Below are positions 1-64,000 of a stretch of 64,000 nt of DNA, piece by piece. The stretch comes from a virus. The position numbers and the translations under genes are program-made. Below the pieces are notes generated by a model. That model saw only the letters and a program-made list of their open reading frames with translations. It ran no database searches and was not told the DNA's origin. Within the stretch, counting starts at the first letter, position 1; each line of letters starts with the position of its first letter. The DNA is taken from the IMG/VR virus record IMGVR_UViG_3300003322_000423, positions 34,590-98,589 of that record; one strand, written 5' to 3'.

Positions 1-647
1 TCTCGGTTGTACCAGTCTGCATAGAGTCCCACGGCATCAAACGCGCGGACAAAAGACATAAAGTTGGGATCAGCTTTTGTATTTGAGGGTGGCTCTGTGC
101 CAACGTACTTACGCCATCCTGTATCTGAGTACACCATTAGCCGGACTTCTCCACCCTTCCTAAGAAGTTCGTGTGCCCGTTCCATTATGTCTCGTGCCCA
201 TTCTATATGGTGAAGAACCCCATTACAGTAAAACACATCGAAAGACCTTTTTCGTGCGTTTAAAAACGGAGCCTCTCCAGATACTAAATAAGTTTGAACA
301 GGGTTTTTCCCATAGAGACCTAGGACTCTTGTACCTAGTTTAAGATTGTCTGTGCTCAAGTCTGCCAAGGATACTCTATTACCTGCAAGGGCTAATTCTA
401 GAGAATCTACAGACATGCCGCAACCGAAGTCTAATATATCCTTGTCTGTTAAACTGTCCAGCCCCATGACTTCACGCCACAAGTTATTGTGGTTTCTCCA
501 ACCTGTATAGCGAGTCTCTCTCATGTTATCAACCATGATTTTAAAGTCTCGCTCTTCCATGTTCACCAACATAGAAGATCTGAAGTAGCCTACATCATCT
601 ACAGGCGGTGATGACCACTCATGAACATGTCTCTCCCAAGAACTCAT
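1..647 (-). CDS. Class I SAM-dependent methyltransferase (C-terminus beyond window)
   Basis: The visible part holds about 215 residues. Around residue 65-75 it reads ILDFGCGMSVDSL, the glycine-rich SAM-binding loop. This is followed by an acidic LADLSTDNL segment and then FDVFYCNGVLHHIEW, which matches the motif IV region of small-molecule methyltransferases. Its ATG overlaps the stop of the glycosyltransferase upstream (ATGA), so the two are translationally coupled. Neighbours suggest a sugar or glycan substrate, but that is inference. The reading frame runs off the left edge. Confidence 0.85.
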   Translation of the reverse strand, partial: MSSWERHVHEWSSPPVDDVGYFRSSMLVNMEERDFKIMVDNMRETRYTGWRNHNNLWREVMGLDSLTDKDILDFGCGMSVDSLELALAGNRVSLADLSTDNLKLGTRVLGLYGKNPVQTYLVSGEAPFLNARKRSFDVFYCNGVLHHIEWARDIMERAHELLRKGGEVRLMVYSDTGWRKYVGTEPPSNTKADPNFMSFVRAFDAVGLYADWYNR

Positions 648-1285
648 AGATTTAGACCTCGTATCGTTTCCGTGTCTTTGTTTATCAAATTCTGAATCAT
701 GGGGCTGTAGTACGACTGAGTGGTGTAATTAGATTGCCCCTCGTTCCAGATAGAATCGTTGTTCTGCCCGGATAGATCATATCTTCTATGGTCTATGTAC
801 GCTGGGACAGACTGTATTGTGCCTGAGGCCCTCCCTATATCTTGCCAATACGTATCGCAGTGATTAGTGTATAAAGAAAAACCACCCACAGCATTTACAG
901 CTTTTCGGCGTACAGCCGGGAAACAGCATAAACCGGGAGAGTGTTGAGATTGCATATCTGCAACCATGACCGATGAATCAAGACCCTCTATAAGACGGTC
1001 CCAACCCACTGTGGTCATAATGGCGTCATCATTCCAAAGGAATAACCAGTCTCCGGTGGATCTTTCAGCTAATGCATTGTAATATAGATGTAAATTTCTG
1101 TACCCATATCGTTCTGGAGCGATCCAACAGGTGTTTGGATCTACTAGTCCTTCATATGTGTCTACGTCATCAGGGTCTAAACCTACACACACTTCAAATT
1201 GAGAGAGGGCTGTATTTCTTAAGGACGCTAAAGATTCTTGATATAAAGCGGGTCTACCACGAGTCGGAAGCAGAACTGAAATCAT
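644..1285 (-). CDS. Family 2 (GT-A) glycosyltransferase-like protein
   Basis: A 213-residue protein. It opens with MISVLLPTRGRP, the N-terminal strand typical of GT-A transferases, and has WLFLWNDDAIM near residue 90 as the likely metal-binding acidic motif. I chose the ATG at 1285 because it overlaps the TGA of the dehydratase gene. A longer frame adds only ten residues inside that gene. It sits between a sugar dehydratase and a methyltransferase and probably transfers a sugar made by this cassette. Acceptor unknown: virion protein, DNA base or host wall are all possible. Confidence 0.75.
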   Translation of the reverse strand: MISVLLPTRGRPALYQESLASLRNTALSQFEVCVGLDPDDVDTYEGLVDPNTCWIAPERYGYRNLHLYYNALAERSTGDWLFLWNDDAIMTTVGWDRLIEGLDSSVMVADMQSQHSPGLCCFPAVRRKAVNAVGGFSLYTNHCDTYWQDIGRASGTIQSVPAYIDHRRYDLSGQNNDSIWNEGQSNYTTQSYYSPMIQNLINKDTETIRGLNL

Positions 1286-2298
1286 AATAACCACTCCGGG
1301 TGCTCTCTGGTCCAAAATACAGTCTTTGCTAGAGAGTCTTCAAAAGGCATAGGGTGATGCCAGTAAAGCTCTCTACGTATTTTGCTTCCGTCCAGCGCAT
1401 ATCTGAGGTCGTGACCCGGTCTGGACGAATGAAAATCCACCCGGTTTATAAGGGGCTGTACCCCAAGTATGTTAGCTATTATTTCCACCATTTCATCGTT
1501 GGCCACTTCCCTTTCACCAACGATGTTGTACCTGTCCGGCCGCTCAAATCCAGCTTTGTACTTAGCAGGTAAATGGTTGTTAGAAAGAGTCAGCCACGCA
1601 TCTGCTAAATTACGAGCATGCAAATAAAACCTAGAACCTGCCACACCTTCGGGACTTGCATGTACTTTAACAGATTTGCCAGCAAGTAGGTTTTTTATAA
1701 TCAATGGGATGAACTTTTCTGAAGACTGCATCTCTCCAAAAATGTTCATGGTGTTGGTGATGACAACAGGAATATCATACGTACGCCAGTAACTATATGC
1801 TATGGCTTCCTGAGCTGCCTTGCTGGCACTGTACGGGTTGGATGGTTGTATGGTAGACCATTCGGTGTGTTGTACACCTTCAGAAGCCGGACCGTATACT
1901 TCATCTGTAGACATTTGTAGAAACAAGGTAGGACCGACCTGACGGGCAAAGTCCAGAAGATTAGTCATAAGGGATACATTATTTTGAATGAATGGTCCGG
2001 GTTCGTATATAGACCGGTCCACGTGAGACTCTGAGGCTACATTCCAGATCTCATCTATACGGCCTATCCGGGAAGTAGTAGGCTGGTCTATGGGGGCTGT
2101 CAAATCCAGCATGATGACGGATACACGCCTTGCCCAATCTTCGTTACCTTCCAGGGCGGAGGCTATACGGTCGTTTTTACCCTGGTGTGTAAACGTTACA
2201 GGGCAAATCAGTTCCCAGTCGGTGTTTACCAGGACATGTCGCAAGACGTGGGAGCCTACGAATCCCCCGGCCCCTGTCAGGAAAATTCGTTTAGTCAC
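1282..2298 (-). CDS. NAD-dependent epimerase/dehydratase (RmlB-like)
   Basis: A 338-residue short-chain dehydrogenase of the extended type. It has TGAGGFVGSH at the N-terminus (GxxGxxG Rossmann motif), MSTDEVYG in the middle and YSASK, the Tyr-Lys catalytic pair. The order and the DEVYG motif resemble dTDP-glucose 4,6-dehydratase, so the likely product is a 4-keto-6-deoxy sugar nucleotide; the exact substrate cannot be read from sequence. GTG start overlapping the upstream glycosyltransferase gene. Confidence 0.85.
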   Translation of the reverse strand: MTKRIFLTGAGGFVGSHVLRHVLVNTDWELICPVTFTHQGKNDRIASALEGNEDWARRVSVIMLDLTAPIDQPTTSRIGRIDEIWNVASESHVDRSIYEPGPFIQNNVSLMTNLLDFARQVGPTLFLQMSTDEVYGPASEGVQHTEWSTIQPSNPYSASKAAQEAIAYSYWRTYDIPVVITNTMNIFGEMQSSEKFIPLIIKNLLAGKSVKVHASPEGVAGSRFYLHARNLADAWLTLSNNHLPAKYKAGFERPDRYNIVGEREVANDEMVEIIANILGVQPLINRVDFHSSRPGHDLRYALDGSKIRRELYWHHPMPFEDSLAKTVFWTREHPEWLL

Positions 2299-3319
2299 TG
2301 AAAAGTACCTTTTCCCACTCGCCTATGTGATCCTCTAGAATCTGAGTCCTGGCCCATGCCTTGGCATTCTGACCTATCTCATTTCTCATGGCCTCATCGT
2401 TGACAAGGGCATTAAGATACTTGGCCCATTCGTGGTCCCGCTTTACAAGGAATCCTGTCTCGCCGTGTTTAATAATACGAGCATAAGGGCCAGAGTCAGC
2501 GGCGACTGTAGGTATTCCGAGTGCAGAGTTTTCGAGGAATTTAAGATGAGACTTAGATTGATTGAAGAGGTGGTGCCGCAGGGGGATGACTCCGATGTCA
2601 TAATCAATCGCCTTCCAGTATTCTTCTACACTAGGAATCCAGCCAGCAGCGCTCACCTGGTCCACAGGAAGCCCTAATTGGACCTGGGCCTGAGCTAGGT
2701 GACCACCTATGAGACGGAACGGCATACCGCTACGCTTCAGGTATCGGGAGATATGTGGGCCGTCAGCAGCCCAGTCCATTCCATGTGTACCTGATCCACC
2801 CCAACCAATTGTGAGTTCATCCCTGTGCGGGCGCTCCCAGTCCAGCACCCACCTAGGGATGTAGTTTGGAACGACGTGAACGTTATCGTTCCACTTACCC
2901 AAAAGATCTGCCAGAGGCTCTGTAGAACATGTAACAGCGTCGGCTAGAGCAATGTTGCGCCGTAAATTGGACTGTACATTGTGACGGTGGCCCTCATCAT
3001 CTATACCATTGATGAACCAGCGGAAAGCATCCCCGTTTGTTACATCTATGTTCCATAGATCGTCGTCCAGCTCAAAAACCATACGAGGACGTTCCTTTTT
3101 TACTCCGATGTAAAACCAGAGATCCGATGGACCGTCCTTGCATACTCGCTGCCCTATTAAAGTTTTAGGGAGTTTACTTTCATCAGATGATAACTTGACA
3201 TCATGTCCGGTTACATAGCCTAGTTCGGAAGCCAGTGCGTCAAGAGGTTGCATTATACGTAGAGTGCCACACCCTGTCTTATCTGCTAACCAGCCGAATG
3301 CGTCGAGTTTTTCAGTCAT
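2291..3319 (-). CDS. GT-B fold glycosyltransferase (family 4/1-like)
   Basis: A 342-residue protein. The C-terminal half has LKFLENSALGIPTVAADSGP, which matches the E-x7-E style donor-binding region of GT4 enzymes, and GETGFLVKR. The middle has VPNYIPRWVL, like the conserved VPNG segment. Start ATG overlaps the stop of the WhiB-like gene (ATGACTGA). It belongs to the sugar cassette together with the dehydratase and the GT-A protein. Confidence 0.8.
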   Translation of the reverse strand: MTEKLDAFGWLADKTGCGTLRIMQPLDALASELGYVTGHDVKLSSDESKLPKTLIGQRVCKDGPSDLWFYIGVKKERPRMVFELDDDLWNIDVTNGDAFRWFINGIDDEGHRHNVQSNLRRNIALADAVTCSTEPLADLLGKWNDNVHVVPNYIPRWVLDWERPHRDELTIGWGGSGTHGMDWAADGPHISRYLKRSGMPFRLIGGHLAQAQVQLGLPVDQVSAAGWIPSVEEYWKAIDYDIGVIPLRHHLFNQSKSHLKFLENSALGIPTVAADSGPYARIIKHGETGFLVKRDHEWAKYLNALVNDEAMRNEIGQNAKAWARTQILEDHIGEWEKVLFSD

Positions 3320-3851
3320 TTAGAAGCCATTTCTGAAAGTGTTCATCTGAATATTCCTGACCAGGTTTCCAGTCTTTTAATCGGTCACGGTGGTATCGAA
3401 ACTTCTTAGACTCGACGTCATATACGTTGGGTAGAGTTTGTAAGAGATCGAAATTATAGGCGGAAATATCCCGGTCATGTCCTGCCCCTGCCCCAGACCT
3501 GATATTTTCCGGTATACCTCCCCATACCCCATAGCGCTCCTTGGAAGCGCATGCAAACTCAAGACATTGGAGACGGATCGGACAGTCAAAACAAACGTCA
3601 GCAGCGATAGCAGACGGCTTGGTATCTCCGGGACAGTGCCATAGATCTTTGGACAGCTCACCTGCTTTTACCTTCTTTGCGCATAGAGCTTCCGACCAAT
3701 CCACATCGACCGCAGAGCCTTTTATGAATCTCTCCATAAGTCTGGAGATTTCACGTTCAACTCTGCGGCGGTTTTCTTCTGGGCCTACGTATTCAACTAG
3801 GTCATCAAAGAATACGTCTTCCCCATACTCCAGCTCATCCCAATCTGACAT
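3312..3851 (-). CDS. WhiB-family Fe-S transcription regulator
   Basis: A 179-residue protein with WSEALCAKK, then DVCFDCPIRLQC, then YGVWGGIPE. This is the four-cysteine [4Fe-4S] cluster pattern and the G(V/I)WGG turn of WhiB-like proteins. In hosts these bind the primary sigma factor and change promoter choice. It is longer than most WhiB proteins and has an acidic N-terminus. The start at 3851 is fixed by the ATGA overlap with the primase stop. Confidence 0.9.
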   Translation of the reverse strand: MSDWDELEYGEDVFFDDLVEYVGPEENRRRVEREISRLMERFIKGSAVDVDWSEALCAKKVKAGELSKDLWHCPGDTKPSAIAADVCFDCPIRLQCLEFACASKERYGVWGGIPENIRSGAGAGHDRDISAYNFDLLQTLPNVYDVESKKFRYHRDRLKDWKPGQEYSDEHFQKWLLND

Positions 3852-6241
3852 CAGATCCTCAGCATGTTCGTGATCTCGATATCCAGGAATGTCATACGTC
3901 CGCGTTCCATGTCCCAACGCCAGCGGTCCTTGTACTTGCCTTCACGCACATCGGTCCATATGGACTTGGACGACGGAGGACGACCGCTTGAATAATGATC
4001 GTCATACCAGTCGCGGAATGCCTTGTAGAGTACCGTTCCGTCTTTCTTGCCCCCCACAGATTCCTCTGTGCACTGGTTCATGAAGATAAGGAAAGGGTCG
4101 TTCTCTTCCAACATCATAATGGCATCGAGAGCCAGATCAATAGGCACATCGAGACCGTTTTCAAGATAGTCACGAGTACCCTCTAATATCCAGTTAAGGA
4201 TACCGGATGATTCTCTTTTGGTCAAGTAGTTGAATGGTGTCGAATGGTGGGGTGATGTAAATGAGTCCCATTGTTCTGAAGTAGGCTCCACAGACCATCT
4301 AACCGGTCGGAACCTTCTAACGATTGAACGATCTGTAGGCAAATCGGGCATGTGGTTGGTTCTAAAATGGAGAGTAAATTTTGGGGTGTATTCCCAGGGG
4401 TTGACATTCTTGGCCTCCGCCTTGATGGCACCACCACCAGTCACATCCTTTAGTAGGGCCGTGTCCATCTTCTGATTGTCATTCAGCTCGTCAACTAGGA
4501 CGATTCGTTTTCCTTCGAACGATGCGATGTCTGCCGGAATTCGGTTGCTGTTGCTCTTGCGTACGAACGAATCACGCTGACCGGTGGTAGAGTATTCCCC
4601 CAGTACATGAGCGCAACAATCCAGGAACACACCCTTACCGTTACCACCAGAACCAATATGAAGCGCGAAAATCTGGTCACGGACTTCTCCAATCATTGTA
4701 AGACCCATGAGCCGCTGTAGATACCTACGGTGCTCGGGATTGGGCTGAGTCATTTCCAGAAAACGTAGCCATTCCGGACATTGAGCTGTCGGGTCATAGG
4801 TCACGTTGGAAATGTTGGTACACATATAGGTGCGGTTGTGTGGGTGTAAAGCGCCTGTACGTATATCTACTACACCGTTTGCTACATTCAGAATATACGG
4901 GTCGATATCAAAATCGTCACCGGTTGTCCAGAGTGCCTCACGGCCCTTTAGAATCAAAGAGGTGGCAGTAATTTTTCCTGCAAATCGCTGCTTGGCTGAC
5001 CATTCGAGGAAGACTTGCCGATAAGTTTTCGGAGTTGATTTTGATTTGCTAAGCTCAGCAGGAGGGCAAGTGCCAGGGTTGTAAAACAAAGCTTCCGTGT
5101 TAGGGATTTTAGTGATGACATCTTCTACCAGACTTAGAATTCGGCCCTCTCGGGCTGGTACCCATTTCTTTTTGTCAAAGGTGTAAAACTTTTCCCGGTC
5201 GGGATCATAGCGAATGTCTGATCCTTTCCAGAACACGACCCGGTTGGCGTTACCGATGTCGTCCATCTGGAACGTCTCGATAATGTCTCTGTCATCTGAC
5301 AGGGCATCGTCTAGCGGATCGGGGTTTTCATCTGCTGCTCGTCGTCCGCTATCGATAGCCAGTATGGCTCGGTCACGGGGATGATGTCCGGCTGTTGCAG
5401 CGTCTTCCAGAAGTCTCTGGGCTTCGTCATCGTCCAAGACGCCATGGAAGCACAAAGAGAACAGAACACGTGCAGCCGTGTACAGATAAGTGTTCTGGTG
5501 CCCGTTGGGGGCTGTACGGATTTTTCCTGTCCAATAGTCGACAGTCTTTTGAATCTGTTCGCTAAGAGGTTCTGAAATGGCCTCGGGGTTGTAGTCCTGT
5601 CGCTCTACTTGACGAAGATTGCGGCTTCCCTCTGACCACTTGAACTGGGCCTGGTGATTGAAGATGGCGTCTCTGAGCCACTTAGGTGCAGGCTTGGCGT
5701 CTTGAGTATCTTCAAAATCATAACCAGGGGTTGGAGGGACAAGGTGGTATCCACCTTCACCTTTGATATCGATACCGGGCCATAGGCGCCCTGAAATAGC
5801 GTGAACATCAAAGTTAGGCAGTTCAAATATGAAGTGCTTGCCACCCGCAGGGGTGGTGTTGGTTTCCGTGTCCAGCGGGTCATCAGGGTACTGCTCTGAC
5901 AATTCTTGAAAAGACACATCCCCGCCATTACGGGGATCATAATCGAACACAAAAACCCCGCTGGTGCGGCCAGTGGCCACAGCGAGGTGCATATCTGGGG
6001 TTTCTCTAACCCACTGCTCTATGACACCTAAATCATCCGTAGCGGCGTAGAAGCCATGACAACGGGAGTACGGGTCATTCATGCATGCACAATTGGAGCG
6101 ATGTTCTGGAGAACTCTCTCCCCGGCAAGCGTCACAGTTGGGGAAGGGTATTTTGTTAGAGGAAATGCCGAAGACCTTACGCCCGCGAGCGATAAGGTCT
6201 CTAGCAGCCTCTACTAATGCTTCCTGGTAGTCACTACTCAC
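3851..6241 (-). CDS. Primase-polymerase/D5-type superfamily 3 helicase
   Basis: A 796-residue protein. The N-terminus carries a cysteine cluster (CDAC, CAC, C) and FDYDPRNGGD, the acidic motif of the bifunctional primase-polymerase domain. The C-terminal half carries GSGGNGKGVFLDC, the Walker A of phage/plasmid D5-like helicases, followed by GKRIVLVDELNDN (Walker B) and LHFRTNHMP. It most likely primes and unwinds phage DNA. Starts with GTG; a promoter lies upstream at 6288-6316. Confidence 0.93.
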   Translation of the reverse strand: MSSDYQEALVEAARDLIARGRKVFGISSNKIPFPNCDACRGESSPEHRSNCACMNDPYSRCHGFYAATDDLGVIEQWVRETPDMHLAVATGRTSGVFVFDYDPRNGGDVSFQELSEQYPDDPLDTETNTTPAGGKHFIFELPNFDVHAISGRLWPGIDIKGEGGYHLVPPTPGYDFEDTQDAKPAPKWLRDAIFNHQAQFKWSEGSRNLRQVERQDYNPEAISEPLSEQIQKTVDYWTGKIRTAPNGHQNTYLYTAARVLFSLCFHGVLDDDEAQRLLEDAATAGHHPRDRAILAIDSGRRAADENPDPLDDALSDDRDIIETFQMDDIGNANRVVFWKGSDIRYDPDREKFYTFDKKKWVPAREGRILSLVEDVITKIPNTEALFYNPGTCPPAELSKSKSTPKTYRQVFLEWSAKQRFAGKITATSLILKGREALWTTGDDFDIDPYILNVANGVVDIRTGALHPHNRTYMCTNISNVTYDPTAQCPEWLRFLEMTQPNPEHRRYLQRLMGLTMIGEVRDQIFALHIGSGGNGKGVFLDCCAHVLGEYSTTGQRDSFVRKSNSNRIPADIASFEGKRIVLVDELNDNQKMDTALLKDVTGGGAIKAEAKNVNPWEYTPKFTLHFRTNHMPDLPTDRSIVRRFRPVRWSVEPTSEQWDSFTSPHHSTPFNYLTKRESSGILNWILEGTRDYLENGLDVPIDLALDAIMMLEENDPFLIFMNQCTEESVGGKKDGTVLYKAFRDWYDDHYSSGRPPSSKSIWTDVREGKYKDRWRWDMERGRMTFLDIEITNMLRI

Positions 6242-6287
6242 ACAACCAGCCTTTCAGAGTAGAGGCATTAATCAAGTCAGATGGATC

Positions 6288-6316
6288 ATCTTAGCATGGT
6301 TCCCGATAGTTTGCAA
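6288..6316 (-). promoter_or_regulatory. Promoter for the primase/WhiB/sugar operon
   Basis: Read on the minus strand: TTGCAA (6311-6316), 17-bp spacer, TAAGAT (6288-6293), with TGC just before the -10 (extended -10). It lies in the gap between the 6317 gene and the primase. Confidence 0.7.
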
Positions 6317-6934
6317 CTAGAAGATTAAACACCAGTAACCGCCGTATCCACCTATACCCACTCTGTTTACACCTGTAGGAATCATGGAAGGGTCTGGCTG
6401 TCCGCTGGCTGACATGGAACACACCGGATCTCCGACAACTCCCCTAGCAGCCATCCTTTGGGCAGCAAGTACCGCTGTACGTGAGGTATACCACTCAGTG
6501 GTTGCACCTGTCGCACTCGCAGGAGGCGTGGTAGAGGTGGTCGGTACCGAAGTCGTAGGTGTCGATTTCGGGATTGCAGTCGGTACAGGCACCGCAGGCG
6601 TCCCAGTCTTCGGGGTCGACGGCGCCACAGGTTTCGGAGAGACAGGTGAAGTAGTAGGTGTCACAGACACAGGGCTCTTCGTGGGTTTCGGCTTGTGAGG
6701 CTTCTTCGTTGCTGATGGCTTCACCTGCTTGGGTAAAAGATCGTGAGGTATAAACGGATCAGGGGCCTGACCTGAATACGTCGGGCGTTCAGGTTTGTCC
6801 GCCTTGACCTGAACAGTAGCACCTGCTACCACAAACGCCAATAGGGACCCGGCAAATAGAACCAAGGTCCCTACTGCGGCTATGATCTTAGGAAAGACCT
6901 GGACCCGCAGTGGCTTGCGGTAATGTGGCTGCAT
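6317..6934 (-). CDS. Membrane-anchored Pro/Thr-rich protein, unknown function
   Basis: A 205-residue protein. A single hydrophobic segment at about residues 15-38 is preceded by basic residues. Then comes a low-complexity Lys-Pro then Pro-Thr-Ser stalk of about 90 residues, and a C-terminal domain of about 60 residues ending GGYGGYWCLIF with two cysteines. This fits a surface protein with a rigid extracellular stalk. It overlaps the end of the nuclease-like gene by 47 nt, and no strong ribosome site decides the start. Confidence 0.65.
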   Translation of the reverse strand: MQPHYRKPLRVQVFPKIIAAVGTLVLFAGSLLAFVVAGATVQVKADKPERPTYSGQAPDPFIPHDLLPKQVKPSATKKPHKPKPTKSPVSVTPTTSPVSPKPVAPSTPKTGTPAVPVPTAIPKSTPTTSVPTTSTTPPASATGATTEWYTSRTAVLAAQRMAARGVVGDPVCSMSASGQPDPSMIPTGVNRVGIGGYGGYWCLIF

Positions 6935-7271
6935 AATTTATCACTACCGTGTCATCATTAGAGGTTATGAGAGATATCAAATCATCGGCCATCACATTGT
7001 TTCGGGAGTCTATTATCTCTCCGGTGAAAGACCCGGCTTCTTTGTGCATCTGAACAAACAAGGGTTTGGGGGCCGTCTTCAGCCATTGGACTATGTTGGT
7101 TCGCAGAGTGTATTCAGGGTCGGACTCGGAAAAGAAATCGCTTTCAGGTACTTCCACCCGAGCGAGTTTGAATGTCTGGGTCACTTTGATACCGAAGCCA
7201 AGATCGAGAATTGCTGTGACCGTGTTGGTGTTTAGAAGGCGGGTTACTTTTTCCACGCGATAATAGTACAT
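6888..7271 (-). CDS. Degenerate staphylococcal-nuclease-like domain protein
   Basis: A 127-residue protein. The segment LLNTNTVTAILDLGFG followed by FKLARVEVPE lines up by eye with the SNase core (DGDT...FRLLxVDxPE). The metal-binding Asp is Asn here, the catalytic Arg is Lys, and the second Asp is Glu. The later GSFTGEI replaces the Arg-containing loop. It therefore probably keeps the OB fold without nuclease activity. I chose ATG 7271 because a perfect promoter ends 6 nt before it. Confidence 0.6.
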   Translation of the reverse strand: MYYYRVEKVTRLLNTNTVTAILDLGFGIKVTQTFKLARVEVPESDFFSESDPEYTLRTNIVQWLKTAPKPLFVQMHKEAGSFTGEIIDSRNNVMADDLISLITSNDDTVVINYAATLPQATAGPGLS

Positions 7272-7277
7272 AGTCGG

Positions 7278-7307
7278 ATTATACCTAAACAACAGGGTCC
7301 CAGTCAA
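7278..7307 (-). promoter_or_regulatory. Strong sigma70-type promoter giving a leaderless mRNA
   Basis: TTGACT (7302-7307), 18-bp spacer, TATAAT (7278-7283), then 6 nt and the ATG at 7271. Transcription should begin at or next to the start codon. The -35 box lies in the loop/arm of the terminator hairpin of the upstream gene. Confidence 0.85.
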
Positions 7308-7322
7308 AGCGACTGGGACCCT
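7294..7322 (-). terminator. Hairpin terminator of the wall hydrolase gene, overlapping a promoter
   Basis: A 12-bp GC-rich stem (7294-7305 with 7311-7322) around a 5-nt loop, just after the stop at 7338. The right arm supplies part of the next gene's -35 box. Confidence 0.7.
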
Positions 7323-7337
7323 TCTATTCTTTATCTA

Positions 7338-8708
7338 TTACAGGGAAACACCCTTGCCTGCCATATAGCTGACAGGGTTGAGGAAGTTACCTACATAGAA
7401 CTGGGTGGCGTTGAAACGGATCTCGAAGTGCAAATGAGGACCACTTGCGTTACCTGTTGATCCCACCTTTCCTACTTCCTGTCCGGCTGCAACACTCTGG
7501 CCTTCTGAAACAGAACGGCTCTGAAGGTGAGCGTACAGCGCATACTTTCCATCCGGAAGCTTTATGGTCACATAGTTTCCATAGGCAGATCCGGCACCAC
7601 CTGAACCTGTATCGACAACAGTTCCGGCCGCAATCGCACGTGCGCTTGTACCCGCATTTGCGATCATGTCCAGTCCACTGTGGCCACCACAGCTACGGCT
7701 GATGCAACCACTTCCCACGATGATGTTGTCACCTAGATAATATGTTCCCTTTGCAAGGGGTGATACATAACCCTGAGAATTTGAAGGTGGTGTAGGTGTT
7801 GTAGGTGTTGTAGGTGTTGTAGGTGTTGTAGGAGTGCTAGGTGTTGATGACACACCTGAAACCACTAACACCGTACCCACTGTGATCTTGTCCGGGTTAG
7901 ACCCGATGACTGACTTATTGGTGTTGTACAGTGCCTGCCATCCACCAGAAACCTTAAGGTTTGTGGCGATGCTTGACAGAGTGTCCCCCTTCTTAACTGT
8001 GTACTTGACAACAGCACGAGGAAGGGTGAGCTTCTGTCCAGGATAGATCAGGTCAGGATTAGATCCAATTACGCCCTTGTTAGCGTTGTAGAGCGCCTGC
8101 CACCCGCCGTTCACCTTGTTGGCAACAGCAATAGCTGAAAGAGTGTCTCCGCTCTTCACAGTGTACTTTGTACCGCCGCTAGGGGTTGTAGGAGGTGTAG
8201 GTGTTACAGGGGGCTTGGGTGTACTTGGGGGGTTGGGTACGGTTGGAGTTGATGGTGTAGAAGCGTATGGATTAGGTCCACCACGGAACATGGAATCTGA
8301 GCTACTACGGAGAGGGTACCCCACCATAGAGTTACATGCCCACGCGTCTGGTCCCTGCATAGCTAGCAAAGCTTCCCCGGCTAAAATCTGCTGCTGCTTT
8401 GTAGCTGAACCTAGGTTATCCCAGCTAGGATAAGCTGAGGTGTCAAAACCTTTGTCTCTTAAATACTGAAGTGCTTCATTCCATGAAGCACGCTGAAACT
8501 GGAGACCACCCTTTGAGCGTCCGTTGTCTCCATAGTTGATGCTCCAGTTGCCGTTACTTTCACACTGGGCAATTCGGTCCCATTGGTTTACGGTTGCTGC
8601 GTTTGCCATTCCCGAACTGAGGACGGGAACAACCATAGCAGCACTCAATACGACCATAGTCGCAATTGCAGTGTTTACGCCCTTCTTGTTCTTGTTTTCC
8701 AATGACAT
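7338..8708 (-). CDS. Exported wall hydrolase: Rpf-like, two LysM, M23 peptidase
   Basis: A 456-residue protein with four parts. A signal-like N-terminus is followed by an Rpf-type transglycosylase domain (NQWDRIAQCESNGNW, catalytic Glu). Two LysM repeats follow (YTVKSGDTLSAIA and YTVKKGDTLSSIA), then a Pro-Thr linker. The C-terminal M23 domain has HSGLDM and GPHLHFEI, the Zn-binding motifs. It should cleave both glycan and peptide bonds. The signal sequence suggests secretion rather than a holin-dependent endolysin. It may be a virion or superinfection factor, and it lies opposite the lysis cassette. Confidence 0.92.
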   Translation of the reverse strand: MSLENKNKKGVNTAIATMVVLSAAMVVPVLSSGMANAATVNQWDRIAQCESNGNWSINYGDNGRSKGGLQFQRASWNEALQYLRDKGFDTSAYPSWDNLGSATKQQQILAGEALLAMQGPDAWACNSMVGYPLRSSSDSMFRGGPNPYASTPSTPTVPNPPSTPKPPVTPTPPTTPSGGTKYTVKSGDTLSAIAVANKVNGGWQALYNANKGVIGSNPDLIYPGQKLTLPRAVVKYTVKKGDTLSSIATNLKVSGGWQALYNTNKSVIGSNPDKITVGTVLVVSGVSSTPSTPTTPTTPTTPTTPTPPSNSQGYVSPLAKGTYYLGDNIIVGSGCISRSCGGHSGLDMIANAGTSARAIAAGTVVDTGSGGAGSAYGNYVTIKLPDGKYALYAHLQSRSVSEGQSVAAGQEVGKVGSTGNASGPHLHFEIRFNATQFYVGNFLNPVSYMAGKGVSL

Positions 8709-8790
8709 TTTACTCGCATCCCTTGGGGTTTAGGGAGCTGACATGCCCTCCAAAGGCAACTCACTAGATATTGTTTAAACGTGAAGGACC

Positions 8791-8819
8791 ATTATACCAT
8801 TCTTTAGACATCTCTTAAC
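8791..8819 (-). promoter_or_regulatory. Extended -10 promoter for the wall hydrolase
   Basis: TGG-TATAAT on the minus strand (-10 at 8791-8796). The -35 region is weak (TTAAGA at 16 bp). About 80 nt of leader precede the ATG at 8708 and include a GTTTAAAC palindrome. Confidence 0.6.
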
Positions 8820-8877
8820 TACTAGCTCAAAGTGATCAGTTGTAAAAGCCAGGCACCCCGTTTTGGATGCCTGGCAC

Positions 8878-9396
8878 TTAATCTTCCCACCCTGGAACTA
8901 CAAATACATAGATTCCTAGATCTTGCCATAGACGAACAATACTTGGGTTGTCGTCTATGGCATAAACGACCTTCCATCTGTTTCTATCTTGTATCTCTTT
9001 GTATATGTCTCTCTTTACATCTACGTCAGCCCTGTAATCCTTTTCTTTTCTCATGAAAAGCTCGGTACAGGGAACTGCGTATTTTTCCAGCCACTTTTCA
9101 GTGGTCTTTCTGTAAGGTTCTCCACGAGCTGTGACAATTAGAATATCACAACGTTCCATGGACCAGAAAGAATGTACCTTGTCCAGGGTGGACCAGATGG
9201 CAGGACAGTCAATACTTTCTTTGTGGAAAGCATCAAAGTTCTTTTTGGTGTATGTGCCGTCAGGTTTCAACGCTTTTCTAACATGATGCCGAATAGAGGA
9301 TACGTTGACCAACGTACCGTCCACATCGACAATGACAGCTTTTTTCAAGCCCTCTTTCAAAACGATCCCCACTGCCGTTTCCGTCTCTTTCCCCAT
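8878..9396 (-). CDS. HAD-superfamily phosphatase (PNK 3'-phosphatase-like)
   Basis: Has IVDVDGTLV (motif I nucleophile Asp), LIVTARG (motif II Thr), a downstream Lys, and YAIDDNP (motif IV). The arrangement resembles the C-terminal phosphatase half of T4 polynucleotide kinase. It could repair 3'-phosphate RNA or DNA ends; with so many phage tRNAs, RNA repair is an attractive guess. The start is uncertain: ATG 9396 lacks a ribosome site and GTG 9372 is an alternative. Confidence 0.8.
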   Translation of the reverse strand: MGKETETAVGIVLKEGLKKAVIVDVDGTLVNVSSIRHHVRKALKPDGTYTKKNFDAFHKESIDCPAIWSTLDKVHSFWSMERCDILIVTARGEPYRKTTEKWLEKYAVPCTELFMRKEKDYRADVDVKRDIYKEIQDRNRWKVVYAIDDNPSIVRLWQDLGIYVFVVPGWED

Positions 9397-9578
9397 TTAC
9401 CGCAGCAGAAGCAATGGGATTTCAGTTTGACATCTCGCCACTGCACATCACATTTATGGCACATGAAATCACGTAACCGTCCGTCTTCTACTTCTTTCGG
9501 TTCCTTAACCGCTTTAGGTTCTATCACAAGTGGTGCACTAGGTATACCTAAGAGTGTCTGAATATAGGCTCCATACAT
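9357..9578 (-). CDS. Small zinc-ribbon protein
   Basis: 73 residues. The C-terminal half has CHKC and CFCC spaced by about 16 residues, a typical zinc knuckle pair, and ends in a basic tail. Function not recognised. It is first in its operon and leaderless by promoter position; the HAD gene follows. Confidence 0.65.
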   Translation of the reverse strand: MYGAYIQTLLGIPSAPLVIEPKAVKEPKEVEDGRLRDFMCHKCDVQWRDVKLKSHCFCCGKWGKRRKRQWGSF

Positions 9579-9584
9579 CCTTCT

Positions 9585-9613
9585 ACCCTACACTGTTTAG
9601 ACTATACAGTCAA
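9585..9613 (-). promoter_or_regulatory. Leaderless promoter for the zinc-ribbon/HAD pair
   Basis: TTGACT (9608-9613), 17-bp spacer, TAGGGT (9585-9590), 6 nt, then ATG 9578. Same -10 to ATG spacing as at 7271. Confidence 0.65.
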
Positions 9614-9631
9614 GACCCTAGCTGGTATAAT
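9602..9631 (+). promoter_or_regulatory. Promoter for the lysis and tail operon
   Basis: Extended -10 TGG-TATAAT at 9626-9631 on the plus strand, with no good -35. It faces the lysis genes and overlaps the divergent promoter for 9578. Confidence 0.65.
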
Positions 9632-9671
9632 CAATATCTGACTGTCTCCTGACCTTCGAACGGACTGATCC

Positions 9672-10118
9672 ATGGGTGAGCCTTACTTTATACCTGGCGC
9701 AAAAAGAATAGCGGCTGCCCTGAAACTAGCAGGGTTCAAGGACTCTGAACTAGTCACCATGGTGGCCATCCACGGACAGGAAACCTCCGGAAACGTCTGG
9801 GTCAAGGGTGGTCCTAACAAGGATGGTACTTACGACTTTGGAGCCTTCCAGATCAACTCTAACAGCCCCGACGGTCCGCAGAACTGGAAAGACTACTGCC
9901 AGAATGCCAAGTACGCTAGGGATATCTATCTGCGCCAGGGTTACAAAGCCTGGTATGCATATGCTAAAGGTCGCTTGACCAACAAGCCAGGTTTTGTAAA
10001 GCACAGTAATTGGAATTGGCTGGACTGGGCACAAGATGGTGTGAACCAGATGAATGCTGACCTCAAGCGAGGCTACAGCTTAGAGCGTATAGCGTCATTC
10101 TATGGTCTGGAAGGTTAA
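9672..10118 (+). CDS. Lysozyme/transglycosylase-fold endolysin subunit
   Basis: A 148-residue protein. VAIHGQETSGNVW (likely catalytic Glu) and DFGAFQINS match the SLT/lysozyme fold, in which the GxxQ-type motif lines the active site. No signal peptide, so it needs the holin. The stop codon abuts the ATG of the next lysis gene, so glycan and peptide cleavage are split between two proteins that are made together. Confidence 0.85.
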   Translation: MGEPYFIPGAKRIAAALKLAGFKDSELVTMVAIHGQETSGNVWVKGGPNKDGTYDFGAFQINSNSPDGPQNWKDYCQNAKYARDIYLRQGYKAWYAYAKGRLTNKPGFVKHSNWNWLDWAQDGVNQMNADLKRGYSLERIASFYGLEG

Positions 10119-11429
10119 ATGAGAACCACAGCGGCTAAAGTCATAAACCAGTGCGCTTCACAAGAGGGTTATCGTGAAGGTGCCGATAACTACAATAAGT
10201 ACGCCCCTATTGCTGGCCACGCCAATCACGAGGCTTGGTGTGCGACCTTCCTTGTTGCAGAATTCAAGGTAGCAGGTCAGGAATTACCACCCGGTGCGGA
10301 CACAGCGGGATGCTGGGAGAATGTACAGGCTTTCAAAAGAGCTGGGCGATTCTCCGTATACCCTGCCGTAGGTGCTATTTTCTTCATCGGGGATTCTGGT
10401 GATGAACACACCGGATTAGTGTACAAATACGATGGCTCGAATATCTATACAATAGAGGGTAATACAAATACCGATGGTTCCGCCAACGGTAACGGTGTCT
10501 ATAAACGGGTACGTGAACGTAGCTCTATCTACGGGTACGGATATCCTAATTATTCAGATGCCATAGTGTCAGCAGACCCCAAGTGGGGTGGTACAGCCAC
10601 TCCTCCCTCAACCACACCCCCGTCTGGAGGTTCTACAGTGCCTAGCATCAGGTTAACAGATGTACAGCCGGGAGACAACAACAGTTCCGTTCTTCTGGTA
10701 CAGAAAGCTCTCAAAAAGGTGTACCCCGACTTTGACTATTCGTCAGGGCCCGGAGTGTTCGGCCCCCGGACAACAGCCGCTTATGCCAGGTACCAGCGCT
10801 CATTGGGGTTCTCAGGTGCGGACGCTTCCGGTACGCCCGGGAACACTTCTCTTGTTGCGTTGGGTAAGCAAACAGGGTTGTTCACCGTGTCGGGTGCCAC
10901 TTCAACACCTGCGCCCTCTATACCTAGCACACCGTCCCAGCCTTCAGGGCCTACAACAGGGTCTAACTACGAGACGCGTCCTGAACCCTCTATGGACATG
11001 ACCCGGACCACTTACGGTGGACGTACTGTCAACCAGAGAACAAAGGTTTTGTTGCAGCGTGCTGCCGAAATCTACGGATCTCCGTTCTATCTGGTTCAGG
11101 GTTCGTACAACCGAGGCGGCGTGTCTGCCTCTGCCGGTACCCACGACGGTGGCGGAGTTGTTGACGTCGATGTGTCAAATATGAATACAAGTCAGCGTCT
11201 AAACGCTGTACAGGCTCTACGTAAGGCAGGTTTCGCAGCCTGGCTTCGCACTCCTGCCGAAGGGTTCTCCTACCACATCCACGCATGTGCGATAGGGGAT
11301 AGAGAAATGGCTTATGTTGCCAAGGATCAGGTACAAAGCTATTTCAATGGCCGTAATGGTTTGGTGTCAAATGCACGTGTAACTGACGCCCTTCACTGGC
11401 CGAATTGGGCAGACAAGTACAATTACTGA
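10119..11429 (+). CDS. Endolysin: CHAP, peptidoglycan-binding, M15 peptidase
   Basis: A 436-residue three-domain lysin. Residues about 1-145 form a CHAP domain: HEAWCATFLVAEF holds the catalytic Cys and DEHTGLV the His. Residues about 185-265 form a peptidoglycan-binding domain (LLVQKALKKVYP, FGPRTTAAYARYQ). The C-terminus has GTHDGGGVVDVDV and SYHIHA, the metal-binding pattern of M15 (VanY/DacB-like) peptidases. Cytoplasmic until holin action. Confidence 0.9.
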   Translation: MRTTAAKVINQCASQEGYREGADNYNKYAPIAGHANHEAWCATFLVAEFKVAGQELPPGADTAGCWENVQAFKRAGRFSVYPAVGAIFFIGDSGDEHTGLVYKYDGSNIYTIEGNTNTDGSANGNGVYKRVRERSSIYGYGYPNYSDAIVSADPKWGGTATPPSTTPPSGGSTVPSIRLTDVQPGDNNSSVLLVQKALKKVYPDFDYSSGPGVFGPRTTAAYARYQRSLGFSGADASGTPGNTSLVALGKQTGLFTVSGATSTPAPSIPSTPSQPSGPTTGSNYETRPEPSMDMTRTTYGGRTVNQRTKVLLQRAAEIYGSPFYLVQGSYNRGGVSASAGTHDGGGVVDVDVSNMNTSQRLNAVQALRKAGFAAWLRTPAEGFSYHIHACAIGDREMAYVAKDQVQSYFNGRNGLVSNARVTDALHWPNWADKYNY

Positions 11430-11467
11430 TATCAGATTGGGCAACAGCCCAGAAAGAAGTTAAACAC

Positions 11468-11665
11468 ATGTTCAGTCGTGAATTTTTATTGAAGGTCGCC
11501 AAGGAGGCCGTTCTTACATTCGTCGGCACTGCCGGGTCTGTATTCCTGGCCTTCGGGGATGGCCTTGAGAAGGCTGCTGTAGTCGGTGGCGTCGTTGCGG
11601 GTGTCCGTGCGGTTGTAGGTGTCATCGTCAAGAACGTTGGTACACCTAACTCACCTCACCTCTAA
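11468..11665 (+). CDS. Holin (small phage r1t-type)
   Basis: 65 residues with one long or two closely spaced hydrophobic segments (VLTFVGTAGSVFLAFGDG and AAVVGGVVAGVRAVVGVI) and a short polar tail. Its position directly after the endolysin supports holin. ATG 11468 follows AGAAAGAAG; a longer frame starts inside the endolysin gene. Confidence 0.8.
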   Translation: MFSREFLLKVAKEAVLTFVGTAGSVFLAFGDGLEKAAVVGGVVAGVRAVVGVIVKNVGTPNSPHL

Positions 11666-11679
11666 AGATAAAATCCATA

Positions 11680-11698
11680 GGGGGTGCATGGCACCCCC
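11680..11698 (+). terminator. Hairpin after the lysis genes
   Basis: A GGGGGTGC/GCACCCCC stem around a tiny loop just after the holin. There is no long T run, so termination may be partial. Confidence 0.5.
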
Positions 11699-11722
11699 AC
11701 GTACCCCCTATCGGAGTTACAC

Positions 11723-12274
11723 ATGCAAGAAGACGGCATCAAGTGGCACCCCAAGGTGCGTATAGACAAGTACTCCCCGGAACAAATCAAAGTATGGACT
11801 GAATTTCTGGGTCACGAGCCCACAAGCGTGGATTTTGCAGACTGGGAGATCGAACCAGAGTCTGTAACCGAACTAGATGGAAATCAATTGGTGTCTGTAG
11901 GTCTCACACGTATCAGGGATCTGATTCTGGGCACTGGAGCAACAGGTATCACATCCACATCCGCACGTATCGGAGTAGGTAACGGTACAGCGGGTTTTTC
12001 TGCTGCCCATGTAGATCTGCAAGGTGCATCCAAGAGATTCAACATTCTCGATTCGCTCACCCCTGGAACAAGTAAGTTCACCGCAGTTGCCACCTTTGGC
12101 ACGGGTGATGCCAACTTTGCCTGGGAGGAGTGGTGCATAGACATCAAGAATACCGGGTCAGCCACCTCAGGTAATACTATTAATGATGTATTGCTGAACC
12201 GAAAAGTCGGCTCTCAGGGAACTAAAGCTTCCGGTGCCGTCTGGGTATTCACTGTAGATGTGACTATCTCATAA
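11723..12274 (+). CDS. Minor virion/tail protein
   Basis: 183 residues. The central part reads TRIRDLILGTGATGITS then ARIGVGNGTAGF and VDLQGASKRF, a pattern I associate with actinophage tail-tip or decoration proteins. It sits between lysis and tail-spike genes. Start at 11723 after CGGAG. Confidence 0.6.
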   Translation: MQEDGIKWHPKVRIDKYSPEQIKVWTEFLGHEPTSVDFADWEIEPESVTELDGNQLVSVGLTRIRDLILGTGATGITSTSARIGVGNGTAGFSAAHVDLQGASKRFNILDSLTPGTSKFTAVATFGTGDANFAWEEWCIDIKNTGSATSGNTINDVLLNRKVGSQGTKASGAVWVFTVDVTIS

Positions 12275-12285
12275 AGACTTAGAGT

Positions 12286-12315
12286 AAGGGCAACGTTATG
12301 TTGCCCTTATAGTTT
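12286..12315 (+). terminator. Intrinsic terminator
   Basis: AAGGGCAAC/GTTGCCCTT stem with a 5-nt loop followed by a T-rich stretch, between the minor tail gene and the spike gene. Confidence 0.75.
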
Positions 12316-12327
12316 ATTGGAGAGGGT

Positions 12328-14433
12328 ATGGCTAAGGACTTATTCAACAACAACGCTACCACAACCGTGACTTCTGGTGGAACCACAGCCCCTGCACAGG
12401 GCACCACTCAAACATGGACAGTGGCTAGCTCTTCATCTTTTCCTGCGGCCAGCAACTCCAGCAGTCCTGCTACACAGTTCTATGTGTGCGATCCAGCATT
12501 GTCAACGGAGCTGATACTTGTCACTAATGTCTCTGGTAGTACCTGGTCTGTTACTCGCGGAGCAGATGGTACAACACCTGTCGCACACACGTCAGGCTTT
12601 ACGGTACGCCAGATTGTTCCTGCTGCGTTTTTGAACAAGATAGAAACACAGGATGATGGTGTATTCAATGTCAAGCTCTACGGAGCTTTAGGGGATGCCA
12701 GTACGGATGACACATCCGCTTTCAACGCATGTATAAGCGCAGCAGAAACCTACGCGGCATCAAATGGCATGGCCAAAGTTGTAGTGCCTCCGGACTCCTA
12801 CAAAATCAATGGTCCTGTAACTGTCAAGGGCGATATAACATATGATTTCCGTGGGGCTTATATATTCAACGGCAACACTTTTTCAAGCAGTGGTAGTGGT
12901 TGGCACATGTTCAACTACACAGCCGCTTCAGGCTACGCCGGAGAAAGTAATGTAACTGTTCTCGGGGGTGTGTTTGATGCCAAAGGGCAGAATGCCGCCA
13001 CGTGGACCAGTGGTGGAGATATCGCAAAGAACATTTTCCTTATCGGAGATGGCCGTAACTACCGGTTTGAGAGCTGCACTTTTAGAAATGTACCCAGCTA
13101 TCACGCCTTGGATGTAAATGGTATTGACGGACTTGTCGTCAATAACTGTCGTTTTGAAGGATTCACAGACAACAACAGCCCGTCCAGACGTAGCAACTCA
13201 GAGGCTATTCAGCTTGAAAACGGTACTGGTGGAAGTCCTTGCAAGAACGTCAAAGTGACTAACTGTTATATGGGTCCTGCGGTTGACGGTTCAGGCTTAG
13301 GTGGATTTGGCAGACTGGTGGGATCTCATACTGATACAAACGGTACGTATCTGTCAAACATTGTTGTCACAGGAAACACTATCGAATCACCTTTGTCTCA
13401 CGGGGTGGGCTTCTATTCCGTTACAGACAGCGTGATAGCCAACAACGTCATCACCGGGGCGGGTAAAGACGGCATCAAGCTGACAGCCGGAAACACTTCC
13501 AGCACAAATCAAAATTTCAACGTAACAATAGCTAACAACATAATTCGGGACTGTACTCTTGCTGGCATCAACCTAGAGGCATCCAAGAAATGTGTTGTGA
13601 CTGGTAATTTTATTTATGATACAGATCAACAAGGTATAAATCTGTCTAAGCCACCTACCGGGTCTGATAACCCTGGCGGTAATGCTCAGCCTTGCCCAGA
13701 CAATATTATCACCAATAACACCATCATCGGTGTATGCCGAAGTGCTGGCACCTTAGGGGCTATCAATATTTCAGGAGATAACAATACCAAAAACTACATA
13801 GTAGGTAACAGCTTCAGACAGTACGGGTCGGGTACTGAAGCTGCTGCACCTATCCGTATTGAAGGTACAGGTGCAGGCAATAACTATTTTGTAGGCAATA
13901 TCTTTGGTCAAGACTGGTTTGCTAACTACGACAGCAATATAGTAACAAGCAATGCAGCTTTCTGGGATAATGAAAGATGGCACACTAAGGTAAAAACTGC
14001 GGATCAGGCTGTTACTAGCGGTACTCTGACGGACGCTACAGATCTGGTATTCAGGGCAGATGGGAACGCTGTATATGAAATTGAGTTTTGTATACGTTTC
14101 TCCACAAATGCCACGGGAACACTATTCCGAAGCTCCTGGACAGTGCCTGCGTCCACTACAGGTATAAGACTAATTACAAGCCCCACAAATAATACAGCCA
14201 CCTTTACAGGCAACCAGGACACCAATGCTAGGTTTGAGGGTAGATCCTATACCAGTAATATGGATACAGCGGGTGCAGGTAACTCCAATGTTGATCAGTT
14301 AATCCTAGAAAGAACTATATTGACCACATCGTCAACTGCGGGTAATGTTCAGTACCAGTTCTGCAATGTAAATGCCACTACCGCCACTTTAAAGACTGGT
14401 TCTTATGTAAGATGGCGTAAACTAGAGGCATAG
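12328..14433 (+). CDS. Tail spike with right-handed beta-helix (pectate-lyase-like)
   Basis: 701 residues. An N-terminal attachment part with serine-rich turns is followed by VKLYGALGDASTDDTSAF, the start signature of Pectate_lyase_3 beta-helices. Many Asn-rich rungs of about 25 residues follow (NNVITGAG, NNIIRD, NNTIIG). The C-terminal domain ends GSYVRWRKLEA, similar to the end of the fibre at 17205. Likely binds or cleaves host surface glycan. Strong ribosome site GGAGAGGG. Confidence 0.85.
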   Translation: MAKDLFNNNATTTVTSGGTTAPAQGTTQTWTVASSSSFPAASNSSSPATQFYVCDPALSTELILVTNVSGSTWSVTRGADGTTPVAHTSGFTVRQIVPAAFLNKIETQDDGVFNVKLYGALGDASTDDTSAFNACISAAETYAASNGMAKVVVPPDSYKINGPVTVKGDITYDFRGAYIFNGNTFSSSGSGWHMFNYTAASGYAGESNVTVLGGVFDAKGQNAATWTSGGDIAKNIFLIGDGRNYRFESCTFRNVPSYHALDVNGIDGLVVNNCRFEGFTDNNSPSRRSNSEAIQLENGTGGSPCKNVKVTNCYMGPAVDGSGLGGFGRLVGSHTDTNGTYLSNIVVTGNTIESPLSHGVGFYSVTDSVIANNVITGAGKDGIKLTAGNTSSTNQNFNVTIANNIIRDCTLAGINLEASKKCVVTGNFIYDTDQQGINLSKPPTGSDNPGGNAQPCPDNIITNNTIIGVCRSAGTLGAINISGDNNTKNYIVGNSFRQYGSGTEAAAPIRIEGTGAGNNYFVGNIFGQDWFANYDSNIVTSNAAFWDNERWHTKVKTADQAVTSGTLTDATDLVFRADGNAVYEIEFCIRFSTNATGTLFRSSWTVPASTTGIRLITSPTNNTATFTGNQDTNARFEGRSYTSNMDTAGAGNSNVDQLILERTILTTSSTAGNVQYQFCNVNATTATLKTGSYVRWRKLEA

Positions 14434-14461
14434 TAAGTATCATACCTTTGGGAGGTGAACC

Positions 14462-15316
14462 ATGGCTCAGCACACATCACAACCCGGCTTGGCTCAGCCT
14501 GGTTTGCTTATTCCGGGTTTTCCGGGAGACTGGACCACTTCTGACAGTGAATCCATGTCCTTGGTGGATTCCTCTGTAGTAGCCCTCAACAGTACTGATT
14601 CAGTGAGTTTCACCGATCTGTCCACTCTGACGCTGACCTCTTCCGACGGTCTTACCCTGACGGACACTGAGACGCCTGCCGCTGCTGTATTGTTCAACTC
14701 TGATTCTATATTCATTGTTGATACTTCTGTGCGTCTGGCCACTGACAGTCAGGCGGGCAGAGATCTTGTACAAGGCCCGGCTCTTGTATATGTGGCTGAT
14801 TACGGAACCCCGGAGCCGACAGATATGTCATCCCTTAATCCTGCGGTATGGACATCCCTGGGAGGCACGCTAGGAGGGGTGGAAATAGTTATAAGTCAGA
14901 CCCTAGAGGACAAGGCAAAGACTGTACAACAGCCTGATTCATCCATGGGACGATACGTAAAACGGTCTATGACAGCAAAGATGAATTTGGCTGAAGTGAC
15001 ATTACAGAATCTTTTATATGCCGCAAATGTGGGCTCTGTAACTTCAGGTGCAGGTTACTCCTATTTCTTGCCAGGAACCGTTGACAGAGCAACACCCTTG
15101 ACGTACAAAACCGTGATCATAGACGGTTGGGCACCTGCCAAGGATGTAAACAGTCAGGTGACAAAAAGACGTAGACTCATAATGAGGAAATGCCTGTCGA
15201 CGGATTCTTCAGTTGTCTCGTATTCCAAAGAAAAGCAGACTACCCAATCTGTGCTCTGGACAGTTCACGGCATTTCGGATTCCGTGACCCCGTTCAAGAT
15301 AATAGATGAAGAGTAG
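14462..15316 (+). CDS. Tail protein with Ser/Asp-rich repeats and tail-tube-like domain
   Basis: 284 residues. The first about 85 residues carry imperfect repeats of the type SDSxSLxDSS and TDSVSFTD. The rest (PALVYVADYGTPEP, WTSLGGTLGGVEI) resembles the start of siphovirus tail-tube proteins, but I cannot confirm it. Ribosome site GGGAGGTGA. Confidence 0.55.
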   Translation: MAQHTSQPGLAQPGLLIPGFPGDWTTSDSESMSLVDSSVVALNSTDSVSFTDLSTLTLTSSDGLTLTDTETPAAAVLFNSDSIFIVDTSVRLATDSQAGRDLVQGPALVYVADYGTPEPTDMSSLNPAVWTSLGGTLGGVEIVISQTLEDKAKTVQQPDSSMGRYVKRSMTAKMNLAEVTLQNLLYAANVGSVTSGAGYSYFLPGTVDRATPLTYKTVIIDGWAPAKDVNSQVTKRRRLIMRKCLSTDSSVVSYSKEKQTTQSVLWTVHGISDSVTPFKIIDEE

Positions 15317-15390
15317 GTGGAACGGCTTTTAAACAGATTTATGCGGTATACTTGTAGGGCCATAAACATACTACAGAAGACGGAGCGCGT

Positions 15391-15729
15391 ATGTCTGCCT
15401 TTTATCTCATAATCGAACAGGGCACTACATCGCAGTACGCGTGGCCTGTCTATGATGATGACAACAATTCCGTAGCCGTTTCAGGTTACACAGCAAAAGC
15501 CCAGGTAAGACGGTCTGTCAGTGACTCAACGGTACTGCATGAGTGGTCTACAGCCAGCGGAACAATACTCCTGCAAGGAAACCTCGTAATCCTCGTAACC
15601 CCGCCTGCTACATCTCTGGCGTGGACGTGGACCAAGGGGGTTTATGACATTCTCATAACTGCACCAGACACAACGGTCAGCCGAGTTGCTGAAGGAGTAA
15701 TAGAGGTCAGCCGGAGCGTCACAAGATGA
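15391..15729 (+). CDS. Minor tail/baseplate protein
   Basis: 112 residues. IIEQGTTSQYAWPVYDDD, SGYTAKAQVRR and GVYDILI fit the small beta-sandwich proteins often found before tail fibres in actinophages. A TATACT box at about 15347 may be a weak promoter. Overlaps the next gene by 4 nt. Confidence 0.6.
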   Translation: MSAFYLIIEQGTTSQYAWPVYDDDNNSVAVSGYTAKAQVRRSVSDSTVLHEWSTASGTILLQGNLVILVTPPATSLAWTWTKGVYDILITAPDTTVSRVAEGVIEVSRSVTR

Positions 15730-15941
15730 AAATACGTCCTCCTGTGAACCTGACACCTGTACATACCGGCGAGCCGGTATCTTTGACTGACCCTGAACCT
15801 TTACCAGGAGTGGTTATCTATGATCGATCACTCTGGTTCCAGGGTGAGGGTACACCACCTAATCCGGATACTATCGGGGCTAAAGATGGCGATTGCTATC
15901 TAGACACCCTGACAGGTGATGTCTATCGCTTGGAGGTCTGA
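15726..15941 (+). CDS. Tail-fibre N-terminal segment, ends at in-frame TGA
   Basis: 71 residues ending DGDCYLDTLTGDVYRLEV. That motif normally continues into a GW-x-NIRGPQG segment in tail fibres, and that segment begins immediately after the TGA in the same frame (next entry). So the two may be halves of one gene, separated by one stop codon. Confidence 0.6.
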   Translation: MKIRPPVNLTPVHTGEPVSLTDPEPLPGVVIYDRSLWFQGEGTPPNPDTIGAKDGDCYLDTLTGDVYRLEV

Positions 15942-16187
15942 ATGGGTTGGGTGTATATAGCAAACATACGCGGGCCTCAAGGAGCATCAGGCGGAGATAT
16001 TTTTGAGTTCGAGCAAGTCGGCCCGTTATTTGATTGGACTATCAATCACAATCTGGGCAGGTATCCAGAAATCACAATTATCGGGGTAGATGGCAATCAG
16101 TTGGTTACTGACGTAGAACATGTCAGTAAGAACACGGCCATTCTCCACTTTGGAATAGCAACTAGCGGGAAGGCTGTGTGTAACTAA
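15942..16187 (+). CDS. Tail-fibre segment with collagen-like start
   Basis: 81 residues beginning MGWVYIANIRGPQGASGG. The ATG directly follows the previous TGA, with no frame change. The C-terminal part (FDWTINHNLGRYPEITIIG) is the common tail-fibre fold and recurs in the next protein as TVTHNLNTKDITWSI. No separate ribosome site is evident, so it relies on re-initiation or readthrough. TAATG overlap with the next gene. Confidence 0.6.
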   Translation: MGWVYIANIRGPQGASGGDIFEFEQVGPLFDWTINHNLGRYPEITIIGVDGNQLVTDVEHVSKNTAILHFGIATSGKAVCN

Positions 16188-17185
16188 TGGCATTGAAAAT
16201 CGGTAATGGTCTAGATCTACTAAACCAGAGAATTGTTAACGTAGGTGACCCTACAGGTGCTGCTGATGCAGCTAACAAACAATATGTTGACAACGTAGCA
16301 CGCGGCTTAAACTGGAAAGAAGAAGTCAAGGCTGCCACTACAACAACTCTTGCAGCAAACACCTACAGCGCTGGAGGTAAGACTCTTACAGCCAACGCCA
16401 ACGGGGCTCTGTCTACAATTGACGGTGTAAGCTTAAGTGTCAATGACCGTGTATTAGTCAAAGATGAAGCAACTGGCTCTAATAACGGCATTTACACTGT
16501 AACCTCTCTCGGCAGTGGTGCTGCACCTTGGGTATTCACCCGAGCGGTAGATGCTGATACTACAGCAGAATTTGCCAAGGGTTGTACTGTAACCGTAATG
16601 GCTGGTACTGCAAACGGCGACAAGGCGTTTACTCTTACCAACGATACGGCCCCAACGCTTGATTCAAGTTCTCTTACCTTTGGTGTTGTAGGCGGTGGAC
16701 AGACCTATACCGCAGGAAACGGTCTGACAGGAAGCACAACATTTTCCGTGTTGGCTAATGGTACATCTATAGATGTATCTTCCTCAGGTATTAAGATTGC
16801 GGATGCCGCAGCCGGTAACGGTCTGGGTGTTTCAGCCGGTATTCTTAGCGTAAACGCTGGGACAGGTCTGGAAATAAACACAGATAACCTCAGAATTGCT
16901 ACAACTGCTGCTGGTACAGGTCTTACAGGTGGTGGTGGTTCCGCATTAAGTATTGACACTACCCTGACTTGCCGCAGGTATTCCACACTTATTGGTAATG
17001 GTTCTTCTACAGCTATCACCGTAACCCATAACCTTAATACCAAGGATATAACGTGGAGCATCCGAGACACAGCAGATGACTCTTTTGTGTTTGCAGATGT
17101 AGTAGCTACAAGCTCTACTCAGGCTACATTTACCTTTGCTACAGCTCCGGCCAGCAATAAATACAGCGTCACAATTACAGGCTAA
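16187..17185 (+). CDS. Tail fibre protein
   Basis: 332 residues. The N-terminus reads NGLDLLNQRIVNVGDPT then DAANKQYVDN, a widespread fibre attachment motif. Ala/Thr/Gly-rich beta repeats make up the body. The C-terminus has the NHNL/THNL domain. Likely part of the receptor-binding complex with its neighbours. Confidence 0.75.
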   Translation: MALKIGNGLDLLNQRIVNVGDPTGAADAANKQYVDNVARGLNWKEEVKAATTTTLAANTYSAGGKTLTANANGALSTIDGVSLSVNDRVLVKDEATGSNNGIYTVTSLGSGAAPWVFTRAVDADTTAEFAKGCTVTVMAGTANGDKAFTLTNDTAPTLDSSSLTFGVVGGGQTYTAGNGLTGSTTFSVLANGTSIDVSSSGIKIADAAAGNGLGVSAGILSVNAGTGLEINTDNLRIATTAAGTGLTGGGGSALSIDTTLTCRRYSTLIGNGSSTAITVTHNLNTKDITWSIRDTADDSFVFADVVATSSTQATFTFATAPASNKYSVTITG

Positions 17186-17204
17186 TAGCTAAGGGAGGGC
17201 AGCT

Positions 17205-18965
17205 ATGCCTAAAAATGTAATGCCGGATAAAACTCTAGAGGCGTTTACAACTCAGGCATTTGCCTCTGTCTTTACTCCGGATATCTCCAATGCGAGTATG
17301 GTGCAGGTCACTCTGACAGGTTTGATGTCTCAGGTAAATTCACCTACGGGTAGAACCTTTGGGGTATTCACCCTGTCGTTTGTCCAGAATGCCACTGGGG
17401 GCAACCTTGTAGGTTGGAACACCACAGACTACCCTGATTTCTCTGGAAGCGGGTGGACCCCCAATTTGGCCGCTAACTCTGTGTCCAGCATATCCTTTTA
17501 CTATGATTCTAACTCAAGTAAATGGCGCCCTTTCGCCTCTTTCAATGGGGATGTGTGGGCGTTCCAAAGCTCTGGCACAGCTAACGGTAACAACGTTCTC
17601 CGGGTGGGTAACAAAAGTCTAGGGTCAGATGCTAATGGTATAACCACCAGTACCCTTACAGCGTCAACGGTTTTGCAAAGCCCCACTATACAAGGGAGTA
17701 CCTCTTCTGGCGGTACTCTGACTCTTACATCTACAAGCAATGCCACAAAGGGGAAAATCCTTTTCGGTACATCAGCCTACGATCAAGTCAACAACCGACT
17801 CGGTATCGGCAACAACGCCCCGGGTGTAGAGCTTGATGTAACTGGTTCTGCTGCTGTAAGCACTGCTGTCACCTCCCCCACCCATAGAGGAGCTACTACC
17901 TCGGGTGGAAACATGACGTTGCAATCAACGTCAAATGCCACCAAGGGGAAGATTCTTTTTGGTACCTCGGCATACGATGAAGTAAACAACAGGCTGGGTA
18001 TAGCCAACAGCGCTCCTGGTGTTGCCCTAGATGTCACCGGCGCTGCCGCCGTTAGTACCAGCGTTACTACCCCGACTGTCAGCGGTTCATCCTCTGCCTC
18101 GGGGACTCTGACACTTGGTTCTACCTCTAATGCCACTAAAGGGAAAATCCTATTCGGCACGTCAGCCTATGATGAGGTCAACAACCGCCTAGGTGTTTCA
18201 AATGCAAGCCCTGCCGTAGCCTTAGATGTAACTGGCTCAGGCAATATAACTTCTGACTTGACTGTTCCTACCATTCAGGGAAGTTCTAGTTCGGGCGGTA
18301 CGTTAACCCTCAAATCCACTACAAACGCGACTAAGGGCAAGGTGCTGTTCGGAACCTCTGCTTACGATGAGGTCAACAACAGGCTAGGTATCGCTAACTC
18401 GTCCCCCACGGCACCTCTGGACGTTACAGGGGCAGGAGTATTCTCCAGCACTGTGACTGCTGCTGACCCTACAGCTTCTACTCACCTGGCCACAAAGAAC
18501 TATGTAGATCAACGGCAATTAGGGTCTTTGGTTAGTAGCGCAACAGCTATTGGTACTACTATTACAGCTACAGGTATGAGCATCTCTAGTGTCCCAGCAG
18601 GTTCCTGGACTTTATATGCTTATATACCTGTAGTAACTGTCGGTACTACCATGTCTTGTACCATAACACTATCCCCTAGTAGTGGGCCCACAGTAACTTC
18701 TTTGTTTTATAACTGGAATAGAACCACACTTACTACTACTCTGGCTTCATCATCCCAAAACACCGTTATACCCTCATCACAGGCATTTAATCAAAGTCCT
18801 AGTATATATGGTACAACTAATACGGCAGGTACCTACCTAATAGAACTACAGGGGGGTATGGTATCCACCACTTCGGGAACCATCAGTATAAGTATGACTC
18901 GAACCGGGGGCACTTCCATCACGGTACAACCGGGCTCCTACCTTAGACTTGAAAGAGTTGGTTAA
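17205..18965 (+). CDS. Tail fibre with four tandem repeats
   Basis: 586 residues. Four repeats of about 65 residues (codons around 17680-18460) share the core SNATKGKILFGTSAYD and NNRLGI, ending in a variable linker. Then comes ASTHLATKNYVDQRQ, a chaperone/fibre-type motif, and a C-terminal head domain ending GSYLRLERVG like that of the spike. Repeats could expand or contract by recombination. Confidence 0.75.
   Translation: MPKNVMPDKTLEAFTTQAFASVFTPDISNASMVQVTLTGLMSQVNSPTGRTFGVFTLSFVQNATGGNLVGWNTTDYPDFSGSGWTPNLAANSVSSISFYYDSNSSKWRPFASFNGDVWAFQSSGTANGNNVLRVGNKSLGSDANGITTSTLTASTVLQSPTIQGSTSSGGTLTLTSTSNATKGKILFGTSAYDQVNNRLGIGNNAPGVELDVTGSAAVSTAVTSPTHRGATTSGGNMTLQSTSNATKGKILFGTSAYDEVNNRLGIANSAPGVALDVTGAAAVSTSVTTPTVSGSSSASGTLTLGSTSNATKGKILFGTSAYDEVNNRLGVSNASPAVALDVTGSGNITSDLTVPTIQGSSSSGGTLTLKSTTNATKGKVLFGTSAYDEVNNRLGIANSSPTAPLDVTGAGVFSSTVTAADPTASTHLATKNYVDQRQLGSLVSSATAIGTTITATGMSISSVPAGSWTLYAYIPVVTVGTTMSCTITLSPSSGPTVTSLFYNWNRTTLTTTLASSSQNTVIPSSQAFNQSPSIYGTTNTAGTYLIELQGGMVSTTSGTISISMTRTGGTSITVQPGSYLRLERVG
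17680..18460 (+). repeat. Four direct repeats inside the tail fibre gene
   Basis: Four units of about 195-200 bp with conserved protein core KGKILFGTSAYD; nucleotide copies have drifted at synonymous sites. Confidence 0.75.
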
Positions 18966-18966
18966 C

Positions 18967-19200
18967 ATGGTATTAGGCTTAACACCTGAGGCATACATTG
19001 TATATTACTTACCAGATCTGTTAAACAATCCTGTGGTAGCCTCAGTGAATGGCGGGCTGCTATTCTTCAGATCTTATTCAGATGCAAAACAAGCAGCAGA
19101 GATCTTTCTAGCATCTTTTACAGACCCTGAGCATTACGGACCACCTCCGTACGTATGGATACAACCAGCCTCTAAACTATGGATTAATGGAGTAGACTAA
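18967..19200 (+). CDS. Small protein of unknown function in the tail operon
   Basis: 77 residues, aromatic- and proline-rich (YIVYYLPDLLNN, PPPYVWIQPASKLWI). Not recognised. Starts one base after the fibre stop; its own stop overlaps the next ATG (TAATG), so the pair is coupled. Confidence 0.65.
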   Translation: MVLGLTPEAYIVYYLPDLLNNPVVASVNGGLLFFRSYSDAKQAAEIFLASFTDPEHYGPPPYVWIQPASKLWINGVD

Positions 19201-19496
19201 TGTTTGAACCAAGTTACCCTGAAACCTTCAATAAACTCTACTGGTTCTATTACACTTCTATTGTTTATTGGGACGATTCTGGAGAAACTCAAGAAGCCTA
19301 TCTGGTTCTAGCTTCTGGAATAGAGGATGATCTATATACACGTGCGGAAGAGGGGCACAATTTGCTGATGTCTGGAGAAGTACCATTTATCAGTCTCCCA
19401 GAAACGGGCGGTAGGTTTTTAAATATAAATTCTGTAATATCCATAGGGCCGATAGAATCTGTGTATAAAAACTACATTGCAACTATAGACGAGTAA
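19200..19496 (+). CDS. Small protein of unknown function, last gene of the tail operon
   Basis: 98 residues, acidic, with FNKLYWFYYTSIVYWDD near the start. Not recognised. Followed by a terminator. Confidence 0.65.
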   Translation: MFEPSYPETFNKLYWFYYTSIVYWDDSGETQEAYLVLASGIEDDLYTRAEEGHNLLMSGEVPFISLPETGGRFLNINSVISIGPIESVYKNYIATIDE

Positions 19497-19520
19497 TATT
19501 ATCGTTAATGCCATATACTC

Positions 19521-19556
19521 AAAGGTGAGGTAAACTGCTACTTCACCTTTTTATTT
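19521..19556 (+). terminator. Terminator of the tail operon
   Basis: AAAGGTGA/TTCACCTTT stem followed by TTTATTT. It lies between convergent transcription units and may work in both directions. Confidence 0.8.
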
Positions 19557-19564
19557 AGTCGCCA

Positions 19565-19780
19565 TCACCAGAGGTGAAGAAACAGCCAGGTGAAGAACCC
19601 GGCAAACACAGCCTTACCCAGCTTGCTCTTCTTATGAACCCCCAGAACCTCCCGGAGATGGAAGCTCAGGGGCGCGTGGGGGTGCTTGGTGCGCAGAGCC
19701 TGCGTCTCAGCAGCAGCAAAGAACGTAGCCCACGCAATCCACACAAGTCTCCAGCGTTGTACATCAGAAAGCTTGTTCAT
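19565..19780 (-). CDS. Small membrane protein
   Basis: 71 residues with a hydrophobic stretch near the start (RLVWIAWATFFAAAE) and one at the C-terminus (AVFAGFFTWLFLHLW). Start ATG 19780 is fixed by a strong GGAGGTGG. It lies just downstream of the tRNA array terminator. Confidence 0.7.
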   Translation of the reverse strand: MNKLSDVQRWRLVWIAWATFFAAAETQALRTKHPHAPLSFHLREVLGVHKKSKLGKAVFAGFFTWLFLHLW

Positions 19781-19827
19781 GGTCCACCTCCGACTCAAGC
19801 GACTAATCTAACTAAATTGTGGCACAC

Positions 19828-19860
19828 GAAAGCCCCTTACGCAAGACGTAGGGGGCTTAA
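19828..19860 (-). terminator. Terminator at the end of the tRNA array
   Basis: AAGCCCCCTAC paired with GTAAGGGGCTT on the minus strand, starting 4 nt after the last tRNA. Confidence 0.75.
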
Positions 19861-19863
19861 AAG

Positions 19864-19937
19864 TGGTGGCGCCGCCCCGAGTCGCACGGGGGTCAAAGGG
19901 TTATGAGCCCTTTATGGAACTCCTCCACTACAGCGCA
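19864..19937 (-). tRNA. tRNA-fMet (CAU), initiator type, CCA encoded
   Basis: The anticodon stem-loop GGG-CUCAUAA-CCC has the three consecutive G:C pairs of initiator tRNAs. Positions 1 and 72 are U and C and cannot pair, the other hallmark. 2-71 to 7-66 all pair, A73, and ACCA is present in DNA. T loop UGCGACU is unusual (G55). Confidence 0.85.
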
Positions 19938-19938
19938 G

Positions 19939-20012
19939 TAGTTCTGACGGGATTCGAACCCGTGATCTTCTCCTTATGAGGGAGCTGCCCTAAACCACTA
20001 GGCCACAGAACT
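19939..20012 (-). tRNA. tRNA-Met (CAU), elongator
   Basis: Acceptor AGUUCUG/CAGAACU, A73, loop CUCAUAA. Could be Ile (CAU, lysidine-modified), but a separate Ile (UAU) gene in the array already reads AUA. One nt from the initiator gene. Confidence 0.85.
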
Positions 20013-20019
20013 ATAGAAA

Positions 20020-20080
20020 GGAACAATGTCAGGTACAGCCGTGTCTCCTGATGTGGCCTGGCCCAGCTACTCATTGTTCC
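20020..20080 (-). other. Structured spacer, outer stem 9 bp
   Basis: GGAACAATG (20020-20028) pairs with CATTGTTCC (20072-20080), with an inner TCAGG/CCTGA pair. No ORF. Confidence 0.55.
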
Positions 20081-20083
20081 TTG

Positions 20084-20158
20084 TTCCACCGACGGGATTT
20101 GAACCCGTGACCAACACATTATCAGTGTGTCACTCTTACCAGACTGAGTTACGGTGGA
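20084..20158 (-). tRNA. tRNA-Ile (GAU)
   Basis: Stem ACACA/UGUGU around CUGAUAA; acceptor UCCACCG/CGGUGGA, A73. Confidence 0.92.
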
Positions 20159-20162
20159 GATG

Positions 20163-20228
20163 TGACGGTTTTCCTGAGGCCCTACTTAAAGGATGCTGCG
20201 CTCTTGCCCCTCAGAGGTCGAACCGTCA
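20163..20228 (-). other. Structured spacer with nested inverted repeats
   Basis: Outer TGACGGTT (20163-20170) with AACCGTCA (20221-20228); inner CTGAGG (20174-20179) with CCTCAG (20209-20214). Confidence 0.6.
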
Positions 20229-20237
20229 AACCTCGCG

Positions 20238-20310
20238 CGACCTAGACGGGGATCGAACCCGCGACTTCCACCTTGACAGGGTGGTGCTCTAACCACTGAA
20301 CTACTAGGCC
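20238..20310 (-). tRNA. tRNA-Asp (GUC)
   Basis: Stem CCACC/GGUGG around CUGUCAA; acceptor GGCCUAG/CUAGGUC, G73 as expected for Asp. Confidence 0.93.
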
Positions 20311-20618
20311 AAAACCCTGCCCACAAGGAACAGGATGGGTTATAAATTATACACATATTTCGTAAGGTTCAAGAGACTTTCCCACCTGGTACAGAGGTGT
20401 TCTCCATTGCTACTTACGATCCTTTATTACCCGTCTCTTTTCAGGGAGCGATTCCGTGTACCCGGCAGACGGAGCGTGATGTGTTTACGCCGCGTGGAGC
20501 TAGACCGAATTGCACGGTCCTCCGGAAGCCTCCGCATGCGGCCCTACTTCCGTCGAAACTAAATTAGCCCCTTGCCCGGTTTTTGTGTATACCTGAACCG
20601 TGGTGACAAAACAGGTAG
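20311..20618 (-). other. 308-nt tRNA spacer rich in inverted repeats, no gene
   Basis: No ORF with a ribosome site and no recognisable tRNA. Several hairpins: AAGAGAC with GTCTCTT (about 20371-20438) enclosing CACCT/AGGTG; CCGT/ACGG; GCGT/ACGC; CGGAAG/CTTCCG enclosing CCGCATGCGG; ACCTG/CAGGT near 20590-20615. Confidence 0.5.
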
Positions 20619-20691
20619 TGGAGATGACAGGACTCGAACCCGCCGCCTTCTGCGTGCAAAGCAGACGCTCTTCCCGATGAGCTACATCCCC
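20619..20691 (-). tRNA. tRNA-Ala (UGC)
   Basis: Stem UCUGC/GCAGA around UUUGCAC; acceptor GGGGAUG/CAUCUCC, A73. Confidence 0.93.
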
Positions 20692-20747
20692 AAACCAGGT
20701 TTTTGATAACGCAGAACCCCGTCTCCCGAAAACTGCGTGTCTAAGTG

Positions 20748-21863
20748 TTATTCGTTGCAATTACAGTCTAATTGTAGCGGAGGTTCCCAGATTTGTCCAT
20801 CCCCTGGAACCTGCGATTTAGGCTGATAGTCCAGCGGACTGAACAACAGATTTGCATTCGTCTCGTTACGTGTACCAAGCCATAGATCTACACCTTGATA
20901 TGGTACACCGTCGACCACGCTGACTGTTCTGGGCTGTCCGCCACATGAGGCCCCGTTGAAGATGCGACGCCCGTATACCGGCGCACCCCAACCGACGTTC
21001 CCGGGAGCTGTCCAGCCGCTGTAGAGACTGGAACTAGTGGCATATCCGATCGGGGTACCTGCACAGTAGCCGCATCCCTGATCAGAATATGTTATCACAT
21101 ATTCCTGTGATCTTTCATCCCAGAAACCGCCGGGACCTTCCGTATGACTCAGACTTGCCACATTCGTGACACCTAGAGCCGTCCCCCCGCTACCCCAGTA
21201 ATTCAATTGCTGGATATTCATTCCAGTATTGCCGGGAAGAGTGCAGATGATAGCTGGTGGTCCGGAGCGAGCCTGGATTATACCGAAGTCCCCGTTGCCC
21301 GTACAGATACTCAGATTAGGTTTGTTGTATGAGCCCCAGGGCTTTCCTGCATTAGGCCCACAAGGTCCGGCAGGCCCGTTGCATCCCATAACGTTATACC
21401 CGCTCTGGGCGCCGTCAGACTTGTGCCTAGGGGCGTTGAACCAGAGTATGAACGCGCCGTCGTTGTGGCCCCAGCCTGTACGCTGGATCATCCGAGGATT
21501 GAAACATCCCTGGCCGGTACCACCACACGTGGTCTGCCACGAAACCTTCTTGTACGGGTCCTGTTCGTTAGGGTTGAACAACAGCTTAGGTTCAGACCAT
21601 GGACCCTCTATGCTCTGGGAGGTGCTCACACCGAAGCCACAGAAAGGTGTGTTTTTGATACTCCACTGGAAACCACATTTGTACATGGTTCCGTACAGGT
21701 AATAGGTGTTCCCGAACTTGGCTAAATGTCCATCGTGAAGATCTACACCCTGAATGTTCAGAGGTCTAGGATCAGACTGAGTCTCGGCGTTTACAGGTCC
21801 GGAAAATAAAAATACAGTTGCCGTTACGACAACTGCGACAAGTAATCTATATAGCCGTTTCAC
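20748..21863 (-). CDS. Secreted beta-propeller protein, GH43-like
   Basis: 371 residues. Residues 1-26 form a clean Sec signal peptide (basic start, LLVAVVVTATVFLF core, VNAE cleavage site). VDLHDGHLAKFGNTYYLYGT resembles blade 1 of GH43-type five-bladed propellers; the blade pattern repeats (FILWFNAPRH, GGFWDERSQEYVITY, VDLWLGTRNET). Many cysteines suggest disulphides in the mature protein. It lies inside the tRNA array between Ala and Ile genes, so it looks like an inserted 'moron' gene. Catalytic residues cannot be assigned safely. Confidence 0.7.
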   Translation of the reverse strand: MKRLYRLLVAVVVTATVFLFSGPVNAETQSDPRPLNIQGVDLHDGHLAKFGNTYYLYGTMYKCGFQWSIKNTPFCGFGVSTSQSIEGPWSEPKLLFNPNEQDPYKKVSWQTTCGGTGQGCFNPRMIQRTGWGHNDGAFILWFNAPRHKSDGAQSGYNVMGCNGPAGPCGPNAGKPWGSYNKPNLSICTGNGDFGIIQARSGPPAIICTLPGNTGMNIQQLNYWGSGGTALGVTNVASLSHTEGPGGFWDERSQEYVITYSDQGCGYCAGTPIGYATSSSLYSGWTAPGNVGWGAPVYGRRIFNGASCGGQPRTVSVVDGVPYQGVDLWLGTRNETNANLLFSPLDYQPKSQVPGDGQIWEPPLQLDCNCNE

Positions 21864-21884
21864 TGCCCTCTCCTAATAGATAAG

Positions 21885-21958
21885 TAGGCCCGTCGGGATT
21901 TGAACCCGCATCACCTGTATATAAGACAGGCGCTCTTACCTGATTGAGCTACAGGCCC
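21885..21958 (-). tRNA. tRNA-Ile (UAU)
   Basis: Stem CCUGU/ACAGG around CUUAUAU; acceptor GGGCCUG/CGGGCCU with G1-U72, A73. Reads AUA directly without lysidine, uncommon in bacteria. Confidence 0.85.
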
Positions 21959-22133
21959 ATTGACACTAACCAAGTCTAGGTGTCTGTCCGTGTCATCTGT
22001 CTCCGACTACCGGCTTGTCACTTGGAAATTCTCTCTGATCCGGATGACACTTCGTCCAGAGAACGGGCCTGTGTCGTGGCCCCAGTGCTTGCAGTATCTT
22101 ACTGACAGATGGTGTTCAGACTTACAAGCAAAG
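21959..22133 (-). other. 175-nt structured tRNA spacer
   Basis: Inverted repeats TGACAC/GTGTCA, ATCTGTC/GACAGAT (spanning most of the spacer) and GGGCC/GGCCC. No gene. Confidence 0.5.
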
Positions 22134-22218
22134 CGGAAGCGGTGGGACTCGAACCCACAAGGATTGGTTACCCAGCCGCTTTCAAGGCGGTGTATCTCTC
22201 CCATGTGACAGCACTTCC
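22134..22218 (-). tRNA. tRNA-Ser (UGA)
   Basis: Stem CCGC/GCGG around CUUGAAA, long variable arm, acceptor GGAAGUG/CGCUUCC, G73. Confidence 0.92.
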
Positions 22219-22221
22219 AGG

Positions 22222-22614
22222 TTACTTCTTAAATCTTTGCCATGTTCGTTCTCTGTGGCAATTAGAACAAACCAAATCACACTTAGCTATTTCGGCTTTG
22301 ATATCTTCAACTGTAGCATGTCTATAGGTGATACCTATGTTGAATAACTTAATCTCATCAGGTCTGTGATCAAAATCCATAACATAGTGGGGGTACTGAA
22401 CGCCACAATCCATACAGGGCTTACCCGCCTTGTAGTCTTGGATGAATTGACGCTTTTCACCCCGCCTAACATGCTGTCTCGATATATTCTTATTCTTTTG
22501 ATCTACGCCACAGTAGTAGGACACAGTGGATTTAGAACATCCTAGTTCCTTAGCTATAGCGTTGTACGTGTAGCCAGCTTCTCTTAACCTAAAGATATCT
22601 GCCTCATATGTCAT
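22222..22614 (-). CDS. HNH homing endonuclease with N-terminal HTH
   Basis: 130 residues. The N-terminal YTYNAIAKELGCSKSTVSYY is a helix-turn-helix. C-terminal CMDCG, MDFDHRP and LVCSNCHRERT form the zinc-binding HNH nuclease. It sits between tRNA-Ser and tRNA-Cys with 3 nt to the former, a typical homing insertion in a tRNA array. Confidence 0.9.
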   Translation of the reverse strand: MTYEADIFRLREAGYTYNAIAKELGCSKSTVSYYCGVDQKNKNISRQHVRRGEKRQFIQDYKAGKPCMDCGVQYPHYVMDFDHRPDEIKLFNIGITYRHATVEDIKAEIAKCDLVCSNCHRERTWQRFKK

Positions 22615-22637
22615 GAGGCAAGTATATCAAAGGTTCG

Positions 22638-22711
22638 AGGCCATTACCAGGATCGAACTGGTCCAATGTAGATTTGCAGTCTACCGCTTACTTCCAGCAA
22701 GCTCAATGGCC
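22638..22711 (-). tRNA. tRNA-Cys (GCA)
   Basis: Stem GUAGA/UCUAC around CUGCAAA; acceptor GGCCAUU/AAUGGCC, U73 (Cys identity base). Confidence 0.93.
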
Positions 22712-22713
22712 AT

Positions 22714-22779
22714 TAGGTGCAGGTGCCGGGACTCGAACCCGGGAGTCATGACCTCCGACCGTCATCGCACCATTCCCAG
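22714..22779 (-). tRNA. tRNA-like element lacking a normal D arm
   Basis: A perfect T arm (CCGGG-UUCGAGU-CCCGG) and a 5-bp AUGAC/GUCAU stem with an 8-nt loop containing U-CGG. Only 14 nt remain before the neighbouring tRNA, too few for acceptor and D arms. GGUGC and GCACC at the ends can pair. Either a truncated gene or a D-arm-less tRNA of uncertain identity (perhaps Pro CGG). Confidence 0.4.
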
Positions 22780-22864
22780 CGGAAATGACAGGATTCGAAC
22801 CTGCGGACCTGTTACAGTCTCTGCTTTAGCAAAACAGTGCTTTCACCCACTCAGCCACATTTCC
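22780..22864 (-). tRNA. tRNA-Ser (GCU)
   Basis: Stem CUGUU/AGCAG around UUGCUAA, long variable arm, acceptor GGAAAUG/CAUUUCC, G73. Confidence 0.92.
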
Positions 22865-22867
22865 ATG

Positions 22868-22938
22868 TTCGTCCTACGGATTTCGATACCGCATCTTCGG
22901 GCACGTTCCCCGACGTTCTACCTTTGAACTAAGAACGA
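22868..22938 (-). tRNA. Divergent tRNA, anticodon position ACG, no U33
   Basis: Acceptor UCGUUCU/AGGACGA pairs fully, A73; D arm GUUC/GAAC; anticodon stem UCGGG/CCCGA. The loop is GAACGUG, so position 33 is A rather than the near-universal U, and the T arm has a U53:U61 clash with A54. Nominally Arg (ACG), but a normal Arg (ACG) gene lies at 23095. Possibly decayed. Confidence 0.5.
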
Positions 22939-22941
22939 ATG

Positions 22942-23023
22942 TGCTAGAGGCCGGATTTGCACCGACACAGCCTGAGGCGACACTTTTACAGAGTGCGGGG
23001 CTCCACTAATGCCCAGCTCTAGC
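22942..23023 (-). tRNA. tRNA-Tyr (GUA)
   Basis: Stem GCACU/AGUGU around CUGUAAA, long variable arm, acceptor GCUAGAG/CUCUAGC, A73. T loop UGCAAAU has G55 like the initiator tRNA. Confidence 0.9.
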
Positions 23024-23094
23024 GTGTGGGACCTTTTAACCGGAGTCCCAGACGGAGCATCTTCGGACCTCGTCCCGGTATGTGCTATACCCCG

Positions 23095-23167
23095 TACACC
23101 TAGAGAGACTCGAACTCCCATCCCTGGTTCCGTAGACCAGTGCTCTAATCCTTTGAGCTATAGGTGC
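23095..23167 (-). tRNA. tRNA-Arg (ACG)
   Basis: Stem CUGGU/ACCAG around CUACGGA; acceptor GCACCUA/UAGGUGU, A73. Confidence 0.9.
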
Positions 23168-23285
23168 ATTGCCCTAAGCGCCTTGGTGGACGCCTTGCAA
23201 ATCCGGGCCAGACTCAGAGACTCTTGCTAGCTAGAATCTCACAGCGACGTGTCCGTATGAGGTAACAGCGGTCGACTGGCTTGCG

Positions 23286-23357
23286 TCCGGGTGGGGATAA
23301 TCGAAATCCCTATACGACTTCCCAAAAGTCGCGTGTTAACCATTACACTACACCCAG
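23286..23357 (-). tRNA. tRNA-Pro (UGG)
   Basis: Stem CGACU/AGUCG around UUUGGGA; acceptor CUGGGUG/CACCCGG with C1-G72, A73. Confidence 0.92.
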
Positions 23358-23361
23358 TCAG

Positions 23362-23432
23362 AGCGATATAGGAGAATCGAACTCCTGTAGTCTGTTTGGA
23401 AGACAGAGGCTTTACCATTAAGCTAATATCGC
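23362..23432 (-). tRNA. tRNA-Gly (UCC)
   Basis: Stem UCUGU/ACAGA around CUUCCAA; acceptor GCGAUAU/AUAUCGC, U73. Confidence 0.93.
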
Positions 23433-23482
23433 ATTGCTATTTTCGTCCACGTAGGCGCCCTGGAACCGGCATAGCTGCCTCG

Positions 23483-23554
23483 TACCCAGTAACAGATTCG
23501 AACTGTTGACACGCGCGGTGTAAACGCGATGCTCTTCCCCTGAGCTAACCGGGT
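23483..23554 (-). tRNA. tRNA-Val (UAC)
   Basis: Stem CGCG/CGCG around UUUACAC; acceptor ACCCGGU/ACUGGGU, A73. Confidence 0.88.
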
Positions 23555-23604
23555 TTATGGGCCCCCGGAAAGTTTATAGTCTGTCGGTTCCAGCCCTAGA
23601 CTTG

Positions 23605-23677
23605 AGCCCCCAGTACGATTTGAACGCACGACCTGCCGCTTACAAGGCGGCTGCTCTAACCCCTGAGCTATGGAGGC
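23605..23677 (-). tRNA. tRNA-Thr (UGU)
   Basis: Stem GCCGC/GCGGC around CUUGUAA; acceptor GCCUCCA/UGGGGGC, U73. Confidence 0.92.
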
Positions 23678-23690
23678 ATGTATTTAGTTA

Positions 23691-23762
23691 TGTGACCACA
23701 GGGAATCGAACCCTGATCTTGCGGACCACAACCGCGTGCACTAGCCATTGTGCTATGGTCAC
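23691..23762 (-). tRNA. tRNA-His (GUG)
   Basis: Stem GCGG/CCGC around UUGUGGU; acceptor GUGACCA/UGGUCAC preceded by G (position -1). Base 73 is A rather than the usual C. Confidence 0.88.
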
Positions 23763-23764
23763 CG

Positions 23765-23838
23765 CTCCCGATCTATGACTCGAACATAGAACCTCTGCGT
23801 CCAGAGCGCAGCGCAACTACCAATTGTGCTAATCGGGA
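23765..23838 (-). tRNA. tRNA-Gln (CUG)
   Basis: Stem CUGCG/CGCAG around CUCUGGA; acceptor UCCCGAU/AUCGGGA with U1-A72 and G73, as for Gln. Confidence 0.88.
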
Positions 23839-23852
23839 TTGATTCAGTTATA

Positions 23853-23955
23853 AGACCTTACTACCCGACGACCTCGTGCCGCCCTAACCTAACCATGAAC
23901 GAGAGGGGTTGCAACCACTGTGACATCTCGTTCCCCTACTTTCCTCGTAAGGTCT
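23853..23955 (-). other. Structured spacer with nested stems
   Basis: Outer AGACCTTAC (23853-23861) with GTAAGGTCT (23947-23955); inner GAACGAGA (23897-23904) with TCTCGTTC (23926-23933). Confidence 0.6.
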
Positions 23956-23957
23956 CG

Positions 23958-24044
23958 CTCAGGTGGCTGGAATTGAACCAGCGAAGGATTTCTCCGAAAC
24001 GGTTAACAGCCGCACCCAACATCGCCAACGGTTGGCCCACCTGA
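23958..24044 (-). tRNA. tRNA-Asn (GUU) with a long variable arm
   Basis: 87 nt. Acceptor UCAGGUG/CACCUGA with U1-A72 and G73 (Asn-like). D arm CCAA/UUGG with a 12-nt loop. Stem GCGG/CCGU around CUGUUAA. T arm GCUGG-UUCAAUU-CCAGC. Between the anticodon and T arms lie about 16 nt with a GGA-GAAA-UCC hairpin, a class II arm normally restricted to Leu, Ser and Tyr. Confidence 0.8.
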
Positions 24045-24049
24045 TCGCT

Positions 24050-24475
24050 TTATGCAATTATATCTGAACCCGAGTACAACCCTGTTCGGTACAGACGCTT
24101 TGCGGTCTTACACCTATCACATCTACAGGTCATCTCGTGATACATTCTAGCAGTGCCGTGGTAGTATTCACCTCGAATACCTTTATTCCAAGGCGTGATG
24201 GCACCGTCTCTCCACTGCTGTTTAGTCTTTTCATCATGACAAGTTTTACACACTACTTCACACTTGTCAAGTTCTTCTAGAATACTTTTCCAGGATCTAT
24301 CTAAACCCGCCCCGGATAAAGTAAACGACTTTGTAGTGGGGTCTTTGTGGTTAAGCTCTAAATCATCAGGACTGCCACAGTCTACGCATTCACTACCGGA
24401 CAGGTCAAATAATTTTTGTCGACGTGTTTTACGTCGATTGGCCATATAGGTCTTCATATATTCGTTAGTAGGCAT
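24050..24475 (-). CDS. HNH homing endonuclease
   Basis: 141 residues. A basic N-terminus is followed by CVDCG, LELNHKDP, VVCKTCHDEKT (HNH core) and a second CRCDRC zinc pair near the C-terminus. It ends 6 nt before tRNA-Asn, the second HNH gene inserted in the tRNA array. Confidence 0.88.
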   Translation of the reverse strand: MPTNEYMKTYMANRRKTRRQKLFDLSGSECVDCGSPDDLELNHKDPTTKSFTLSGAGLDRSWKSILEELDKCEVVCKTCHDEKTKQQWRDGAITPWNKGIRGEYYHGTARMYHEMTCRCDRCKTAKRLYRTGLYSGSDIIA

Positions 24476-24513
24476 ACATTCATTTTAACATGAAATGCTC
24501 TACCAGTAAAGAG

Positions 24514-24584
24514 CAGGCCCAGAAAGAGTCGAACTTTCCCTTTGAGACTTGGAAACTCATGTGCTTCCGATACACTATGGACCC
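24514..24584 (-). tRNA. tRNA-Trp (CCA)
   Basis: Stem UGAG/CUCA with a U31-U39 clash, loop UUCCAAG; acceptor GGGUCCA/UGGGCCU, G73. Confidence 0.85.
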
Positions 24585-24628
24585 GTGAGAGACCATGATA
24601 ACACATAGTCTCTGTTTTGTCTATTCTG

Positions 24629-24698
24629 CCGGGATACTGGGATTCGAACCCAGGTAGGGCTTCAGGGACCCGGTACTTGGCCGCTGTACGATACCCCT
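24629..24698 (-). tRNA. tRNA-Gln-like (CUG) with C33
   Basis: The 5' half closely follows the bacterial tRNA-Gln layout (GGGGUAUCG...AGCGG...ACCGG). Stem GGGU/GCCC with loop CCCUGAA puts C at position 33. 1:72 is an A-G mismatch, G73. Second Gln (CUG) gene; may be weak or decayed. Confidence 0.6.
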
Positions 24699-24792
24699 AC
24701 CCACAAGGTCGACTTCTTGCGGGCTCCCCTCAGCGTTTCGAACCGCATTGAGGGGCAACAGAAAACGTGTCAGCTTTCGCTGATCAAACCGG

Positions 24793-24853
24793 GCACCGAG
24801 GATATCTTAAACCAGACTTCTAATCCCGCAGGACGTTGTCACTGGCTCGGTGC
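24793..24853 (-). other. Structured spacer stem
   Basis: GCACCGAG (24793-24800) pairs with CTCGGTGC (24846-24853). Upstream in the same 197-nt spacer, CCCCTCA/TGAGGGG and CAGC-TTTC-GCTG hairpins also occur. No gene. Confidence 0.55.
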
Positions 24854-24895
24854 GCCCCCTTGTGCACAGGGCGCTAAGGCGACCCAGGGGGTTTG

Positions 24896-24968
24896 CGCTC
24901 TTGGAGGGATTCGAACCCCCGACCTTGACGATAGAAGCGTCTTGCTCTTTCCACTGAGCTACAAGAGC
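24896..24968 (-). tRNA. tRNA-Arg (UCU)
   Basis: Stem GACG/CGUC around CUUCUAU; acceptor GCUCUUG/CAAGAGC, G73. Confidence 0.92.
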
Positions 24969-25034
24969 TTGGAGCCTGCACGTTGCCCTCAATGGCAGGC
25001 TCTATTCAGTTGTATTGACCCATCCTAAGGTCAG

Positions 25035-25109
25035 TACCGGTGACGGGGCTCGAACCCGCGTTCTTCTGACTGAGAATCAGATGAGCTTTGCCAACAGCTC
25101 CACACCGGC
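25035..25109 (-). tRNA. tRNA-Glu (CUC)
   Basis: Stem UCUGA/UCAGA around UUCUCAG; acceptor GCCGGUG/CACCGGU, A73. Confidence 0.9.
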
Positions 25110-25113
25110 AAGC

Positions 25114-25172
25114 CCACAGCTTTTATTTCGGTACCTTCGGGCTGGAGTTCCCAGGTCTTACTTAGGCTGTGG
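25114..25172 (-). other. Structured spacer stem
   Basis: CCACAGC (25114-25120) with GCTGTGG (25166-25172), inner CTGG/CCAG hairpin. Confidence 0.55.
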
Positions 25173-25210
25173 CGGTATTCCAGAGTTACTTCGAATAGCC
25201 TCTAGAACCG

Positions 25211-25287
25211 TATCCGAGACCGGAATCGAACCGGCGTCTTCTCCTGATTGAAAGTCAGGGCACCCCTGCCAACAGAGTAACTCGGAC
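25211..25287 (-). tRNA. tRNA-Glu (UUC)
   Basis: Stem CCUGA/UCAGG around CUUUCAA; acceptor GUCCGAG/CUCGGAU, A73. Confidence 0.92.
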
Positions 25288-25378
25288 TTGGACCGGTTTT
25301 TGTTTCTAACCAGAGCACTCCGGGGGCTACCCGGCACTATACTGGCCCTAATTCAGAACCCGTCCCCGAAACTGAACG

Positions 25379-25454
25379 TACCTGTGAAAGGACTCGAACC
25401 TTCAAACCTTCTGATCCTAAGTCAGACGCCTCTACCAAATTGGGCTACACAGGC
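25379..25454 (-). tRNA. tRNA-Leu (UAG) with a short variable loop
   Basis: Stem UCUGA/UCAGA around CUUAGGA; acceptor GCCUGUG/CACAGGU, A73; T arm GAAGG-UUCGAGU-CCUUU. Only 6 nt (AGGUUU) separate anticodon and T arms, whereas bacterial tRNA-Leu normally has a long variable arm. Confidence 0.82.
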
Positions 25455-25459
25455 TTAAA

Positions 25460-25535
25460 ACCCTGGGCTGGAAGCATCCAGCAGTATGGAAACTTATAGT
25501 GGTTGACTTGTGAGGGAAAACGCACTACCCAGGGT
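25460..25535 (-). other. Spacer folding as a three-way junction
   Basis: Outer ACCCTGG (25460-25466)/CCAGGGT (25529-25535); inner hairpin GCTGG/CCAGC (25467-25482); inner hairpin TAGTG/CACTA (25497-25527). Confidence 0.6.
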
Positions 25536-25538
25536 CAG

Positions 25539-25612
25539 TACTCCGACTCGGACTTGAACCGAGGACACGCGGATTAAGAGTCCGCTGCTACTACCAACTG
25601 AGCTACCGGAGC
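25539..25612 (-). tRNA. tRNA-Lys (CUU)
   Basis: Stem GCGGA/UCCGC around CUCUUAA; acceptor GCUCCGG/UCGGAGU, A73. Confidence 0.92.
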
Positions 25613-25916
25613 GAGAAAAAACTATTCTAGCATACCCCGAAGGGTGGCGGGTGGGGTGATTTCCCACAACAGAGGGCAGGCCATTAGCCGATTTAATTAC
25701 CTCTGAACCACACGTTAGCCGCTAAGCACGAATTCAGGCGCATCGCTAAATGCCCTTCCGTCAACTTCCTCACCGATTGGCTCTGGATAAAGGGGTGGCC
25801 CTTTGGGGTGCCCGCCCAAGCTTACGTTTGTCTTCCGCCGTGTGTACAATCCATCCCCCGATCTGCATAGGGGATCGTTTCTGTCACCGCCCACACTTCC
25901 CGTCGGAAGTGTGTTG
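25613..25916 (-). other. 304-nt structured spacer, no gene
   Basis: No convincing ORF. Right end: GTACAA (25844-25849) pairs with TTGTAC (25914-25919), enclosing CGATC/GATCG and a perfect 9-bp CACACTTCC/GGAAGTGTG hairpin (25892-25913). AAAGGG/CCCTTT hairpin near 25790-25806. Confidence 0.5.
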
Positions 25917-25996
25917 TACCCACAGAGGGATTCGAACCCTCACGCCATAAGGCATCGCTTTTGAGGCGACTGACTATACCGTTCGTCTATGCGGGC
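25917..25996 (-). tRNA. tRNA-Leu (CAA)
   Basis: Stem UCGC/GCGA around CUCAAAA, long variable arm, acceptor GCCCGCA/UGUGGGU, A73. Reads UUG; no UUA-reading Leu tRNA is seen in this window. Confidence 0.9.
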
Positions 25997-26131
25997 CTCA
26001 CCCTTGATTGCGCTACCACGCTCAAGGGCTTACCTCAGCTCTAGGTGAGGTCACAACAGCTCTCTAAACCCGGAGCCAGGGCGCCTCACGGTTTATGGTA
26101 GCTCCGTGAGAACTTCAAGCTTGTGTCACCC

Positions 26132-26162
26132 CTCTGCCGGGGGGAAAGGAAACTCGGCAGAG
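26132..26162 (-). terminator. Hairpin after the DUF7448-like gene
   Basis: CTCTGCCG/CGGCAGAG stem directly after the stop at 26171. The rest of the 25997-26170 spacer has CCCTTGA/TCAAGGG, CCTCA/TGAGG and TCACGG/CCGTGA hairpins. Confidence 0.5.
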
Positions 26163-26170
26163 AGGGACGG

Positions 26171-26572
26171 CTAAAGGTCTTCCACCATTATATGGAAACC
26201 GTATGCATAGTAGAAAGGGTTCCCCGCTGACCAGCCAACATCAAGCTTGAGCACATCACCCATGTCGGCGTAAATGTGCCAAGTCTGGTATCCGTCAGTC
26301 GTACCCACGCCCGTGATAATGTGGTCAACCATTTCGGGGTGGAGCAGAAAACCTTCAAGTTCTGTATAGGCGCAACAGTCGCTCTCACCGACAAGGGTCA
26401 CTGCTTTACCGTTGTCCAGTATGATCCGGCCTTCGGGTGACACGCTGACGATTTTGTGGCCTACGACAGCTTCAGCAAGAGCATTCTTGCTGTCAACCAT
26501 TGTACCGTTGTCTGTTTCTTCGTCAAGGATTTCCTCTTTGTACAGACGTTTGTGCTTGTACTTTTTGGCCAT
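26171..26572 (-). CDS. DUF7448-like protein of unknown function
   Basis: 133 residues. DCCAYTELEGF, the YADMGDVLKLDVGWS stretch and the ending GNPFYYAYGFHI recall a small domain I associate with actinophage DUF7448 proteins (from memory). Start ATG 26572 follows AAAGGAG. Lies within the tRNA array between Leu and Phe. Confidence 0.7.
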   Translation of the reverse strand: MAKKYKHKRLYKEEILDEETDNGTMVDSKNALAEAVVGHKIVSVSPEGRIILDNGKAVTLVGESDCCAYTELEGFLLHPEMVDHIITGVGTTDGYQTWHIYADMGDVLKLDVGWSAGNPFYYAYGFHIMVEDL

Positions 26573-26591
26573 GATAACTCCTTTCAAAAAG

Positions 26592-26663
26592 TAGCTCCCC
26601 GGAGACTCGAACTCCGCACTCAGGCACTTCACGCCCGTGCTTTTCCTGATAAGCTAAAGAGCC
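26592..26663 (-). tRNA. tRNA-Phe (GAA), first gene of the array
   Basis: Stem CGGGC/GCCUG around GUGAAGU; acceptor GGCUCUU/GGGAGCU, A73. Confidence 0.9.
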
Positions 26664-26816
26664 ATTTGGATGTCGCGCAAGACTTTATGATAGTCCCACC
26701 ACATCCTCTGTCCCTGCCCGGAGGCAGGTGCAGCCGTTTCATGTACACGCTATTCACTAGTCAAAGTTCTCGGTTACAGCTTCTCCGGTTTCCCGTGTCC
26801 CGCTGTTGTGAGTACT

Positions 26817-26845
26817 AACTTACCTGATCTGTGGAGGTCTGTCAA
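26817..26845 (-). promoter_or_regulatory. Promoter of the tRNA array
   Basis: TTGACA (26840-26845), 17-bp spacer, TAAGTT (26817-26822). The TGA inside TTGACA is the stop codon of the deaminase gene. About 150 nt of leader with a CCTGCC/GGCAGG hairpin precede tRNA-Phe. Confidence 0.75.
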
Positions 26846-27211
26846 CCCCTGATTCGCTCTATCTCGAAGATTCCTTCATTGGTGGTGTAAACGACCTTCT
26901 TCACACCGGCCAGTAAGAGAGCGTTGTAGCAGGCTGGACAAGGTCTCGCCATGCGTGGGTCACCTGCCCGGTTGACCCGTGCAACGTAGATGGTCGCTCC
27001 CTTTGACCGATAAAAGGCACTCCCGTAGGACGGCCATCTCCGCATGGGTGGTGGCGTTCATGTGGTCTATGTCGGGGCGGTTGCGGAAGCGGTTGGTGGA
27101 CCAGCCGAGCACGTTGCCGTTGTTGACTACAAGGGCGCCAAGCTGCCAGCGATATGTGGAAGTTGAGGCAACGTCAAGCGCCCTCTTGATATAGCGTCTA
27201 TGGGTGTTCAT
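26842..27211 (-). CDS. Zinc-dependent deoxycytidylate/cytidine deaminase, split by a +1 frameshift
   Basis: Two frames make one protein. The first (27211 to 26960) carries NNGNVLGWSTNRFRN and THAEMAVLREC, the HAE zinc/proton-shuttle motif. The second (open from 27045 to 26842) carries KGATIYVARVNR and RPCPACYNALLLAGVKKVVY, the PCxxC motif. Neither half can work alone. Joining needs a +1 shift near CTT-TTA-TCG (about 27010-27025). Start ATG after AGGAG. Either a recent indel or programmed frameshifting. Confidence 0.75.
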
Positions 27212-27217
27212 ATGTCT

Positions 27218-27299
27218 CCTGACATGTCAAAGGGCCGGATGCGGTTCTCACCTTGTCCATCCGGCCCGTTCCCCGAGCTGTCCCCTCCTAGGCTCGGGA
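27218..27299 (-). terminator. Two hairpins between operon genes
   Basis: GGGCCGGATG/CATCCGGCCC and CCGAGC/GCTCGG stems between the 27302 gene and the deaminase. The first is GC-rich and terminator-like but has no clear U tract. Confidence 0.5.
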
Positions 27300-27301
27300 G
27301 A

Positions 27302-27529
27302 TCAGAGAGACTTAGCCAACTTGCGGGCTTCCTCTAGCAGATCCACCTGTCGCTGACGGCGGTTGTCCACGTAGATCTCGCTCAGTACGGCCTCAAGTCG
27401 CTTGACCTTGGTGGCTCGGATAACCTTCCAGCCGTCCTTGGTCAAAGCCTTACGGACCTTGTCAGCCACGGCCTTGGTAGGACCCGAGGTGATGGCGGAT
27501 GCAATGCTGGTGGTGGGTGTCTTAGACAC
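27302..27529 (-). CDS. Small basic protein of unknown function
   Basis: 75 residues, Lys/Arg-rich with a predicted helical C-terminal half (KRLEAVLSEIYVDNRRQRQ). Not recognised. Isolated between hairpins on the left and the exonuclease on the right. Confidence 0.6.
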   Translation of the reverse strand: MSKTPTTSIASAITSGPTKAVADKVRKALTKDGWKVIRATKVKRLEAVLSEIYVDNRRQRQVDLLEEARKLAKSL

Positions 27530-27609
27530 TACCGACTCCTAATTAGTTTGATTAGCAGTGATCAAGTAGGTATAGATTAAGGATGTTTGACAGAAAGTTC
27601 AAGAGGGGG

Positions 27610-28371
27610 TCATGAGATGCCTGTCACATCGATACCGGCAAGGCGATGCCTGCCTCTACCGTACTTAGCACATCCCCGGCACTGAAAACGCTGATACACA
27701 CCTGTGGTGGTGTATGCCTTTCCATCGGGACGCAGATCAGTTCCCCCACAGTTTCCACAAGCGTCTAGGTCGCCCGTGTAAAGACCGAGGTGGGGGTGGG
27801 GTTGAATCCAGGGTAACAGTTTATCATAAAGTTTTTCCGTCAATACCACATCTTGCTTGTTGTATTGGCGCATCAACTTCCACGCGGAAGCTTTACCTGC
27901 CATACAATCCAGCCAGAGCTGGAATCCGTTATGACTGGTTTTACCACCTAATCCCAACTCACTGGCCACGTGGTCAAGTTTGTTGCTGGCGAACTTGAAG
28001 TTTTTACGGGCTACTTGAAGGAGATCAACTTGAGCATACGGCGCCGGAGGGTCCATATCCGCGAGAATGAATTCGCGATTAAGGTGTTTGACATCGAAAC
28101 TCTTAGAATTATAACCTACTACTATGTCAGCTTCAGAAAGAAGTTCATGTGCCGCACGTAACATGACAGGTTTACTGTCGTGATAAGTGGAATAGAACAA
28201 TACTTTCTTGTCCCCATGCCATTTGGCCGCGAATGAGATCATTTCCACAGGTTCTACCAACTGTGTAAGACCTATGGACTGATCAAACAACCCCCATGTA
28301 TATGCGAGGTTGGGCCGGTTTTCTATGTCCAGCGTCAGGATTCTCGGACCTGAATAACTTTTGGATTTCAC
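27610..28371 (-). CDS. DEDD-family 3'-5' exonuclease (RNase H fold) with zinc ribbon
   Basis: 253 residues. ILTLDIENRP gives the first D and E, VVGYNSKSFDVKHL the second D, and YNKQDVVLTEKLY the last D with a nearby Tyr. The C-terminus adds a CGNCGG...CRGC zinc ribbon. GTG start 28371 overlaps the stop of the gene before (GTGA). Located directly downstream of the polymerase genes; likely proofreading or repair. Confidence 0.85.
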   Translation of the reverse strand: MKSKSYSGPRILTLDIENRPNLAYTWGLFDQSIGLTQLVEPVEMISFAAKWHGDKKVLFYSTYHDSKPVMLRAAHELLSEADIVVGYNSKSFDVKHLNREFILADMDPPAPYAQVDLLQVARKNFKFASNKLDHVASELGLGGKTSHNGFQLWLDCMAGKASAWKLMRQYNKQDVVLTEKLYDKLLPWIQPHPHLGLYTGDLDACGNCGGTDLRPDGKAYTTTGVYQRFQCRGCAKYGRGRHRLAGIDVTGIS

Positions 28372-28553
28372 GCTTTCTCGTCCTCCCAAAGATTGGGAGT
28401 GCTGAATTGCTTCTCCCACACCTCCGCCGGTTGGTGCATACAGGTGCAACCCTTACAACCCCAATGGGGGGATTGCCCGTGTTGTTCAGCCGAGCCGGAT
28501 TCATATGCTTCGCGGTTGCTGTCAGCCATATCGGCACAATGACTACATATCAT
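28368..28553 (-). CDS. Small cysteine-rich protein
   Basis: 61 residues with CSHC near the start and CKGCTC in the middle, probably binding zinc. Function unknown. Overlaps both neighbours, consistent with the operon pattern here. Confidence 0.6.
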   Translation of the reverse strand: MICSHCADMADSNREAYESGSAEQHGQSPHWGCKGCTCMHQPAEVWEKQFSTPNLWEDEKA

Positions 28554-28689
28554 TTTCGACGTCCTCTTCTGCACATAGATCACAGTCGGGGTACAACCTT
28601 CTGTGCCATTCGTCGGCTGTCTCCCCACCTACCGCAGAGAGGTTTTTCTCACTGGAAGTCCCAGGTTGTGTAATCTCGGGTTGGGTCAT
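28543..28689 (-). CDS. Small acidic-ended protein, CxxC
   Basis: 48 residues ending DCDLCAEEDVENDM. Its ATG lies within the last codons of the polymerase gene. Not recognised; real but short. Confidence 0.5.
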   Translation of the reverse strand: MTQPEITQPGTSSEKNLSAVGGETADEWHRRLYPDCDLCAEEDVENDM

Positions 28690-31180
28690 AACCGCCCTTT
28701 TCCTCATCACACGCGTAGGCGTAATCCGGACCAATACCTGTGTCCACGAAGAACGGAGTGTCCGTCTCGACAGGAACGTCTGTCATGACTTCTTCAATCA
28801 GCTTCACAGCCTCATGAACCTTGTCCTTGTGGATAGAGAAAACAATAGAGTCGTGAACCGTGAGGAGCACGCGGCCATAATTCTTCTCTCTGAGCATCTT
28901 AGTCAACAAAATCACTCTTGTCAAGCAGATGTCAGATCCAGTGGACTGACTCTTGAAGTTGGTGGCCTGATTCTCCACCTTCCAGAGGTTGTCAGCGGTG
29001 ATGAGACTCCAGCGACGCTTACGGCCGAATTCTGTGGTCAGTACGCCGGTCCGTACGGCTTCCTGCTTCCACCCTTCCTTGACCTCATTCCAGACCTTGT
29101 AGCGGTTCCAGAAAGCGTCCAGCATCTCTTGGGCCTTCTCCTTACCACCACCGATTGTTTTACGGATGTCTGGATTCTTGGAGAGTTTGCCCGCTTTGAT
29201 GTTGTAACCGGAAGCCAGTACCACCGGCTTAACTGCCTTACGTTCCTCCGCTGTGACCTCTTCGTACGCCTTTCGGAAGATGTCCTGCGCAGTAGCTTTA
29301 TAGATGTCGCGCGTTGTGAGGTCTTCAAGAAGCTGTGCATCCTTAGTGAGGTGATGCGTGACGAACATTTCAAGAGCCTTATAGTCGGAGTTGACGATAA
29401 GGTCCCCGTCGTCCGGCAGGAACATTCGCTTTACGTATTTGGCACGCTTGGAGCGACTGGGCACGGTCTGAAGCGCCGGAGATTTCATGGACAGACGGCC
29501 TGATACGGTTCCTGCTACGAAAATGTCCGGATGAACCCGGCCATCCTCCCACAGAAATCCCTGCATACCTTCAACGAAATTTCTTTGAAGATAATCAAGC
29601 TCGCGATAAGCAACAACCAGGTCCGTGAACGGGTGACCCGCATTGATCTCCCAGAATTGTTTGTCACACTGGCGAGGTTTAAATGTAGGAATCATCCGGA
29701 ACATGTCGTGACAGATGTGTGCCATCTGTGTGGACGACCGGACATTCAGGGTGTTGTCCACTTCACGGATATAGCGCTTAGATTTACAAGTTTCGCACTT
29801 GGTGAGGAGTCCATGTGCCTCTCGCAAATACTTAGCATATGATGTGACCCTGAGTTCGTCCAGGTGTGGACGCAACCGCACAGGTACGCAGTCACAGATA
29901 CGTCTGACGATCTGGTTCTTAGTAACTTTAGGATCTTCTGGGAATCCTTTTTGTCTTGCGTATTCCTGAACTTCTTCAATCGCATTGTCAATGAGCGGAC
30001 GCCACTCAGCAGCCAATTGCTGAGTGTACAGCATATCGATACGAATTCCTTCATACTCGATTTCAGCGAACGTCCGTTGCGCCGGTAAAAGGATATCTCG
30101 AACGAGTACCGACGTCCCTTCCCGTTCGACGCGTGCAGGTAATACGGTGCTGAGTTGATATGTGTAGTAAACGTCAAGGCACCCATACTCAGCGAGTACG
30201 TCTGGACAAATGTGTCCGTAGTTGATTTTCTTTTTGTCACTGGACAACCACACTTTGAGTTCTTCGTCCCAGAAGGGCGCGTTGCAGTACTGCCGGGCCA
30301 CGTACTTCAAAGAGGTCTGGTTGGCCTTCTCCGTGAGCCCCAGGGCCATGCACATGGTGTCCACGTCTCGGTCACCTAGGTCTACCCCGAGCCAGTGACG
30401 TAACATCTTGCGGTCGTGCTTGGTGTTGTGGAGAATCCAGCGCGCTTTCCTGTGATTGAGAAAGCGCTCCCACAAAGTGCGGATTCGTTCGATGACACCC
30501 CAGTTGAAAGCCCAGGCTTTGTTTTCACGGGGGTCGTAAATCTGAATCATGGTGAGAGGCTGAAAGTGATTCAGATTGTAGGACTCGGTGTCTATGGCGT
30601 ATGTCTGGGGACCGTTCTCGGGGTTGTCCAGACGGCTCAGCCACATTGTCAGCACCTCGTGGGCACGGCTGACTTCATCCTGAGTGGCTTCGAAATAGCC
30701 TGTCCAGACTACCGGGTTGTACCCGTCTCGCCAGTCCCACCCTTCACCATTATGCCCGATGAATTCCCATTCGAAATCCGGGCCGTTCTTGGGTGGGTAA
30801 GCCAGTAGACCAGTAGCAAGATCCACAGCACGCCGGATGTGAGCATAAGTGAGGTCAAAATCATCGTACTTCTCCTGATAAATGCCATTTGGGTGTGGCG
30901 TTGGAAGTACCCAGAGACCTAGCTCTTCATTCCATGTCAAACAGCCTGCGTATTCTTTGAGATCTCGCTTGACGTTGCAAAGTTTACGCATGGCGTCCGT
31001 GCCCATGGCGACAACTAGGTCACCATCAAAAACCCCGCGCAATTGCTCGGGGTCTGTGATGTGGGCATAGAGTACGTTGTCCTCAGGGAATCCTGCTTCT
31101 TTGAGTACAGCCTCAAGAATTCCTAAGACTTCCTCGGTGCACTGTGTCTTACCGAGATCAACCAGACATATCTTATTCAT
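28649..31180 (-). CDS. polA: Family A DNA polymerase with N-terminal UDG-like domain
   Basis: 843 residues. Residues about 1-130 resemble uracil-DNA glycosylase family proteins (LVVAMGTDAMRKL, LPTPHPNGIYQ). Then a 3'-5' exonuclease domain (TYAIDTESYNLN) and the polymerase: motif A VNSDYKALEMFV, motif B RKAVKPVVLASGYNIKAG, motif C LLTVHDSIVF. Motif C has HDS in place of the usual HDE. ATG 31180 preferred over an upstream TTG. Confidence 0.92.
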   Translation of the reverse strand: MNKICLVDLGKTQCTEEVLGILEAVLKEAGFPEDNVLYAHITDPEQLRGVFDGDLVVAMGTDAMRKLCNVKRDLKEYAGCLTWNEELGLWVLPTPHPNGIYQEKYDDFDLTYAHIRRAVDLATGLLAYPPKNGPDFEWEFIGHNGEGWDWRDGYNPVVWTGYFEATQDEVSRAHEVLTMWLSRLDNPENGPQTYAIDTESYNLNHFQPLTMIQIYDPRENKAWAFNWGVIERIRTLWERFLNHRKARWILHNTKHDRKMLRHWLGVDLGDRDVDTMCMALGLTEKANQTSLKYVARQYCNAPFWDEELKVWLSSDKKKINYGHICPDVLAEYGCLDVYYTYQLSTVLPARVEREGTSVLVRDILLPAQRTFAEIEYEGIRIDMLYTQQLAAEWRPLIDNAIEEVQEYARQKGFPEDPKVTKNQIVRRICDCVPVRLRPHLDELRVTSYAKYLREAHGLLTKCETCKSKRYIREVDNTLNVRSSTQMAHICHDMFRMIPTFKPRQCDKQFWEINAGHPFTDLVVAYRELDYLQRNFVEGMQGFLWEDGRVHPDIFVAGTVSGRLSMKSPALQTVPSRSKRAKYVKRMFLPDDGDLIVNSDYKALEMFVTHHLTKDAQLLEDLTTRDIYKATAQDIFRKAYEEVTAEERKAVKPVVLASGYNIKAGKLSKNPDIRKTIGGGKEKAQEMLDAFWNRYKVWNEVKEGWKQEAVRTGVLTTEFGRKRRWSLITADNLWKVENQATNFKSQSTGSDICLTRVILLTKMLREKNYGRVLLTVHDSIVFSIHKDKVHEAVKLIEEVMTDVPVETDTPFFVDTGIGPDYAYACDEEKGGYDPTRDYTTWDFQ

Positions 31181-31262
31181 GGTACTTGTCAATCATGTGG
31201 ACAACAACGGCGTACACAAGACCCCCTATTGTGACAACTGCGCCTAGGGTTAACCATCCCAT
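31173..31262 (-). CDS. 29-residue single-TM micro-protein
   Basis: Reads MGWLTLGAVVTIGGLV... with one TM segment and a short charged tail. ATG overlaps the upstream stop (ATGA), GGAG ribosome site, and its stop overlaps the polymerase start. Unknown role. Confidence 0.65.
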   Translation of the reverse strand: MGWLTLGAVVTIGGLVYAVVVHMIDKYHE

Positions 31263-31489
31263 CACTTACTCCAGTCATCCAATAGGTTCCTGGCGAAGTT
31301 ACGCACATCGCCGGAAACGGTGCCGAATTCAGCATTGGCTACATCGTGAAGAATACTGTAAACGTAATTACATGACTGACTGCAATAGGACCATGTATTC
31401 ATGAGATCTTGTGCGTAGCCATCTATTACAAGTTGTCGAATCTCTTCACGGGCTCTACGTTCATTTTCATCTATTGTCTCCGCTTCCAC
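31262..31489 (-). CDS. Unknown acidic helical protein
   Basis: 75 residues (ERRAREEIRQLVIDGY, CSQSCNYVYSILHDVA). No family recognised. GTG 31489 chosen for its GGAG site 6 nt upstream; the end of the MazG gene overlaps by 23 nt. Confidence 0.55.
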   Translation of the reverse strand: MEAETIDENERRAREEIRQLVIDGYAQDLMNTWSYCSQSCNYVYSILHDVANAEFGTVSGDVRNFARNLLDDWSK

Positions 31490-31790
31490 CCAGGACTCCA
31501 CGTGCCTGCCTACTTTCAAGTTTGTTGAGGTTGTTCTGAGCTAGTATGTCAAGGCTGAGGCCAAACTCTGTGGCAAGAGCCCCACAGTACCAGAGAACGT
31601 CTGCTATCTCAGCGCCTATGTCTGATCTGAGATCGTCTTTTGTTTTGCCATCGCGCTGCATCTTCTTGACCTTATTAGCTATTTCCCCAGCTTCCCCTAC
31701 GAGACCCAGGGTTGCATATTCCGGGTTGTTCAGCCTGTACGGATAGATGGCGAACTCAAATGCCCTGCGCTGGTAGTCGTCAAGATCCAT
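31467..31790 (-). CDS. MazG-like nucleotide pyrophosphohydrolase
   Basis: 107 residues. GLVGEAGEIANKVKK then IGAEIADVLWYC form the paired ExxE and ExxD metal-binding motifs of MazG. It would hydrolyse a nucleoside triphosphate to the monophosphate. Grouped with thyX and a dATP/dGTP pyrophosphohydrolase. ATG 31823 is an alternative start. Confidence 0.88.
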   Translation of the reverse strand: MDLDDYQRRAFEFAIYPYRLNNPEYATLGLVGEAGEIANKVKKMQRDGKTKDDLRSDIGAEIADVLWYCGALATEFGLSLDILAQNNLNKLESRQARGVLGGSGDNR

Positions 31791-31806
31791 AAGATATCCA
31801 CATATT

Positions 31807-32256
31807 CTAGCCTCTCCATTCATCTAGGTACTTAATAGCAGCACCGTACCAGCTATCCATTTCTAGATGACCTAACTGCACGTTACAGCCTCGGCATAAC
31901 AATGATCTCACCTTACCTGTAGCATGGCAATGGTCTATATCTGTGGCTTCTTTCACACATGACTCTATAGCACATTGCCCATCTTGATCAAAATACATGG
32001 CATCAAACTCAGATTCAGTTAAATCATATGTTTTAAGTAAATACCCACCTCTACCTCCGGGTGTCTTTAAACAATCTGTACACCATTTGCGAGTACCGTT
32101 TACAGTAAACACACAACCGCAATGAGGACACTCTTTTAAACGACCCAGTGGGTTGCCCCATTTATACCATAAAGCCAGGTGGGTTACACACCAGCCTCTA
32201 GCTCTGACAAAACGAGGACAACCCTTTATAGAGCAAGGGTTATAAATTTGTGTCAT
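31807..32256 (-). CDS. Recombination endonuclease VII-type nuclease
   Basis: 149 residues. An N-terminal cysteine region (CSIKGC, CPHCGC, CTDC) precedes YDLTESEFDAMYFDQDGQC and DIDHCHATGKVRSLLC, the His-Me finger core of phage Endo VII proteins. Could resolve branched DNA or act as a homing enzyme. Start ATG 32256 overlaps the upstream stop. Confidence 0.88.
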   Translation of the reverse strand: MTQIYNPCSIKGCPRFVRARGWCVTHLALWYKWGNPLGRLKECPHCGCVFTVNGTRKWCTDCLKTPGGRGGYLLKTYDLTESEFDAMYFDQDGQCAIESCVKEATDIDHCHATGKVRSLLCRGCNVQLGHLEMDSWYGAAIKYLDEWRG

Positions 32257-32663
32257 TTGTTCCACAAGTTAGATAGATCGTCCCATTCAGTGCCTTCAAA
32301 CTCGATTAACGCAAGGGCATTAAAAATTACTGCACTTATATGGTCCTCATCCCGATCACCACTGCGATACTGCTCCACATGACGCAGAAGAGATGCCATG
32401 TATCTAGAACTTGGCATACCTTTACGCCAGTTGTGGTCATCGTATTTTTCTGCACCACGTCCGTACAGCTCTGCGACACGCTTTAAACCCTTAGGGGGTA
32501 TGAGGTCATACCGAGGCTTCCCGTCTTGAGTGTCCCGTACAGCCCCGGACTCGAACTCCTGGCGCTTACCACTGTCCTTAGTTACAAAGTTGACTGTCTC
32601 AACAATATCGCACTTGTCGCAATACTCCCGCTCTGTGCAATTGCAGAATTCCCCTGTTTTCAT
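32253..32663 (-). CDS. dATP/dGTP pyrophosphohydrolase-domain protein
   Basis: 136 residues. KPRYDLIPPKGLKRVAELY, RGAEKYDDHNWRKGMP and LRHVEQY are the signature of this phage family. The N-terminus adds a CNC/CDKC zinc site. ATG overlaps the gene before. Acts on the deoxynucleotide pool. Confidence 0.85.
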   Translation of the reverse strand: MKTGEFCNCTEREYCDKCDIVETVNFVTKDSGKRQEFESGAVRDTQDGKPRYDLIPPKGLKRVAELYGRGAEKYDDHNWRKGMPSSRYMASLLRHVEQYRSGDRDEDHISAVIFNALALIEFEGTEWDDLSNLWNK

Positions 32664-33139
32664 TCCCACCACACCCGCCCTGTAGGGTTGACCGTAATGT
32701 ATCGATAGTATGGACCCATATTGCCCGCAGGCGGCTGAAATTCAGGGAACGTAAGATACTTTTTCACATGTACCTCTACTTCAGGCGTAAGCCTGTCAAC
32801 AAACCGTTGCTCTTCCTGTACAGGTGGCCATTTACGCGATACCCATCCGAAGAGCTTACTGTCTCGATGGTTGTGCTTCCATAGCTGCCATGCGCTGGTC
32901 CATACAGGTATCGTACGGTCATACATGTGTACAGCTTTGACTTTGACAGTTTCGTCGGCCAGCTTGTCAGCCCATAAGTCTTTATGGAATTGAAACGCCA
33001 CACCGGCACCGAAATGGTACAGACTGTCTGTTACCTGTTCAACTTCAATACCCCGGACAACCTCTTCCGGAAGATACTGTTGCATACCTACACGAATTGC
33101 CTCAAGAGTATGTGTTTGATACTGATTGTATAAGCTCAC
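32660..33139 (-). CDS. Unknown protein next to ThyX
   Basis: 159 residues, aromatic-rich (FQFHKDLWADKL, WTSAWQLWKHNH). No family recognised. GTG start overlaps the thyX stop (GTGA), so it is co-translated. Confidence 0.7.
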   Translation of the reverse strand: MSLYNQYQTHTLEAIRVGMQQYLPEEVVRGIEVEQVTDSLYHFGAGVAFQFHKDLWADKLADETVKVKAVHMYDRTIPVWTSAWQLWKHNHRDSKLFGWVSRKWPPVQEEQRFVDRLTPEVEVHVKKYLTFPEFQPPAGNMGPYYRYITVNPTGRVWWE

Positions 33140-33831
33140 GGGGCCACTCTGCCATTATCATCGAAAGCTTTGAAGGCTAGGGGAAAATTAGGTCTTGCTA
33201 GAGCTTCCATTTCTTCAGCCACCATCTGAATCTCTGCCAGAGGGAATGTCGGCACGGTACTAAGCGGGTGTGCCCACCGAAGAGAAAGGAAGGAAAACAA
33301 AGATCGCAAGTTGCATGTAGCGTACATCGTCTTGTAAATAGAGACCGGAAGATGGTCACGGGCCACCTCTCGGGCAATACCATCCTGAAGCGATTCCCGG
33401 TACATAGCCCAATCGAATCGAGCCGTACGCCTGTGGCGTTCCTGTTCACGCTCTATCTGCTCTGGAGACCCTAGTTCAAACGTGTACGAGCCGGGTTTGC
33501 CAGTTTGACGGAGGTTGCGACTTTGTCCAGGCACGTAGAACACAGGGTCCAGTTCACGGTAACGTGCGGATTCTTCGTTATAAGACCAACCAACGCGGTG
33601 CCTGTGAAATTCGTAAAAAACGAAGAGTGGTGCGGACACGCGGAAAGTAAACGAGTTGTGCTCAAATGGGGTTCCATGCCTGTCCCTCATAAGGAAGTTG
33701 ATAAGTCCGGGCACACGGTCGATTGATCGCTGTCCTGTATTGGGGAGGCCACCACCACCATAGTTGGATACCCAGGCAGCCTCTGCAATTCGTACGTCGT
33801 CCCCCATGATTTCGATTAGCTCGACATCCAT
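33136..33831 (-). CDS. thyX: Flavin-dependent thymidylate synthase
   Basis: 231 residues. RHRVGWSYNEESARY is the ThyX motif (RHRxxSxNExSxRY, with one residue inserted by eye), and HGTPFEHNSFTF and LRSLFSFLSLRWA match flanking blocks. Makes dTMP from dUMP using FAD and methylene-folate. Forms a nucleotide cluster with MazG and the deaminases. Confidence 0.95.
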   Translation of the reverse strand: MDVELIEIMGDDVRIAEAAWVSNYGGGGLPNTGQRSIDRVPGLINFLMRDRHGTPFEHNSFTFRVSAPLFVFYEFHRHRVGWSYNEESARYRELDPVFYVPGQSRNLRQTGKPGSYTFELGSPEQIEREQERHRRTARFDWAMYRESLQDGIAREVARDHLPVSIYKTMYATCNLRSLFSFLSLRWAHPLSTVPTFPLAEIQMVAEEMEALARPNFPLAFKAFDDNGRVAP

Positions 33832-33838
33832 GTCTGAC

Positions 33839-34135
33839 TTAAACTGTATCTGCTCGGAAATCGTATTCTCCCTTGTACACTGCCACTAACTTGAGGCCGA
33901 CTTTCTTCCACCCTATGATCTCAGGTTCAATCTCTGCCTGAGGTAATCGAGATATAAGCTCTTCCCGAGTCGGCGGAAAAATGCCTTGCTCTCTGCGTCT
34001 TTGTAAAGCTCTCTGAGCCACATATCGGCTGTGTGCTGTCTTGCATCCACAAGCGTCAGCTTCTTTGTGCGTACCCTGTCGTCTGTGTCTCTGATAGCCT
34101 CGCTCTTCCCCGTGCGGGAAACTGTCGGCTGTCAG
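33839..34135 (-). CDS. Cysteine-containing protein with a likely CTG start
   Basis: 98 residues: PHGEERGYQRHRRQGTH, DACGCKTAHSRYV, then a charged tail. The pattern is common in actinophage proteins of unknown role. No ATG/GTG/TTG precedes the conserved part; CTG 34135 overlaps the upstream TGA (CTGA) exactly as ATG/GTG do elsewhere. A GTG at 34021 would remove the conserved half. Confidence 0.6.
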   Translation of the reverse strand: MTADSFPHGEERGYQRHRRQGTHKEADACGCKTAHSRYVAQRALQRRREQGIFPPTREELISRLPQAEIEPEIIGWKKVGLKLVAVYKGEYDFRADTV

Positions 34136-34467
34136 TGGCTACCCCGAAGCTTGCGAAGCCATGTAGAGATACGTTCGCGAAGTCTCTGACGCTTGGGTGT
34201 CAGATTCTTCAGCATTTCGTGCATGTCTTCATCGGTGTAGCCGGTTTTGGTCCGGACACTTTCATTCACGAAACCGACCGTGTAAACCTCATGATCCGGA
34301 TTAGGTGGCGCAATGTTGACTATCGTACCACCGTTAACGTCAAGAAATGCAGGTGGCTTACGTGAGCCCTCACACTCTCCGAAAAGAGTGTGGGTGTATA
34401 TAAGACCCTTAGGGGTCAGACGGCGTCTCTGACCACATACAGAGCATTTGCCCATAGGTGCACTCAA
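34132..34467 (-). CDS. Zinc-knuckle protein of unknown function
   Basis: 111 residues; CSVCGQRRRLTPKG and a later Cys near the N-terminus, basic C-terminus. TTG start 34467 overlaps the upstream stop (TTGA) with GGAGGG 5 nt upstream. Confidence 0.65.
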   Translation of the reverse strand: MSAPMGKCSVCGQRRRLTPKGLIYTHTLFGECEGSRKPPAFLDVNGGTIVNIAPPNPDHEVYTVGFVNESVRTKTGYTDEDMHEMLKNLTPKRQRLRERISTWLRKLRGSH

Positions 34468-34670
34468 CGTACCCTCCGAATTGAATCAGGATGCTCTACC
34501 GCATCCATATAGAACTTTTCTAGAAGCGCCTGGAACTTGTCAAACTTGGCTTCTGCTGCACGTATCTGCCTGTACAGTGACCCATTCATCTCAACAGCCA
34601 TGCCGTCAGACCGGGGTGTTGTGTACATCTCCATGCCGTACTCTTCAACGGTGAGCCAGACTCGCGGCAC
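34464..34670 (-). CDS. Unknown helical protein
   Basis: 68 residues (LYRQIRAAEAKFDKFQALLEK). Not recognised. GTG start 34670 after GGGAG. Confidence 0.65.
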   Translation of the reverse strand: MPRVWLTVEEYGMEMYTTPRSDGMAVEMNGSLYRQIRAAEAKFDKFQALLEKFYMDAVEHPDSIRRVR

Positions 34671-34673
34671 AAG

Positions 34674-34961
34674 TTACTCCCAATCTAAGGGGTTTCTAAG
34701 ATGTGCGAGAATAAAAGTAGCACCAGTCTTCAAGTCCTGGTCTCGCTGCCACATAGCCGAAGTTTCCGGATAATCACCCTGTTCGGCACCCCACGTAGAC
34801 ACATACCTCGAACCCAGATTCGCAAGAATCTGTGTATGCAAATCGAGCATATCAGGGAAAGACATACCGTTAGCATGCTTGAGGGCTAGATACCCCGCGA
34901 TTGCCTCGGGCGTTGTGAATTCGGGGATTTTGTCCACTCCGGATTCATCATCTTGCACCAC
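34674..34961 (-). CDS. Unknown protein
   Basis: 95 residues, with TPEAIAGYLALKHANGM and FPDMLDLHTQILANLG predicted helical. Start is uncertain: GTG 34961 overlaps the protease gene by 76 nt; GTG 34937 or ATG 34865 are alternatives. Confidence 0.55.
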   Translation of the reverse strand: MVQDDESGVDKIPEFTTPEAIAGYLALKHANGMSFPDMLDLHTQILANLGSRYVSTWGAEQGDYPETSAMWQRDQDLKTGATFILAHLRNPLDWE

Positions 34962-35515
34962 GTGTCATTCACTTTCTGCTGATCTTCATCAGCTTGTCTG
35001 ATCCAACGCTCTTTGTCCGTGTGAATGCGTTTGAGAAAATCCTTTGTGGTTTCTGACTTTCCCCGCTTAGTGTAGCTCCAATTAGCCAGATCCACAAGAG
35101 CTGGCCAGTTGTCTACCGTATGAACCGTGTAGTGGTAGTGATAAAGGACTCTGGCATGTAAACGCCTCCACTGCTCGTTGTGGCCTTTTCCCACACCGAT
35201 GTAGCCATGGCACAGCTCGTGAAGGATTGTCGCCCGGAAACGGTCGGTTTCGTCAACCACATCAGGGTTGACCCATATATCAAATTCCATAGAGTTATTC
35301 GGACTGGGGTTGCAGGCGGCACGTAACAGCGACCCTTCCATTTCTAATGAACGAGTCACCTTGTCCCTGTAGTACTTTGGTAAGTCGTTCAGGTCTGAGG
35401 TGACTCGTCTGAGGGTGTTCCATGTATCCACTCGTCCGCCAGCCAGGATAGTAGCCCGTACAAGTGAATCGGCTTTTGTGAAGTCATCTTCTGGAAAGTC
35501 AAGGTTGTATCTCAA
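34886..35515 (-). CDS. SprT-like zinc metalloprotease
   Basis: 209 residues. TILHELCHGYIGVGKGHNEQW gives HExxH plus the third His ligand of SprT/Spartan-type proteases. Known relatives act on DNA-protein crosslinks or on processing of structural proteins; target here unknown. TTG start overlaps the previous stop (TTGA). A second SprT-like gene is at 54344. Confidence 0.85.
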   Translation of the reverse strand: MRYNLDFPEDDFTKADSLVRATILAGGRVDTWNTLRRVTSDLNDLPKYYRDKVTRSLEMEGSLLRAACNPSPNNSMEFDIWVNPDVVDETDRFRATILHELCHGYIGVGKGHNEQWRRLHARVLYHYHYTVHTVDNWPALVDLANWSYTKRGKSETTKDFLKRIHTDKERWIRQADEDQQKVNDTWCKMMNPEWTKSPNSQRPRQSRGI

Positions 35516-35706
35516 AGAGATCTGTCCAGTAGGTCTCGATATTCGCTATCGGATAGTAAGTCTGTCTCCCAGACTTCACTTTGCTTTCGGGTCCATACCC
35601 ACCTGACCAAATAAGAGAATCCTTTGTGGTCTGAAGCTGGATACCCCGATATCACAATTCCGATGTTGTCGTCATACCAGACAAAATCGTCCGTTTTGAA
35701 TTTCAT
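35512..35706 (-). CDS. Small protein, SH3/KOW-like by eye
   Basis: 64 residues; DDFVWYDDNIGIVISGY and YLVRWVW suggest a small beta-barrel. Function unknown. Confidence 0.65.
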   Translation of the reverse strand: MKFKTDDFVWYDDNIGIVISGYPASDHKGFSYLVRWVWTRKQSEVWETDLLSDSEYRDLLDRSL

Positions 35707-35840
35707 ACTTTGTCCACCACGTAGGGAACACCGGGCTTGATCACTTTGTGTAATTCAATTAGCTTATTGATGTTAGAGGGGTTGGCTTGGGAGGTCCAGG
35801 GGACGTACTCACGGCCATTCCATGTTTTTAAGATGTACAT
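35703..35840 (-). CDS. 45-residue unknown protein
   Basis: Reads MYILKTWNGREYVPW... ending VPYVVDKV. ATGA overlap with the next gene and 13-nt overlap with the previous one fit the operon. No family. Confidence 0.6.
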   Translation of the reverse strand: MYILKTWNGREYVPWTSQANPSNINKLIELHKVIKPGVPYVVDKV

Positions 35841-36361
35841 TCTCTCTTCTTAAGGTACTCCGCCCATCCTTCAGTATCACCCATCATCGAACGGCCTTTA
35901 TCGTACCTGTTATGACAACGCCCACACATCGGGGTATAGTCTTCCAGATCCTCATATTGGCCCGTCAGATTAGCCCACGCTTGGGCTCGTTCACCACAGA
36001 AACAACGGTATTCTTTAGCAGAGCCTTTAGTTTCATACAGGTGTCTGTGAAGAGTGTAGTATGAAGGAATAACAGGGGTTTTACGAATGGAAGTATTCTT
36101 TTTATTTGAATTGTTTTCCCCTAGTTGGGCACATGTTTTAGAACAAAATCGCCCTACGTACTTGTTATCTCTACGCGCAAGAAAGTCTTTGGTGCAGAGT
36201 TCGCATTTACGTAGCTCTAGAGGGTGTTTATGTTGAGGATCGGTAGCGTCATCGTATATAAACTGAGCCCTTGACTTACGCCTACACCCAGATAGGTGAG
36301 GGCCTCTACGACGTGGTTCTATTATCTCTACATTACATTCAGGGCATGTCCATGTATTCAC
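35828..36361 (-). CDS. HNH-type endonuclease with zinc fingers
   Basis: 177 residues. CPECNV at the N-terminus, CELCTKDFLARRD and CSKTC in the middle, then HRHLYETKGSAKEYRCFCGE and PMCGRCHNRYD, an HNH-like core. GTG start is predicted to be leaderless. Confidence 0.75.
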   Translation of the reverse strand: MNTWTCPECNVEIIEPRRRGPHLSGCRRKSRAQFIYDDATDPQHKHPLELRKCELCTKDFLARRDNKYVGRFCSKTCAQLGENNSNKKNTSIRKTPVIPSYYTLHRHLYETKGSAKEYRCFCGERAQAWANLTGQYEDLEDYTPMCGRCHNRYDKGRSMMGDTEGWAEYLKKRECTS

Positions 36362-36367
36362 ACTCTG

Positions 36368-36397
36368 ACTCTAGCATATTCGCCACCTATATGTCAA
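36368..36397 (-). promoter_or_regulatory. Leaderless promoter downstream of pup
   Basis: TTGACA (36392-36397), 18-bp spacer, TGC-TAGAGT (36368-36373), 6 nt, GTG 36361. Confidence 0.75.
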
Positions 36398-36406
36398 GCA
36401 AACGGC

Positions 36407-36631
36407 TCACTGGCCTCCCTTCTGGATGTATCCCGCCACGAACTCCTCGGCGTTCTCCTCAAGTACATCGTCGATATCCGACATGAGGTCGTCGAGTTCG
36501 TCATCTATCTTGGCCAAAGTCTCTTCAACAGAAGCATCTAGTTCTTCGTTGCTAAGATCTTTGGCCTGTACTTCTTCAACTTCTTCGGTGGTCTTACTGG
36601 ATTGTTTACTTACCTTCTCTTGGTTACTCAT
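36407..36631 (-). CDS. pup: Prokaryotic ubiquitin-like protein (Pup) homologue
   Basis: 74 residues, highly acidic. The C-terminal part reads DDLMSDIDDVLEENAEEF and ends AGYIQKGGQ, which matches the conserved half of actinobacterial Pup from memory, including the terminal Gly-Gly-Gln that Dop deamidates to Glu before PafA ligates it to lysines. The N-terminal half is disordered-looking, as in host Pup. No PafA or Dop is visible in this window, so it would depend on host enzymes. ATG overlaps the end of the LAGLIDADG gene; GGAG..AGGAC ribosome site. A short host-like length and intact terminus argue for function. Confidence 0.93.
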   Translation of the reverse strand: MSNQEKVSKQSSKTTEEVEEVQAKDLSNEELDASVEETLAKIDDELDDLMSDIDDVLEENAEEFVAGYIQKGGQ

Positions 36632-37001
36632 GTCCTAACTCCTTTAAGCGACTCAATACATTATCTATCTGGCCCTGTCGACGCTTTCCCATATGTGGGC
36701 GTACCAGCTTACACAAGGCCAATACGTCCTGTACTGCGGCGACTTGCCAGTGATAAGCGTCCTTACAATTTGGACGCTTATATTTGTAGACTGATACACT
36801 ACCGATACCCGTGGTGATATGTAAACGAGAAATCACGTCTTCGTCCGTCATGTTACATACCACCTTGGGCCTTAACTGGCCGCCGTGACTGGCCACATAG
36901 AAAGAGCCCTCACCTTCCAGTAGACCAACGACCCACATAAGGTCTATATCCTCTAAAGGTTTTAGCTCACACGGCTTAGGAGGTCTACCTTTATGGCTCA
37001 T
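36624..37001 (-). CDS. LAGLIDADG-type homing endonuclease-like protein
   Basis: 125 residues. WVVGLLEGEGSFYV is the LAGLIDADG helix with following strand. Single copy, so it would act as a dimer. ATGA overlap with the RuvC-like gene. Confidence 0.8.
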   Translation of the reverse strand: MSHKGRPPKPCELKPLEDIDLMWVVGLLEGEGSFYVASHGGQLRPKVVCNMTDEDVISRLHITTGIGSVSVYKYKRPNCKDAYHWQVAAVQDVLALCKLVRPHMGKRRQGQIDNVLSRLKELGHE

Positions 37002-37423
37002 TGGGTCATCCTTAGGTATCTGCGATAGCTGCAACAGTGGGACAAAGCACTGAACGCGTCTTTACGTCCGGGGTCTGTCTTCAGTTCATCTATTGTACCG
37101 CCCATAAGTTGAGCCGCTTCCCGCTGACCTGATAGCCGGTGTTGCTCAACCCGTATGACAGGGTCGGCAGTTCCCCACCCCCACCCGGTCTTAGCAGCGT
37201 ACTTGAGGAATCCGACGATCTCAATAGTAGCCTTAGCCTCTTTGGTGAGATGTGAGCCACTCCGGTAGTCCTCTATAAGGACTACGTCGTCTCTGCCGCC
37301 CTCATCCTCCAGAACATTCCACGCCTCTATAGGGTTGGCAAACTGAGTTGCATAGAAGTCTATGCCGTCTAGCCATGCAACGCCTGTAGCCACTGCTCCC
37401 GGATCAAAACTCCATATGGTCAT
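36998..37423 (-). CDS. RuvC-like Holliday junction resolvase
   Basis: 141 residues. WSFDPGAVATGVAW, VVLIEDYRS and GRKDAFSALSH supply the acidic residues of the RNase H-fold resolvases. Start TGATG-coupled to the gene before. Confidence 0.85.
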   Translation of the reverse strand: MTIWSFDPGAVATGVAWLDGIDFYATQFANPIEAWNVLEDEGGRDDVVLIEDYRSGSHLTKEAKATIEIVGFLKYAAKTGWGWGTADPVIRVEQHRLSGQREAAQLMGGTIDELKTDPGRKDAFSALSHCCSYRRYLRMTQ

Positions 37424-37641
37424 CAGTACCTAGTTTCCCCTGCAAGGTATGCTTCAGCCGCTTTTAGGGCTTCTTCCCAGGTGTCGAAATGGCCTCTAGG
37501 CCATCCACTTATCTCCATATACCAAAATGGCGGTAAAGGGTCCTCTTGGAGTCCCTCAGGGCCATAAAAGCTCCATCCTATAGCTTTTCGTATCCTAGGT
37601 TTTTGCGGCCAGCAACAAGAACAGTCTGCCCATTTGGCCAT
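37423..37641 (-). CDS. Unknown small protein, Trp-rich
   Basis: 72 residues; CSCCWPQKPRIRK at the start and FDTWEEALKAAEAYLAG at the end, the latter a recurrent phage helix. Function unknown. Confidence 0.65.
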   Translation of the reverse strand: MAKWADCSCCWPQKPRIRKAIGWSFYGPEGLQEDPLPPFWYMEISGWPRGHFDTWEEALKAAEAYLAGETRY

Positions 37642-37643
37642 GT

Positions 37644-37976
37644 CTACCACCATACTTGGGTTTGACGCCAGGTGAACTCAGGCCACGCCTTATCAGGTTC
37701 CACCTCTAACTTGGCTTTGAGATCCTGAATAGCGGCCTCATGGGTCCTGCCACGGCCTATCGGCTTGTAACGTTCGTAGTTGGCGTACCATGTGGCGCAT
37801 TCGACATCACTGCCTGTCGCACTGGCCACTACGTCGGAACCCGGATGCTCGTTGAGAGCTATACACCAGCCGCCCTCATACGTTCCCTGATACCGAGATG
37901 TAAACACAGTGAGAGGGTATGGCAACGCATCTAGTGCGTCTCGTTGGTTCAGCAAGACTTCCCAGTCTTCAGACAT
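37644..37976 (-). CDS. Unknown protein
   Basis: 110 residues; HEAAIQDLKAKLE near the end. No family recognised. ATG after GTAGGAG. Confidence 0.7.
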   Translation of the reverse strand: MSEDWEVLLNQRDALDALPYPLTVFTSRYQGTYEGGWCIALNEHPGSDVVASATGSDVECATWYANYERYKPIGRGRTHEAAIQDLKAKLEVEPDKAWPEFTWRQTQVWW

Positions 37977-37992
37977 GTTTCTCCTACAAGAA

Positions 37993-38015
37993 AGGGGCCT
38001 CTTTAAGAGGCCCCT
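37993..38015 (-). terminator. Hairpin terminator after the DUF669-like gene
   Basis: AGGGGCCTC/GAGGCCCCT stem with 4-5 nt loop then TTTCTT on the minus strand. Confidence 0.75.
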
Positions 38016-38028
38016 GACTTCCGCTAGC

Positions 38029-38472
38029 TCAGCCTACCTGATTTACCCACTTGACACGGCTCTGAACACCGTACTCAGTAGATTCCTCGTTCTCTACTGT
38101 GATGATGACCTCTTGCTCAAGGAAGTTGTCCGTAAGATCTGCGGCCAGATCCTTTACATCCTCAACGCTCTCAATGACAAGCTCGTCCACCTCGTACCCG
38201 AGACCCTTGAGCTTAAGCTTGGCCATCTTTACGGCCTTTTCGGTGAATACGATGTTGTCGAACAGGTTGCCGAATTCCTGTCCGCCGTCAACGTCTTCGG
38301 CCTTTTCGTCGGTCACCTTGTATGTGACCTTGATCATCGGGTTACCGGCCTGAGAGGTCTTGAACTCGAACTTGCGAGCCTCCGCAAGAACCTTGGAACC
38401 GTCCACGAGAGCCTTGCGGCCACCTCCGGACTTGACCTCAACAGAACCGAAGTCTAAGCGTGCGATACCCAT
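38029..38472 (-). CDS. DUF669-like, possible ssDNA-binding protein
   Basis: 147 residues. Beta-rich pattern FEFKTSQAGNPMIKVTYKV and an acidic tail; in many phages such proteins sit beside recombination ATPases, as here. Assignment is tentative. Confidence 0.55.
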   Translation of the reverse strand: MGIARLDFGSVEVKSGGGRKALVDGSKVLAEARKFEFKTSQAGNPMIKVTYKVTDEKAEDVDGGQEFGNLFDNIVFTEKAVKMAKLKLKGLGYEVDELVIESVEDVKDLAADLTDNFLEQEVIITVENEESTEYGVQSRVKWVNQVG

Positions 38473-38475
38473 TTG

Positions 38476-38778
38476 TCATACTCCCTGAGTTAAGGTGTGT
38501 CCGTTTATTGTTACGCTATTGGGCATGAGAAAGATATTGTCTGCCCCTAGTGAAGACATGGACCAGTCTGCCCGCTTTTCATATTCGTCTGCAAGTGCTC
38601 TAAGGGCACGAGCCACAGCCAGATTGTAGCCGATTGTGTTGTCTGGCTTATCCTTGGGGTGCTTCTTTGCAGAACCCGTTCCCGTCACTTCACCTATGTT
38701 GGTATACGTGGAACCTCTGGCCTCGGCAACCGAAGCTTCACCGTCAAGAAGAACGGTAAGTGAGATTGTCTTGTTCAC
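38476..38778 (-). CDS. Unknown protein, DUF1876-like by eye
   Basis: 100 residues. GTGSAKKHPKDKPDN then IGYNLAVARALRALADEY resemble a small actinobacterial domain. Low certainty. Confidence 0.5.
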   Translation of the reverse strand: MNKTISLTVLLDGEASVAEARGSTYTNIGEVTGTGSAKKHPKDKPDNTIGYNLAVARALRALADEYEKRADWSMSSLGADNIFLMPNSVTINGHTLTQGV

Positions 38779-39519
38779 CTATTTCCCCGTGTATTTCAAG
38801 ATATCATCCATGGTGGGGTTTGTAAACTCCAGAGGCATTTGGTCCCCTGAGCGAGGCTGGCGCCACTTAGGTCCCTCAACCTTGCGCTGTGGCTTGAAGG
38901 TTAGAACCCTGTCCACTTTACGCCGATCATAGTCATAATAACCAACCCTGCCAATATTACGAAGGATCTCATCGCGACCCTTAGGAGTACCGGCAAGATA
39001 CTTGATAGTCGATTCTTCATCCTGCTGGTCCATGCTGTGACCGATAAAGATAACGTTGATTCCGTGCTTTGTCAACGTGAGCAAATCCATCATAAGCTTG
39101 ATCATGATGCGGTTTGCCTCACCCCACTGCGCCTGAGTGGGTTGCTTTTCACGTGAGCCAGTCAGCTTGGTCAGAATCAGGTCATAGTACACGGCGGAGA
39201 TACTGTCGACAATGATAGTATTGAAAGGACCGTTGCCCTTTGCCCCTACCAGCTTGTCTATAATGACACGAAAATCATTGAACGTGACTTCCCCGTCTTC
39301 CGGGGTGGGCCATACGGGGATATCGACGTCTGTGACAGACTCGTATCCATTAGGGTCCAGCTCGAAAAGTATAGCGTCTCGACCCTGTTCAGAGTCCTGT
39401 GCTGACGCAGCAAGCGTAGTTTTACCGACGCCAGGTGGGCCGAAAATAAGAAGTCCAAGTCCTGTGGATCCGGCAAGGTCACTCGCTTTCCGGAATGTGG
39501 GTAAACCTCCTACAGCCAT
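38779..39519 (-). CDS. RecA-fold Sak4-like recombination ATPase
   Basis: 246 residues. FGPPGVGKTTLAAS is Walker A, NTIIVDSISAVY is Walker B, and VIFIGHSMDQQ matches the sensor strand of Sak4 proteins. Likely promotes single-strand annealing with the DUF669-like neighbour. ATG 39519 is coupled to the previous gene (TGATG). Confidence 0.85.
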   Translation of the reverse strand: MAVGGLPTFRKASDLAGSTGLGLLIFGPPGVGKTTLAASAQDSEQGRDAILFELDPNGYESVTDVDIPVWPTPEDGEVTFNDFRVIIDKLVGAKGNGPFNTIIVDSISAVYYDLILTKLTGSREKQPTQAQWGEANRIMIKLMMDLLTLTKHGINVIFIGHSMDQQDEESTIKYLAGTPKGRDEILRNIGRVGYYDYDRRKVDRVLTFKPQRKVEGPKWRQPRSGDQMPLEFTNPTMDDILKYTGK

Positions 39520-39749
39520 CAGGAACTCCCACCCTCCATCATCATCTTCCACATGATGTTGGTCAGAAGGGCCAGAGCCTCAGCCTGAGTGAATCCCGCC
39601 CCTGTCAAGCCCCTGTACACCTCGTTGAGCATTACCCAGGACTCTTGCTGTTCTGTGTTGCCCATGTCAGCAGCCAGAGCGCTTAACAGCTCATCTTCTT
39701 TTTGCTTGTCGTCGGAGTTTTCGCCGTCATTAGAGGGTAATTCACTCAA
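39519..39749 (-). CDS. Unknown acidic protein
   Basis: 76 residues; acidic start then TQAEALALLTNIMWKMM. No family. Confidence 0.65.
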   Translation of the reverse strand: MSELPSNDGENSDDKQKEDELLSALAADMGNTEQQESWVMLNEVYRGLTGAGFTQAEALALLTNIMWKMMMEGGSS

Positions 39750-39963
39750 CTTCTACACCATCCTTATATGTGGCTACTACTGACCTGACATGCTTTACTA
39801 CTTGAACGTTACGGTATGTGGTAACCAGTTGGTGTTCTCGTGCAGCATCCTGGGCCTCTGCAAAAGTGTCAAACACAGACTCCACAGGCACCCAGGGATT
39901 GCCAGTATACATTCCATACGTGGGATCGTAGTATTCGATGCCATAGGTCGTGTTATCCGACAT
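39742..39963 (-). CDS. Unknown small protein
   Basis: 73 residues, Tyr-rich start, FDTFAEAQDAAREHQ helix. No family. Overlaps both neighbours. Confidence 0.65.
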   Translation of the reverse strand: MSDNTTYGIEYYDPTYGMYTGNPWVPVESVFDTFAEAQDAAREHQLVTTYRNVQVVKHVRSVVATYKDGVEVE

Positions 39964-41095
39964 TACTTAGATACTCCCGTAGTTCTTCGACAGAGGTAAT
40001 CTGTGCTGGTTCGACACCCCGTACCTCTTCTACGGTGCCGTACGTTCCTGTTGTGTATCTCTTTTCTAGCAGATATTCTACATCTCCGCCAGAGTGTTTA
40101 GTATGACATAGGTCACTAAACCAGCAATCACTACAGCCTTTGTAAGGAATGGTCCTGTAAACGCGCGGATTGTCCAGCATCTCTACCACAACGTTCTGGA
40201 AACCCTCTTTCCAGGACTCTAGCTGTTCTCGGGTGAAGAAGGCTTTTTCACGGTAGAAGAAACGCGTATCGCCCTGTTTATCGATGTCGCGCAAGTGCGA
40301 CAGGATTGCTTCAAAACGCGCGTCTTCAGGGTCTTCACCGTTGTTGGCGATAGCCTGGCAATATCGCTCCAGAGTTGTAGATTGGCGTTTATCCGTGGAC
40401 AGCAATCCATTCTTCAACACCTTCGGTTCTTGGATCGGCTTCTTGGCTATACCGTTGTACAGCACGCCGGTTACTGGCATCCCTGTAAGCCATTCTACGG
40501 CCACGGCGTATCCCTGTGACTGGAAGTGCCACTGCACGTCTTCCGGGCTGGGTTTGGACGTGTAAGTCTTGTTCTCGACTATCCAGAGATTTTCGTGTTC
40601 GTCAACAGCTATGTTGTCCAGGGTGCCACAGAAATACACTTTTTGCCCGGGTCTGGCGATGTTCCAGCCTATGTACTCAGTGATATCTATCTTGAACGGT
40701 ATTTCACAGCCTATGGACGTAAGTCCAGCATCCCCCAGAGGATTAGATAGGCCGTAGTGATCAAAATACTGGACAACAAGATCATGAGCAAGATCGAAAG
40801 CTTCTTCAATTTCCTTTGTCTCCTGAGGCCATGGCTTCATACCGTAGTGTTCAGTATAGAGTGCAACCTTTTCGTCGTAAACCTCTTTGCCGTACGCGTT
40901 AACGGCATAGACTGGGTTGTACCCATTAAAATTGGCCTCAAGAGCTTTATGAATTGCCGTGCCAACATCGAGATAGAGTTTAGGACTGGTCTTATGACGT
41001 ATGCTCTGACGATTTGCTGACTTGAAATCCCAGAGCTGGCGACACCTAAGAAATGACTCTATATCCGAGAACGAAATGTAAACGTCATCAGTCAC
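39953..41095 (-). CDS. Cas4/RecB-like PD-(D/E)XK exonuclease
   Basis: 380 residues. CRQLWDFK early, GTAIHKALE (motif I His), CGTLDNIAVDE then IVENKTY (D-ExK catalytic core), and a C-terminal CSDCWFSDLC completing a four-Cys Fe-S site. Likely processes ends for recombination with the Sak4-like ATPase. GTG start (GTGA). Confidence 0.88.
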   Translation of the reverse strand: MTDDVYISFSDIESFLRCRQLWDFKSANRQSIRHKTSPKLYLDVGTAIHKALEANFNGYNPVYAVNAYGKEVYDEKVALYTEHYGMKPWPQETKEIEEAFDLAHDLVVQYFDHYGLSNPLGDAGLTSIGCEIPFKIDITEYIGWNIARPGQKVYFCGTLDNIAVDEHENLWIVENKTYTSKPSPEDVQWHFQSQGYAVAVEWLTGMPVTGVLYNGIAKKPIQEPKVLKNGLLSTDKRQSTTLERYCQAIANNGEDPEDARFEAILSHLRDIDKQGDTRFFYREKAFFTREQLESWKEGFQNVVVEMLDNPRVYRTIPYKGCSDCWFSDLCHTKHSGGDVEYLLEKRYTTGTYGTVEEVRGVEPAQITSVEELREYLSNVG

Positions 41096-41235
41096 AGAGC
41101 ATCGTCTATCTTGTCCAAAAGAACCTTAGCATTGCCGAACTCTTTTTGACTCAGATCATCCTGTTCAAGATATAAACCAACTAGATCGCTTAACAGTTCC
41201 AGCTCCACTGGAGTAAACGTCGGTCCGTCGCACAC
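41092..41235 (-). CDS. Small acidic protein
   Basis: 47 residues (VELELLSDLVGLYLEQ...). GTG with GGGAGG 5 nt upstream and GTGA coupling to the Cas4-like gene support it, although it overlaps the deaminase tail by 71 nt. Confidence 0.55.
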   Translation of the reverse strand: MCDGPTFTPVELELLSDLVGLYLEQDDLSQKEFGNAKVLLDKIDDAL

Positions 41236-41626
41236 ATTCGCCTCCCGGCCATACGACCCTAGCTAGGGTGGTGTTTTTGATGAGTTTCATACAACCTTGG
41301 CACGGCTCGTCTGTTATGTAAAGGGTGCCACCCTCTAGGCGTTGTCTATCCGCGAACAACAGGGCATTGGCCTCTGCGTGGACACTATGGCATGCGCCTG
41401 GGCCGGTGTCATAACTGGAGCCCGGGGATACATCAGAGTTGGCCCTAGGGCACTCTCCGGCCAGACAAGACGGCCCCCCTGGGTAGCTGCCATTGTAGCC
41501 CGTAGATGCAATTCGGTGTTCCGTATCAAATATTACGGCCCCTACCTTACGCCGCGAACAATCCGCACGTAGAGATACCGCAGAGGCTATATGGAGTCCG
41601 TAATCATCCCACGATAGTCGCTTCAT
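41165..41626 (-). CDS. dCMP deaminase
   Basis: 153 residues. SVHAEANALLFA and DEPCQGCMKLI form the zinc site (HAE, PCxxC). RRKVGAVIFD and GYNGSYPG match dCMP deaminases. Supplies dUMP for ThyX. This is an intact copy, unlike the split deaminase at 26842. Confidence 0.92.
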   Translation of the reverse strand: MKRLSWDDYGLHIASAVSLRADCSRRKVGAVIFDTEHRIASTGYNGSYPGGPSCLAGECPRANSDVSPGSSYDTGPGACHSVHAEANALLFADRQRLEGGTLYITDEPCQGCMKLIKNTTLARVVWPGGECVRRTDVYSSGAGTVKRSSWFIS

Positions 41627-41706
41627 GTCTTACTGTTCCACCATCCGAGTAATAGGCCCCCTATGGTTCCCACAGGTACAGCTATATACCACTCCCACCA
41701 TGCCAT
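41623..41706 (-). CDS. 27-residue membrane micro-protein
   Basis: MAWWEWYIAVPVGTIGG... one TM segment. GAGG site and ATGA coupling to the deaminase. Confidence 0.6.
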   Translation of the reverse strand: MAWWEWYIAVPVGTIGGLLLGWWNSKT

Positions 41707-41855
41707 CCGTGCCTCATAAAACAAGAGTTAAGGTGCTTTTTACAGTAACCATCGTAGAAAAAGCCTCTATAGCATCTCAGGCTAAGTTTATGGCTTCTAT
41801 GTAAACAACGTAGATAATATCCGTTGAATAGTTTCCGGGACAGCTTGTGAATCAT
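41682..41855 (-). CDS. Basic Cys-rich small protein
   Basis: 57 residues with four Cys and several His (LRCLHRSHK, YCKKHLNSC), possibly zinc-binding. GGGG site before ATG; overlaps the next gene by 25 nt. Confidence 0.5.
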   Translation of the reverse strand: MIHKLSRKLFNGYYLRCLHRSHKLSLRCYRGFFYDGYCKKHLNSCFMRHGWHGGSGI

Positions 41856-41857
41856 GA

Positions 41858-41950
41858 CTACCCCTTACCATGCCTGATCCAGCATCCGCCAGGACTCCCT
41901 GAAGGGCTTTTCTCTCCACATACAGGACAGCGACTTTCAGTTTCACTCAT
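41858..41950 (-). CDS. 30-residue zinc-knuckle micro-protein
   Basis: CPVCGEKSPSGSPGGCWIRHG with ATGA coupling to the HNH gene. One half-knuckle plus Cys/His. Confidence 0.55.
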   Translation of the reverse strand: MSETESRCPVCGEKSPSGSPGGCWIRHGKG

Positions 41951-42288
41951 TCTTCACCCTCTATTGCAGCTTCCATATCTGAGATGGGCCACTTCCAATT
42001 GTGGATTTCAGGTTCACATACATAACCTTCGTACCACATGCATGGACAGTCACTTGCCTTGGCCTGGTTACAGACAAGGTGGACAAGAGCCAAATTCTCG
42101 GGGTCTCTTGTGCCCCCACGTGATTTGGGTACGACATGATCTAGATTTAGTAAATCAGAGTACAGGATGCGCCGACGGATTTGTTTGCTACATATAGCAC
42201 ACCGATATCTTTGACGTATCCATAGGCGCATCCTGAATGACAGGGTCTTTCTCCGGGGACGCTGAGAACCGCCTTTTTTCTTTCCCAT
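41947..42288 (-). CDS. HNH endonuclease
   Basis: 113 residues. CAICSKQIRRRI, NLDHVVPKSRGG and NLALVHLVCNQAK are the classic HNH motif. May be homing or packaging-related; no terminase nearby, so homing or free-standing nuclease is favoured. Confidence 0.9.
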   Translation of the reverse strand: MGKKKGGSQRPRRKTLSFRMRLWIRQRYRCAICSKQIRRRILYSDLLNLDHVVPKSRGGTRDPENLALVHLVCNQAKASDCPCMWYEGYVCEPEIHNWKWPISDMEAAIEGEE

Positions 42289-42300
42289 CGTCCGTCCCGT

Positions 42301-42504
42301 CTATTTCTTGGATTCTTCTGTGTGCCAAAAAGAGTGTGACCAGTAGTCAGCTACATCACTGTCTGTCCGTATATAAAGCTTACCTGGTTCGTCGGCTTTT
42401 GACACCACTCCAGCAGAGATAGGTATTGTGATATCCGTCCCACAGCGGGGGCACGCGATGATAAGTGCCCCCACAGTGTGCATCTCACCGTCTACGTCTG
42501 ACAC
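42301..42504 (-). CDS. Small zinc-ribbon-like protein
   Basis: 67 residues; IIACPRCGTDITIP. GTG with GGGAGG upstream, one-base overlap with the helicase stop. Confidence 0.6.
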   Translation of the reverse strand: MSDVDGEMHTVGALIIACPRCGTDITIPISAGVVSKADEPGKLYIRTDSDVADYWSHSFWHTEESKK

Positions 42505-43919
42505 TAGTCCTCCCGGAGCCAGGATATAAGCGCTCTCTTCAACCCGTCAGTTCTCTGGTTGAGATGTTTTTGAATCGCCATGTCTGGTGTCCCCTTCGCA
42601 AAAACATTGTGGACATTTACCAGTCGTGTTTGCCCGCGCCTCTTCAGGCGCGCTATGCACTGTTCCTGATCTGCCGGTAGTGGACTGTGCTCTAAGAAGA
42701 CAACATCCGAGGCATGAATAAGTGAAATCCCTTCCTTCAATGAGGATATGGTGGCCACTAAGACGCCGTTCGCAGTGCTCTTCCATTGGTCCACTAACTC
42801 TGATCTTTTGTGGGTCGGGACGTCCCCCGTGACGAGCGTGACCGGACGGTCATTTCTAGAAAGGGCCTCTGCCACCGCTCTGGCAGAGTCTTTGTACCAG
42901 ACATACACCACGATCGGCCCGAACCGATCGTCAAGGAAATCACGGACAAAATCAATTTTCGGTTTTTCCTTAGTGGGAGGGTTAGTCGCCAACTGCCGTA
43001 ACCGCGAGTAGAGCGCCCCACCTCCATTGACAAACTCCGAATGCTCAAGATCCGGGTGCTCGATGATGTATTCTTTACGCGCTTGTACAAAGGTTTTCCT
43101 CACAGAAGCTGGTAGGTCGACAAAATAATCACGGTCGCGTTGGTCAAGAGTAGCAAGACTAGGGACATCTTGAAGGGTCCGGCGTAACGAGAATTGACCC
43201 AATATTTGTTGAAAATCGTCTTCAAGTCCACGTCGTAACTGCCCTACTTCCGTACTCCAAGGGGTCTTGACGACGTAGCAGTATTCCTCTACAAATCGCC
43301 AATAGCTCTTGTATGCTTTTTTGTCCCACAATTGCAGCATAGGGAAAAGATCACCCGGCGTATTAACAATAGGTGTACCCGTGAGATACCAAATAGGTGT
43401 CTGAAGGTTAGTCGCCCGTGCTTTCCGCAGTTCCATTACATGCTTAGTGCTCTGACTGCTACGTCCGCGTAAACGATGTGCCTCGTCGAATATGCAGACG
43501 GCCCAGGGTCGCTCCGAGAGTATCCCGTATTGACGCTGACCCGCTAACGGGTGGGGTTGTCCTTTGAGCGTTTTCGGCCACGTCGCTGACCAGTTGTTGT
43601 AACTAGTGATGACAAAGTCTGTCCACGGATTATCAAGGGCTTCGAACCGGGCTTCGAAGCCTTGTCCGTCGGCTGTGACAACCCTAGCGCTTGGCGCAAA
43701 TCGAGAAATCTCATAACACCAGTTCTTCACAAGATACGCAGGGCATGTTACCAGTGCAGGTCTTTTCGTCTCCTGAACTTTCTGATACGCCGCCACAATA
43801 GTAGGAGGAGTTTTACCAACCTAAACGCCGGGCACATCAAAGAGCCCGGCAACCCCCTTAGAGTTCAATAAAAAGTCCTTGGAAGTTTCTTGATAGTCAG
43901 ACAAGGTGTATTGAGTCAC
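42504..43919 (-). CDS. SNF2-type helicase, frame interrupted by TAG inside Walker A
   Basis: The first 32 codons (GTG 43919) read MTQYTLSDYQET... to LFDVPGV, then TAG at 43823-43821, then VGKTPPTIVAAY... to 42504. The rest has CIFDEAHRL (DEAH), WYLTGTPI (motif III), VATISSLKEGISL and EQCIARLKRRGQ (motifs V, VI). Flanking GTT codons surround the TAG; skipping six bases gives DVPGVGKT, a perfect P-loop. A 7-bp GC hairpin (43850-43827) ends right before the first GTT. The start overlaps the end of an HNH gene. Either programmed bypassing or a disabled gene. Confidence 0.85.
43827..43850 (-). other. Hairpin abutting the GTT-TAG-GTT site
   Basis: GCCGGGC (43850-43844) and GCCCGGC (43833-43827) around a 10-nt loop, with zero bases between the stem and the first GTT. 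No T tract follows, so it is not a good terminator. Confidence 0.7.
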
Positions 43920-44346
43920 CGATATCCCATTCTGATCTCGATCTAGGCTTACGTCTACTACATTTACAACATGAACGGCCCCATCCTGTACGGGTAGGAA
44001 ATTCGTACGTGTTGTCAGAAGTGTATTCGTGATTAGCCGGACAATGCGTTTTTATTGCATTTAAAGCCGCTGGCCCGGAACTTCTCATTACATTTTCACG
44101 TTGAGTTTTGGGCCTCAAATGATCTGGATTTACACATGAGGGGTTGTTACACTTGTGTTCTACTATGTAACCCTCAGGTACGGGACCTTTGTGGAGAATA
44201 TATGAGTAAATATGTGCCCGCCAGTAACCTTCACGTTTGGCACCTTTACTTAAACCTCCGTACCCGTTTTTATCCTTCCATGCTGTCCATAACCAACATG
44301 TCTCAGTCTTTTCAACTTTGGCCCAGAATCTGTCTTCCAGGGTCAT
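43897..44346 (-). CDS. HNH homing endonuclease beside the helicase
   Basis: 149 residues. CWLWTAWKDKNGYGG, EGYIVEHKCNNPSC and VNPDHLRPKT are the HNH_3-type motif; a C-terminal CCKC zinc site follows. Its 3' end overlaps the helicase start. Confidence 0.9.
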   Translation of the reverse strand: MTLEDRFWAKVEKTETCWLWTAWKDKNGYGGLSKGAKREGYWRAHIYSYILHKGPVPEGYIVEHKCNNPSCVNPDHLRPKTQRENVMRSSGPAALNAIKTHCPANHEYTSDNTYEFPTRTGWGRSCCKCSRRKPRSRSEWDIGDSIHLV

Positions 44347-44519
44347 ATGTGCTTCCAGCTTCTACGGGAGACTATGGCGCTGATGGTGCCGACACAGACG
44401 TCGTACCTGTTGGACAGCTCTAGCTGTGTCACACCTTCTTTCACGGCCTGACGTATGTCTAGTACGTCTTCCGGCCGTAGCCGGGACAGGTGGTGATTTT
44501 CCCCTCGCTTGGCAGCCAT
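44343..44519 (-). CDS. Small HTH DNA-binding protein
   Basis: 58 residues. VTQLELSNRYDVCVGTISAI is a helix-turn-helix like those fused to HNH proteins; here it is a separate gene coupled to the HNH gene by ATGA. Possibly a detached DNA-binding partner of that nuclease. Confidence 0.75.
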   Translation of the reverse strand: MAAKRGENHHLSRLRPEDVLDIRQAVKEGVTQLELSNRYDVCVGTISAIVSRRSWKHI

Positions 44520-44731
44520 CACAGCCCCACGTCCGGCCATACCTCGAAGATGTACCCTCGGGAGCCCATCTGCGGCTGTAGTTGCTTATGGAGTTCGGAC
44601 AGAAATATCTCATAGAGATAGATGTCAGTGCGGCCCGACTCCACCCAATTGGTGTAAGCAGCGAGGGACTGGGCATCCAGCTCAAGGTGGTACATGGGGT
44701 CAGGTACACCGAACTGTACATTAACTTTCAT
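44519..44731 (-). CDS. Unknown protein
   Basis: 70 residues, no family recognised (LDAQSLAAYTNWVESG). ATG 44731 after GTGAGG. Confidence 0.6.
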   Translation of the reverse strand: MKVNVQFGVPDPMYHLELDAQSLAAYTNWVESGRTDIYLYEIFLSELHKQLQPQMGSRGYIFEVWPDVGL

Positions 44732-44760
44732 AGCAAGCCTCACAGCAAACTTCTAGATCG

Positions 44761-44943
44761 TCATTCCATAGGTCCATCGTCACATTCCTCACAGAAGGCA
44801 AAGGCTTTTGGCATGTCGTCCCACTCTACATCTATCACGCAGTAGTTGAGACATGTTCGGTGGAAAAACTTGTAGCAACCATCACAAGCTACGTCATCTA
44901 ATGCGTCCTGAAAAGGTAAGCCGCAGTCTGTGCATGTGTTCAA
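44761..44943 (-). CDS. PHD/RING-like zinc finger protein
   Basis: 60 residues. CTDC ... VACDGC ... FFHRTC ... CEEC gives the C4-H-C3 ligand order and near spacing of a PHD finger, a domain rare outside eukaryotes. Almost the whole protein is the finger. Coupled to the sigma-like gene (overlap of 4 nt). Confidence 0.65.
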   Translation of the reverse strand: MNTCTDCGLPFQDALDDVACDGCYKFFHRTCLNYCVIDVEWDDMPKAFAFCEECDDGPME

Positions 44944-45986
44944 GGCTGTTCATCCCATTTCCACAGGGCTGATTCCGGGGGAATATCAGCCTCCGTCTTG
45001 TTAGGGTATGCCGACATATAATTGCAGATCTTGCAGTACCGACGATTGGATTTATAGCCCCGGATTTCATGGTCCCGCTTGCAGTGAGTCTTTACCTCTC
45101 GGGGCTTGCGGGGCTTTCTACGAGCGGCCTGACGCTTACGTGTGGCTTCCTGGCAGATCATGCAACGCTTACTGGAAGTCCCGTTGACATTGGTGAATAC
45201 TTTTGTGTTTTCAGGGGTCCGCTTGTGACCGTTTACACACTGTTCCTGGTATTCCTCAGGAAAGAGATGTACTTTAACCGCGTGATGTGCGGCCCGGATC
45301 TTTCGCATACCTGAGGATGAACCACCTGCCAGACCGAGCATAGCCGCTATTTCCTTGGCGTTGAGACCTAGGACGTAGTGCCAATACAGTACCTGTCGCT
45401 CCTCAGAAGGCAGATCTTCCAGAAGCCCTTTGAAGGACATGTCAGCTATCAAGTCTGACTCGAACGACGTGGTCACAGACCCGTAGATGTCGTTTTCGTT
45501 CTCCAAAGTGATAGGTCCTATCGTGTAGGCATTGTGGTCAATTCGATCACGGCCGTTGTATATGGCATGATTGACACCCTTACCCTCTCGCATCTTTTTC
45601 CGTTGAATGGAGACAACGGAAGATGAGATTCCAGTGGACTGCACGATATACTTATTGGTCGGTTCCTCCCCATGGACCGATTCGTATTCAGCTATGCACT
45701 GCTTGATCTTTTCTCGGGTCTTGTCCCCTTGAGCATCTCTACGGCCGTCCCGGGACATAGGAGGCGCTCCTGTAGAGCGTCGGCGTCCCTGCCCGGACTC
45801 GGAGATGAATGCCACGGCCCACAGTTTTGCCCTGTGCGCTACATGCCGAAAGTCGTCGTTTCCGTCCTCAATATCACGCCATGCCCGGATCATGCCCTCT
45901 TGGAAGGCATCGTCATATTCACTGTGACCCCTGTAACTAGCGAGAGATGTGATCAGATACCGTCGAATCTTTTCGATGTCCACCAT
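44940..45986 (-). CDS. RNA polymerase sigma-factor-like protein with C-terminal zinc sites
   Basis: 348 residues. EYDDAFQEGMIRAWRDIE is sigma region 2; EEPTNKYIVQSTGISSSVVS resembles region 3; LEDLPSEERQVLYWHYVLG then AKEIAAMLGLAGGSS is region 4 with its HTH. Two C-terminal zinc-knuckle units (CVNGHKR...CMIC and HCKRDHEIRG...CKIC) are extra. Probably redirects host polymerase to phage promoters. Confidence 0.85.
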   Translation of the reverse strand: MVDIEKIRRYLITSLASYRGHSEYDDAFQEGMIRAWRDIEDGNDDFRHVAHRAKLWAVAFISESGQGRRRSTGAPPMSRDGRRDAQGDKTREKIKQCIAEYESVHGEEPTNKYIVQSTGISSSVVSIQRKKMREGKGVNHAIYNGRDRIDHNAYTIGPITLENENDIYGSVTTSFESDLIADMSFKGLLEDLPSEERQVLYWHYVLGLNAKEIAAMLGLAGGSSSGMRKIRAAHHAVKVHLFPEEYQEQCVNGHKRTPENTKVFTNVNGTSSKRCMICQEATRKRQAARRKPRKPREVKTHCKRDHEIRGYKSNRRYCKICNYMSAYPNKTEADIPPESALWKWDEQP

Positions 45987-46261
45987 TACAGTTCACCTAT
46001 CCTTTCAAGCATCTCAGTTGTGGTTTTATGGGATACAAGACCCTGTTGGCGCATTCTGATAATTGCTGACATGTAAACGTGTCTGCGCTGTTCTGGTTCC
46101 AGTTCGGGGCCGAACTTGGAAATAACCTCCCCTGTGGCAAGCTTCTTACGTCTGGCCTTGACACATAGGGTACATCTGGGAGCGTGTCCGTCCTTGGACT
46201 CCCTACGCTTGCCGAACTCTGTGAAATCTTTGGTTTCACGACACGTATTGCAAGTCTTCAA
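45986..46261 (-). CDS. Zinc-knuckle protein
   Basis: 91 residues. CNTCRETKDFTEFGKRRESK then CTLC is the same knuckle type that precedes HNH domains, here alone. TTG start after GGGAG; coupled to the sigma gene (TAATG). Confidence 0.7.
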   Translation of the reverse strand: MKTCNTCRETKDFTEFGKRRESKDGHAPRCTLCVKARRKKLATGEVISKFGPELEPEQRRHVYMSAIIRMRQQGLVSHKTTTEMLERIGEL

Positions 46262-46281
46262 CAGGGTCTCCCTAAACGATT

Positions 46282-46313
46282 AGTGCCTCCGACTACCGTA
46301 GCAGGGAGGCACT
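46282..46313 (-). terminator. Hairpin upstream of the sigma operon
   Basis: AGTGCCTCC/GGAGGCACT stem after the 46333 gene. Confidence 0.65.
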
Positions 46314-46332
46314 GATCTGTCTAGTTAAAGGG

Positions 46333-46557
46333 TCAGTCATCCTGGTGCAAGGCTAGGTTGCCCCAGACCTTGAGGATATTTGCGAGACTGTAAAGGCTAG
46401 CCATGATGCCCATACCCGCTGCCATGCCGTTGAGGTATGTGGAATCCACCCGCCACACCGTGACAACAACCACTGTATAAGCAATCCAAAAACCGAGTGC
46501 AGCGGCTGTGGAGCGGAGCGACGCTGTTCCTAGGCTTCCATGATCTGTCCAGTTCAT
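46333..46557 (-). CDS. Membrane protein, two TM segments
   Basis: 74 residues; ALGFWIAYTVVVVTVW and MAAGMGIMASLYSLANIL are hydrophobic. Unknown role. Confidence 0.7.
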   Translation of the reverse strand: MNWTDHGSLGTASLRSTAAALGFWIAYTVVVVTVWRVDSTYLNGMAAGMGIMASLYSLANILKVWGNLALHQDD

Positions 46558-46928
46558 TTACATCCCTCACAGAGACTTGGGAAACGACCCTTTGTCGCAC
46601 CCTCTTTGCGGTAGGTGGGTGCCCCACAAGTGCGGCACGTCCCTGTCTTGCCCGGTTGCTCCGGCAAGTCACTTACTACTGTTTCTACGGGCTTCCCGCC
46701 TATCTTGGGAAGCTTTGTCACGGACTCTGGCAACATGAGATTTGCTTGTCCACCACGGCAGTCCACATTAATCGGCAGCTCGTTGCAGAAGCATTCGTCA
46801 CAGATGCAGCCGTTGCCTTCTTGGATCATACGGGACTGATCGTAACAAAGTCCACAGAAACAGAAGCATGAGAGGAAGATCACCCCCGTACGGTGATCTC
46901 TGTATTGTTCGTGGTCGCAGTATGACAT
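46554..46928 (-). CDS. Cysteine-rich zinc protein
   Basis: 124 residues with CFCFCGLC, CICDECFC and a C-terminal CRTCGAP...CEGC zinc ribbon. Unknown function. ATGA-coupled to the membrane protein. Confidence 0.65.
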   Translation of the reverse strand: MSYCDHEQYRDHRTGVIFLSCFCFCGLCYDQSRMIQEGNGCICDECFCNELPINVDCRGGQANLMLPESVTKLPKIGGKPVETVVSDLPEQPGKTGTCRTCGAPTYRKEGATKGRFPSLCEGCK

Positions 46929-46929
46929 G

Positions 46930-47157
46930 TCAGAACGTCCAAGGGGGAGGCTCATCAGTGGGTCTTATCCATCGGGCATTGTAGGTGAAAACGTAATACC
47001 GGTAGTCATTGCTGCGGTACGAACCCTGCATGTCCATCACGTACCGGTAATCCGTACCGCCGCAAGACCAGCATACAGCTTTGTCTTTAGGGTTGAAATA
47101 GTCTCCCATGTCAACCCTGTCCCCTACCTCACAGCAAGGATAGAAAATGTGGTTCAA
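46930..47157 (-). CDS. Small zinc protein
   Basis: 75 residues: YPCCEVGDRV and AVCWSCGGTDYRY. TTG start overlapping the previous stop (TTGA). Confidence 0.65.
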   Translation of the reverse strand: MNHIFYPCCEVGDRVDMGDYFNPKDKAVCWSCGGTDYRYVMDMQGSYRSNDYRYYVFTYNARWIRPTDEPPPWTF

Positions 47158-47396
47158 TATGCTGCCACCGGCTTGTTGTCGGCGATATCCCGGATGTCCT
47201 CATAAAGAGTCCACCCTTCGGCAATCAGATCCGCTTCGTGTTTGTGGTAGCTGTGGCCATCCAACAGAAGGTCTTGAGCCCCCTTGACGACCCGTACAAG
47301 AGCCTGTGCGGACGGAACTGCATCGGACCTGTCAGCAGGCTTCAGGGGCGGAAATGCGGGGGTCTCTACGGGCGCGGTGGGGGTAACAGTGGTCAT
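47154..47396 (-). CDS. Unknown protein with Pro/Thr N-terminus
   Basis: 80 residues; helical C-terminal half (ALVRVVKGAQDLLLDG). ATGA start. Confidence 0.65.
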   Translation of the reverse strand: MTTVTPTAPVETPAFPPLKPADRSDAVPSAQALVRVVKGAQDLLLDGHSYHKHEADLIAEGWTLYEDIRDIADNKPVAAY

Positions 47397-47587
47397 GACG
47401 GTACATCTCCCTCGGGTTGCTTTGCTTTGTTGGTGTAGAGCAATTTGGACTGAATACGGCTGGTAGACCAATCGAACTCGCGGATAACAAGTTTCCAGTA
47501 ATCCATGTGCTGATCTTCTGGAAGGTCCATCCGCTCTAATTGTGGTCTGGGCAGTGGGTCATTCCAGAATCGTGGTTTTTCATTCAC
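47393..47587 (-). CDS. Unknown protein
   Basis: 64 residues, charged and Trp-containing; no family. GTG after AGGA. Confidence 0.65.
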   Translation of the reverse strand: MNEKPRFWNDPLPRPQLERMDLPEDQHMDYWKLVIREFDWSTSRIQSKLLYTNKAKQPEGDVPS

Positions 47588-47607
47588 GATCCTACTCTTT
47601 TCTAGGC

Positions 47608-47642
47608 AAAGAGCCTCCCGGTTGATTTCCCGAGAGGCTCTA
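47608..47642 (-). terminator. Intrinsic terminator
   Basis: AGAGCCTC/GAGGCTCT stem with inner CGG/CCG, after the 47647 gene. Confidence 0.75.
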
Positions 47643-47646
47643 TTCT

Positions 47647-47835
47647 TTAAACAAACTCCCGCTTGCAGATGGTTACCCAGTCATGAGAACCGTCAAAGCT
47701 GTTGTAGCAGGGGTAATTCTCTGAACCAAGCAAATGGTCATCACACCAGAAACAGAGATATTTGGGATTTTGGGTGATATCCCAATTCTCTTCCGCTAGC
47801 ACTTCACCATCAAGGGTGACAAATCGACGAACCAT
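47647..47835 (-). CDS. Unknown small protein, CxxC
   Basis: 62 residues; YLCFWCDDHLLG and later Cys residues. AAGGAG ribosome site. Confidence 0.65.
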   Translation of the reverse strand: MVRRFVTLDGEVLAEENWDITQNPKYLCFWCDDHLLGSENYPCYNSFDGSHDWVTICKREFV

Positions 47836-47879
47836 CTCGACACTCCTTAGCTTGGGTTTTCGCCCTCAGCGATAGAGTA

Positions 47880-47885
47880 ATTATA
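47880..47885 (-). promoter_or_regulatory. Consensus -10 box
   Basis: TATAAT on the minus strand about 45 nt before the 47835 start; no clear -35. Confidence 0.4.
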
Positions 47886-47896
47886 CCCTGCTTTGT

Positions 47897-48271
47897 TTAC
47901 TGCTCGCCTTCCTCTTCGTCATCATCTTCACTATTCACGAGAGTGTCAACCACTCCCATTACGAGAGCTTCAGATTGCAAGTCCATCATCGCTGTGGAAA
48001 GCATTCCGATAGCCTCCCATGAGGCCATTTCAGAGGATGTGAGCCATTTGAATGTTCTCTGGCCTTCCTCATCCACGTATTCGGCCAGAACGATGCCCTT
48101 GACCAGGACTCCCGGATTGAATTTCTTCCAGATGTACTCTATACCCTCCCAGAGAGAGGAGAGTTCGACCGGGCCCTCTTCTTCGGCAGGCTGATTCTTG
48201 ATGAGGGCGTCAAAAGCGTCCTCAGGCAGAGGTTCACCCTCAACGTCTTCGGGGTTTAATTCGTCGCTCAT
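47897..48271 (-). CDS. Acidic protein of unknown function
   Basis: 124 residues with a long acidic C-terminus and hydrophobic helix SSEMASWEAIGMLSTAMM. No family. Confidence 0.65.
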   Translation of the reverse strand: MSDELNPEDVEGEPLPEDAFDALIKNQPAEEEGPVELSSLWEGIEYIWKKFNPGVLVKGIVLAEYVDEEGQRTFKWLTSSEMASWEAIGMLSTAMMDLQSEALVMGVVDTLVNSEDDDEEEGEQ

Positions 48272-48273
48272 GA

Positions 48274-48480
48274 TCAGCCGTCCGTTTCTTTGAGGGGCCA
48301 GTGCCGGGTAAGCCTGTTAAATTCCCGTTCTTCTTCGAGTGTAAACACCTCTTCGAAGATATCAAAGAATTCGAATCTGATCTTACTCGGCTCACCCTGG
48401 CAGACACACCAGTTGTCACACAAGGAATGAGGACCGCCCTTCAAGAGGTCCGTACACCCCTGCCCACATATCCCCGGCAT
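48274..48480 (-). CDS. Cys-containing unknown protein
   Basis: 68 residues; CGQGC, CDNWCVC, then FFDIFEEVFTLEEEREF. Start uncertain (ATG 48480 or TTG 48423); overlaps the previous gene. Confidence 0.5.
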   Translation of the reverse strand: MPGICGQGCTDLLKGGPHSLCDNWCVCQGEPSKIRFEFFDIFEEVFTLEEEREFNRLTRHWPLKETDG

Positions 48481-48595
48481 CGTCGGCAAGCTCCGCGAAG
48501 AACTCTGCCATTTCCCACTGTCCGGCCTTGTTCGCTTCAACAGCAAGGTTGTTCCACTCGATGTTGAAGCTGAGCCAGTACTGATGTGCGGTCAT
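48416..48595 (-). CDS. Unknown helical protein
   Basis: 59 residues (NNLAVEANKAGQWEMAEFFAELA). ATG 48595 preceded by GAGGTGG. Confidence 0.65.
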   Translation of the reverse strand: MTAHQYWLSFNIEWNNLAVEANKAGQWEMAEFFAELADDAGDMWAGVYGPLEGRSSFLV

Positions 48596-48712
48596 TTCTG
48601 CCACCTCAGATCATCCTCTACGAGGGGTTTGTGTCGTCCTTGTCACATCAGGATGGCACACGGATTAGTGTCCCGCAAGCCCCCTGAAGGTAAAATTAAT
48701 TGTTTGTGTTCA

Positions 48713-48729
48713 TGACAAGTTTGTTGTCA
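48713..48729. promoter_or_regulatory. Operator-like dyad
   Basis: Perfect inverted repeat TGACAA-N5-TTGTCA next to a TTGACA box and just downstream of a terminator (48736-48769), in a 180-nt gap without genes. Candidate repressor site; no good -10 found. Confidence 0.4.
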
Positions 48730-48735
48730 AAACAA

Positions 48736-48769
48736 AGACCCTAGCCAGGATTTCTCCCGACTAGGGTCT
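48736..48769 (-). terminator. Intrinsic terminator
   Basis: AGACCCTAG/CTAGGGTCT stem then TTTGTTTT on the minus strand. Confidence 0.75.
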
Positions 48770-48776
48770 ATGGACC

Positions 48777-49265
48777 TTAGCCGTTGTCCAACACGGCCCT
48801 CCCGTTGGGTCCCAGAAGCTCCAGAACGGCCTGTGCGGCCGTCTTGAGCTTGTCGTTCATGTCGTCCCTGTGAACCACCTGGGTCATGTCGGGAAGCGCG
48901 TTGAGCTTGTACAGAGACTCGTACGTGTTGCGCATATCCTGTACGCTTCGCAAGCCATCGCGGACGGCGTGAATGACCTGACTGGCCGGGGTGCCATATC
49001 TGTAGAGGATGGCTTCCTGGTCTTGACGGTTGGGAAGTTCTGCGGGCATATGGCCTAGCCCTAGAGAACTGAGCCGAGTACTGATTGACTTCAGTACATG
49101 AACCCCGAGGCGCTGAGCGCCTTCAAGCTTCCGGAGTGTTTCCATGGGGATCATAGCCACACCCTCGTGTCCGTCCAACGCCTTTACCAGATCTGCCCAT
49201 GTAGTGATGTCAGAGCTGATCTGAGCCGACTTGTGGTCTATTAGGCTTTCAGTCGTGGTGGTCAT
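48777..49265 (-). CDS. Unknown protein
   Basis: 162 residues, helical, no recognised motif (TLRKLEGAQRLGVHVLKS). Strong GAGG site 9 nt before ATG 49265. Flanked by terminators, so it is a monocistronic unit. Confidence 0.7.
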   Translation of the reverse strand: MTTTTESLIDHKSAQISSDITTWADLVKALDGHEGVAMIPMETLRKLEGAQRLGVHVLKSISTRLSSLGLGHMPAELPNRQDQEAILYRYGTPASQVIHAVRDGLRSVQDMRNTYESLYKLNALPDMTQVVHRDDMNDKLKTAAQAVLELLGPNGRAVLDNG

Positions 49266-49360
49266 GGTGGTACATCCTCGGTTGTGGGAGGTAGGGGACT
49301 TAGCATCAGTGTTCGACTGCCCCACAACATTTGGTTGTATATGAATTGTGACACAGAACA

Positions 49361-49380
49361 GGCCCCCGGTCAAGGGGGCC
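49361..49380 (-). terminator. GC hairpin overlapping a TTGACC box
   Basis: GGCCCCC/GGGGGCC stem; its loop on the minus strand contains TTGACC, followed 17 bp later by CACAAT (weak -10) facing the 49265 gene. Confidence 0.55.
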
Positions 49381-49424
49381 CGCTTGCTAATAATGTTGTC
49401 CGATGCACGGGATACGTGTACATG

Positions 49425-49670
49425 TCACCTCTTCTGTAGCACCTTATCTATCTTACGGCGAACCATGCGACGTGCTGTGTAGATGGTCCAACAGTCCCTC
49501 AGTACTGCGAACATCAGCAGACCCCATCCCACCCACAAGGCTACGCGCCACCCTGTAAAGGGCATCGAGCCATCCACTAGAGTGTAGATGCTGCGAACTA
49601 GCGAAACGCTGAGTACCAGTGCAGCCCAACGGTACAGGGCCACGCGGTCGAACAGGTTACGACGGTTCAT
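49425..49670 (-). CDS. Membrane protein, two TM segments
   Basis: 81 residues; WAALVLSVSLVRSIYTLV and WRVALWVGWGLLMFAVL are hydrophobic, and the tail is basic. Overlaps the upstream gene. Confidence 0.7.
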   Translation of the reverse strand: MNRRNLFDRVALYRWAALVLSVSLVRSIYTLVDGSMPFTGWRVALWVGWGLLMFAVLRDCWTIYTARRMVRRKIDKVLQKR

Positions 49671-50196
49671 CTTCGTCTACCTTTGCACCGGTTTCCGAAC
49701 TGATCTCCACAGCCAGGTTTCGTACCATGTCTTGCAACAACTCTAGCGTGTAGTCTCTTTTGGCTACCATGTTGTCTACGAATATGTCAAGCGCCTGATT
49801 GGCAGACAAGTCGCCTGAGGCACACCGGTTGAACACGGGACGCAACTCGTTTCGGGCTATCTCGTCACTGGTGCTCCATCGGGATGTGTTCTCCAGACCC
49901 ATGAAAAACTCTTGCAGAGCCAGCATGGCCTGAAAGTGGAAGTCTCCGAACGCATCGGTCAACTTATCGTAGAGCCGTGTGTACAGCCTGTCAAACACAT
50001 CCATGGTGTACATGAGTTTGGCGTTTACACAGTCCATACAGACATCTAGTGCTTGCTCCGGTGTGAGTTCTCCGGATGCACATCTGGAGAAAACCGGAGA
50101 CACCTGCCTGCGTGCAATGTCCTCTGAAAGAGTCCAACTCAACTCAGAGTCAAGCCCTACGGTGGCTTCCGCCAACTCGGTCAAAGCCCTGTCCAT
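49657..50196 (-). CDS. Unknown protein with an internal duplication
   Basis: 179 residues made of two similar halves: EDIARRQVSPVFSRCASGEL and DEIARNELRPVFNRCASGDL, each followed by a QALD helix. No family recognised. Confidence 0.7.
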   Translation of the reverse strand: MDRALTELAEATVGLDSELSWTLSEDIARRQVSPVFSRCASGELTPEQALDVCMDCVNAKLMYTMDVFDRLYTRLYDKLTDAFGDFHFQAMLALQEFFMGLENTSRWSTSDEIARNELRPVFNRCASGDLSANQALDIFVDNMVAKRDYTLELLQDMVRNLAVEISSETGAKVDEDEPS

Positions 50197-50249
50197 CGTC
50201 TATGCCCCCTTGGGCTACGCTGCCCCGAGTCATTCGGTCTTCGAAGGTA

Positions 50250-50279
50250 AGCCTAACATGATCTTTGTCGCCCCGTCAA
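50250..50279 (-). promoter_or_regulatory. Promoter for the duplicated-domain gene
   Basis: TTGACG (50274-50279), 18-bp spacer, TAGGCT (50250-50255). Confidence 0.65.
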
Positions 50280-50286
50280 CAAGTTG

Positions 50287-50311
50287 AGCCCCATCCATGA
50301 TGGTTGGGGCT
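50287..50311 (-). terminator. Terminator after the HNH gene
   Basis: AGCCCC/GGGGCT with inner CCAT/ATGG, 8 nt before the next -35. Confidence 0.7.
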
Positions 50312-50318
50312 TAGAGGG

Positions 50319-50690
50319 CTAGCACTTGCAGGTTTTAGATTGTTTGTAACAGTTTTTGCACCTAGATCTATTTCTGTTGTGTCTACATGTAAGACATTCT
50401 CGCCATCCTCTAGTGGGGTGTATATACAAATTTTCATCAGTGAAAGGATGACCCTTTTTGCAGGAATCCCTGCGCTCTTCTCTATTATTCTGTAGAGACG
50501 TTACGGGTGTGAGATGGTGTGGGTTTACACACCCTGCGTTATGACAAACGTGGTGAATTACTAAGTTTTTTGGAATTGGTCCCACAAAAATCTCATAAGA
50601 CACTCTGTGAGCTTGTTTCCCTCTAAACTTGCCATATTTGGATGTGCCCGCCGTGGCACCCATCCATTCCCAGCATTCGTGGAAGGGCAC
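50319..50690 (-). CDS. HNH endonuclease
   Basis: 123 residues. HECWEWMGATAG, KNLVIHHVCHNAGC and VNPHHLTPVT form an HNH_3 core; C-terminal CLTC and CKNC zinc residues. GTG start tentative. Confidence 0.88.
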   Translation of the reverse strand: MPFHECWEWMGATAGTSKYGKFRGKQAHRVSYEIFVGPIPKNLVIHHVCHNAGCVNPHHLTPVTSLQNNREERRDSCKKGHPFTDENLYIHPTRGWRECLTCRHNRNRSRCKNCYKQSKTCKC

Positions 50691-50716
50691 CAGATGAACC
50701 AGCCTCAGGAAAGGTT

Positions 50717-50884
50717 CTACCAGGGGCGCCAGGCCATTTTCCGTTTCCCGCTCGGTGTTAATACCATTATCCTTTGCATAGGTGGCTTAGGTTGAGTGCT
50801 GCCTTTTTGTTTTTGTTTGCGCTTGCTGCTTGAACTGCCCTTGGAAGATGCCTTTCCGTTCAAGTGTGGTTTAGGCTTTGCCAT
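50717..50884 (-). CDS. Lys-rich basic protein
   Basis: 55 residues, extremely basic (SSSKRKQKQKGS), with AGGAAGG before ATG. Possible nucleic-acid binder. Confidence 0.6.
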   Translation of the reverse strand: MAKPKPHLNGKASSKGSSSSKRKQKQKGSTQPKPPMQRIMVLTPSGKRKMAWRPW

Positions 50885-50893
50885 TTCGCCTTC

Positions 50894-50980
50894 CTAGTGA
50901 GTTATAAACGGTTCTATGAACAACCATATTATAACAGTCACCAGGAAACCTATCATCAACCAATCAGGGCCGTGATTCAT
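50894..50980 (-). CDS. 28-residue TM micro-protein
   Basis: MNHGPDWLMIGFLVTVIIWL... a single TM segment; GGAG site; coupled to the 50964 gene. Confidence 0.6.
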   Translation of the reverse strand: MNHGPDWLMIGFLVTVIIWLFIEPFITH

Positions 50981-51203
50981 GTCGCTCCGCGAGACTTTGT
51001 GAAGTAAGATGCCATCCCCCACAGGAGTGGCACCGATAGGTCCGGCAAGGCAATTTCCCTCCCTTGAACTGGCCGTAAAGCGCCGTACGCCAGATGGTGT
51101 TGAGGGCTTTGTCAGCAAGACGCTGAGATGCAAACCGGACCTTCCCCGTTGGGTCTTTGCCTGCATAGCACCTGGTCTTAGGCCGTCGGACTTTCTTAGG
51201 CAC
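50964..51203 (-). CDS. Zinc-finger-like protein
   Basis: 79 residues; basic, with CRTYRCHSCGGWHLTS, a motif seen in many actinophage proteins. GTG 51203 after GGGGTGG. Confidence 0.65.
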   Translation of the reverse strand: MPKKVRRPKTRCYAGKDPTGKVRFASQRLADKALNTIWRTALYGQFKGGKLPCRTYRCHSCGGWHLTSQSLAERHESRP

Positions 51204-51414
51204 GTTCCACCCCTTTGAGATGTATCTTGCCTTGTATCCTGTCGACCCTGAAAGACCTATAGCCCCCTTCAAAGTCGTTGGCGTCCGGGTCCCATGCCGT
51301 GATGAGCCAGTGTCCTGCCTTGCTCTTCCAGACACGGGTGGCATATACCTTACGGTATTGGTGTTCATAGCCCAGCACGCACACTACGTGCGGGGGGAGT
51401 TCGCTTACGTCCAT
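51196..51414 (-). CDS. Unknown beta-rich protein
   Basis: 72 residues (RKVYATRVWKSKAGHWLIT). TGATG-coupled. Confidence 0.6.
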   Translation of the reverse strand: MDVSELPPHVVCVLGYEHQYRKVYATRVWKSKAGHWLITAWDPDANDFEGGYRSFRVDRIQGKIHLKGVERA

Positions 51415-51590
51415 CACATCTCCCTGAGGTACCAGCCTTGCTCGGGTGTCCAGCCTAGACAGTGGTCTCGCCCGAAGCAAAGGGAACGTCCCCACCCTTC
51501 CTCGGTACGGAAGGTACAGTTGACCCCTAGTGCTTCAAGGCTGTTGAGGCATGCGACTATCTCATGCATGAGGCTTTCATCCGCATTCAT
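51414..51590 (-). CDS. Unknown protein
   Basis: 58 residues (HEIVACLNSLEALGVNC). TGATG-coupled to the gene before. Confidence 0.6.
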   Translation of the reverse strand: MNADESLMHEIVACLNSLEALGVNCTFRTEEGWGRSLCFGRDHCLGWTPEQGWYLREM

Positions 51591-51841
51591 CAGAATGTAC
51601 CTAGCCAGCACCGGTCATAATCTGCTATATCATAGATCTGATTCCAGTAGTCGTCGAATTCCTGTACGTCCTGTGACAGCTTAAGAAGATCTATCAAATG
51701 CGACAGAGACAGTTGGTAGTCTGTCCGATAGAACCAGGTGGAGTTTTCCAGCCTCCTGACTATGACATCCCGTTTGGCCTCAAACGGAATATCTGCGCCC
51801 CAGACATCCGCTAGATTTATCGTATAAATCCAGTTAGGCAT
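51590..51841 (-). CDS. Unknown protein
   Basis: 83 residues starting MPNWIYTINLADVWG; similar openings are common in phage small proteins. No function. Confidence 0.65.
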   Translation of the reverse strand: MPNWIYTINLADVWGADIPFEAKRDVIVRRLENSTWFYRTDYQLSLSHLIDLLKLSQDVQEFDDYWNQIYDIADYDRCWLGTF

Positions 51842-51872
51842 TACTCGTCACCCTCTCCCTTGATTTGGACAC

Positions 51873-52076
51873 TCACCAGAGTGCCTCTACTATCTGAAGA
51901 AACAACAGGATATTGCGGTCATCGTGGAATGGGTCGGCGGAGGTCTGGATAACCCGTTCGCACAAATCCTGACGACCGAATTGATGCAATGAATTGTAAA
52001 GAGCCTGTCCTCTACGCTGGTCCGGATGGTCAACAGCGTAAGCTGCCGACCACCTGAGCCATTCGGTGTACGTCAC
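51873..52076 (-). CDS. Unknown protein downstream of Lsr2
   Basis: 67 residues, Trp- and His-containing. GTG start overlapping the lsr2 stop. Confidence 0.6.
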   Translation of the reverse strand: MTYTEWLRWSAAYAVDHPDQRRGQALYNSLHQFGRQDLCERVIQTSADPFHDDRNILLFLQIVEALW

Positions 52077-52402
52077 TTGTTAGCCGCCTCGAAGCGCTCG
52101 TACACAGACTGGGGGACACGGCCCCGGCGGGCCACCTCAATGCCGTTGCGTGCGGCCCACTCACGGACGGTGTGGACGTACTCCCGATTGTGGCTGACTT
52201 TCCGGACGTCCACCTTCTGAGAGGCACTGGCCTTACGGCCTCGGCTGATGTACTTGTTCATGGACCGGCGGAAGTTCGCGGCGTTCAACGGGTTGAGGTC
52301 GATTTCGTACGCGACCCCCTCGAAGCTGAAGGACAGGGTCTCAATGCCCTTGCTCTCGCGGCCGGTAATGTCGTCTGTGATGGTGACAATGGTCTTTTCC
52401 AT
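52073..52402 (-). CDS. lsr2: Lsr2-like nucleoid protein
   Basis: 109 residues. The N-terminal dimerisation domain has TITDDITGRESKGIETLSFS and FEGVAYEIDL; the C-terminal domain has TVREWAARNGIEVARRGRVP, the AT-hook-like minor-groove binder of Lsr2. Host Lsr2 silences AT-rich foreign DNA, so a phage copy may compete with it or regulate phage genes. GGAAAGGA site. Confidence 0.93.
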   Translation of the reverse strand: MEKTIVTITDDITGRESKGIETLSFSFEGVAYEIDLNPLNAANFRRSMNKYISRGRKASASQKVDVRKVSHNREYVHTVREWAARNGIEVARRGRVPQSVYERFEAANK

Positions 52403-52435
52403 GGCTGGTTCCTTTCCTGGAAGCCTTGTACTACT

Positions 52436-52467
52436 CAGACTATGACATAGCCTGATGTGTTAGGTCA
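52436..52467 (-). promoter_or_regulatory. Putative lsr2 promoter
   Basis: TTGACC whose TGA is the stop codon of the upstream gene (52465), then CATAGT after 18 bp. The -10 is imperfect. Confidence 0.45.
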
Positions 52468-52650
52468 AGAGGTTTCGTCGGTGTCTTTGTGCTCCCTGAT
52501 CTGCATGTTGAGGGAGTACAGGTCAGGGTCCTTGCCATCGTTGTACGACGGGTGCATGACCATCCGGTGACAGTACGCCATCTCATCTTCGGTCCACGTG
52601 CTGAGCATGAGATCTACAAATTGGTAGTAGATGTTTTCGTCGTCGTTCAT
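52465..52650 (-). CDS. Unknown acidic protein
   Basis: 61 residues (YYQFVDLMLSTWTEDEMAY). No family. Confidence 0.6.
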   Translation of the reverse strand: MNDDENIYYQFVDLMLSTWTEDEMAYCHRMVMHPSYNDGKDPDLYSLNMQIREHKDTDETS

Positions 52651-52651
52651 C

Positions 52652-52933
52652 TTATGCCTCTCCCACTACTATGAATTCACCCGTAGAACGGCAATTCCAG
52701 CAGCGTTCATATTTGCCTGTTGTCTCGTTCAGATGTCCATATTCGTCGTCTTCTTTCAGAGAAAACAACTGCCTTTGCGGACACCCATAACCCCACCAAT
52801 CGCCGTCTTCGTCCTGATAATTCTCGGGGATCACACCTTCATAAGAGGCGTCGAGTATTGTTGTCGGACGATTTTCCAGCCATTTTATGGCAAGCAATTC
52901 GTCAGACGTCTTATTCTTCTTCCAGTCATTCAC
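52652..52933 (-). CDS. Zinc-containing unknown protein
   Basis: 93 residues with GYGCPQRQLF and CWNC. No family. Confidence 0.6.
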   Translation of the reverse strand: MNDWKKNKTSDELLAIKWLENRPTTILDASYEGVIPENYQDEDGDWWGYGCPQRQLFSLKEDDEYGHLNETTGKYERCWNCRSTGEFIVVGEA

Positions 52934-53286
52934 AGATCCTCCAGTTCTTTGATTTTTGCCTGATCTGGCATCTTGACGTCGGGGAACATGAACTTCTTAG
53001 CCAGATAGTACGGCCCGAAGAAGGGCCAGAGCAAGGCCATTGGACGTGACATTTTATTGTAGCTGGCCACGTACTTTACGTACTCATAAAGAGTGGTGTT
53101 TTTCCGACTCTTTTTAAGAGGGTAATAAGGAAACTCACCTCCGTAGTACGACTCTGTCTTGTCCGGATCTTCGTTCTTCCACCGCATCCACTCGACAGAC
53201 CGGCGGACGTGAATGACCCGGACCCCAACCATAGCCCCAACCACGTACACAAATGTACTGACCGAGGCTATCAACCATGCGAGCAT
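52930..53286 (-). CDS. Membrane protein
   Basis: 118 residues; N-terminal TM LAWLIASVSTFVYVVGAMVG, then a basic soluble part. TAATG-coupled. Confidence 0.65.
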   Translation of the reverse strand: MLAWLIASVSTFVYVVGAMVGVRVIHVRRSVEWMRWKNEDPDKTESYYGGEFPYYPLKKSRKNTTLYEYVKYVASYNKMSRPMALLWPFFGPYYLAKKFMFPDVKMPDQAKIKELEDL

Positions 53287-53540
53287 TACGACTCCCAGCA
53301 TTTGTCATGACGATACCAATCCCCTGCACCCGTGGCTCGGTTGAGTTCCTTTTCGTTGTCCTCAAAAGAACGGGCACAGTGAACACCATTGAGTACAGAC
53401 TCTGTGAGTCGCTGGTAATGCTTGGCCCTTTCGAGCAGTTCATACAAGCAAGGAACGTGCTCGTAATACCGTTCCTGGTGAAGAACTTCAGCAGCCGCCA
53501 GTACTTCTGCCTCTAGGTCGTCCAAGTAGTTGTAGCTCAT
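53286..53540 (-). CDS. Unknown helical protein
   Basis: 84 residues; long helices (LEAEVLAAAEVLHQE). ATGA-coupled. Confidence 0.6.
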   Translation of the reverse strand: MSYNYLDDLEAEVLAAAEVLHQERYYEHVPCLYELLERAKHYQRLTESVLNGVHCARSFEDNEKELNRATGAGDWYRHDKCWES

Positions 53541-53758
53541 GCCCGGAGTTCCTTTACTGTGAGGTCGACGCGCTTGTCCCCGACAATGTCATGCAGCACA
53601 GTGTTTATATGCTGCCCGCACGCGTAGCGCTTAAGCCCGTCGCGGCCGACGAATTCCCACGTGGCCCACATCGTGCAGGGAAAGAGGTTGTCCCGCATGT
53701 CGTGCTCCGGATCGTACAACCGGCCGCAGGGGATAGTGAATGCGTTGTCATTCATCAT
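53537..53758 (-). CDS. Unknown Cys/His protein
   Basis: 73 residues; IPCGRLYDPEHD, CTMWATWEF, CGQH: plausible zinc site. No family. Confidence 0.6.
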   Translation of the reverse strand: MMNDNAFTIPCGRLYDPEHDMRDNLFPCTMWATWEFVGRDGLKRYACGQHINTVLHDIVGDKRVDLTVKELRA

Positions 53759-54341
53759 TTGTCCGTCGTTGATTGCGTACTATTCTCAATATAGTACTTG
53801 GGTTAACGTCAAATTCTTTAGCTAGAGTTCGATACCCCACAACACCCTTGAGGTATCTGTCTCGTATCTCTTTTACTTGATCTTCAGACAGTTTACGTAT
53901 TTTTACATTGGTTGTGGGGCGTCGATTCTTCCGTGTCTTATCTTGTTCATTAAGCAGGCTATTTCCTGCAAATAGATGCAACACAGACACACATGAGGGG
54001 TTATCACACGTATGGCACACCATTTCTGGAGTGTATCCGTACACCCATTTAAATATCCATACATGCGCCCTGTGTTGCTGACCCTCCGCCCAAAACCACC
54101 CGTACCCGTCTTTGTCCTTACCTCGTTGCCACACCCGACAATTGGTTATAGGGTCCCTCACCCATTTTGTGTTAAATCTTTCAATAGGTGAGGGACGTGC
54201 CCGTTTAGGTCTATTTGCGTACTCACATTTGTAACAAACCCCTCTTCTATCTTTTGGATCTAAAGATCCAGTTCCCGACTTACTGTGTTTTAGCGGAAAT
54301 TCAACAACCCCTCTATCTAAACCGCATTTAGTACAAATCAT
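53748..54341 (-). CDS. HNH homing endonuclease with C-terminal HTH
   Basis: 197 residues. Zinc knuckle CTKCGLDRG at the start; CRVWQRGKDKDGYGW, MVCHTCDNPSC and VSVLHLFAG form the HNH core; GYRTLAKEFDVNPSTILRIV is the HTH. Inserted next to the SprT-like gene. Confidence 0.88.
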   Translation of the reverse strand: MICTKCGLDRGVVEFPLKHSKSGTGSLDPKDRRGVCYKCEYANRPKRARPSPIERFNTKWVRDPITNCRVWQRGKDKDGYGWFWAEGQQHRAHVWIFKWVYGYTPEMVCHTCDNPSCVSVLHLFAGNSLLNEQDKTRKNRRPTTNVKIRKLSEDQVKEIRDRYLKGVVGYRTLAKEFDVNPSTILRIVRNQRRTNDE

Positions 54342-54343
54342 TT

Positions 54344-54895
54344 TCACATCACCATATCCAGTCCACAGACACATGTGGGAAGCCCTAGATCTGCCCACTT
54401 CTTAGTTAGGCGGATAGTGTATCCACACTCGCACCAGGCTTTCAACATACGTGTTGTTTGAGGCTTAGAGGCGGGTGTAAGGACAGCATGGGGGAAAGGA
54501 CCCAACTTGCCTAGAACGTCACTCAGACGGGCGCTCAGATCGTCTCCCGGCACCGTTGCTGTCATCTTGCCGGTTAGGCCGAGGCCCCGGGCAACACGAC
54601 CGAACTCCTTGCCGTGCCCGGACTGGCAGTCGTCAGCCGCATGGATGAGTTCGTGCAACAGGGTTGCCAGAACTTGAATCGAGTCCGCGATAGCCGGGCT
54701 GATGAAAATCTGCGGCACCTTGTCTTCCGCAGAATTCGAACTGTGGCACACCCCGATAGTAGCCTTTCGCTTCCCTTTGGGCCACCCCACAGACACACGG
54801 ACGATTTCAGGGAGAGGCTTTTCGACGTCCTTGAACCAGGGTCGAAAAATCTCAATGGCATCCATGAGCCACTGTTCACGATTTGTCTCAGCCAT
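54344..54895 (-). CDS. SprT-like metalloprotease with zinc ribbon
   Basis: 183 residues. LHELIHAADDCQSGHGKEF is HExxH plus third His; C-terminal CECG...CVCG ribbon as in Spartan relatives. Second protease of this fold in the window. Confidence 0.88.
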   Translation of the reverse strand: MAETNREQWLMDAIEIFRPWFKDVEKPLPEIVRVSVGWPKGKRKATIGVCHSSNSAEDKVPQIFISPAIADSIQVLATLLHELIHAADDCQSGHGKEFGRVARGLGLTGKMTATVPGDDLSARLSDVLGKLGPFPHAVLTPASKPQTTRMLKAWCECGYTIRLTKKWADLGLPTCVCGLDMVM

Positions 54896-55043
54896 TGTCA
54901 GCCACCTTCCGGTAGTTCTGGGTCAGTTCGGTGTCGTAGGCGCTCCACGCCTCACGCAGGTGCCTTTCGTAGGCCGTTTCGACGGAGGTCACCGGTTCGT
55001 TCAGCCGGGCCACCATGAACCCCTCAAAGGTCGTCTCGTACAT
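54888..55043 (-). CDS. 51-residue unknown protein
   Basis: Reads MYETTFEGFMVARLN... ending NYRKVADNG. TGATG coupling upstream and 8-nt overlap with the protease gene. Confidence 0.6.
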   Translation of the reverse strand: MYETTFEGFMVARLNEPVTSVETAYERHLREAWSAYDTELTQNYRKVADNG

Positions 55044-55369
55044 CAGCCTCTCCCTTCCCGGTATGCCGCTTCTGCGAGATCCTGTGCTTCGTCGTCCACG
55101 ATTTCTATGTATCCCGTACCTACGCCGTCAACGGGCCATCTGTCATCTTGTTCATGCAGATACCGGTGAAAGAGCGGCATGTGAATGTTGAACGCGAAAA
55201 GACGCGATTTGGTATCGCTGAACTGATCTCCGGGAATGATGAGCAACTCCCCACACACCCGGCAATCCGTAGTTGCGTGGCTCAGGTCCCGGATGTCCCA
55301 CTCAGGGTACTTACGCACCCAACTGTGGCCGCAACCTGTAGTGAAGCGAGTACCGTAGTGGCGGGTCAT
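55043..55369 (-). CDS. Zinc-site protein of unknown function
   Basis: 108 residues; TTGCGHSWVRKY and DCRVCGELL could bind one zinc. Acidic C-terminus. Confidence 0.65.
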   Translation of the reverse strand: MTRHYGTRFTTGCGHSWVRKYPEWDIRDLSHATTDCRVCGELLIIPGDQFSDTKSRLFAFNIHMPLFHRYLHEQDDRWPVDGVGTGYIEIVDDEAQDLAEAAYREGRG

Positions 55370-55379
55370 TTATGTTCTC

Positions 55380-55748
55380 CTAAACGTGGGCAGGGAGGAT
55401 GTAACCCGAATCGAGATACCGGCGCTCATCGTCTTCAGTCCAGTCCACCGAGACTGTCTGGAGGTTGGACACCCAACAGTTGCAGTATCCGTCCGACGTG
55501 CAGTATGTGTCCAACAGGACCTCGAAGATATCCCGCCTGACCCCGTAGGAGTAGGCCACGCCGTCAATGGCATGACAGATACCCGGAATGCTGTGGAGCT
55601 TCAACCCCGGAACATCCCGGTACACCCATTCCCCGTTCGGGCCAGTGACGGAGATGTCCCAATCATCCACGACCCTGCGGTACTGCCAGTCCTCATAGTG
55701 GCTCTCGATCCACTCTACGGCCTTCTGAGCCTCCACACTGAGGGGCAT
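55380..55748 (-). CDS. Unknown protein
   Basis: 122 residues; CTSDGYCNCWVSNLQTVSVDW is the clearest segment. TGATG-coupled to the micro-protein gene upstream. Confidence 0.65.
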   Translation of the reverse strand: MPLSVEAQKAVEWIESHYEDWQYRRVVDDWDISVTGPNGEWVYRDVPGLKLHSIPGICHAIDGVAYSYGVRRDIFEVLLDTYCTSDGYCNCWVSNLQTVSVDWTEDDERRYLDSGYILPAHV

Positions 55749-55855
55749 CACCAGCCCCCTAGATCACTGGCGTGACCTGAAGCTATCACGATAAAGAAAC
55801 CGAGGATGAACGCGGCGGCGATAATCGCGCCTTTCCAGTCCGTTCCGTTATTCAT
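55748..55855 (-). CDS. 35-residue TM micro-protein
   Basis: MNNGTDWKGAIIAAAFILGF... one TM segment; AAAGGA site. Confidence 0.6.
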   Translation of the reverse strand: MNNGTDWKGAIIAAAFILGFFIVIASGHASDLGGW

Positions 55856-55875
55856 CATTAATCCTTTCTCAGGGA

Positions 55876-55934
55876 AGAAAACCCACCCCGGAAGCCAGTC
55901 GTTGGTTTGGTGGCATGTCCGGGGTGGGGGTTTA
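55876..55934 (-). terminator. Long hairpin terminator
   Basis: AACCCACCCCGG/CCGGGGTGGGGGTT stem after the 56048 gene; the 190-nt gap 55859-56047 holds nothing else I can name. Confidence 0.6.
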
Positions 55935-56047
55935 TACCTGCCTCAGCGCCGGTCGTCGTCTCTTGTTGTGTTCACGGCTTTCGGTTCAGGGTTACCCGAT
56001 CGGTTGCCTACGAGACTTTGCACGCGACCCCGCCCTGAGACAGGAGA

Positions 56048-56248
56048 CTAGCGGATGTTGTTCCGGGCGTAGGTGCCGATTTCCCTCAGCACACCCTCAC
56101 GGACAACGGTGATGATCTCTTTGGCTAGAGCCTCTATGGCACCCGCCGAGTTCAGCAAGTCTGCCGGGGGAGACATGATGAACTCCTCAATCATGTCCGT
56201 GACATCCTTGCGGAGATAAGCGTCCGTATGCGCTTGCTTGTGCGGCAT
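56048..56248 (-). CDS. Unknown protein
   Basis: 66 residues (KDVTDMIEEFIMSPPADLL, IEALAKEIITVV). TAATG-coupled. Confidence 0.6.
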   Translation of the reverse strand: MPHKQAHTDAYLRKDVTDMIEEFIMSPPADLLNSAGAIEALAKEIITVVREGVLREIGTYARNNIR

Positions 56249-56349
56249 TACTTTGCCCTTCGCTTGAACCAGACCATGACCCTGTCCCCCGCTAGGGCGC
56301 CCACGGTGCCAAGTAGGCAGGTGAGCGCCCATTCGAGTACTTCACGCAC
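56248..56349 (-). CDS. 33-residue TM micro-protein
   Basis: VREVLEWALTCLLGTVGALA... basic tail FKRRAK; GTG start overlapping the previous gene. Confidence 0.55.
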   Translation of the reverse strand: MREVLEWALTCLLGTVGALAGDRVMVWFKRRAK

Positions 56350-56527
56350 TCGGAACCGCCTTGCGGACCCTGGTGACAGCCTCAGGCCGAGCGATGCGGT
56401 AGGTCTTCTGAAGCTTGCGGGCGGCGTCACGGGAGATGCGCCCAGGGTGGGCCGGAACCTCCGTCTTACCGACCACGATGGTCAGCTTGAACGATCCGGC
56501 GGGGTAGGTGTGACGGGTGTCGCTCAT
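56342..56527 (-). CDS. Small basic protein
   Basis: 61 residues; HPGRISRDAARKLQKTYRI suggests DNA binding. Unknown. Confidence 0.6.
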   Translation of the reverse strand: MSDTRHTYPAGSFKLTIVVGKTEVPAHPGRISRDAARKLQKTYRIARPEAVTRVRKAVPSA

Positions 56528-56539
56528 GGCAGTGTCCTT

Positions 56540-56698
56540 TCAGTCTTCGGCGAATTCGCCTTCGCCGTTGTATTCGTCTCGGCATTCCTGAGAGCAGAAC
56601 ATCCCGTGCCGCTCCCAGTTTTGGGGTTCGCTCTCGCAGTTGCAGCACGGGGAGGACCCGAATCCGCAACCGCCCATGTGGTCGTAGAAGCCGCTCAT
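56540..56698 (-). CDS. Cys-rich small protein
   Basis: 52 residues; CCNCESEP and CSQECRDEY resemble a zinc-finger of the CxxC/CxxxC kind. Confidence 0.6.
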   Translation of the reverse strand: MSGFYDHMGGCGFGSSPCCNCESEPQNWERHGMFCSQECRDEYNGEGEFAED

Positions 56699-56736
56699 CG
56701 GGTCCGCCCTTCGTTGTGGTCCTACCGTAGCACATG

Positions 56737-56934
56737 CTACGCGTGTCCGTACTCCTCTTCCAGCTCCTCGGCGTACACGTCCTCAGAGAGTTCGAAGGGA
56801 ATGGTGTCGTAGACGCAGTCACGGGAGACACAGCCAGACCCGTTGGGGATGCACACGCAGTCCCCGTCTTCGCAACCTTCACAATCCCAGAGAGTGCCAG
56901 GATTGTGGGGGTAGTCAACGTGGTTGTCGGTCAT
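56737..56934 (-). CDS. Cys-rich acidic protein
   Basis: 65 residues; DCEGCEDGDCVC and CVSRDCVYD, then acidic tail. Unknown. Confidence 0.6.
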   Translation of the reverse strand: MTDNHVDYPHNPGTLWDCEGCEDGDCVCIPNGSGCVSRDCVYDTIPFELSEDVYAEELEEEYGHA

Positions 56935-57272
56935 CGCGCGTACCTCTCGGTAGACTTAGAATAGCCCTTGTTCCACCAATACCACTGGCAGGTGTGGATG
57001 TCCCGGGTGTTCTGTTCGGAATTGCCGGACCCGCGTTGCAGCCTGCGGTATGCGTCCTCGTACTCAGCCATTGTGGGCTCAGTGAGGTTCTTCGGTTCGA
57101 TGAGTTCCGGGGCGACTTCAGTCCACCCCGTCGATTCCGTGTGTTCTGTGGTTGTTATCCCGTCATCCCATTCGACTTGGAACCATTTAGGAATACCGCC
57201 CACATTCAGTTGGATCACCCTCCCTTTAGCTCCATCTTCGTGGACGATTTCCATACCCACGTACACTGACAT
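56931..57272 (-). CDS. Unknown protein with small beta domain
   Basis: 113 residues; MEIVHEDGAKGRVIQL and KWFQVEWDDG look like a KOW/Tudor-type barrel. ATGA-coupled to the next gene. Confidence 0.6.
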   Translation of the reverse strand: MSVYVGMEIVHEDGAKGRVIQLNVGGIPKWFQVEWDDGITTTEHTESTGWTEVAPELIEPKNLTEPTMAEYEDAYRRLQRGSGNSEQNTRDIHTCQWYWWNKGYSKSTERYAR

Positions 57273-57275
57273 GGT

Positions 57276-57545
57276 TTAAACCTCCGCGTATTCGACGTCA
57301 AGCAGGAATGCGATCCGCATGACTTGGTCCGGGGTCACACCGAGTTCCGGAAAGTCGAGATGGCCATCACTCACAAGCGCTGCCTCTACCGTGTTGTCGT
57401 TCTCCCACAGGGAGTACGCCCAGTGTCCGGGATTGTCGTCGAACACCCCCACGTAAGCCGTAACGGAGCTGCCGGGGATATCCATCCGGTAGTTCTTGAG
57501 GCCCGGGAACGAGCCGCTGACATCCTCGTACGTGTATGCGCTCAT
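57276..57545 (-). CDS. Unknown protein
   Basis: 89 residues, no family. First gene after the long leader; GAAAGG site. Confidence 0.6.
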   Translation of the reverse strand: MSAYTYEDVSGSFPGLKNYRMDIPGSSVTAYVGVFDDNPGHWAYSLWENDNTVEAALVSDGHLDFPELGVTPDQVMRIAFLLDVEYAEV

Positions 57546-57911
57546 GACTGCAACCTTTCGGGAGTCGTTTTCGGGATCACCACCCGGGCCTCTTGTTTAC
57601 TCCCGGCAGGCTTACCGGCATCGCGTATCACGAGTGGTGATCAGTGCCCCCGTCCGGACTTGCACCGGATGACCGTCTGACGTGCCTCATGGAAGTGAGG
57701 ACCACGTAACCGTAAGGTTTCGTCGGGGGCTTGTTGCGCATGGGACCTACCATGCGTCTCAATAACTAGCCGCTCCCTGTGACGTTCGCGGAATCAGTGT
57801 GTCTAGCGAGGGGCCTATGTCCCTAGGGTGACCCCTAGGTGTTGGTCCATTTGCTGACCACCTCCGGGACCTTGCTCCCGGTGACTCTGGTTTTGTTGTG
57901 CTTGGCTTGAT
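57546..57911 (-). ncRNA. Long structured leader or ncRNA, tRNA-like element inside
   Basis: No ORF. Within it, 57645-57730 folds with a 7-bp GCCCCCG/CGGGGGC stem, A after it, and a T-arm-like UCCGG-UGCAAGU-CCGGA. A CCUC/GAGG stem lies in between. Other hairpins: CGCATGG/CCATGCG, ACCGGGA/TCCCGG. Could be a tRNA-mimic, a decayed class II tRNA or a cis-regulator. Confidence 0.4.
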
Positions 57912-57917
57912 GTAACT

Positions 57918-57946
57918 AAGTTATCCCCGCTGTCCGGCCCCGTCAA
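57918..57946 (-). promoter_or_regulatory. Promoter of the structured leader
   Basis: TTGACG (57941-57946), 17-bp spacer, TAACTT (57918-57923). The stretch 57947-58039 on its right has no gene beyond an 8-codon ATG frame with a GGAAAGGA site. Confidence 0.65.
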
Positions 57947-58039
57947 CCCTGTAAACGCCACTATTTTTGATGATCATGAGTCGTTTAAACATCGTCGCAG
58001 GTCAGACGCATGATCCTTTCCGAAAAAGATCTTGAAAAT

Positions 58040-58354
58040 CTACCGGGGAATGCGCTCCACCTTGACTATGTGGGCTTGAACCCCGCACTTGAAGCACTCG
58101 TACGGGCCATCGCCGTGGACCTTCCTGAAGTCGTTCAGAATGTCCATGTGGGTCTGACAGTACGGGGTCGGGTTGGGGACGCACGAGTGTGTCAAAGACA
58201 TGTGGACTTGCCACAGACCCACCTTCGGGCAGTCCTGCGTACCTGAACCCCTGCACGGTTCCTCGGGGTCGTGATCCATCTCTGCCCACACGATTAGGTC
58301 ATAGTCCATCTCTACCCGAACGGTGATCTGCTGTTCAGTCGCCGGAATTGTCAT
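58040..58354 (-). CDS. Zinc-binding unknown protein
   Basis: 104 residues; several Cys/His (HSCVPNPTPYCQTH, CFKCGVQAH). No family. The opposite strand has a similar-length frame without a ribosome site. Confidence 0.65.
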   Translation of the reverse strand: MTIPATEQQITVRVEMDYDLIVWAEMDHDPEEPCRGSGTQDCPKVGLWQVHMSLTHSCVPNPTPYCQTHMDILNDFRKVHGDGPYECFKCGVQAHIVKVERIPR

Positions 58355-58541
58355 GCGGAGCGTCACCTACCTTCAATGCCTGAGCCACGGCAGCCCACAT
58401 GGTTGCCGTATCAATGGCCTCAAAACGATCGATGGAATCCAGGGCGTCTCCCCGGGTGGAACAGCCTTCCGCCCGTGTGGCCCAGTAGAGGGCTGATTCA
58501 CGAGCCTTATTGAGGCCGTTGTGCCGTTCAGTGTTCGTCAT
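58335..58541 (-). CDS. Unknown helical protein
   Basis: 68 residues (RESALYWATRAEGC, DTATMWAAVAQALK). Overlaps neighbours. Confidence 0.6.
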   Translation of the reverse strand: MTNTERHNGLNKARESALYWATRAEGCSTRGDALDSIDRFEAIDTATMWAAVAQALKVGDAPHDNSGD

Positions 58542-58743
58542 CGACATGCAAGATCACCTGCCTGTGTGCCGCGTAGCTGATGATCCGGTCAATGTCGCGG
58601 TCGTCATCCTGGAAGACAATCATTTTCATTCCGTTGTGGGTACCGATGACGTTGGTCACGGTGCCGGTTTCGTAGTAGCCGGAGATGAACTGTATGTGGT
58701 CACCCGCTTTTATCGTGCTGAACTGCCGCAGTTCCGGAGTCAT
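58528..58743 (-). CDS. Unknown beta-barrel-like protein
   Basis: 71 residues; AGDHIQFISGYYETGTVTNV suggests a small barrel. ATGA-coupled. Confidence 0.6.
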   Translation of the reverse strand: MTPELRQFSTIKAGDHIQFISGYYETGTVTNVIGTHNGMKMIVFQDDDRDIDRIISYAAHRQVILHVDDEH

Positions 58744-59012
58744 CGGGGTTTCACCATCCTGTTGCGTATGGACTGAGTGACGTTGTCTTCGACTTCTGTG
58801 ATGACATTGACGATCAGTACGTCTGCCGGTTTCCACCCGAGAGTGGCAAGGAAGCATCCGAAGCGCGCCAGGACGTCTTCACGGGACGCCCGTGTGTCTC
58901 TGCACCGGTAGTGCTCCACGTGGCCTGTACGCCGGTTCCTGGCGGTTGCTGACGTGATCTTCTGTGGCTTGGACTTGTCTATGACTGCGGTGGTGTCGCT
59001 GTTGACTATCAC
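58740..59012 (-). CDS. Unknown protein
   Basis: 90 residues; RREDV-like basic middle, VEDNVTQSIRNRMVKPR end. No family. Confidence 0.6.
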   Translation of the reverse strand: MIVNSDTTAVIDKSKPQKITSATARNRRTGHVEHYRCRDTRASREDVLARFGCFLATLGWKPADVLIVNVITEVEDNVTQSIRNRMVKPR

Positions 59013-59374
59013 GGATGGGGCCTTTCGTAAGAGGGTTCATCTTCTGACCGGTTTGTCCAGTACTCCCCCAACTTGTTGGCGTTTCGCCAGAACTCATAGA
59101 TCATATGTTTACGCTGTATATCTTCCAGGTAAATTCCGTAAACAGGGTTACATACATAACAAGCGTCGTGGGGGCCATCTCCGCTATTTATCAACTGAAA
59201 CATTGGCCGTACGTGAACGGAGTCCAGAGAGAACCTGCCCCGGTACTGATCTATCTGCAATGCACCATCGGTATATGAAAGCACCTGAGAGCACATGTCC
59301 GGGTCTGTCTCGAACGCATCCTCCGGCAGACCGTAGAACTCGCCCAGGGTCATGGACTCGGGATCTACCTTCAA
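59009..59374 (-). CDS. Unknown protein, paralogue of the next gene
   Basis: 121 residues sharing DPESMTLGEFYGLP, SGDGPHDACYVC, LGEYWT and a YERPHP end with the upstream neighbour. A tandem duplicate. Confidence 0.7.
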   Translation of the reverse strand: MKVDPESMTLGEFYGLPEDAFETDPDMCSQVLSYTDGALQIDQYRGRFSLDSVHVRPMFQLINSGDGPHDACYVCNPVYGIYLEDIQRKHMIYEFWRNANKLGEYWTNRSEDEPSYERPHP

Positions 59375-59757
59375 GGGTGTGGCCTTTCGTAGGGTCCTTC
59401 AGATGAATCTCCGTCTGTCCAGTAAGAACCGAGAGCGTTTTTGTTATCCCAGAACCAGGACAGCTCTTCTTTCATGTACGGTGACGGCTGTCCCACTGAA
59501 CACATGTGGCAATTGTCGTGGGGGCCATCGTCAAGGCTGCTTCGCAGATCGAACATGGGTCCGCCGTACGTATGGCGTACCTTCCCGTTGTAGGCATTAC
59601 CTACCAGCACAGGGGTGTCCGTACCTTCACTCAGAAGTATCGGATAACTGGAATAACAGGGATCGCCGCACTCGAAATAACTATCCGGAAGATCGTAGAT
59701 CTCGGAGAGAGTCATGGACGCAGGATCTACGTCATAAGGCTTGAGCTTGGCTCTCAC
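59371..59757 (-). CDS. Unknown protein, paralogue of the previous gene
   Basis: 128 residues: DPASMTLSEIYDLP, LDDGPHDNCHMC, LGSYWTDG and YERPHP. The conserved HDxCxxC may bind metal. GTGA-coupled. Confidence 0.7.
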   Translation of the reverse strand: MRAKLKPYDVDPASMTLSEIYDLPDSYFECGDPCYSSYPILLSEGTDTPVLVGNAYNGKVRHTYGGPMFDLRSSLDDGPHDNCHMCSVGQPSPYMKEELSWFWDNKNALGSYWTDGDSSEGPYERPHP

Positions 59758-59975
59758 TGCCGTATCCCTCCCGGATTTGTAACCCCATACTCGGAGAACA
59801 GTTTAAGCAGTTCAAGGCATTTAGGGCACATATGAGCCCCCATCTTGATCTGCCACCCCTCGGTTCGGGCCTTTGACAAAGCTGAGTGCACCTCCCGGGA
59901 GTACAAACGCTTGCCGTTTGCCGTGCCGCAACGGTCACACGATACGTAAAAGAGCATCGCTGTCTCTATCGCCAC
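59754..59975 (-). CDS. Small zinc-ribbon protein
   Basis: 73 residues; CDRCGTANGKRLY and CPKCLELLKLF form a two-knuckle ribbon, as in the actinophage small zinc proteins around it. Confidence 0.65.
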   Translation of the reverse strand: MAIETAMLFYVSCDRCGTANGKRLYSREVHSALSKARTEGWQIKMGAHMCPKCLELLKLFSEYGVTNPGGIRQ

Positions 59976-60238
59976 GCCGCACCCACCTCCGGGAACACGT
60001 CATCTGCGGAGAATATACCCATCTCCTCACTGTTGAGCAAGGCAATTATTGCCCAGAGAGGTACGTTCTTTGTGATCCCCTTTTCACACGCATCGTACAT
60101 GGCTGTCGTGAAGTGGTAACCCGTTGCCTCTTCTACAATCCGGGAACAGTCCATGGCGTGCAGGTTGTGATCCTCCCTGATCTGCTTGAGCCTCTGCATG
60201 ACCCGTGTCTGTGCTGAGTACTCGACATGTTTGCCCAT
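59966..60238 (-). CDS. Putative HTH regulator
   Basis: 90 residues; CSRIVEEATGYHFTTAMYDA and WAIIALLNSEEMG resemble an XRE/MerR-like helical DNA-binding domain with a metal-free core. It faces palindromes immediately upstream (60252 onward), so autoregulation is likely. Confidence 0.6.
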   Translation of the reverse strand: MGKHVEYSAQTRVMQRLKQIREDHNLHAMDCSRIVEEATGYHFTTAMYDACEKGITKNVPLWAIIALLNSEEMGIFSADDVFPEVGAAWR

Positions 60239-60251
60239 TTAAACTCCCTTA

Positions 60252-60572
60252 CATACATACCCCATGTATGTGGTCGCGCTGTGGCCCTTTTTCGGGGTAG
60301 GACGCTAGTAGAACATACATGGGTCGGGTATGTCTAGCCCTACAGTGAGTGACGAGAGACACAAGATTTGTAACAATGGCTGTGGTATTCCGGGATAATG
60401 CTGACAAGATGACAAGATCCTGACATGGATAATGACAGGGGTTGGATATGCTTTGACCAGGACTTATATACTAAAAATGTCAGGATGTCAGGATTATTAC
60501 TATTTTCTGGTCTATAGAACCTTGAAACATACCCTATGTATGCAGGTTTTTAAGGTACATGGGGTATGTTAG
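60252..60572. promoter_or_regulatory. Four palindromic ACATACCC-ATGTATG sites
   Basis: Sites at about 60252-60271, 60312-60332, 60528-60543 and 60555-60572, built on ACATAC and GTATGT half-sites. Candidate operators for the adjacent HTH protein. Confidence 0.6.
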
Positions 60573-60699
60573 CGAAAAATCTGGCGTTCCCAGAAAACAC
60601 ATCCTGACAAAGATCCTGACAAACCGCAGGTCAGAGAGTTGTGCTACTAGAAAGATGCAGGTAGGAGCGTTGTCAGGATCTTGAAAATATTGTCAGGAT
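60417..60699. repeat. Iteron-like repeats TGTCAGGAT (7 copies)
   Basis: Exact 9-mers at 60417, 60478, 60486, 60601, 60613, 60671 and 60691, four in one orientation and three in the other, in a 470-nt region with no gene (60239-60708). AT-rich patches lie between. Suits an origin or a protein-binding array. Confidence 0.7.
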
Positions 60700-60708
60700 G
60701 GTTCTGAC

Positions 60709-61116
60709 CTACCACGTTTCGTGGTCGAAATTGTTCGGGCCGGGGGCATGGTCGGGCAGGTATTTTCCGGAGTCGGCTATCAGTTCCCAGGGGGTGGTGC
60801 CGTCGATGAGCCACGCGGCCTCCCAGTCGTCCGGGAGAGGGGCGGAGAGGATTACGTCCGGGAAGGACCCGCAGCAGCACAAGGTGCGGTAGACACCTCT
60901 TTCAAAAGCTTTGATCGCGTTGGCCTTGCACCATTCGGCAACGGCCGGATCGTCCGTGCACCACAGATCAGTCTTCAGCGAGATCATCCAGTTGAAACAC
61001 ACGTCGCCCCTGTCAGCCTGTGCGGCGGGGCAGTAGATCCAGTAGTCGTCACCGGAGAGATAGTCCAGAGCAGAGAGGCTTTCAGGTTCTGCGAGGTGTT
61101 CGGAAGGAGTGCGCAT
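60709..61116 (-). CDS. Unknown protein with Cys cluster
   Basis: 135 residues; DYWIYCPAAQADRGDVC, RTLCCCGSF. No family recognised. Codon use is more GC-rich than the left part of the window. Confidence 0.65.
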   Translation of the reverse strand: MRTPSEHLAEPESLSALDYLSGDDYWIYCPAAQADRGDVCFNWMISLKTDLWCTDDPAVAEWCKANAIKAFERGVYRTLCCCGSFPDVILSAPLPDDWEAAWLIDGTTPWELIADSGKYLPDHAPGPNNFDHETW

Positions 61117-61117
61117 G

Positions 61118-61438
61118 TCAGCAGTCTTTCAGGAAGGACCCGACCACCCGGGCAATGACAGAGACGATCCCGGCCAGAACCAGAACGGCGAACAGACCGG
61201 CGATGACGGCGGGAAAAGCGTGGGGGAAGAACACCAGGGACATGAACATCACCAGTAGCAGGAGGCGCCACGGGTGGGCCATGTGAACCGTACGGGGGCT
61301 GTCGTCCATCCACGTGAGGGTGGGGGCCGGAGTGTCCGTGTCGTCGGTGTACGGGCCGTGCGCGAACGGGGAGGGAGGGATGGTTCCGGGGGCCTGATAG
61401 CGGGACCTGATCCGTGCGATGCGGTCGTGGCTGTTCAT
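61118..61438 (-). CDS. Membrane protein, two TM segments
   Basis: 106 residues; HPWRLLLLVMFMSLVFF and FPAVIAGLFAVLVLAGIV are hydrophobic, Pro-rich N-terminus. GGAAGGACAGGAC before ATG. Confidence 0.7.
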   Translation of the reverse strand: MNSHDRIARIRSRYQAPGTIPPSPFAHGPYTDDTDTPAPTLTWMDDSPRTVHMAHPWRLLLLVMFMSLVFFPHAFPAVIAGLFAVLVLAGIVSVIARVVGSFLKDC

Positions 61439-61478
61439 TGTCCTGTCCTTCCGGGTCCGTTTCGGTTCCTGTATCTCT

Positions 61479-61506
61479 GTTATACCACAAAGACGGTTCA
61501 GATCAA
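61479..61506 (-). promoter_or_regulatory. Promoter of the membrane protein gene
   Basis: TTGATC (61501-61506), 16-bp spacer, TGG-TATAAC (61479-61484). Confidence 0.7.
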
Positions 61507-61578
61507 ACCCTTTTGTCCGAACTTTTTCAGTAGCCGTCTGAGCGCCTCGGAGAGGTCCAGGGATGCCAGGGTACCGGG

Positions 61579-62526
61579 TCAGGGGAGTTCGGGGCTCACA
61601 GAGGCAGGGAGGGCCTTTTGTGAGTGTGTTTCGACGTAGACGCGTGCTTCCTGTTCGGTGAGGAACAGAAGCTGGATCATCCGGGCCTTACCGCCCTTGC
61701 AGAGATAGCCGCGTCCGGATTCCTCCGGGGCGGCCGTGGGAAAGCCGCAGTCCCACGCGAGCATTTGCCACGCGTTCTTGTCGTGGCCCACCAGGATGCG
61801 GTTCGCGAAATTGGCTCGGATCGCCGTCGGGAAAGTCTTCGCGTCAAGGTACTGGCCGACGCACACGAGGTGCATCTTTGCGGCACGGCCCATGTTCGCC
61901 GTGTCCCGGAATCCGTCCATGGCTGTGTACGTGTCGACGTTGCGGAACTTCCGGCGGGTCAAGTCGCGGAGATCCTCGAAAGTGGAGTTCATCTCCTCAA
62001 AGATCACCAGAGTGCGACGGCCGACCGGTGCGTCCGTGATCTTCGCGTTCCAGTTGCCTGCCTCCTGCTGGGCACGCAGCCACGCTTCGGCCACCTTGTT
62101 GCGGTTGTGGGTCTCCTGACCCACCAGAGCCAGAGCGTTGCCTATCTCGGGCAGAGAACGGGCGATGTGGACGTTGGGGAGACCTTCGGCCCACATGTGG
62201 GAATGGCGCTTCACATCCAGGATGACGACCTGCCATCCCTTGACCAGAGCCTGAGCGGCCAGGGTCCGCAGAGTGGCGGACTTGCCACGGCCTGTGGATG
62301 CGGACTGCATCACATGCGGGGAGTCTCCAGCGAAATCGGCGGTGAGCGGGTTGCCCTGTCCGTCCACACCCAGCAGAAGCTCATCCGGGCCAAGGAGTCG
62401 CATGTCCAGTTGAGCGGCCTCAAGGCCGTAGATCTCGGGGAAGTTCGCAATGTCCGCACCACTGCTCAGACCGGAGTACGGACCCGGAACCTTTGCTTCT
62501 TCGGCGAAAAGAGAGTTGAAGTCCAT
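61579..62526 (-). CDS. FtsK/HerA-type DNA translocase ATPase
   Basis: 315 residues. SASTGRGKSATLRTL is Walker A; RTLVIFEEMNSTF Walker B; then a MGRAAKMHLVCVGQY sensor-like stretch. Compact, without the FtsK membrane domain, like actinobacterial plasmid transfer and phage proteins. Could move DNA or help plasmid-like maintenance. Confidence 0.85.
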   Translation of the reverse strand: MDFNSLFAEEAKVPGPYSGLSSGADIANFPEIYGLEAAQLDMRLLGPDELLLGVDGQGNPLTADFAGDSPHVMQSASTGRGKSATLRTLAAQALVKGWQVVILDVKRHSHMWAEGLPNVHIARSLPEIGNALALVGQETHNRNKVAEAWLRAQQEAGNWNAKITDAPVGRRTLVIFEEMNSTFEDLRDLTRRKFRNVDTYTAMDGFRDTANMGRAAKMHLVCVGQYLDAKTFPTAIRANFANRILVGHDKNAWQMLAWDCGFPTAAPEESGRGYLCKGGKARMIQLLFLTEQEARVYVETHSQKALPASVSPELP

Positions 62527-62538
62527 GGTTCCGGCCTT

Positions 62539-62634
62539 TCAGTACGGGAGCGGTTTGCCGCTTGGTGTGCGGGTGTCCAGTTCTCGGGGTGTGGAGGGAC
62601 GTCGGGTCTGCTTCTGAATCCTGATCTGTTTCAT
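62539..62634 (-). CDS. 31-residue basic micro-protein
   Basis: MKQIRIQKQTRRPSTPRE... leaderless by promoter position. Directly upstream of the ATPase. Confidence 0.6.
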   Translation of the reverse strand: MKQIRIQKQTRRPSTPRELDTRTPSGKPLPY

Positions 62635-62640
62635 GCTTCT

Positions 62641-62668
62641 GTTATACCACAGATCAGGCAGGAATCAA
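62641..62668 (-). promoter_or_regulatory. Leaderless promoter of the ATPase operon
   Basis: TTGATT (62663-62668), 16-bp spacer, TGG-TATAAC (62641-62646), 6 nt, ATG 62634. The TGA in TTGATT is the stop of the 62665 gene. Confidence 0.75.
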
Positions 62669-62814
62669 ACATCTTCTTCCTTGATCTCCCGGCCCACCCG
62701 GACGTACGCCTTCAGAAGAACGTCCCACTCCTCATCGGTGTAGTTGTACCCGAACTCGGCTTCGTGGTTCTCGATCACCTTGATCAGTCCGGTGATCAGT
62801 TCAAGATCGTTCAT
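62665..62814 (-). CDS. Unknown small protein
   Basis: 49 residues (NDLELITGLIKVIENHEAEF). ATGA-coupled to the gene before. Confidence 0.65.
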   Translation of the reverse strand: MNDLELITGLIKVIENHEAEFGYNYTDEEWDVLLKAYVRVGREIKEEDV

Positions 62815-62960
62815 GACTGGCTCTCCCTGGCGTGCTGTTCAATGTCGGCAATGAGGTCGTACAGGATTTCGTCGAACTCGTCTTCCCGCTCCAAGTCCCG
62901 CATGCGGCCCTTGTAGTAGTCCAGGACTTGCAGAAGCCGCTGTTCGTGCTCGTTCGTCAT
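62811..62960 (-). CDS. Unknown helical protein
   Basis: 49 residues; charged coiled-coil-like. ATGA-coupled. Confidence 0.65.
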   Translation of the reverse strand: MTNEHEQRLLQVLDYYKGRMRDLEREDEFDEILYDLIADIEQHARESQS

Positions 62961-63133
62961 GACTTGCGCTCCTTTGAAGAGATCACGATTGCCTGAGTAA
63001 TTGCATACCACTCCGAACCGGAGTAGAACTCCGGTCCTACTTGGATGCCTGCCTCTATCAGAAGACTTTCCATGCGAGTGATCACGTTCACCAGATCACC
63101 CATGGTCTTGGAGAGATCCCGGATCTTCGTCAT
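62957..63133 (-). CDS. Unknown helical protein
   Basis: 58 residues (MGDLVNVITRMESLLIEAG). Start 63133 fits the spacing to the previous stop. Confidence 0.6.
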   Translation of the reverse strand: MTKIRDLSKTMGDLVNVITRMESLLIEAGIQVGPEFYSGSEWYAITQAIVISSKERKS

Positions 63134-63135
63134 GA

Positions 63136-63471
63136 CTACTCCTTGATCCAGCCGGTTACCGCGTGACGCTCGCCGCCGAGAGATGAACCGCACCCGTCGC
63201 ATGACGACCATGAGAACGTGTTCGTCTCGCAGTCACACTCAAAATCAGGGTGTACGTCTTGCATGGCTTCCTTGCCGCATGAGTGCTCACTGAAGAGCAT
63301 GCCCGGGGTGATGGGCATGTCCCCGAACAGGTGAAGCGGGTCGTGGTCGTCCGGGGTGGGCTCACGGTGTGAACCTGGGCACGTGTCAGGCTCTGTGCAG
63401 TCGCCGTTCACGAGGTGGATGAAACAGTGGACGCAGACCCACTGAGGGACTGTCGGCTGTTCGCGGTTCAT
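63136..63471 (-). CDS. Zinc-rich unknown protein
   Basis: 111 residues; VCVHCFIHLVNGDC, CDCETNTFSWSSCDGC. Multiple metal sites likely. GTG 63480 is an alternative start. Confidence 0.65.
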   Translation of the reverse strand: MNREQPTVPQWVCVHCFIHLVNGDCTEPDTCPGSHREPTPDDHDPLHLFGDMPITPGMLFSEHSCGKEAMQDVHPDFECDCETNTFSWSSCDGCGSSLGGERHAVTGWIKE

Positions 63472-63476
63472 GGTGA

Positions 63477-63650
63477 TCACTTTCCCTCGTACGCCGCGTC
63501 AAGGGCACGGTGCAGCTCACGGTTCTTGTTGCGGAGGACACTGTTGGCTGTGCTGAGTTCGATCAGCTTGGTCTGCATCGCCTCAACCTGCGCATTCAGC
63601 TCCTGTATCCGCTGAACCAGGATCTCCCGGGGAGTCTCGAAGACGGCCAT
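63477..63650 (-). CDS. Coiled-coil protein
   Basis: 57 residues; heptad pattern VQRIQELNAQVEAMQTKLIE. GGAGTGATCACC before ATG. Confidence 0.65.
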   Translation of the reverse strand: MAVFETPREILVQRIQELNAQVEAMQTKLIELSTANSVLRNKNRELHRALDAAYEGK

Positions 63651-63661
63651 GGTGATCACTC

Positions 63662-63832
63662 CTAGGCGTAGTATCCGCCAGCAAACACCGGCTGAGACTG
63701 TTCGAGTTCTTCGTGCAGCTTGCTGAGCTGGGCTTCGGTGTAGGAGCCCTCATCGGTACGGTAGGCGCCGAACACGTCCGCGTGCTGGTGAGTGTAGAAC
63801 AGTTCCTGCGGGTCGGTGGCGGTGGTACCCAT
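63662..63832 (-). CDS. Unknown protein, first gene of the right-end operon
   Basis: 56 residues (AQLSKLHEELEQSQP, ending AGGYYA). GCAGGAG site. Confidence 0.65.
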   Translation of the reverse strand: MGTTATDPQELFYTHQHADVFGAYRTDEGSYTEAQLSKLHEELEQSQPVFAGGYYA

Positions 63833-63875
63833 TGTTCTCAGCTCCTGCGGTCTGTGTGTTTTTCGATCTACTTAA

Positions 63876-63903
63876 ATAGTACCCCCTGGGAGCCGGATTG
63901 CAA
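63876..63903 (-). promoter_or_regulatory. Promoter of the right-end operon
   Basis: TTGCAA (63898-63903), 16-bp spacer, TACTAT (63876-63881). Nothing recognised from 63904 to 64000. Confidence 0.6.
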
Positions 63904-64000
63904 CCTCTAAACGAGATTATTTCGAAGATCTTTCTACCGGTCGGTAATCGTTTCTTAGCCTAACTAAAGAAATGGCCGGCGCATAGTGTCGATCTTGAAA

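Follow-up and report, generated by a model that had tools for sequence, protein, structure and literature searches.

A phage-encoded Pup without partner enzymes that may act through the pupylation system of an actinobacterial host

Introduction

Bacteria have a counterpart of ubiquitination in pupylation, and the locus described here raises the question of what a tailed phage would do with a gene for Pup, the prokaryotic ubiquitin-like protein and small tag by which actinobacteria mark proteins for the proteasome, when the enzymes that handle this tag are not found in its genome. In the open-access literature that we searched, links between pupylation and phage infection are essentially unexplored, and no paper describing or discussing a phage Pup was found (subscription papers and preprints lay outside the scope of the search). 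An earlier note, made from the DNA alone, had called such a gene undescribed in phages; this holds for the open-access literature but not for GenBank, where the copy of Streptomyces phage Dagobah carries a Pup annotation. As the Pup family is known and the Dagobah copy is annotated, phage Pup is not wholly unseen; what appears to be new is an orphan phage Pup that is recurrent, altered in some lineages and, it seems, acquired on several occasions. We propose, with a probability of roughly 0.55, that the phage feeds a genuine Pup into the pupylation system of its actinobacterial host, where conjugation, targets and benefit to the phage are inferred.

Results and discussion

A genuine Pup gene on a tailed-phage genome

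The stretch of DNA analysed here (the window, 64,000 nucleotides) corresponds to positions 34590-98589 of a 98,589-base tailed-phage record. Its pup gene occupies positions 36407-36631 on the minus strand and translates from an ATG start into 74 residues, MSNQEKVSKQSSKTTEEVEEVQAKDLSNEELDASVEETLAKIDDELDDLMSDIDDVLEENAEEFVAGYIQKGGQ, with DDVLEENAEEFVAGYIQKGGQ as the C-terminal end before the stop. The earlier note had read this open reading frame as a 74-residue Pup with a Gly-Gly-Gln end, and both parts of that reading were borne out: the frame is exact, it closes with ...IQKGGQ-stop, so that GGQ stands at the very C-terminus, and the product exceeds the curated cut-offs of Pfam PF05639 (E=2e-18, 67.5 bits, cut-off 27) and NCBIfam TIGR03687 (E=3e-15, 55.9 bits, cut-off 41.45). 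The latter match covers residues 44-74, the C-terminal 30 or so residues over which hits had been expected. The top match among solved structures is M. tuberculosis Pup in 3m91 (phmmer, E=9e-11), and none of the PHROGs families is well matched. Judged by sequence, the resemblance goes far beyond chance and confirms the product as a genuine Pup. A ribosome-binding site, AAAGGAG, can be read from the sequence at 36639-36645 (minus strand), 7 nt before the ATG; promoter-like sites around the gene are no more frequent than expected by chance.

The codons of the conserved C-terminal region (residues 44-74; 36410-36502, minus strand), delimited by the TIGR03687 match and by invariant alignment columns, comprise the helix region and the IQKGGQ end, in which the lysine at position -4 of the QKGGQ/E motif is kept as K71. 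Partly overlapping with this region, residues 28-47 (36491-36550, minus strand) form a NEEL motif with an extended acidic helix, which we regard as a phage-type extension on the basis of the NEEL counts given below and of a helix predicted with confidence from about residue 31. AlphaFold2 models residues 5-70 as a single helix, with low pLDDT for residues 1-30 (56-59) and higher values for residues 31-70 (block means 80, 95, 92 and 86). The window Pup resembles bacterial Pup, for example that of M. tuberculosis (3m91), in its C-terminal helix region, DIDDVLEENAEEFV, in its terminal GGQ and in a charged N-terminal half, putatively of the disordered type. It differs from bacterial Pup in its NEEL extension, and related phage Pups differ further by loss of the -4 lysine or by helix duplication; moreover, it is phage-borne, lies outside an Mpa-Dop-Pup-PrcBA locus and has no enzyme partners in its genome.

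The record encodes a terminase, portal, major capsid and tape measure protein (phrog_38, 104, 10 and 305, respectively) as well as a scaffold, tail spike, endolysins, primase, Sak4-type ATPase, exonuclease, and a family-A type DNA polymerase whose exonuclease subunit is separate. The large terminases nearest to that of the window phage belong to the Streptomyces phages Yara, PHTowN and Wentworth (about 50% identity), which makes an actinobacterial host likely, an inference that rests on the terminase only. Two further features of the window are a cluster of twenty-five tRNA genes within about 7 kb (19864-26663, minus strand), two adjacent Met-type tRNAs among them, and a sigma-70-like protein of 348 aa (44940-45986, minus strand; PF08281, 9e-7), possibly a phage transcription factor.

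Partner enzymes are not found in the phage records searched

In bacteria, pup is usually encoded together with Dop, Mpa/ARC, PrcBA or PafA, none of which accompanies the window gene (the family itself is defined by sequence). The earlier note had seen no PafA or Dop, and a profile search extends this to the entire 98,589-base record, in which the PafA/Dop family PF03136 was not found. Nor was PF03136 found in 17 further Pup-bearing phage records searched whole, or the proteasome family PF00227 in 15 such records; these records may be fragments. The fetched neighbourhoods of viral Pup genes contained no relatives of Mpa, Dop, PafA, PrcA or PrcB, and no phage-borne PafA/Dop appeared in viral contigs scanned with Actinomadura Dop, a query that reaches close relatives only. 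As relatives of PafA/Dop, of the proteasome subunit and of Mpa are absent from the records and loci searched, the phage Pup can act only via the host.

The proposal of the earlier note that the protein probably enters the host system gains support from its identity as a Pup, its phage origin and the absence of PafA/Dop. In such a scenario, host Dop would deamidate the C-terminal glutamine of the phage Pup to glutamate and host PafA would then ligate it to lysines, in line with the reported ability of PafA to ligate a GGE end, or a GGQ end after the action of Dop (PMC3511204). Tagged proteins would be passed to the host Mpa-proteasome or, in hosts without a proteasome, meet whatever fate pupylation entails there, and the extra supply of Pup, timed by the phage, would raise and redirect the tagging of host proteins in infection. 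Pup of the known family binds the coiled coils of Mpa and is threaded N-terminus first. Free Pup is reported to be unstable and to have escaped detection in M. tuberculosis extracts (PMC5358908), so that added Pup could shift the flux.

A Pup-bearing host is consistent with the proximity of the terminase to those of Streptomyces phages and with Dagobah infecting Streptomyces coelicolor. A match to Pup was obtained in only 160 of 397 sampled actinobacterial genomes, however, and the presence of the pathway in the host is therefore not certain. Two of these 397 genomes, G156 and G199, gave two Pup matches each, which could reflect prophage copies or mixed assemblies. Sequence alone does not reveal the targets of the tag or how the phage would benefit, whether by clearing away host factors, by easing host control or by gaining amino acids.

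Phage Pups keep a ligatable end and are modified in part

The comparison set 28 distinct phage Pups against 128 bacterial ones from across the phylum. Thirteen of the 28 phage proteins end in GGQ and fifteen in GGE, so that all 28 are of the ligatable type. The excess of GGE over bacterial Pups (45/128) is not significant (p=0.09), so that no preference of phages for the Dop-independent form is claimed. An alignment of 33 phage and bacterial sequences shows D54, L57, E58, N60, A61, F64, Q70, G72 and G73 to be invariant.

Other features set some phage Pups apart. The -4 lysine, present in 128/128 bacterial Pups, is replaced in 7/28 phage Pups, by arginine in six and valine in one (Fisher 3e-6; counted by lineage 4/16, p=1e-4), and the NEEL motif occurs in 6/28 phage Pups, that of the window included, and in 0/128 bacterial ones (p=2e-5). 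These p values are generous, as the tests followed inspection of the sequences. Free M. smegmatis Pup can itself be pupylated, on K61, and the K61R exchange abolishes the di-Pup band, while lysine-to-arginine Pups are still able to modify PanB (PMC4783102); it is plausible that phage tags without the -4 lysine escape conjugation to each other. A tandem duplication of the helix is firm in the L131 Pup (p about 0.001), probable in that of L144 (p=0.015) and only marginal in that of Dagobah. PF05639 matches the L131 and L144 proteins twice, at positions 35-69 and then weakly at 3-53 and 8-54; the respective genes lie at 6881-7111 of L131 and 2715-2951 of L144.

These features bear on whether the phage protein is a tag or an inhibitor. 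It might saturate the system, flooding Dop, PafA or Mpa and blocking host pupylation, which would protect phage proteins or ease host stress control. Such a role would fit with the absence of the partner enzymes from the phages, and the modified forms found elsewhere, with a duplicated (L131, L144) or extended helix, could bind these partners more strongly. The window Pup, on the other hand, has no significant helix duplication (p=0.12), and the GGQ/GGE end retained throughout the phage set speaks for a tag: a blocker would have no need of it, which disfavours a pure binding decoy. We consider saturation possible but unlikely.

Pup recurs in phages of differing gene content

Scans of IMG/VR located Pup on 39 further contigs, including some of 163, 174 and 296 kb. 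Representatives fall into 14 groups when two shared flanking proteins are required and into 6 when one suffices. L097 and L098, two contigs of separate IMG/VR samples, have the same Pup sequence and near-identical terminase and portal genes. A tape measure protein of 2123 aa, encoded at L011 372-6743, shows matches of endolysin type and LysM type around residues 1561-1691.

A search of a phage collection (50,697 records) yielded a single isolate with Pup, Streptomyces phage Dagobah, whose host is Streptomyces coelicolor and whose gene HUN42_00036 (QMP84414.1) bears the GenBank note 'ubiquitin-like protein Pup'; the words 'ubiquitin', 'Pup' and 'proteasome' are all absent from the text of the Dagobah paper (PMC7650747). 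The L093 and L144 Pups recovered it as queries, whereas tblastn with the window and L097 Pups gave no match in the collection, a failure probably due to masking of the acidic stretch as low-complexity sequence. The Dagobah protein shares with the window Pup its phage origin, the NEEL motif and the lack of PafA/Dop in the phage, but it ends in GGE, has valine at -4, counts 78 aa with a second helix copy of marginal significance, and belongs to another phage and gene neighbourhood. A search of plasmids with bacterial Pup matched only one chromosome-sized record.

The T4-like contigs (L001-L008 and L093) also carry an orphan Pup without PafA/Dop; it differs from that of the window in its GGE end, arginine at -4, length of 58-59 aa and position between uvsY and uvsW. 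These contigs encode a gp23-type capsid gene (63% to Pelagibacter phage Mosig) and UvsY (PF11056, 8e-19), and the helicase adjoining pup is read as UvsW by sequence and place.

Elsewhere pup keeps company with virion genes, lying immediately upstream of the large terminase in L155, L152, L136 and L096 and between head genes and a phage capsid gene in L138. Such proximity to terminase, portal or capsid genes would suit a Pup that the phage puts on its own proteins, either as part of the virion or its assembly or in order to set when these proteins are turned over. The window gene lies amid DNA-metabolism genes and small ORFs, distant from the head genes, and the T4-like copies have the uvsY-uvsW setting described above, which renders self-tagging improbable as a general explanation.

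Probable captures, and purifying selection in two phage groups

To place the phage proteins, we built a tree of phage Pups and 64 bacterial Pups on 66 columns. The best tree requires 7 changes between phage and bacterial labels, and branches with good support make at least 2 of them unavoidable. The T4-like Pups are nested within a particular bacterial Pup clade (support 92/91), so that theirs is likely a separate capture, and the Pup of the 174-kb phage groups with two bacterial Pups (98/90). The tree thus favours several captures of Pup from bacteria, the number of which remains uncertain since many forks are unresolved at 66 columns; the data neither establish nor exclude a single clade of NEEL Pups (AU p=0.31).

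Within the T4-like group and the terminase-linked group, dN/dS is about 0.1 in most pairs, with the lowest values in the C-terminal 30 codons and most change in the N-terminal half. Pup is under purifying selection in these two phage groups. The Dagobah-L144 pair departs from this pattern, with no excess constraint on its C-terminal 30 codons.

The surroundings of the window gene suggest some mobility. The stop of the upstream ORF (36624-37034, minus strand; 136 aa), a candidate LAGLIDADG-like/HNH-family endonuclease (phrog_5046, 6e-21), overlaps the pup start by 8 nt, and the downstream ORF (35828-36361, minus strand; 177 aa) has weak zinc-finger/HNH-type matches (phrog_4160 of unknown function, 3e-6; phrog_1271 HNH, 6e-6). 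The HNH and LAGLIDADG neighbours named in the earlier note are hence present as described, but on weaker support, Pfam LAGLIDADG_1 (0.016) falling below the cut-off. The mobility that it had inferred from them receives some backing from a related 71.7-kb contig (L094/L127). This contig has twelve proteins in common with the window phage, among them ThyX (33136-33831, minus strand; PF02511, 3e-37; 59% identity), a SprT-like protein (34886-35515, minus strand; PF10263, 3e-7; 34% identity) and the exonuclease-Sak4 block. A small ORF (36998-37423, minus strand), RuvC-like by eye only and without Pfam match, has a counterpart at 10818 of L127 (33% identity). The Pup of L094/L127 is orthologous to that of the window, with the same AKDLSNEEL segment but a GGE end and arginine at -4, and its gene adjoins an HNH gene at another place in the gene block. 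As the sites differ in otherwise syntenic genomes, pup appears to have moved within them.

Endonuclease-like neighbours in both genomes could also mean that pup is a mere passenger: taken from a host, it would be worth little to the phage and would travel with the homing-type genes next to it. Pup was not found in four isolated phages among the nearest terminase relatives of the window phage, which fits with this notion and indicates that Pup is not essential for such phages. A gene of little value would, however, hardly be maintained at a dN/dS of about 0.1 in two phage groups or recur in 6 to 14 gene-content groups, and we therefore regard this explanation, too, as doubtful.

Significance of an orphan phage tag

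If phage Pup does enter host pupylation as proposed, then a tag that comes without its ligase, is maintained by purifying selection in at least two phage groups and was apparently captured more than once would make the host Pup-proteasome system something that phages either target or use. A bolder generalization, to which we would give even odds, is that actinobacterial phages repeatedly took up Pup and made it an instrument of takeover, an orphan tag, altered in several lineages, with which the phage reprograms the degradation of proteins in the infected host. The modifications would then include loss of the -4 lysine, precluding Pup-on-Pup conjugation there, an already deamidated GGE end and a doubled helix. 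In the Bil system, bacteria attach a ubiquitin-fold protein to the proteins of phages. The phage Pup likewise concerns protein tagging at the phage-bacterium interface, but here the tag is brought by the phage, and Pup is unrelated to the ubiquitin-fold tag. As Dagobah is an isolate on Streptomyces coelicolor, the role of a phage Pup is directly testable, and the naturally occurring forms that lack the -4 lysine or carry two helix copies would be useful reagents for the biochemistry of PafA, Dop and Mpa.

That bacterial DNA was filed or assembled as virus does occur, as with MT835496 in the phage collection, but the window's record also contains virion genes, the surroundings of pup are syntenic with L127 and Pup occurs in Dagobah, an independent isolate, all of which leaves practically no room for such an artefact here. 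MT835496 itself was rejected as a source of phage Pup, as it represents a bacterial Mpa-Dop-Pup-PafA operon. In this record, labelled 'Bacteriophage sp.' (L100; MT835496.1, 37639-49716), no proteasome core gene lies between Pup and PafA, and the DNA looks like bacterial chromosome.

Follow-up and report, generated by a model that had tools for sequence, protein, structure and literature searches.

Is a phage helicase gene whose ATP-binding loop is cut by an in-frame stop codon a broken gene, or do ribosomes hop over the interruption? The gene in question lies on the minus strand of a 64,000-nt window (the whole stretch of DNA that was analysed) from the record IMGVR_UViG_3300003322_000423, an uncultivated virus of 98.6 kb, for which the Streptomyces host assumed in an earlier note on this DNA is not established. 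To our knowledge, T4 gene 60 is essentially the only case of programmed bypassing in bacteria that has been studied well, and one in a Streptomyces phage has been proposed. The features of the locus, as read from the sequence and in the order of transcription, are as follows:

43897..44346, minus strand: HNH_3 endonuclease gene, 149 aa (PF13392, 3e-13), with a 23-nt overlap with the helicase start
43824..43919, minus strand: helicase segment 1, with a GTG start at 43919; 32 codons, ending ...AGLFDVPGV
43827..43850, minus strand: hairpin GCCGGGC-TCTTTGATGT-GCCCGGC, a perfect inverted repeat that ends directly at the take-off codon
43824..43826, minus strand: proposed take-off codon GTT (Val)
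43821..43823, minus strand: in-frame stop TAG
43818..43820, minus strand: proposed landing codon GTT (Val)
42504..43817, minus strand: helicase segment 2, GKTPPT... to the terminal TAG, with an SNF2-related domain and Helicase_C
43794..43796, minus strand: GTG, the first codon past the stop at which translation could restart, downstream of GKT

The translation of the helicase gene (42504-43919) is VTQYTLSDYQETSKDFLLNSKGVAGLFDVPGV*VGKTPPTIVAAYQ..., beyond which the frame is open as far as its own terminal TAG. Segment 2 matches Pfam families PF00176 (2e-22) and PF00271 (1e-8) and PHROG 62 (phage DNA helicase, 8e-72), which together with the conserved motifs identify the protein as an SF2 (SNF2-related) helicase. 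Segment 1 can be aligned to the N-terminus of four relatives (61-64% identical) that have no insertion and show the unbroken motif expected of such copies: DAPGVGKT in L123, DVPGVGKT in L136, DEPGVGKT in L140 and DSPGVGKT in L141. In the window, the P-loop reads DVPGV-TAG-VGKTPPT (DNA: GTT TAG GTT GGT AAA ACT). The earlier note had reported a Walker A motif cut by GTT-TAG-GTT, which we confirm at positions 43826-43818 of the minus strand, and its statement that a shift of +6 from GTT to GTT restores DVPGVGKT holds at the sequence level. An Rfam search of window positions 41000-46000 returned zero matches, so no intron or known RNA element was found there.

The same site is interrupted in a different metagenomic phage, L002 (IMGVR_UViG_3300003323_000307), whose helicase is 51% identical to that of the window. 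It was the sole locus obtained from the first scan of relatives, in which the motif was not part of the selection. The helicase leader of L002, MPEKILDDYQVESRDFLLNSGRFAGLFDEPGV, is followed by TAG, and the frame with GKTGPSIMAG... sits 5 nt further on. The DNA at the site is GTT TA GTT GGG AAA ACT, with the stop TAG at the same codon as in the window, and a hop of +5 from GTT to GTT restores DEPGVGKT. The insertion measures 6 nt in the window and 5 nt in L002, at an identical position in the ATP-binding loop. Both interrupted genes have matched GTT/GTT codons, in different frames, with TAG directly 3' of the take-off codon; the take-off position is GTT in both, and GTC, GTG, GTC and GTA in the uninterrupted relatives. 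Since L002 was found without motif selection, has its stop at the same codon and, although its frame differs, carries a GTT landing codon that matches in that frame, the recurrence at this site exceeds what chance would give. A hop from GTT to GTT is the one mechanism found that would suit both +6 and +5. The earlier note had suggested looking for the same insert in relatives: L002 has one at the same place (5 nt, GTT to GTT) and the four uninterrupted relatives have none. An unbroken motif in all relatives, which together with the absence of a fusion peptide was to speak against bypass, is not what is found: L002 is interrupted at the same codon.

These two are the only interrupted genes in the data. 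Scans by peptide context and by a stop after PGx yielded no further interrupted close relative, and the narrower pattern GLFDxPGx-TAG matched only in L002 and, by chance, in two other places; the loose pattern GTTTAG(N)TTGGNAARAC had many chance matches in viral contigs, and among those listed no other lay within a P-loop. Among isolated phages there was no close relative by DNA (protein identity under 30%), and none was found in host genomes. In the helicase tree, L002 branches outside the other five (support 90/92), so that two changes are required to explain the interrupted state.

The adjacent HNH gene mentioned in the earlier note is present, and its association with the interruption holds among the readable relatives. 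Its protein contains the catalytic H-N-H residues in an HNH_3 domain, as would be expected of a free-standing HNH homing endonuclease. In L002, an HNH_3 homologue (4455-4901) occupies the same place and overlaps the helicase start by 22 nt. An HNH_3 gene lies upstream of the helicase in both interrupted genomes (2/2) and in none of the three readable uninterrupted ones (0/3; L123, L136 and L141), which are small numbers; L140 was left out of this count because its contig ends there. The upstream HNH proteins of the window and L002 are ~38-40% identical and not clearly each other's nearest relatives. Together with two interrupted genes and two changes on the tree, this points either to an old insertion that was lost in some lines or to two gains, neither of which would easily fit a neutral accident. 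A second HNH gene, downstream of the helicase (41947-42288), is also found in the uninterrupted L123 and therefore has no discriminating value. Clavibacter phage CMP1, which has an HNH homologue beside its helicase, was rejected as a parallel, the nuclease being at the other end and the helicase a single ORF.

The abutting hairpin that had been claimed for the locus was located at 43850-43827. Its predicted energy is -17.6 kcal/mol (folded alone), and a hairpin of -15.9 kcal/mol likewise lies just before the take-off codon of L002. Relative to synonymous-codon shuffles that follow the codon usage of the genome, z over the 12 codons preceding the insert was -4.3 in the window and -2.3 in L002, and short spans gave -3.2 to -4.3 and -1.7 to -2.5, respectively; in the uninterrupted L123, L136 and L141, z was -0.6 to +0.4 at the 12-codon setting. 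The uninterrupted L140 also has a strong hairpin (z -2.9 in one setting), and longer flanks weaken the signal (at 28/10 codons, z is -1.1 in the window). The segment of L002 that runs from the take-off codon through the stop to the landing codon is also able to pair with AACUGGAC downstream, which resembles the take-off stem-loop of gene 60. We count the hairpin in favour of bypass as a possible stimulator, as support and not as proof; no strong extra stimulator beyond it was found.

Stop insertions at the same spot in two very different phages, identical flanking Val codons and an adjoining nuclease gene suggest that the ribosome probably hops the insertion. We estimate at about 50% the probability that the locus is a minimal ribosomal bypass site at the helicase Walker A motif, tied to the neighbouring HNH homing-type nuclease gene. 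A very short stop-bearing insertion, linked to that gene, would have invaded the Walker A codons. The ribosome would arrive at GUU while UAG occupies the A site; peptidyl-tRNA-Val, which probably decodes GUU via a wobble pair, would release and re-pair with the second GUU, at a distance of 6 nt in the window and 5 nt in L002, and translation would restart at GGU or GGG, giving an unbroken DxPGVGKT P-loop. A stable hairpin re-forming just behind the take-off codon would favour the forward slide. It counts against a hop that, in E. coli, stop hops have low efficiency when they occur spontaneously; here we infer both the hop and its efficiency. The insertion may make the gene resistant to the endonuclease, in line with a proposal made for T4 gene 60. 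That the HNH enzyme targets the Walker A codons, and that the 5-6 nt insert is a mobile cassette that gives immunity and is silenced by the +5/+6 hop, we suggest only tentatively.

The main rival is a serious one, even if we consider it rather unlikely: a repair scar, for instance after an HNH cut with fill-in repeating GTT, would have inactivated the helicase, and the phage either lives without it or lost it recently. Such a scar is simple. A GTT repeat with TA or TAG in between suits a filled staggered end with added bases, the HNH gene is adjacent, and the inserts differ by 1 nt; a GTT repeated by fill-in of a staggered cut needs no hop, which counts against bypass. A deaminase gene has its frame disrupted in the same two genomes, so that some gene decay is possible. 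The remainder of the helicase gene, however, has not decayed in either phage despite their large divergence: 430 (window) and 417 (L002) open codons are kept, with the motifs intact in both. An alignment of ten homologues has 60 fully invariant columns; of the columns that are otherwise invariant, none is violated by the window and four by L002, which is the most diverged member of the close group. The end branch of the window (0.24, against 0.40 for the uninterrupted L136) shows no acceleration, and the downstream part, compared with L136, has a dN of 0.31 and a dS of 1.87. By these measures the rest of the window helicase gene is under selection, and no relaxed selection was seen in the invariant columns, the branch length or dN/dS. 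A back-up helicase was rejected, as neither the window record nor the L002 record contains a second SF2 helicase (SNF2 or Helicase_C match). A scar also leaves as coincidence that the identical codon was hit twice, each time in a hop-compatible way, and the hairpin exceeds what codon choice needs. The bypass proposed in the earlier note is supported in part: the stop-GTT site and the HNH link stand, and readthrough of a reassigned TAG, frameshifting, a back-up helicase and chance have become less likely, whereas the repeated GTT could also stem from a repair scar.

The other explanations fare worse. It is improbable that translation stops at TAG and restarts past GKT, at GTG in the window and at ATG in L002, to give a helicase without Walker A in a non-ATPase role. 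A start-type codon does occur at the aligned position in both genes, and in L002 this is ATG, at a position that is Val in all relatives; but GTG is present in uninterrupted relatives too, and no Shine-Dalgarno-like sequence lies at a suitable distance before it. Because the restart codon is 3' of GKT, Walker A could not be restored in this way, yet GKT is kept in both phages although it would then be in untranslated RNA, and the intact Walker B, motif VI and other motifs would make little sense without Walker A. Since both metagenomic contigs are uncultivated IMG/VR records, an artefact of sequencing or assembly might be suspected in either or both of them. We consider it very improbable, given that the same site is affected in two separate metagenomes by insertions of 5 and 6 nt, that a 6-nt insertion is untypical of indel errors, and that comparison of frames with relatives revealed one other disruption only, the deaminase gene, in the window record. 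Hardly any weight can be given to readthrough of TAG by a suppressor tRNA or a reassigned code, or to frameshifting at the site. The frame is kept in the window, where readthrough would yield DVPGV-X-VGKT, but two extra residues would enter the P-loop, and the different downstream frame makes it unworkable in L002. TAG is an ordinary stop in the window genome, where it terminates 8/45 conserved genes (helicase included), and it terminates 5/38 in the L002 record; a tRNA with a CTA anticodon was found neither among the 25 tRNAs in the window nor in the L002 record (one tRNA). Three observations (the use of stop codons, the tRNA set and the frame in L002) led to the rejection of reassignment or suppression, and -1 frameshifting in L002 was rejected because CCC GGA GTT allows no re-pairing.

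If ribosomes do bypass the interruption, the closest known system is T4 gene 60, in which a 50-nt gap separates a GGA-UAG take-off site from a GGA landing codon, which also has a 5' stem-loop and a nascent-peptide signal, and whose insert is thought to guard against the nuclease of the nearby HNH gene mobA (PMC5009743, PMC3014915, PMC2988022). The window and L002 resemble it in the matching take-off and landing codons, the UAG right after take-off and the HNH gene nearby, and the gap sequence is missing in the homologues L123, L136, L140 and L141, as gene 60-type bypassing demands. They differ in the gap, which is 3 or 2 nt long (+6/+5 hop) instead of 50 nt, in the codon, Val GUU instead of Gly GGA, and in their location inside Walker A in two divergent phages; the 32-codon leader of the window has neither a KKYK nascent-peptide motif nor an SD-like GAG before the landing codon. 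According to a 2016 review, no natural in-frame stop hop was known at that time (PMC5009743). Hops of +5 and +6 over a stop have been made on synthetic constructs (Weiss 1987, as cited in PMC5009743). As far as that citation describes them, those constructs have the same codons round a stop, with nine nt decoded as one amino acid and exactly +5 and +6; they were designed reporters, whereas the genes here are natural and known from their sequence. In sequence, both the window and L002 have a codon, a stop and the same codon, from which reading would resume in the right frame. The byp elements of Magnusiomyces mitochondria are likewise short insertions in coding genes that are silenced at translation, but they are longer blocks on organelle ribosomes, with 81 sites in one genome and an unused codon in the A site (PMC5009743). 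We therefore regard the interruption as a candidate new variant of bypass or stop hop and not as a proven member. If true, it would be a stop hop without natural precedent and smaller than any known bypass, and would have been either retained or acquired twice over a large evolutionary distance. Stop hops would then need far less machinery than gene 60, homing nucleases could give rise to them repeatedly, and some phage genes annotated as broken would be whole as proteins.

The P-loop is interrupted by other elements in this helicase family. In ~80 more distant homologues it is intact wherever readable, except in L317 and in L129, L249, L250 and L267, which have inteins between the Walker A Lys and Thr (or Ser). 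These inteins mark the P-loop of the family as a homing target, as it is in phage terminases (PMC5050341). P-loop inteins of phage ATPases are, like the insertion proposed here, mobile elements in Walker A codons, but they comprise hundreds of residues and are removed by protein splicing, whereas the window and L002 have 5-6 nt and no intein.

Several minor observations concern the same genomes. HNH-type ORFs are numerous across window positions 22222-54398 (e.g. 22222-22614, 24050-24475, 35828-36361, 41947-42288, 50319-50690 and 53748-54398), and a LAGLIDADG-like ORF lies at 36624-37034. In the L002 genome (L149 / G001:26115-29152), an HNH_3 gene (28036-28491), related to the helicase-linked HNH gene of the window, splits the gene for DNA polymerase. 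The 25 predicted tRNA genes of the window are clustered at 19864-26663 and include an unusual tRNA-Cys (ACA) and no tRNA-Val. The dCMP/cytidine-deaminase-like gene (HAE...PCxxC; 26848-27225, minus strand) has a 1-nt frame disruption (...GTC AAA GGG A GCG ACC...), and in its counterpart in the L002 record (G001:21529-21914) a different length change breaks the gene at the same loop; the gene is intact in G004, G005 and L324-L327, and the loop length varies among relatives. In the distant helicase L317 (~1035-1045), TAG replaces the lysine codon of Walker A (GMGLG-TAG-TWSAVA; the related L302 reads GMGLGKTWSAVA here); this is a one-base change and possibly a mutation or an error.
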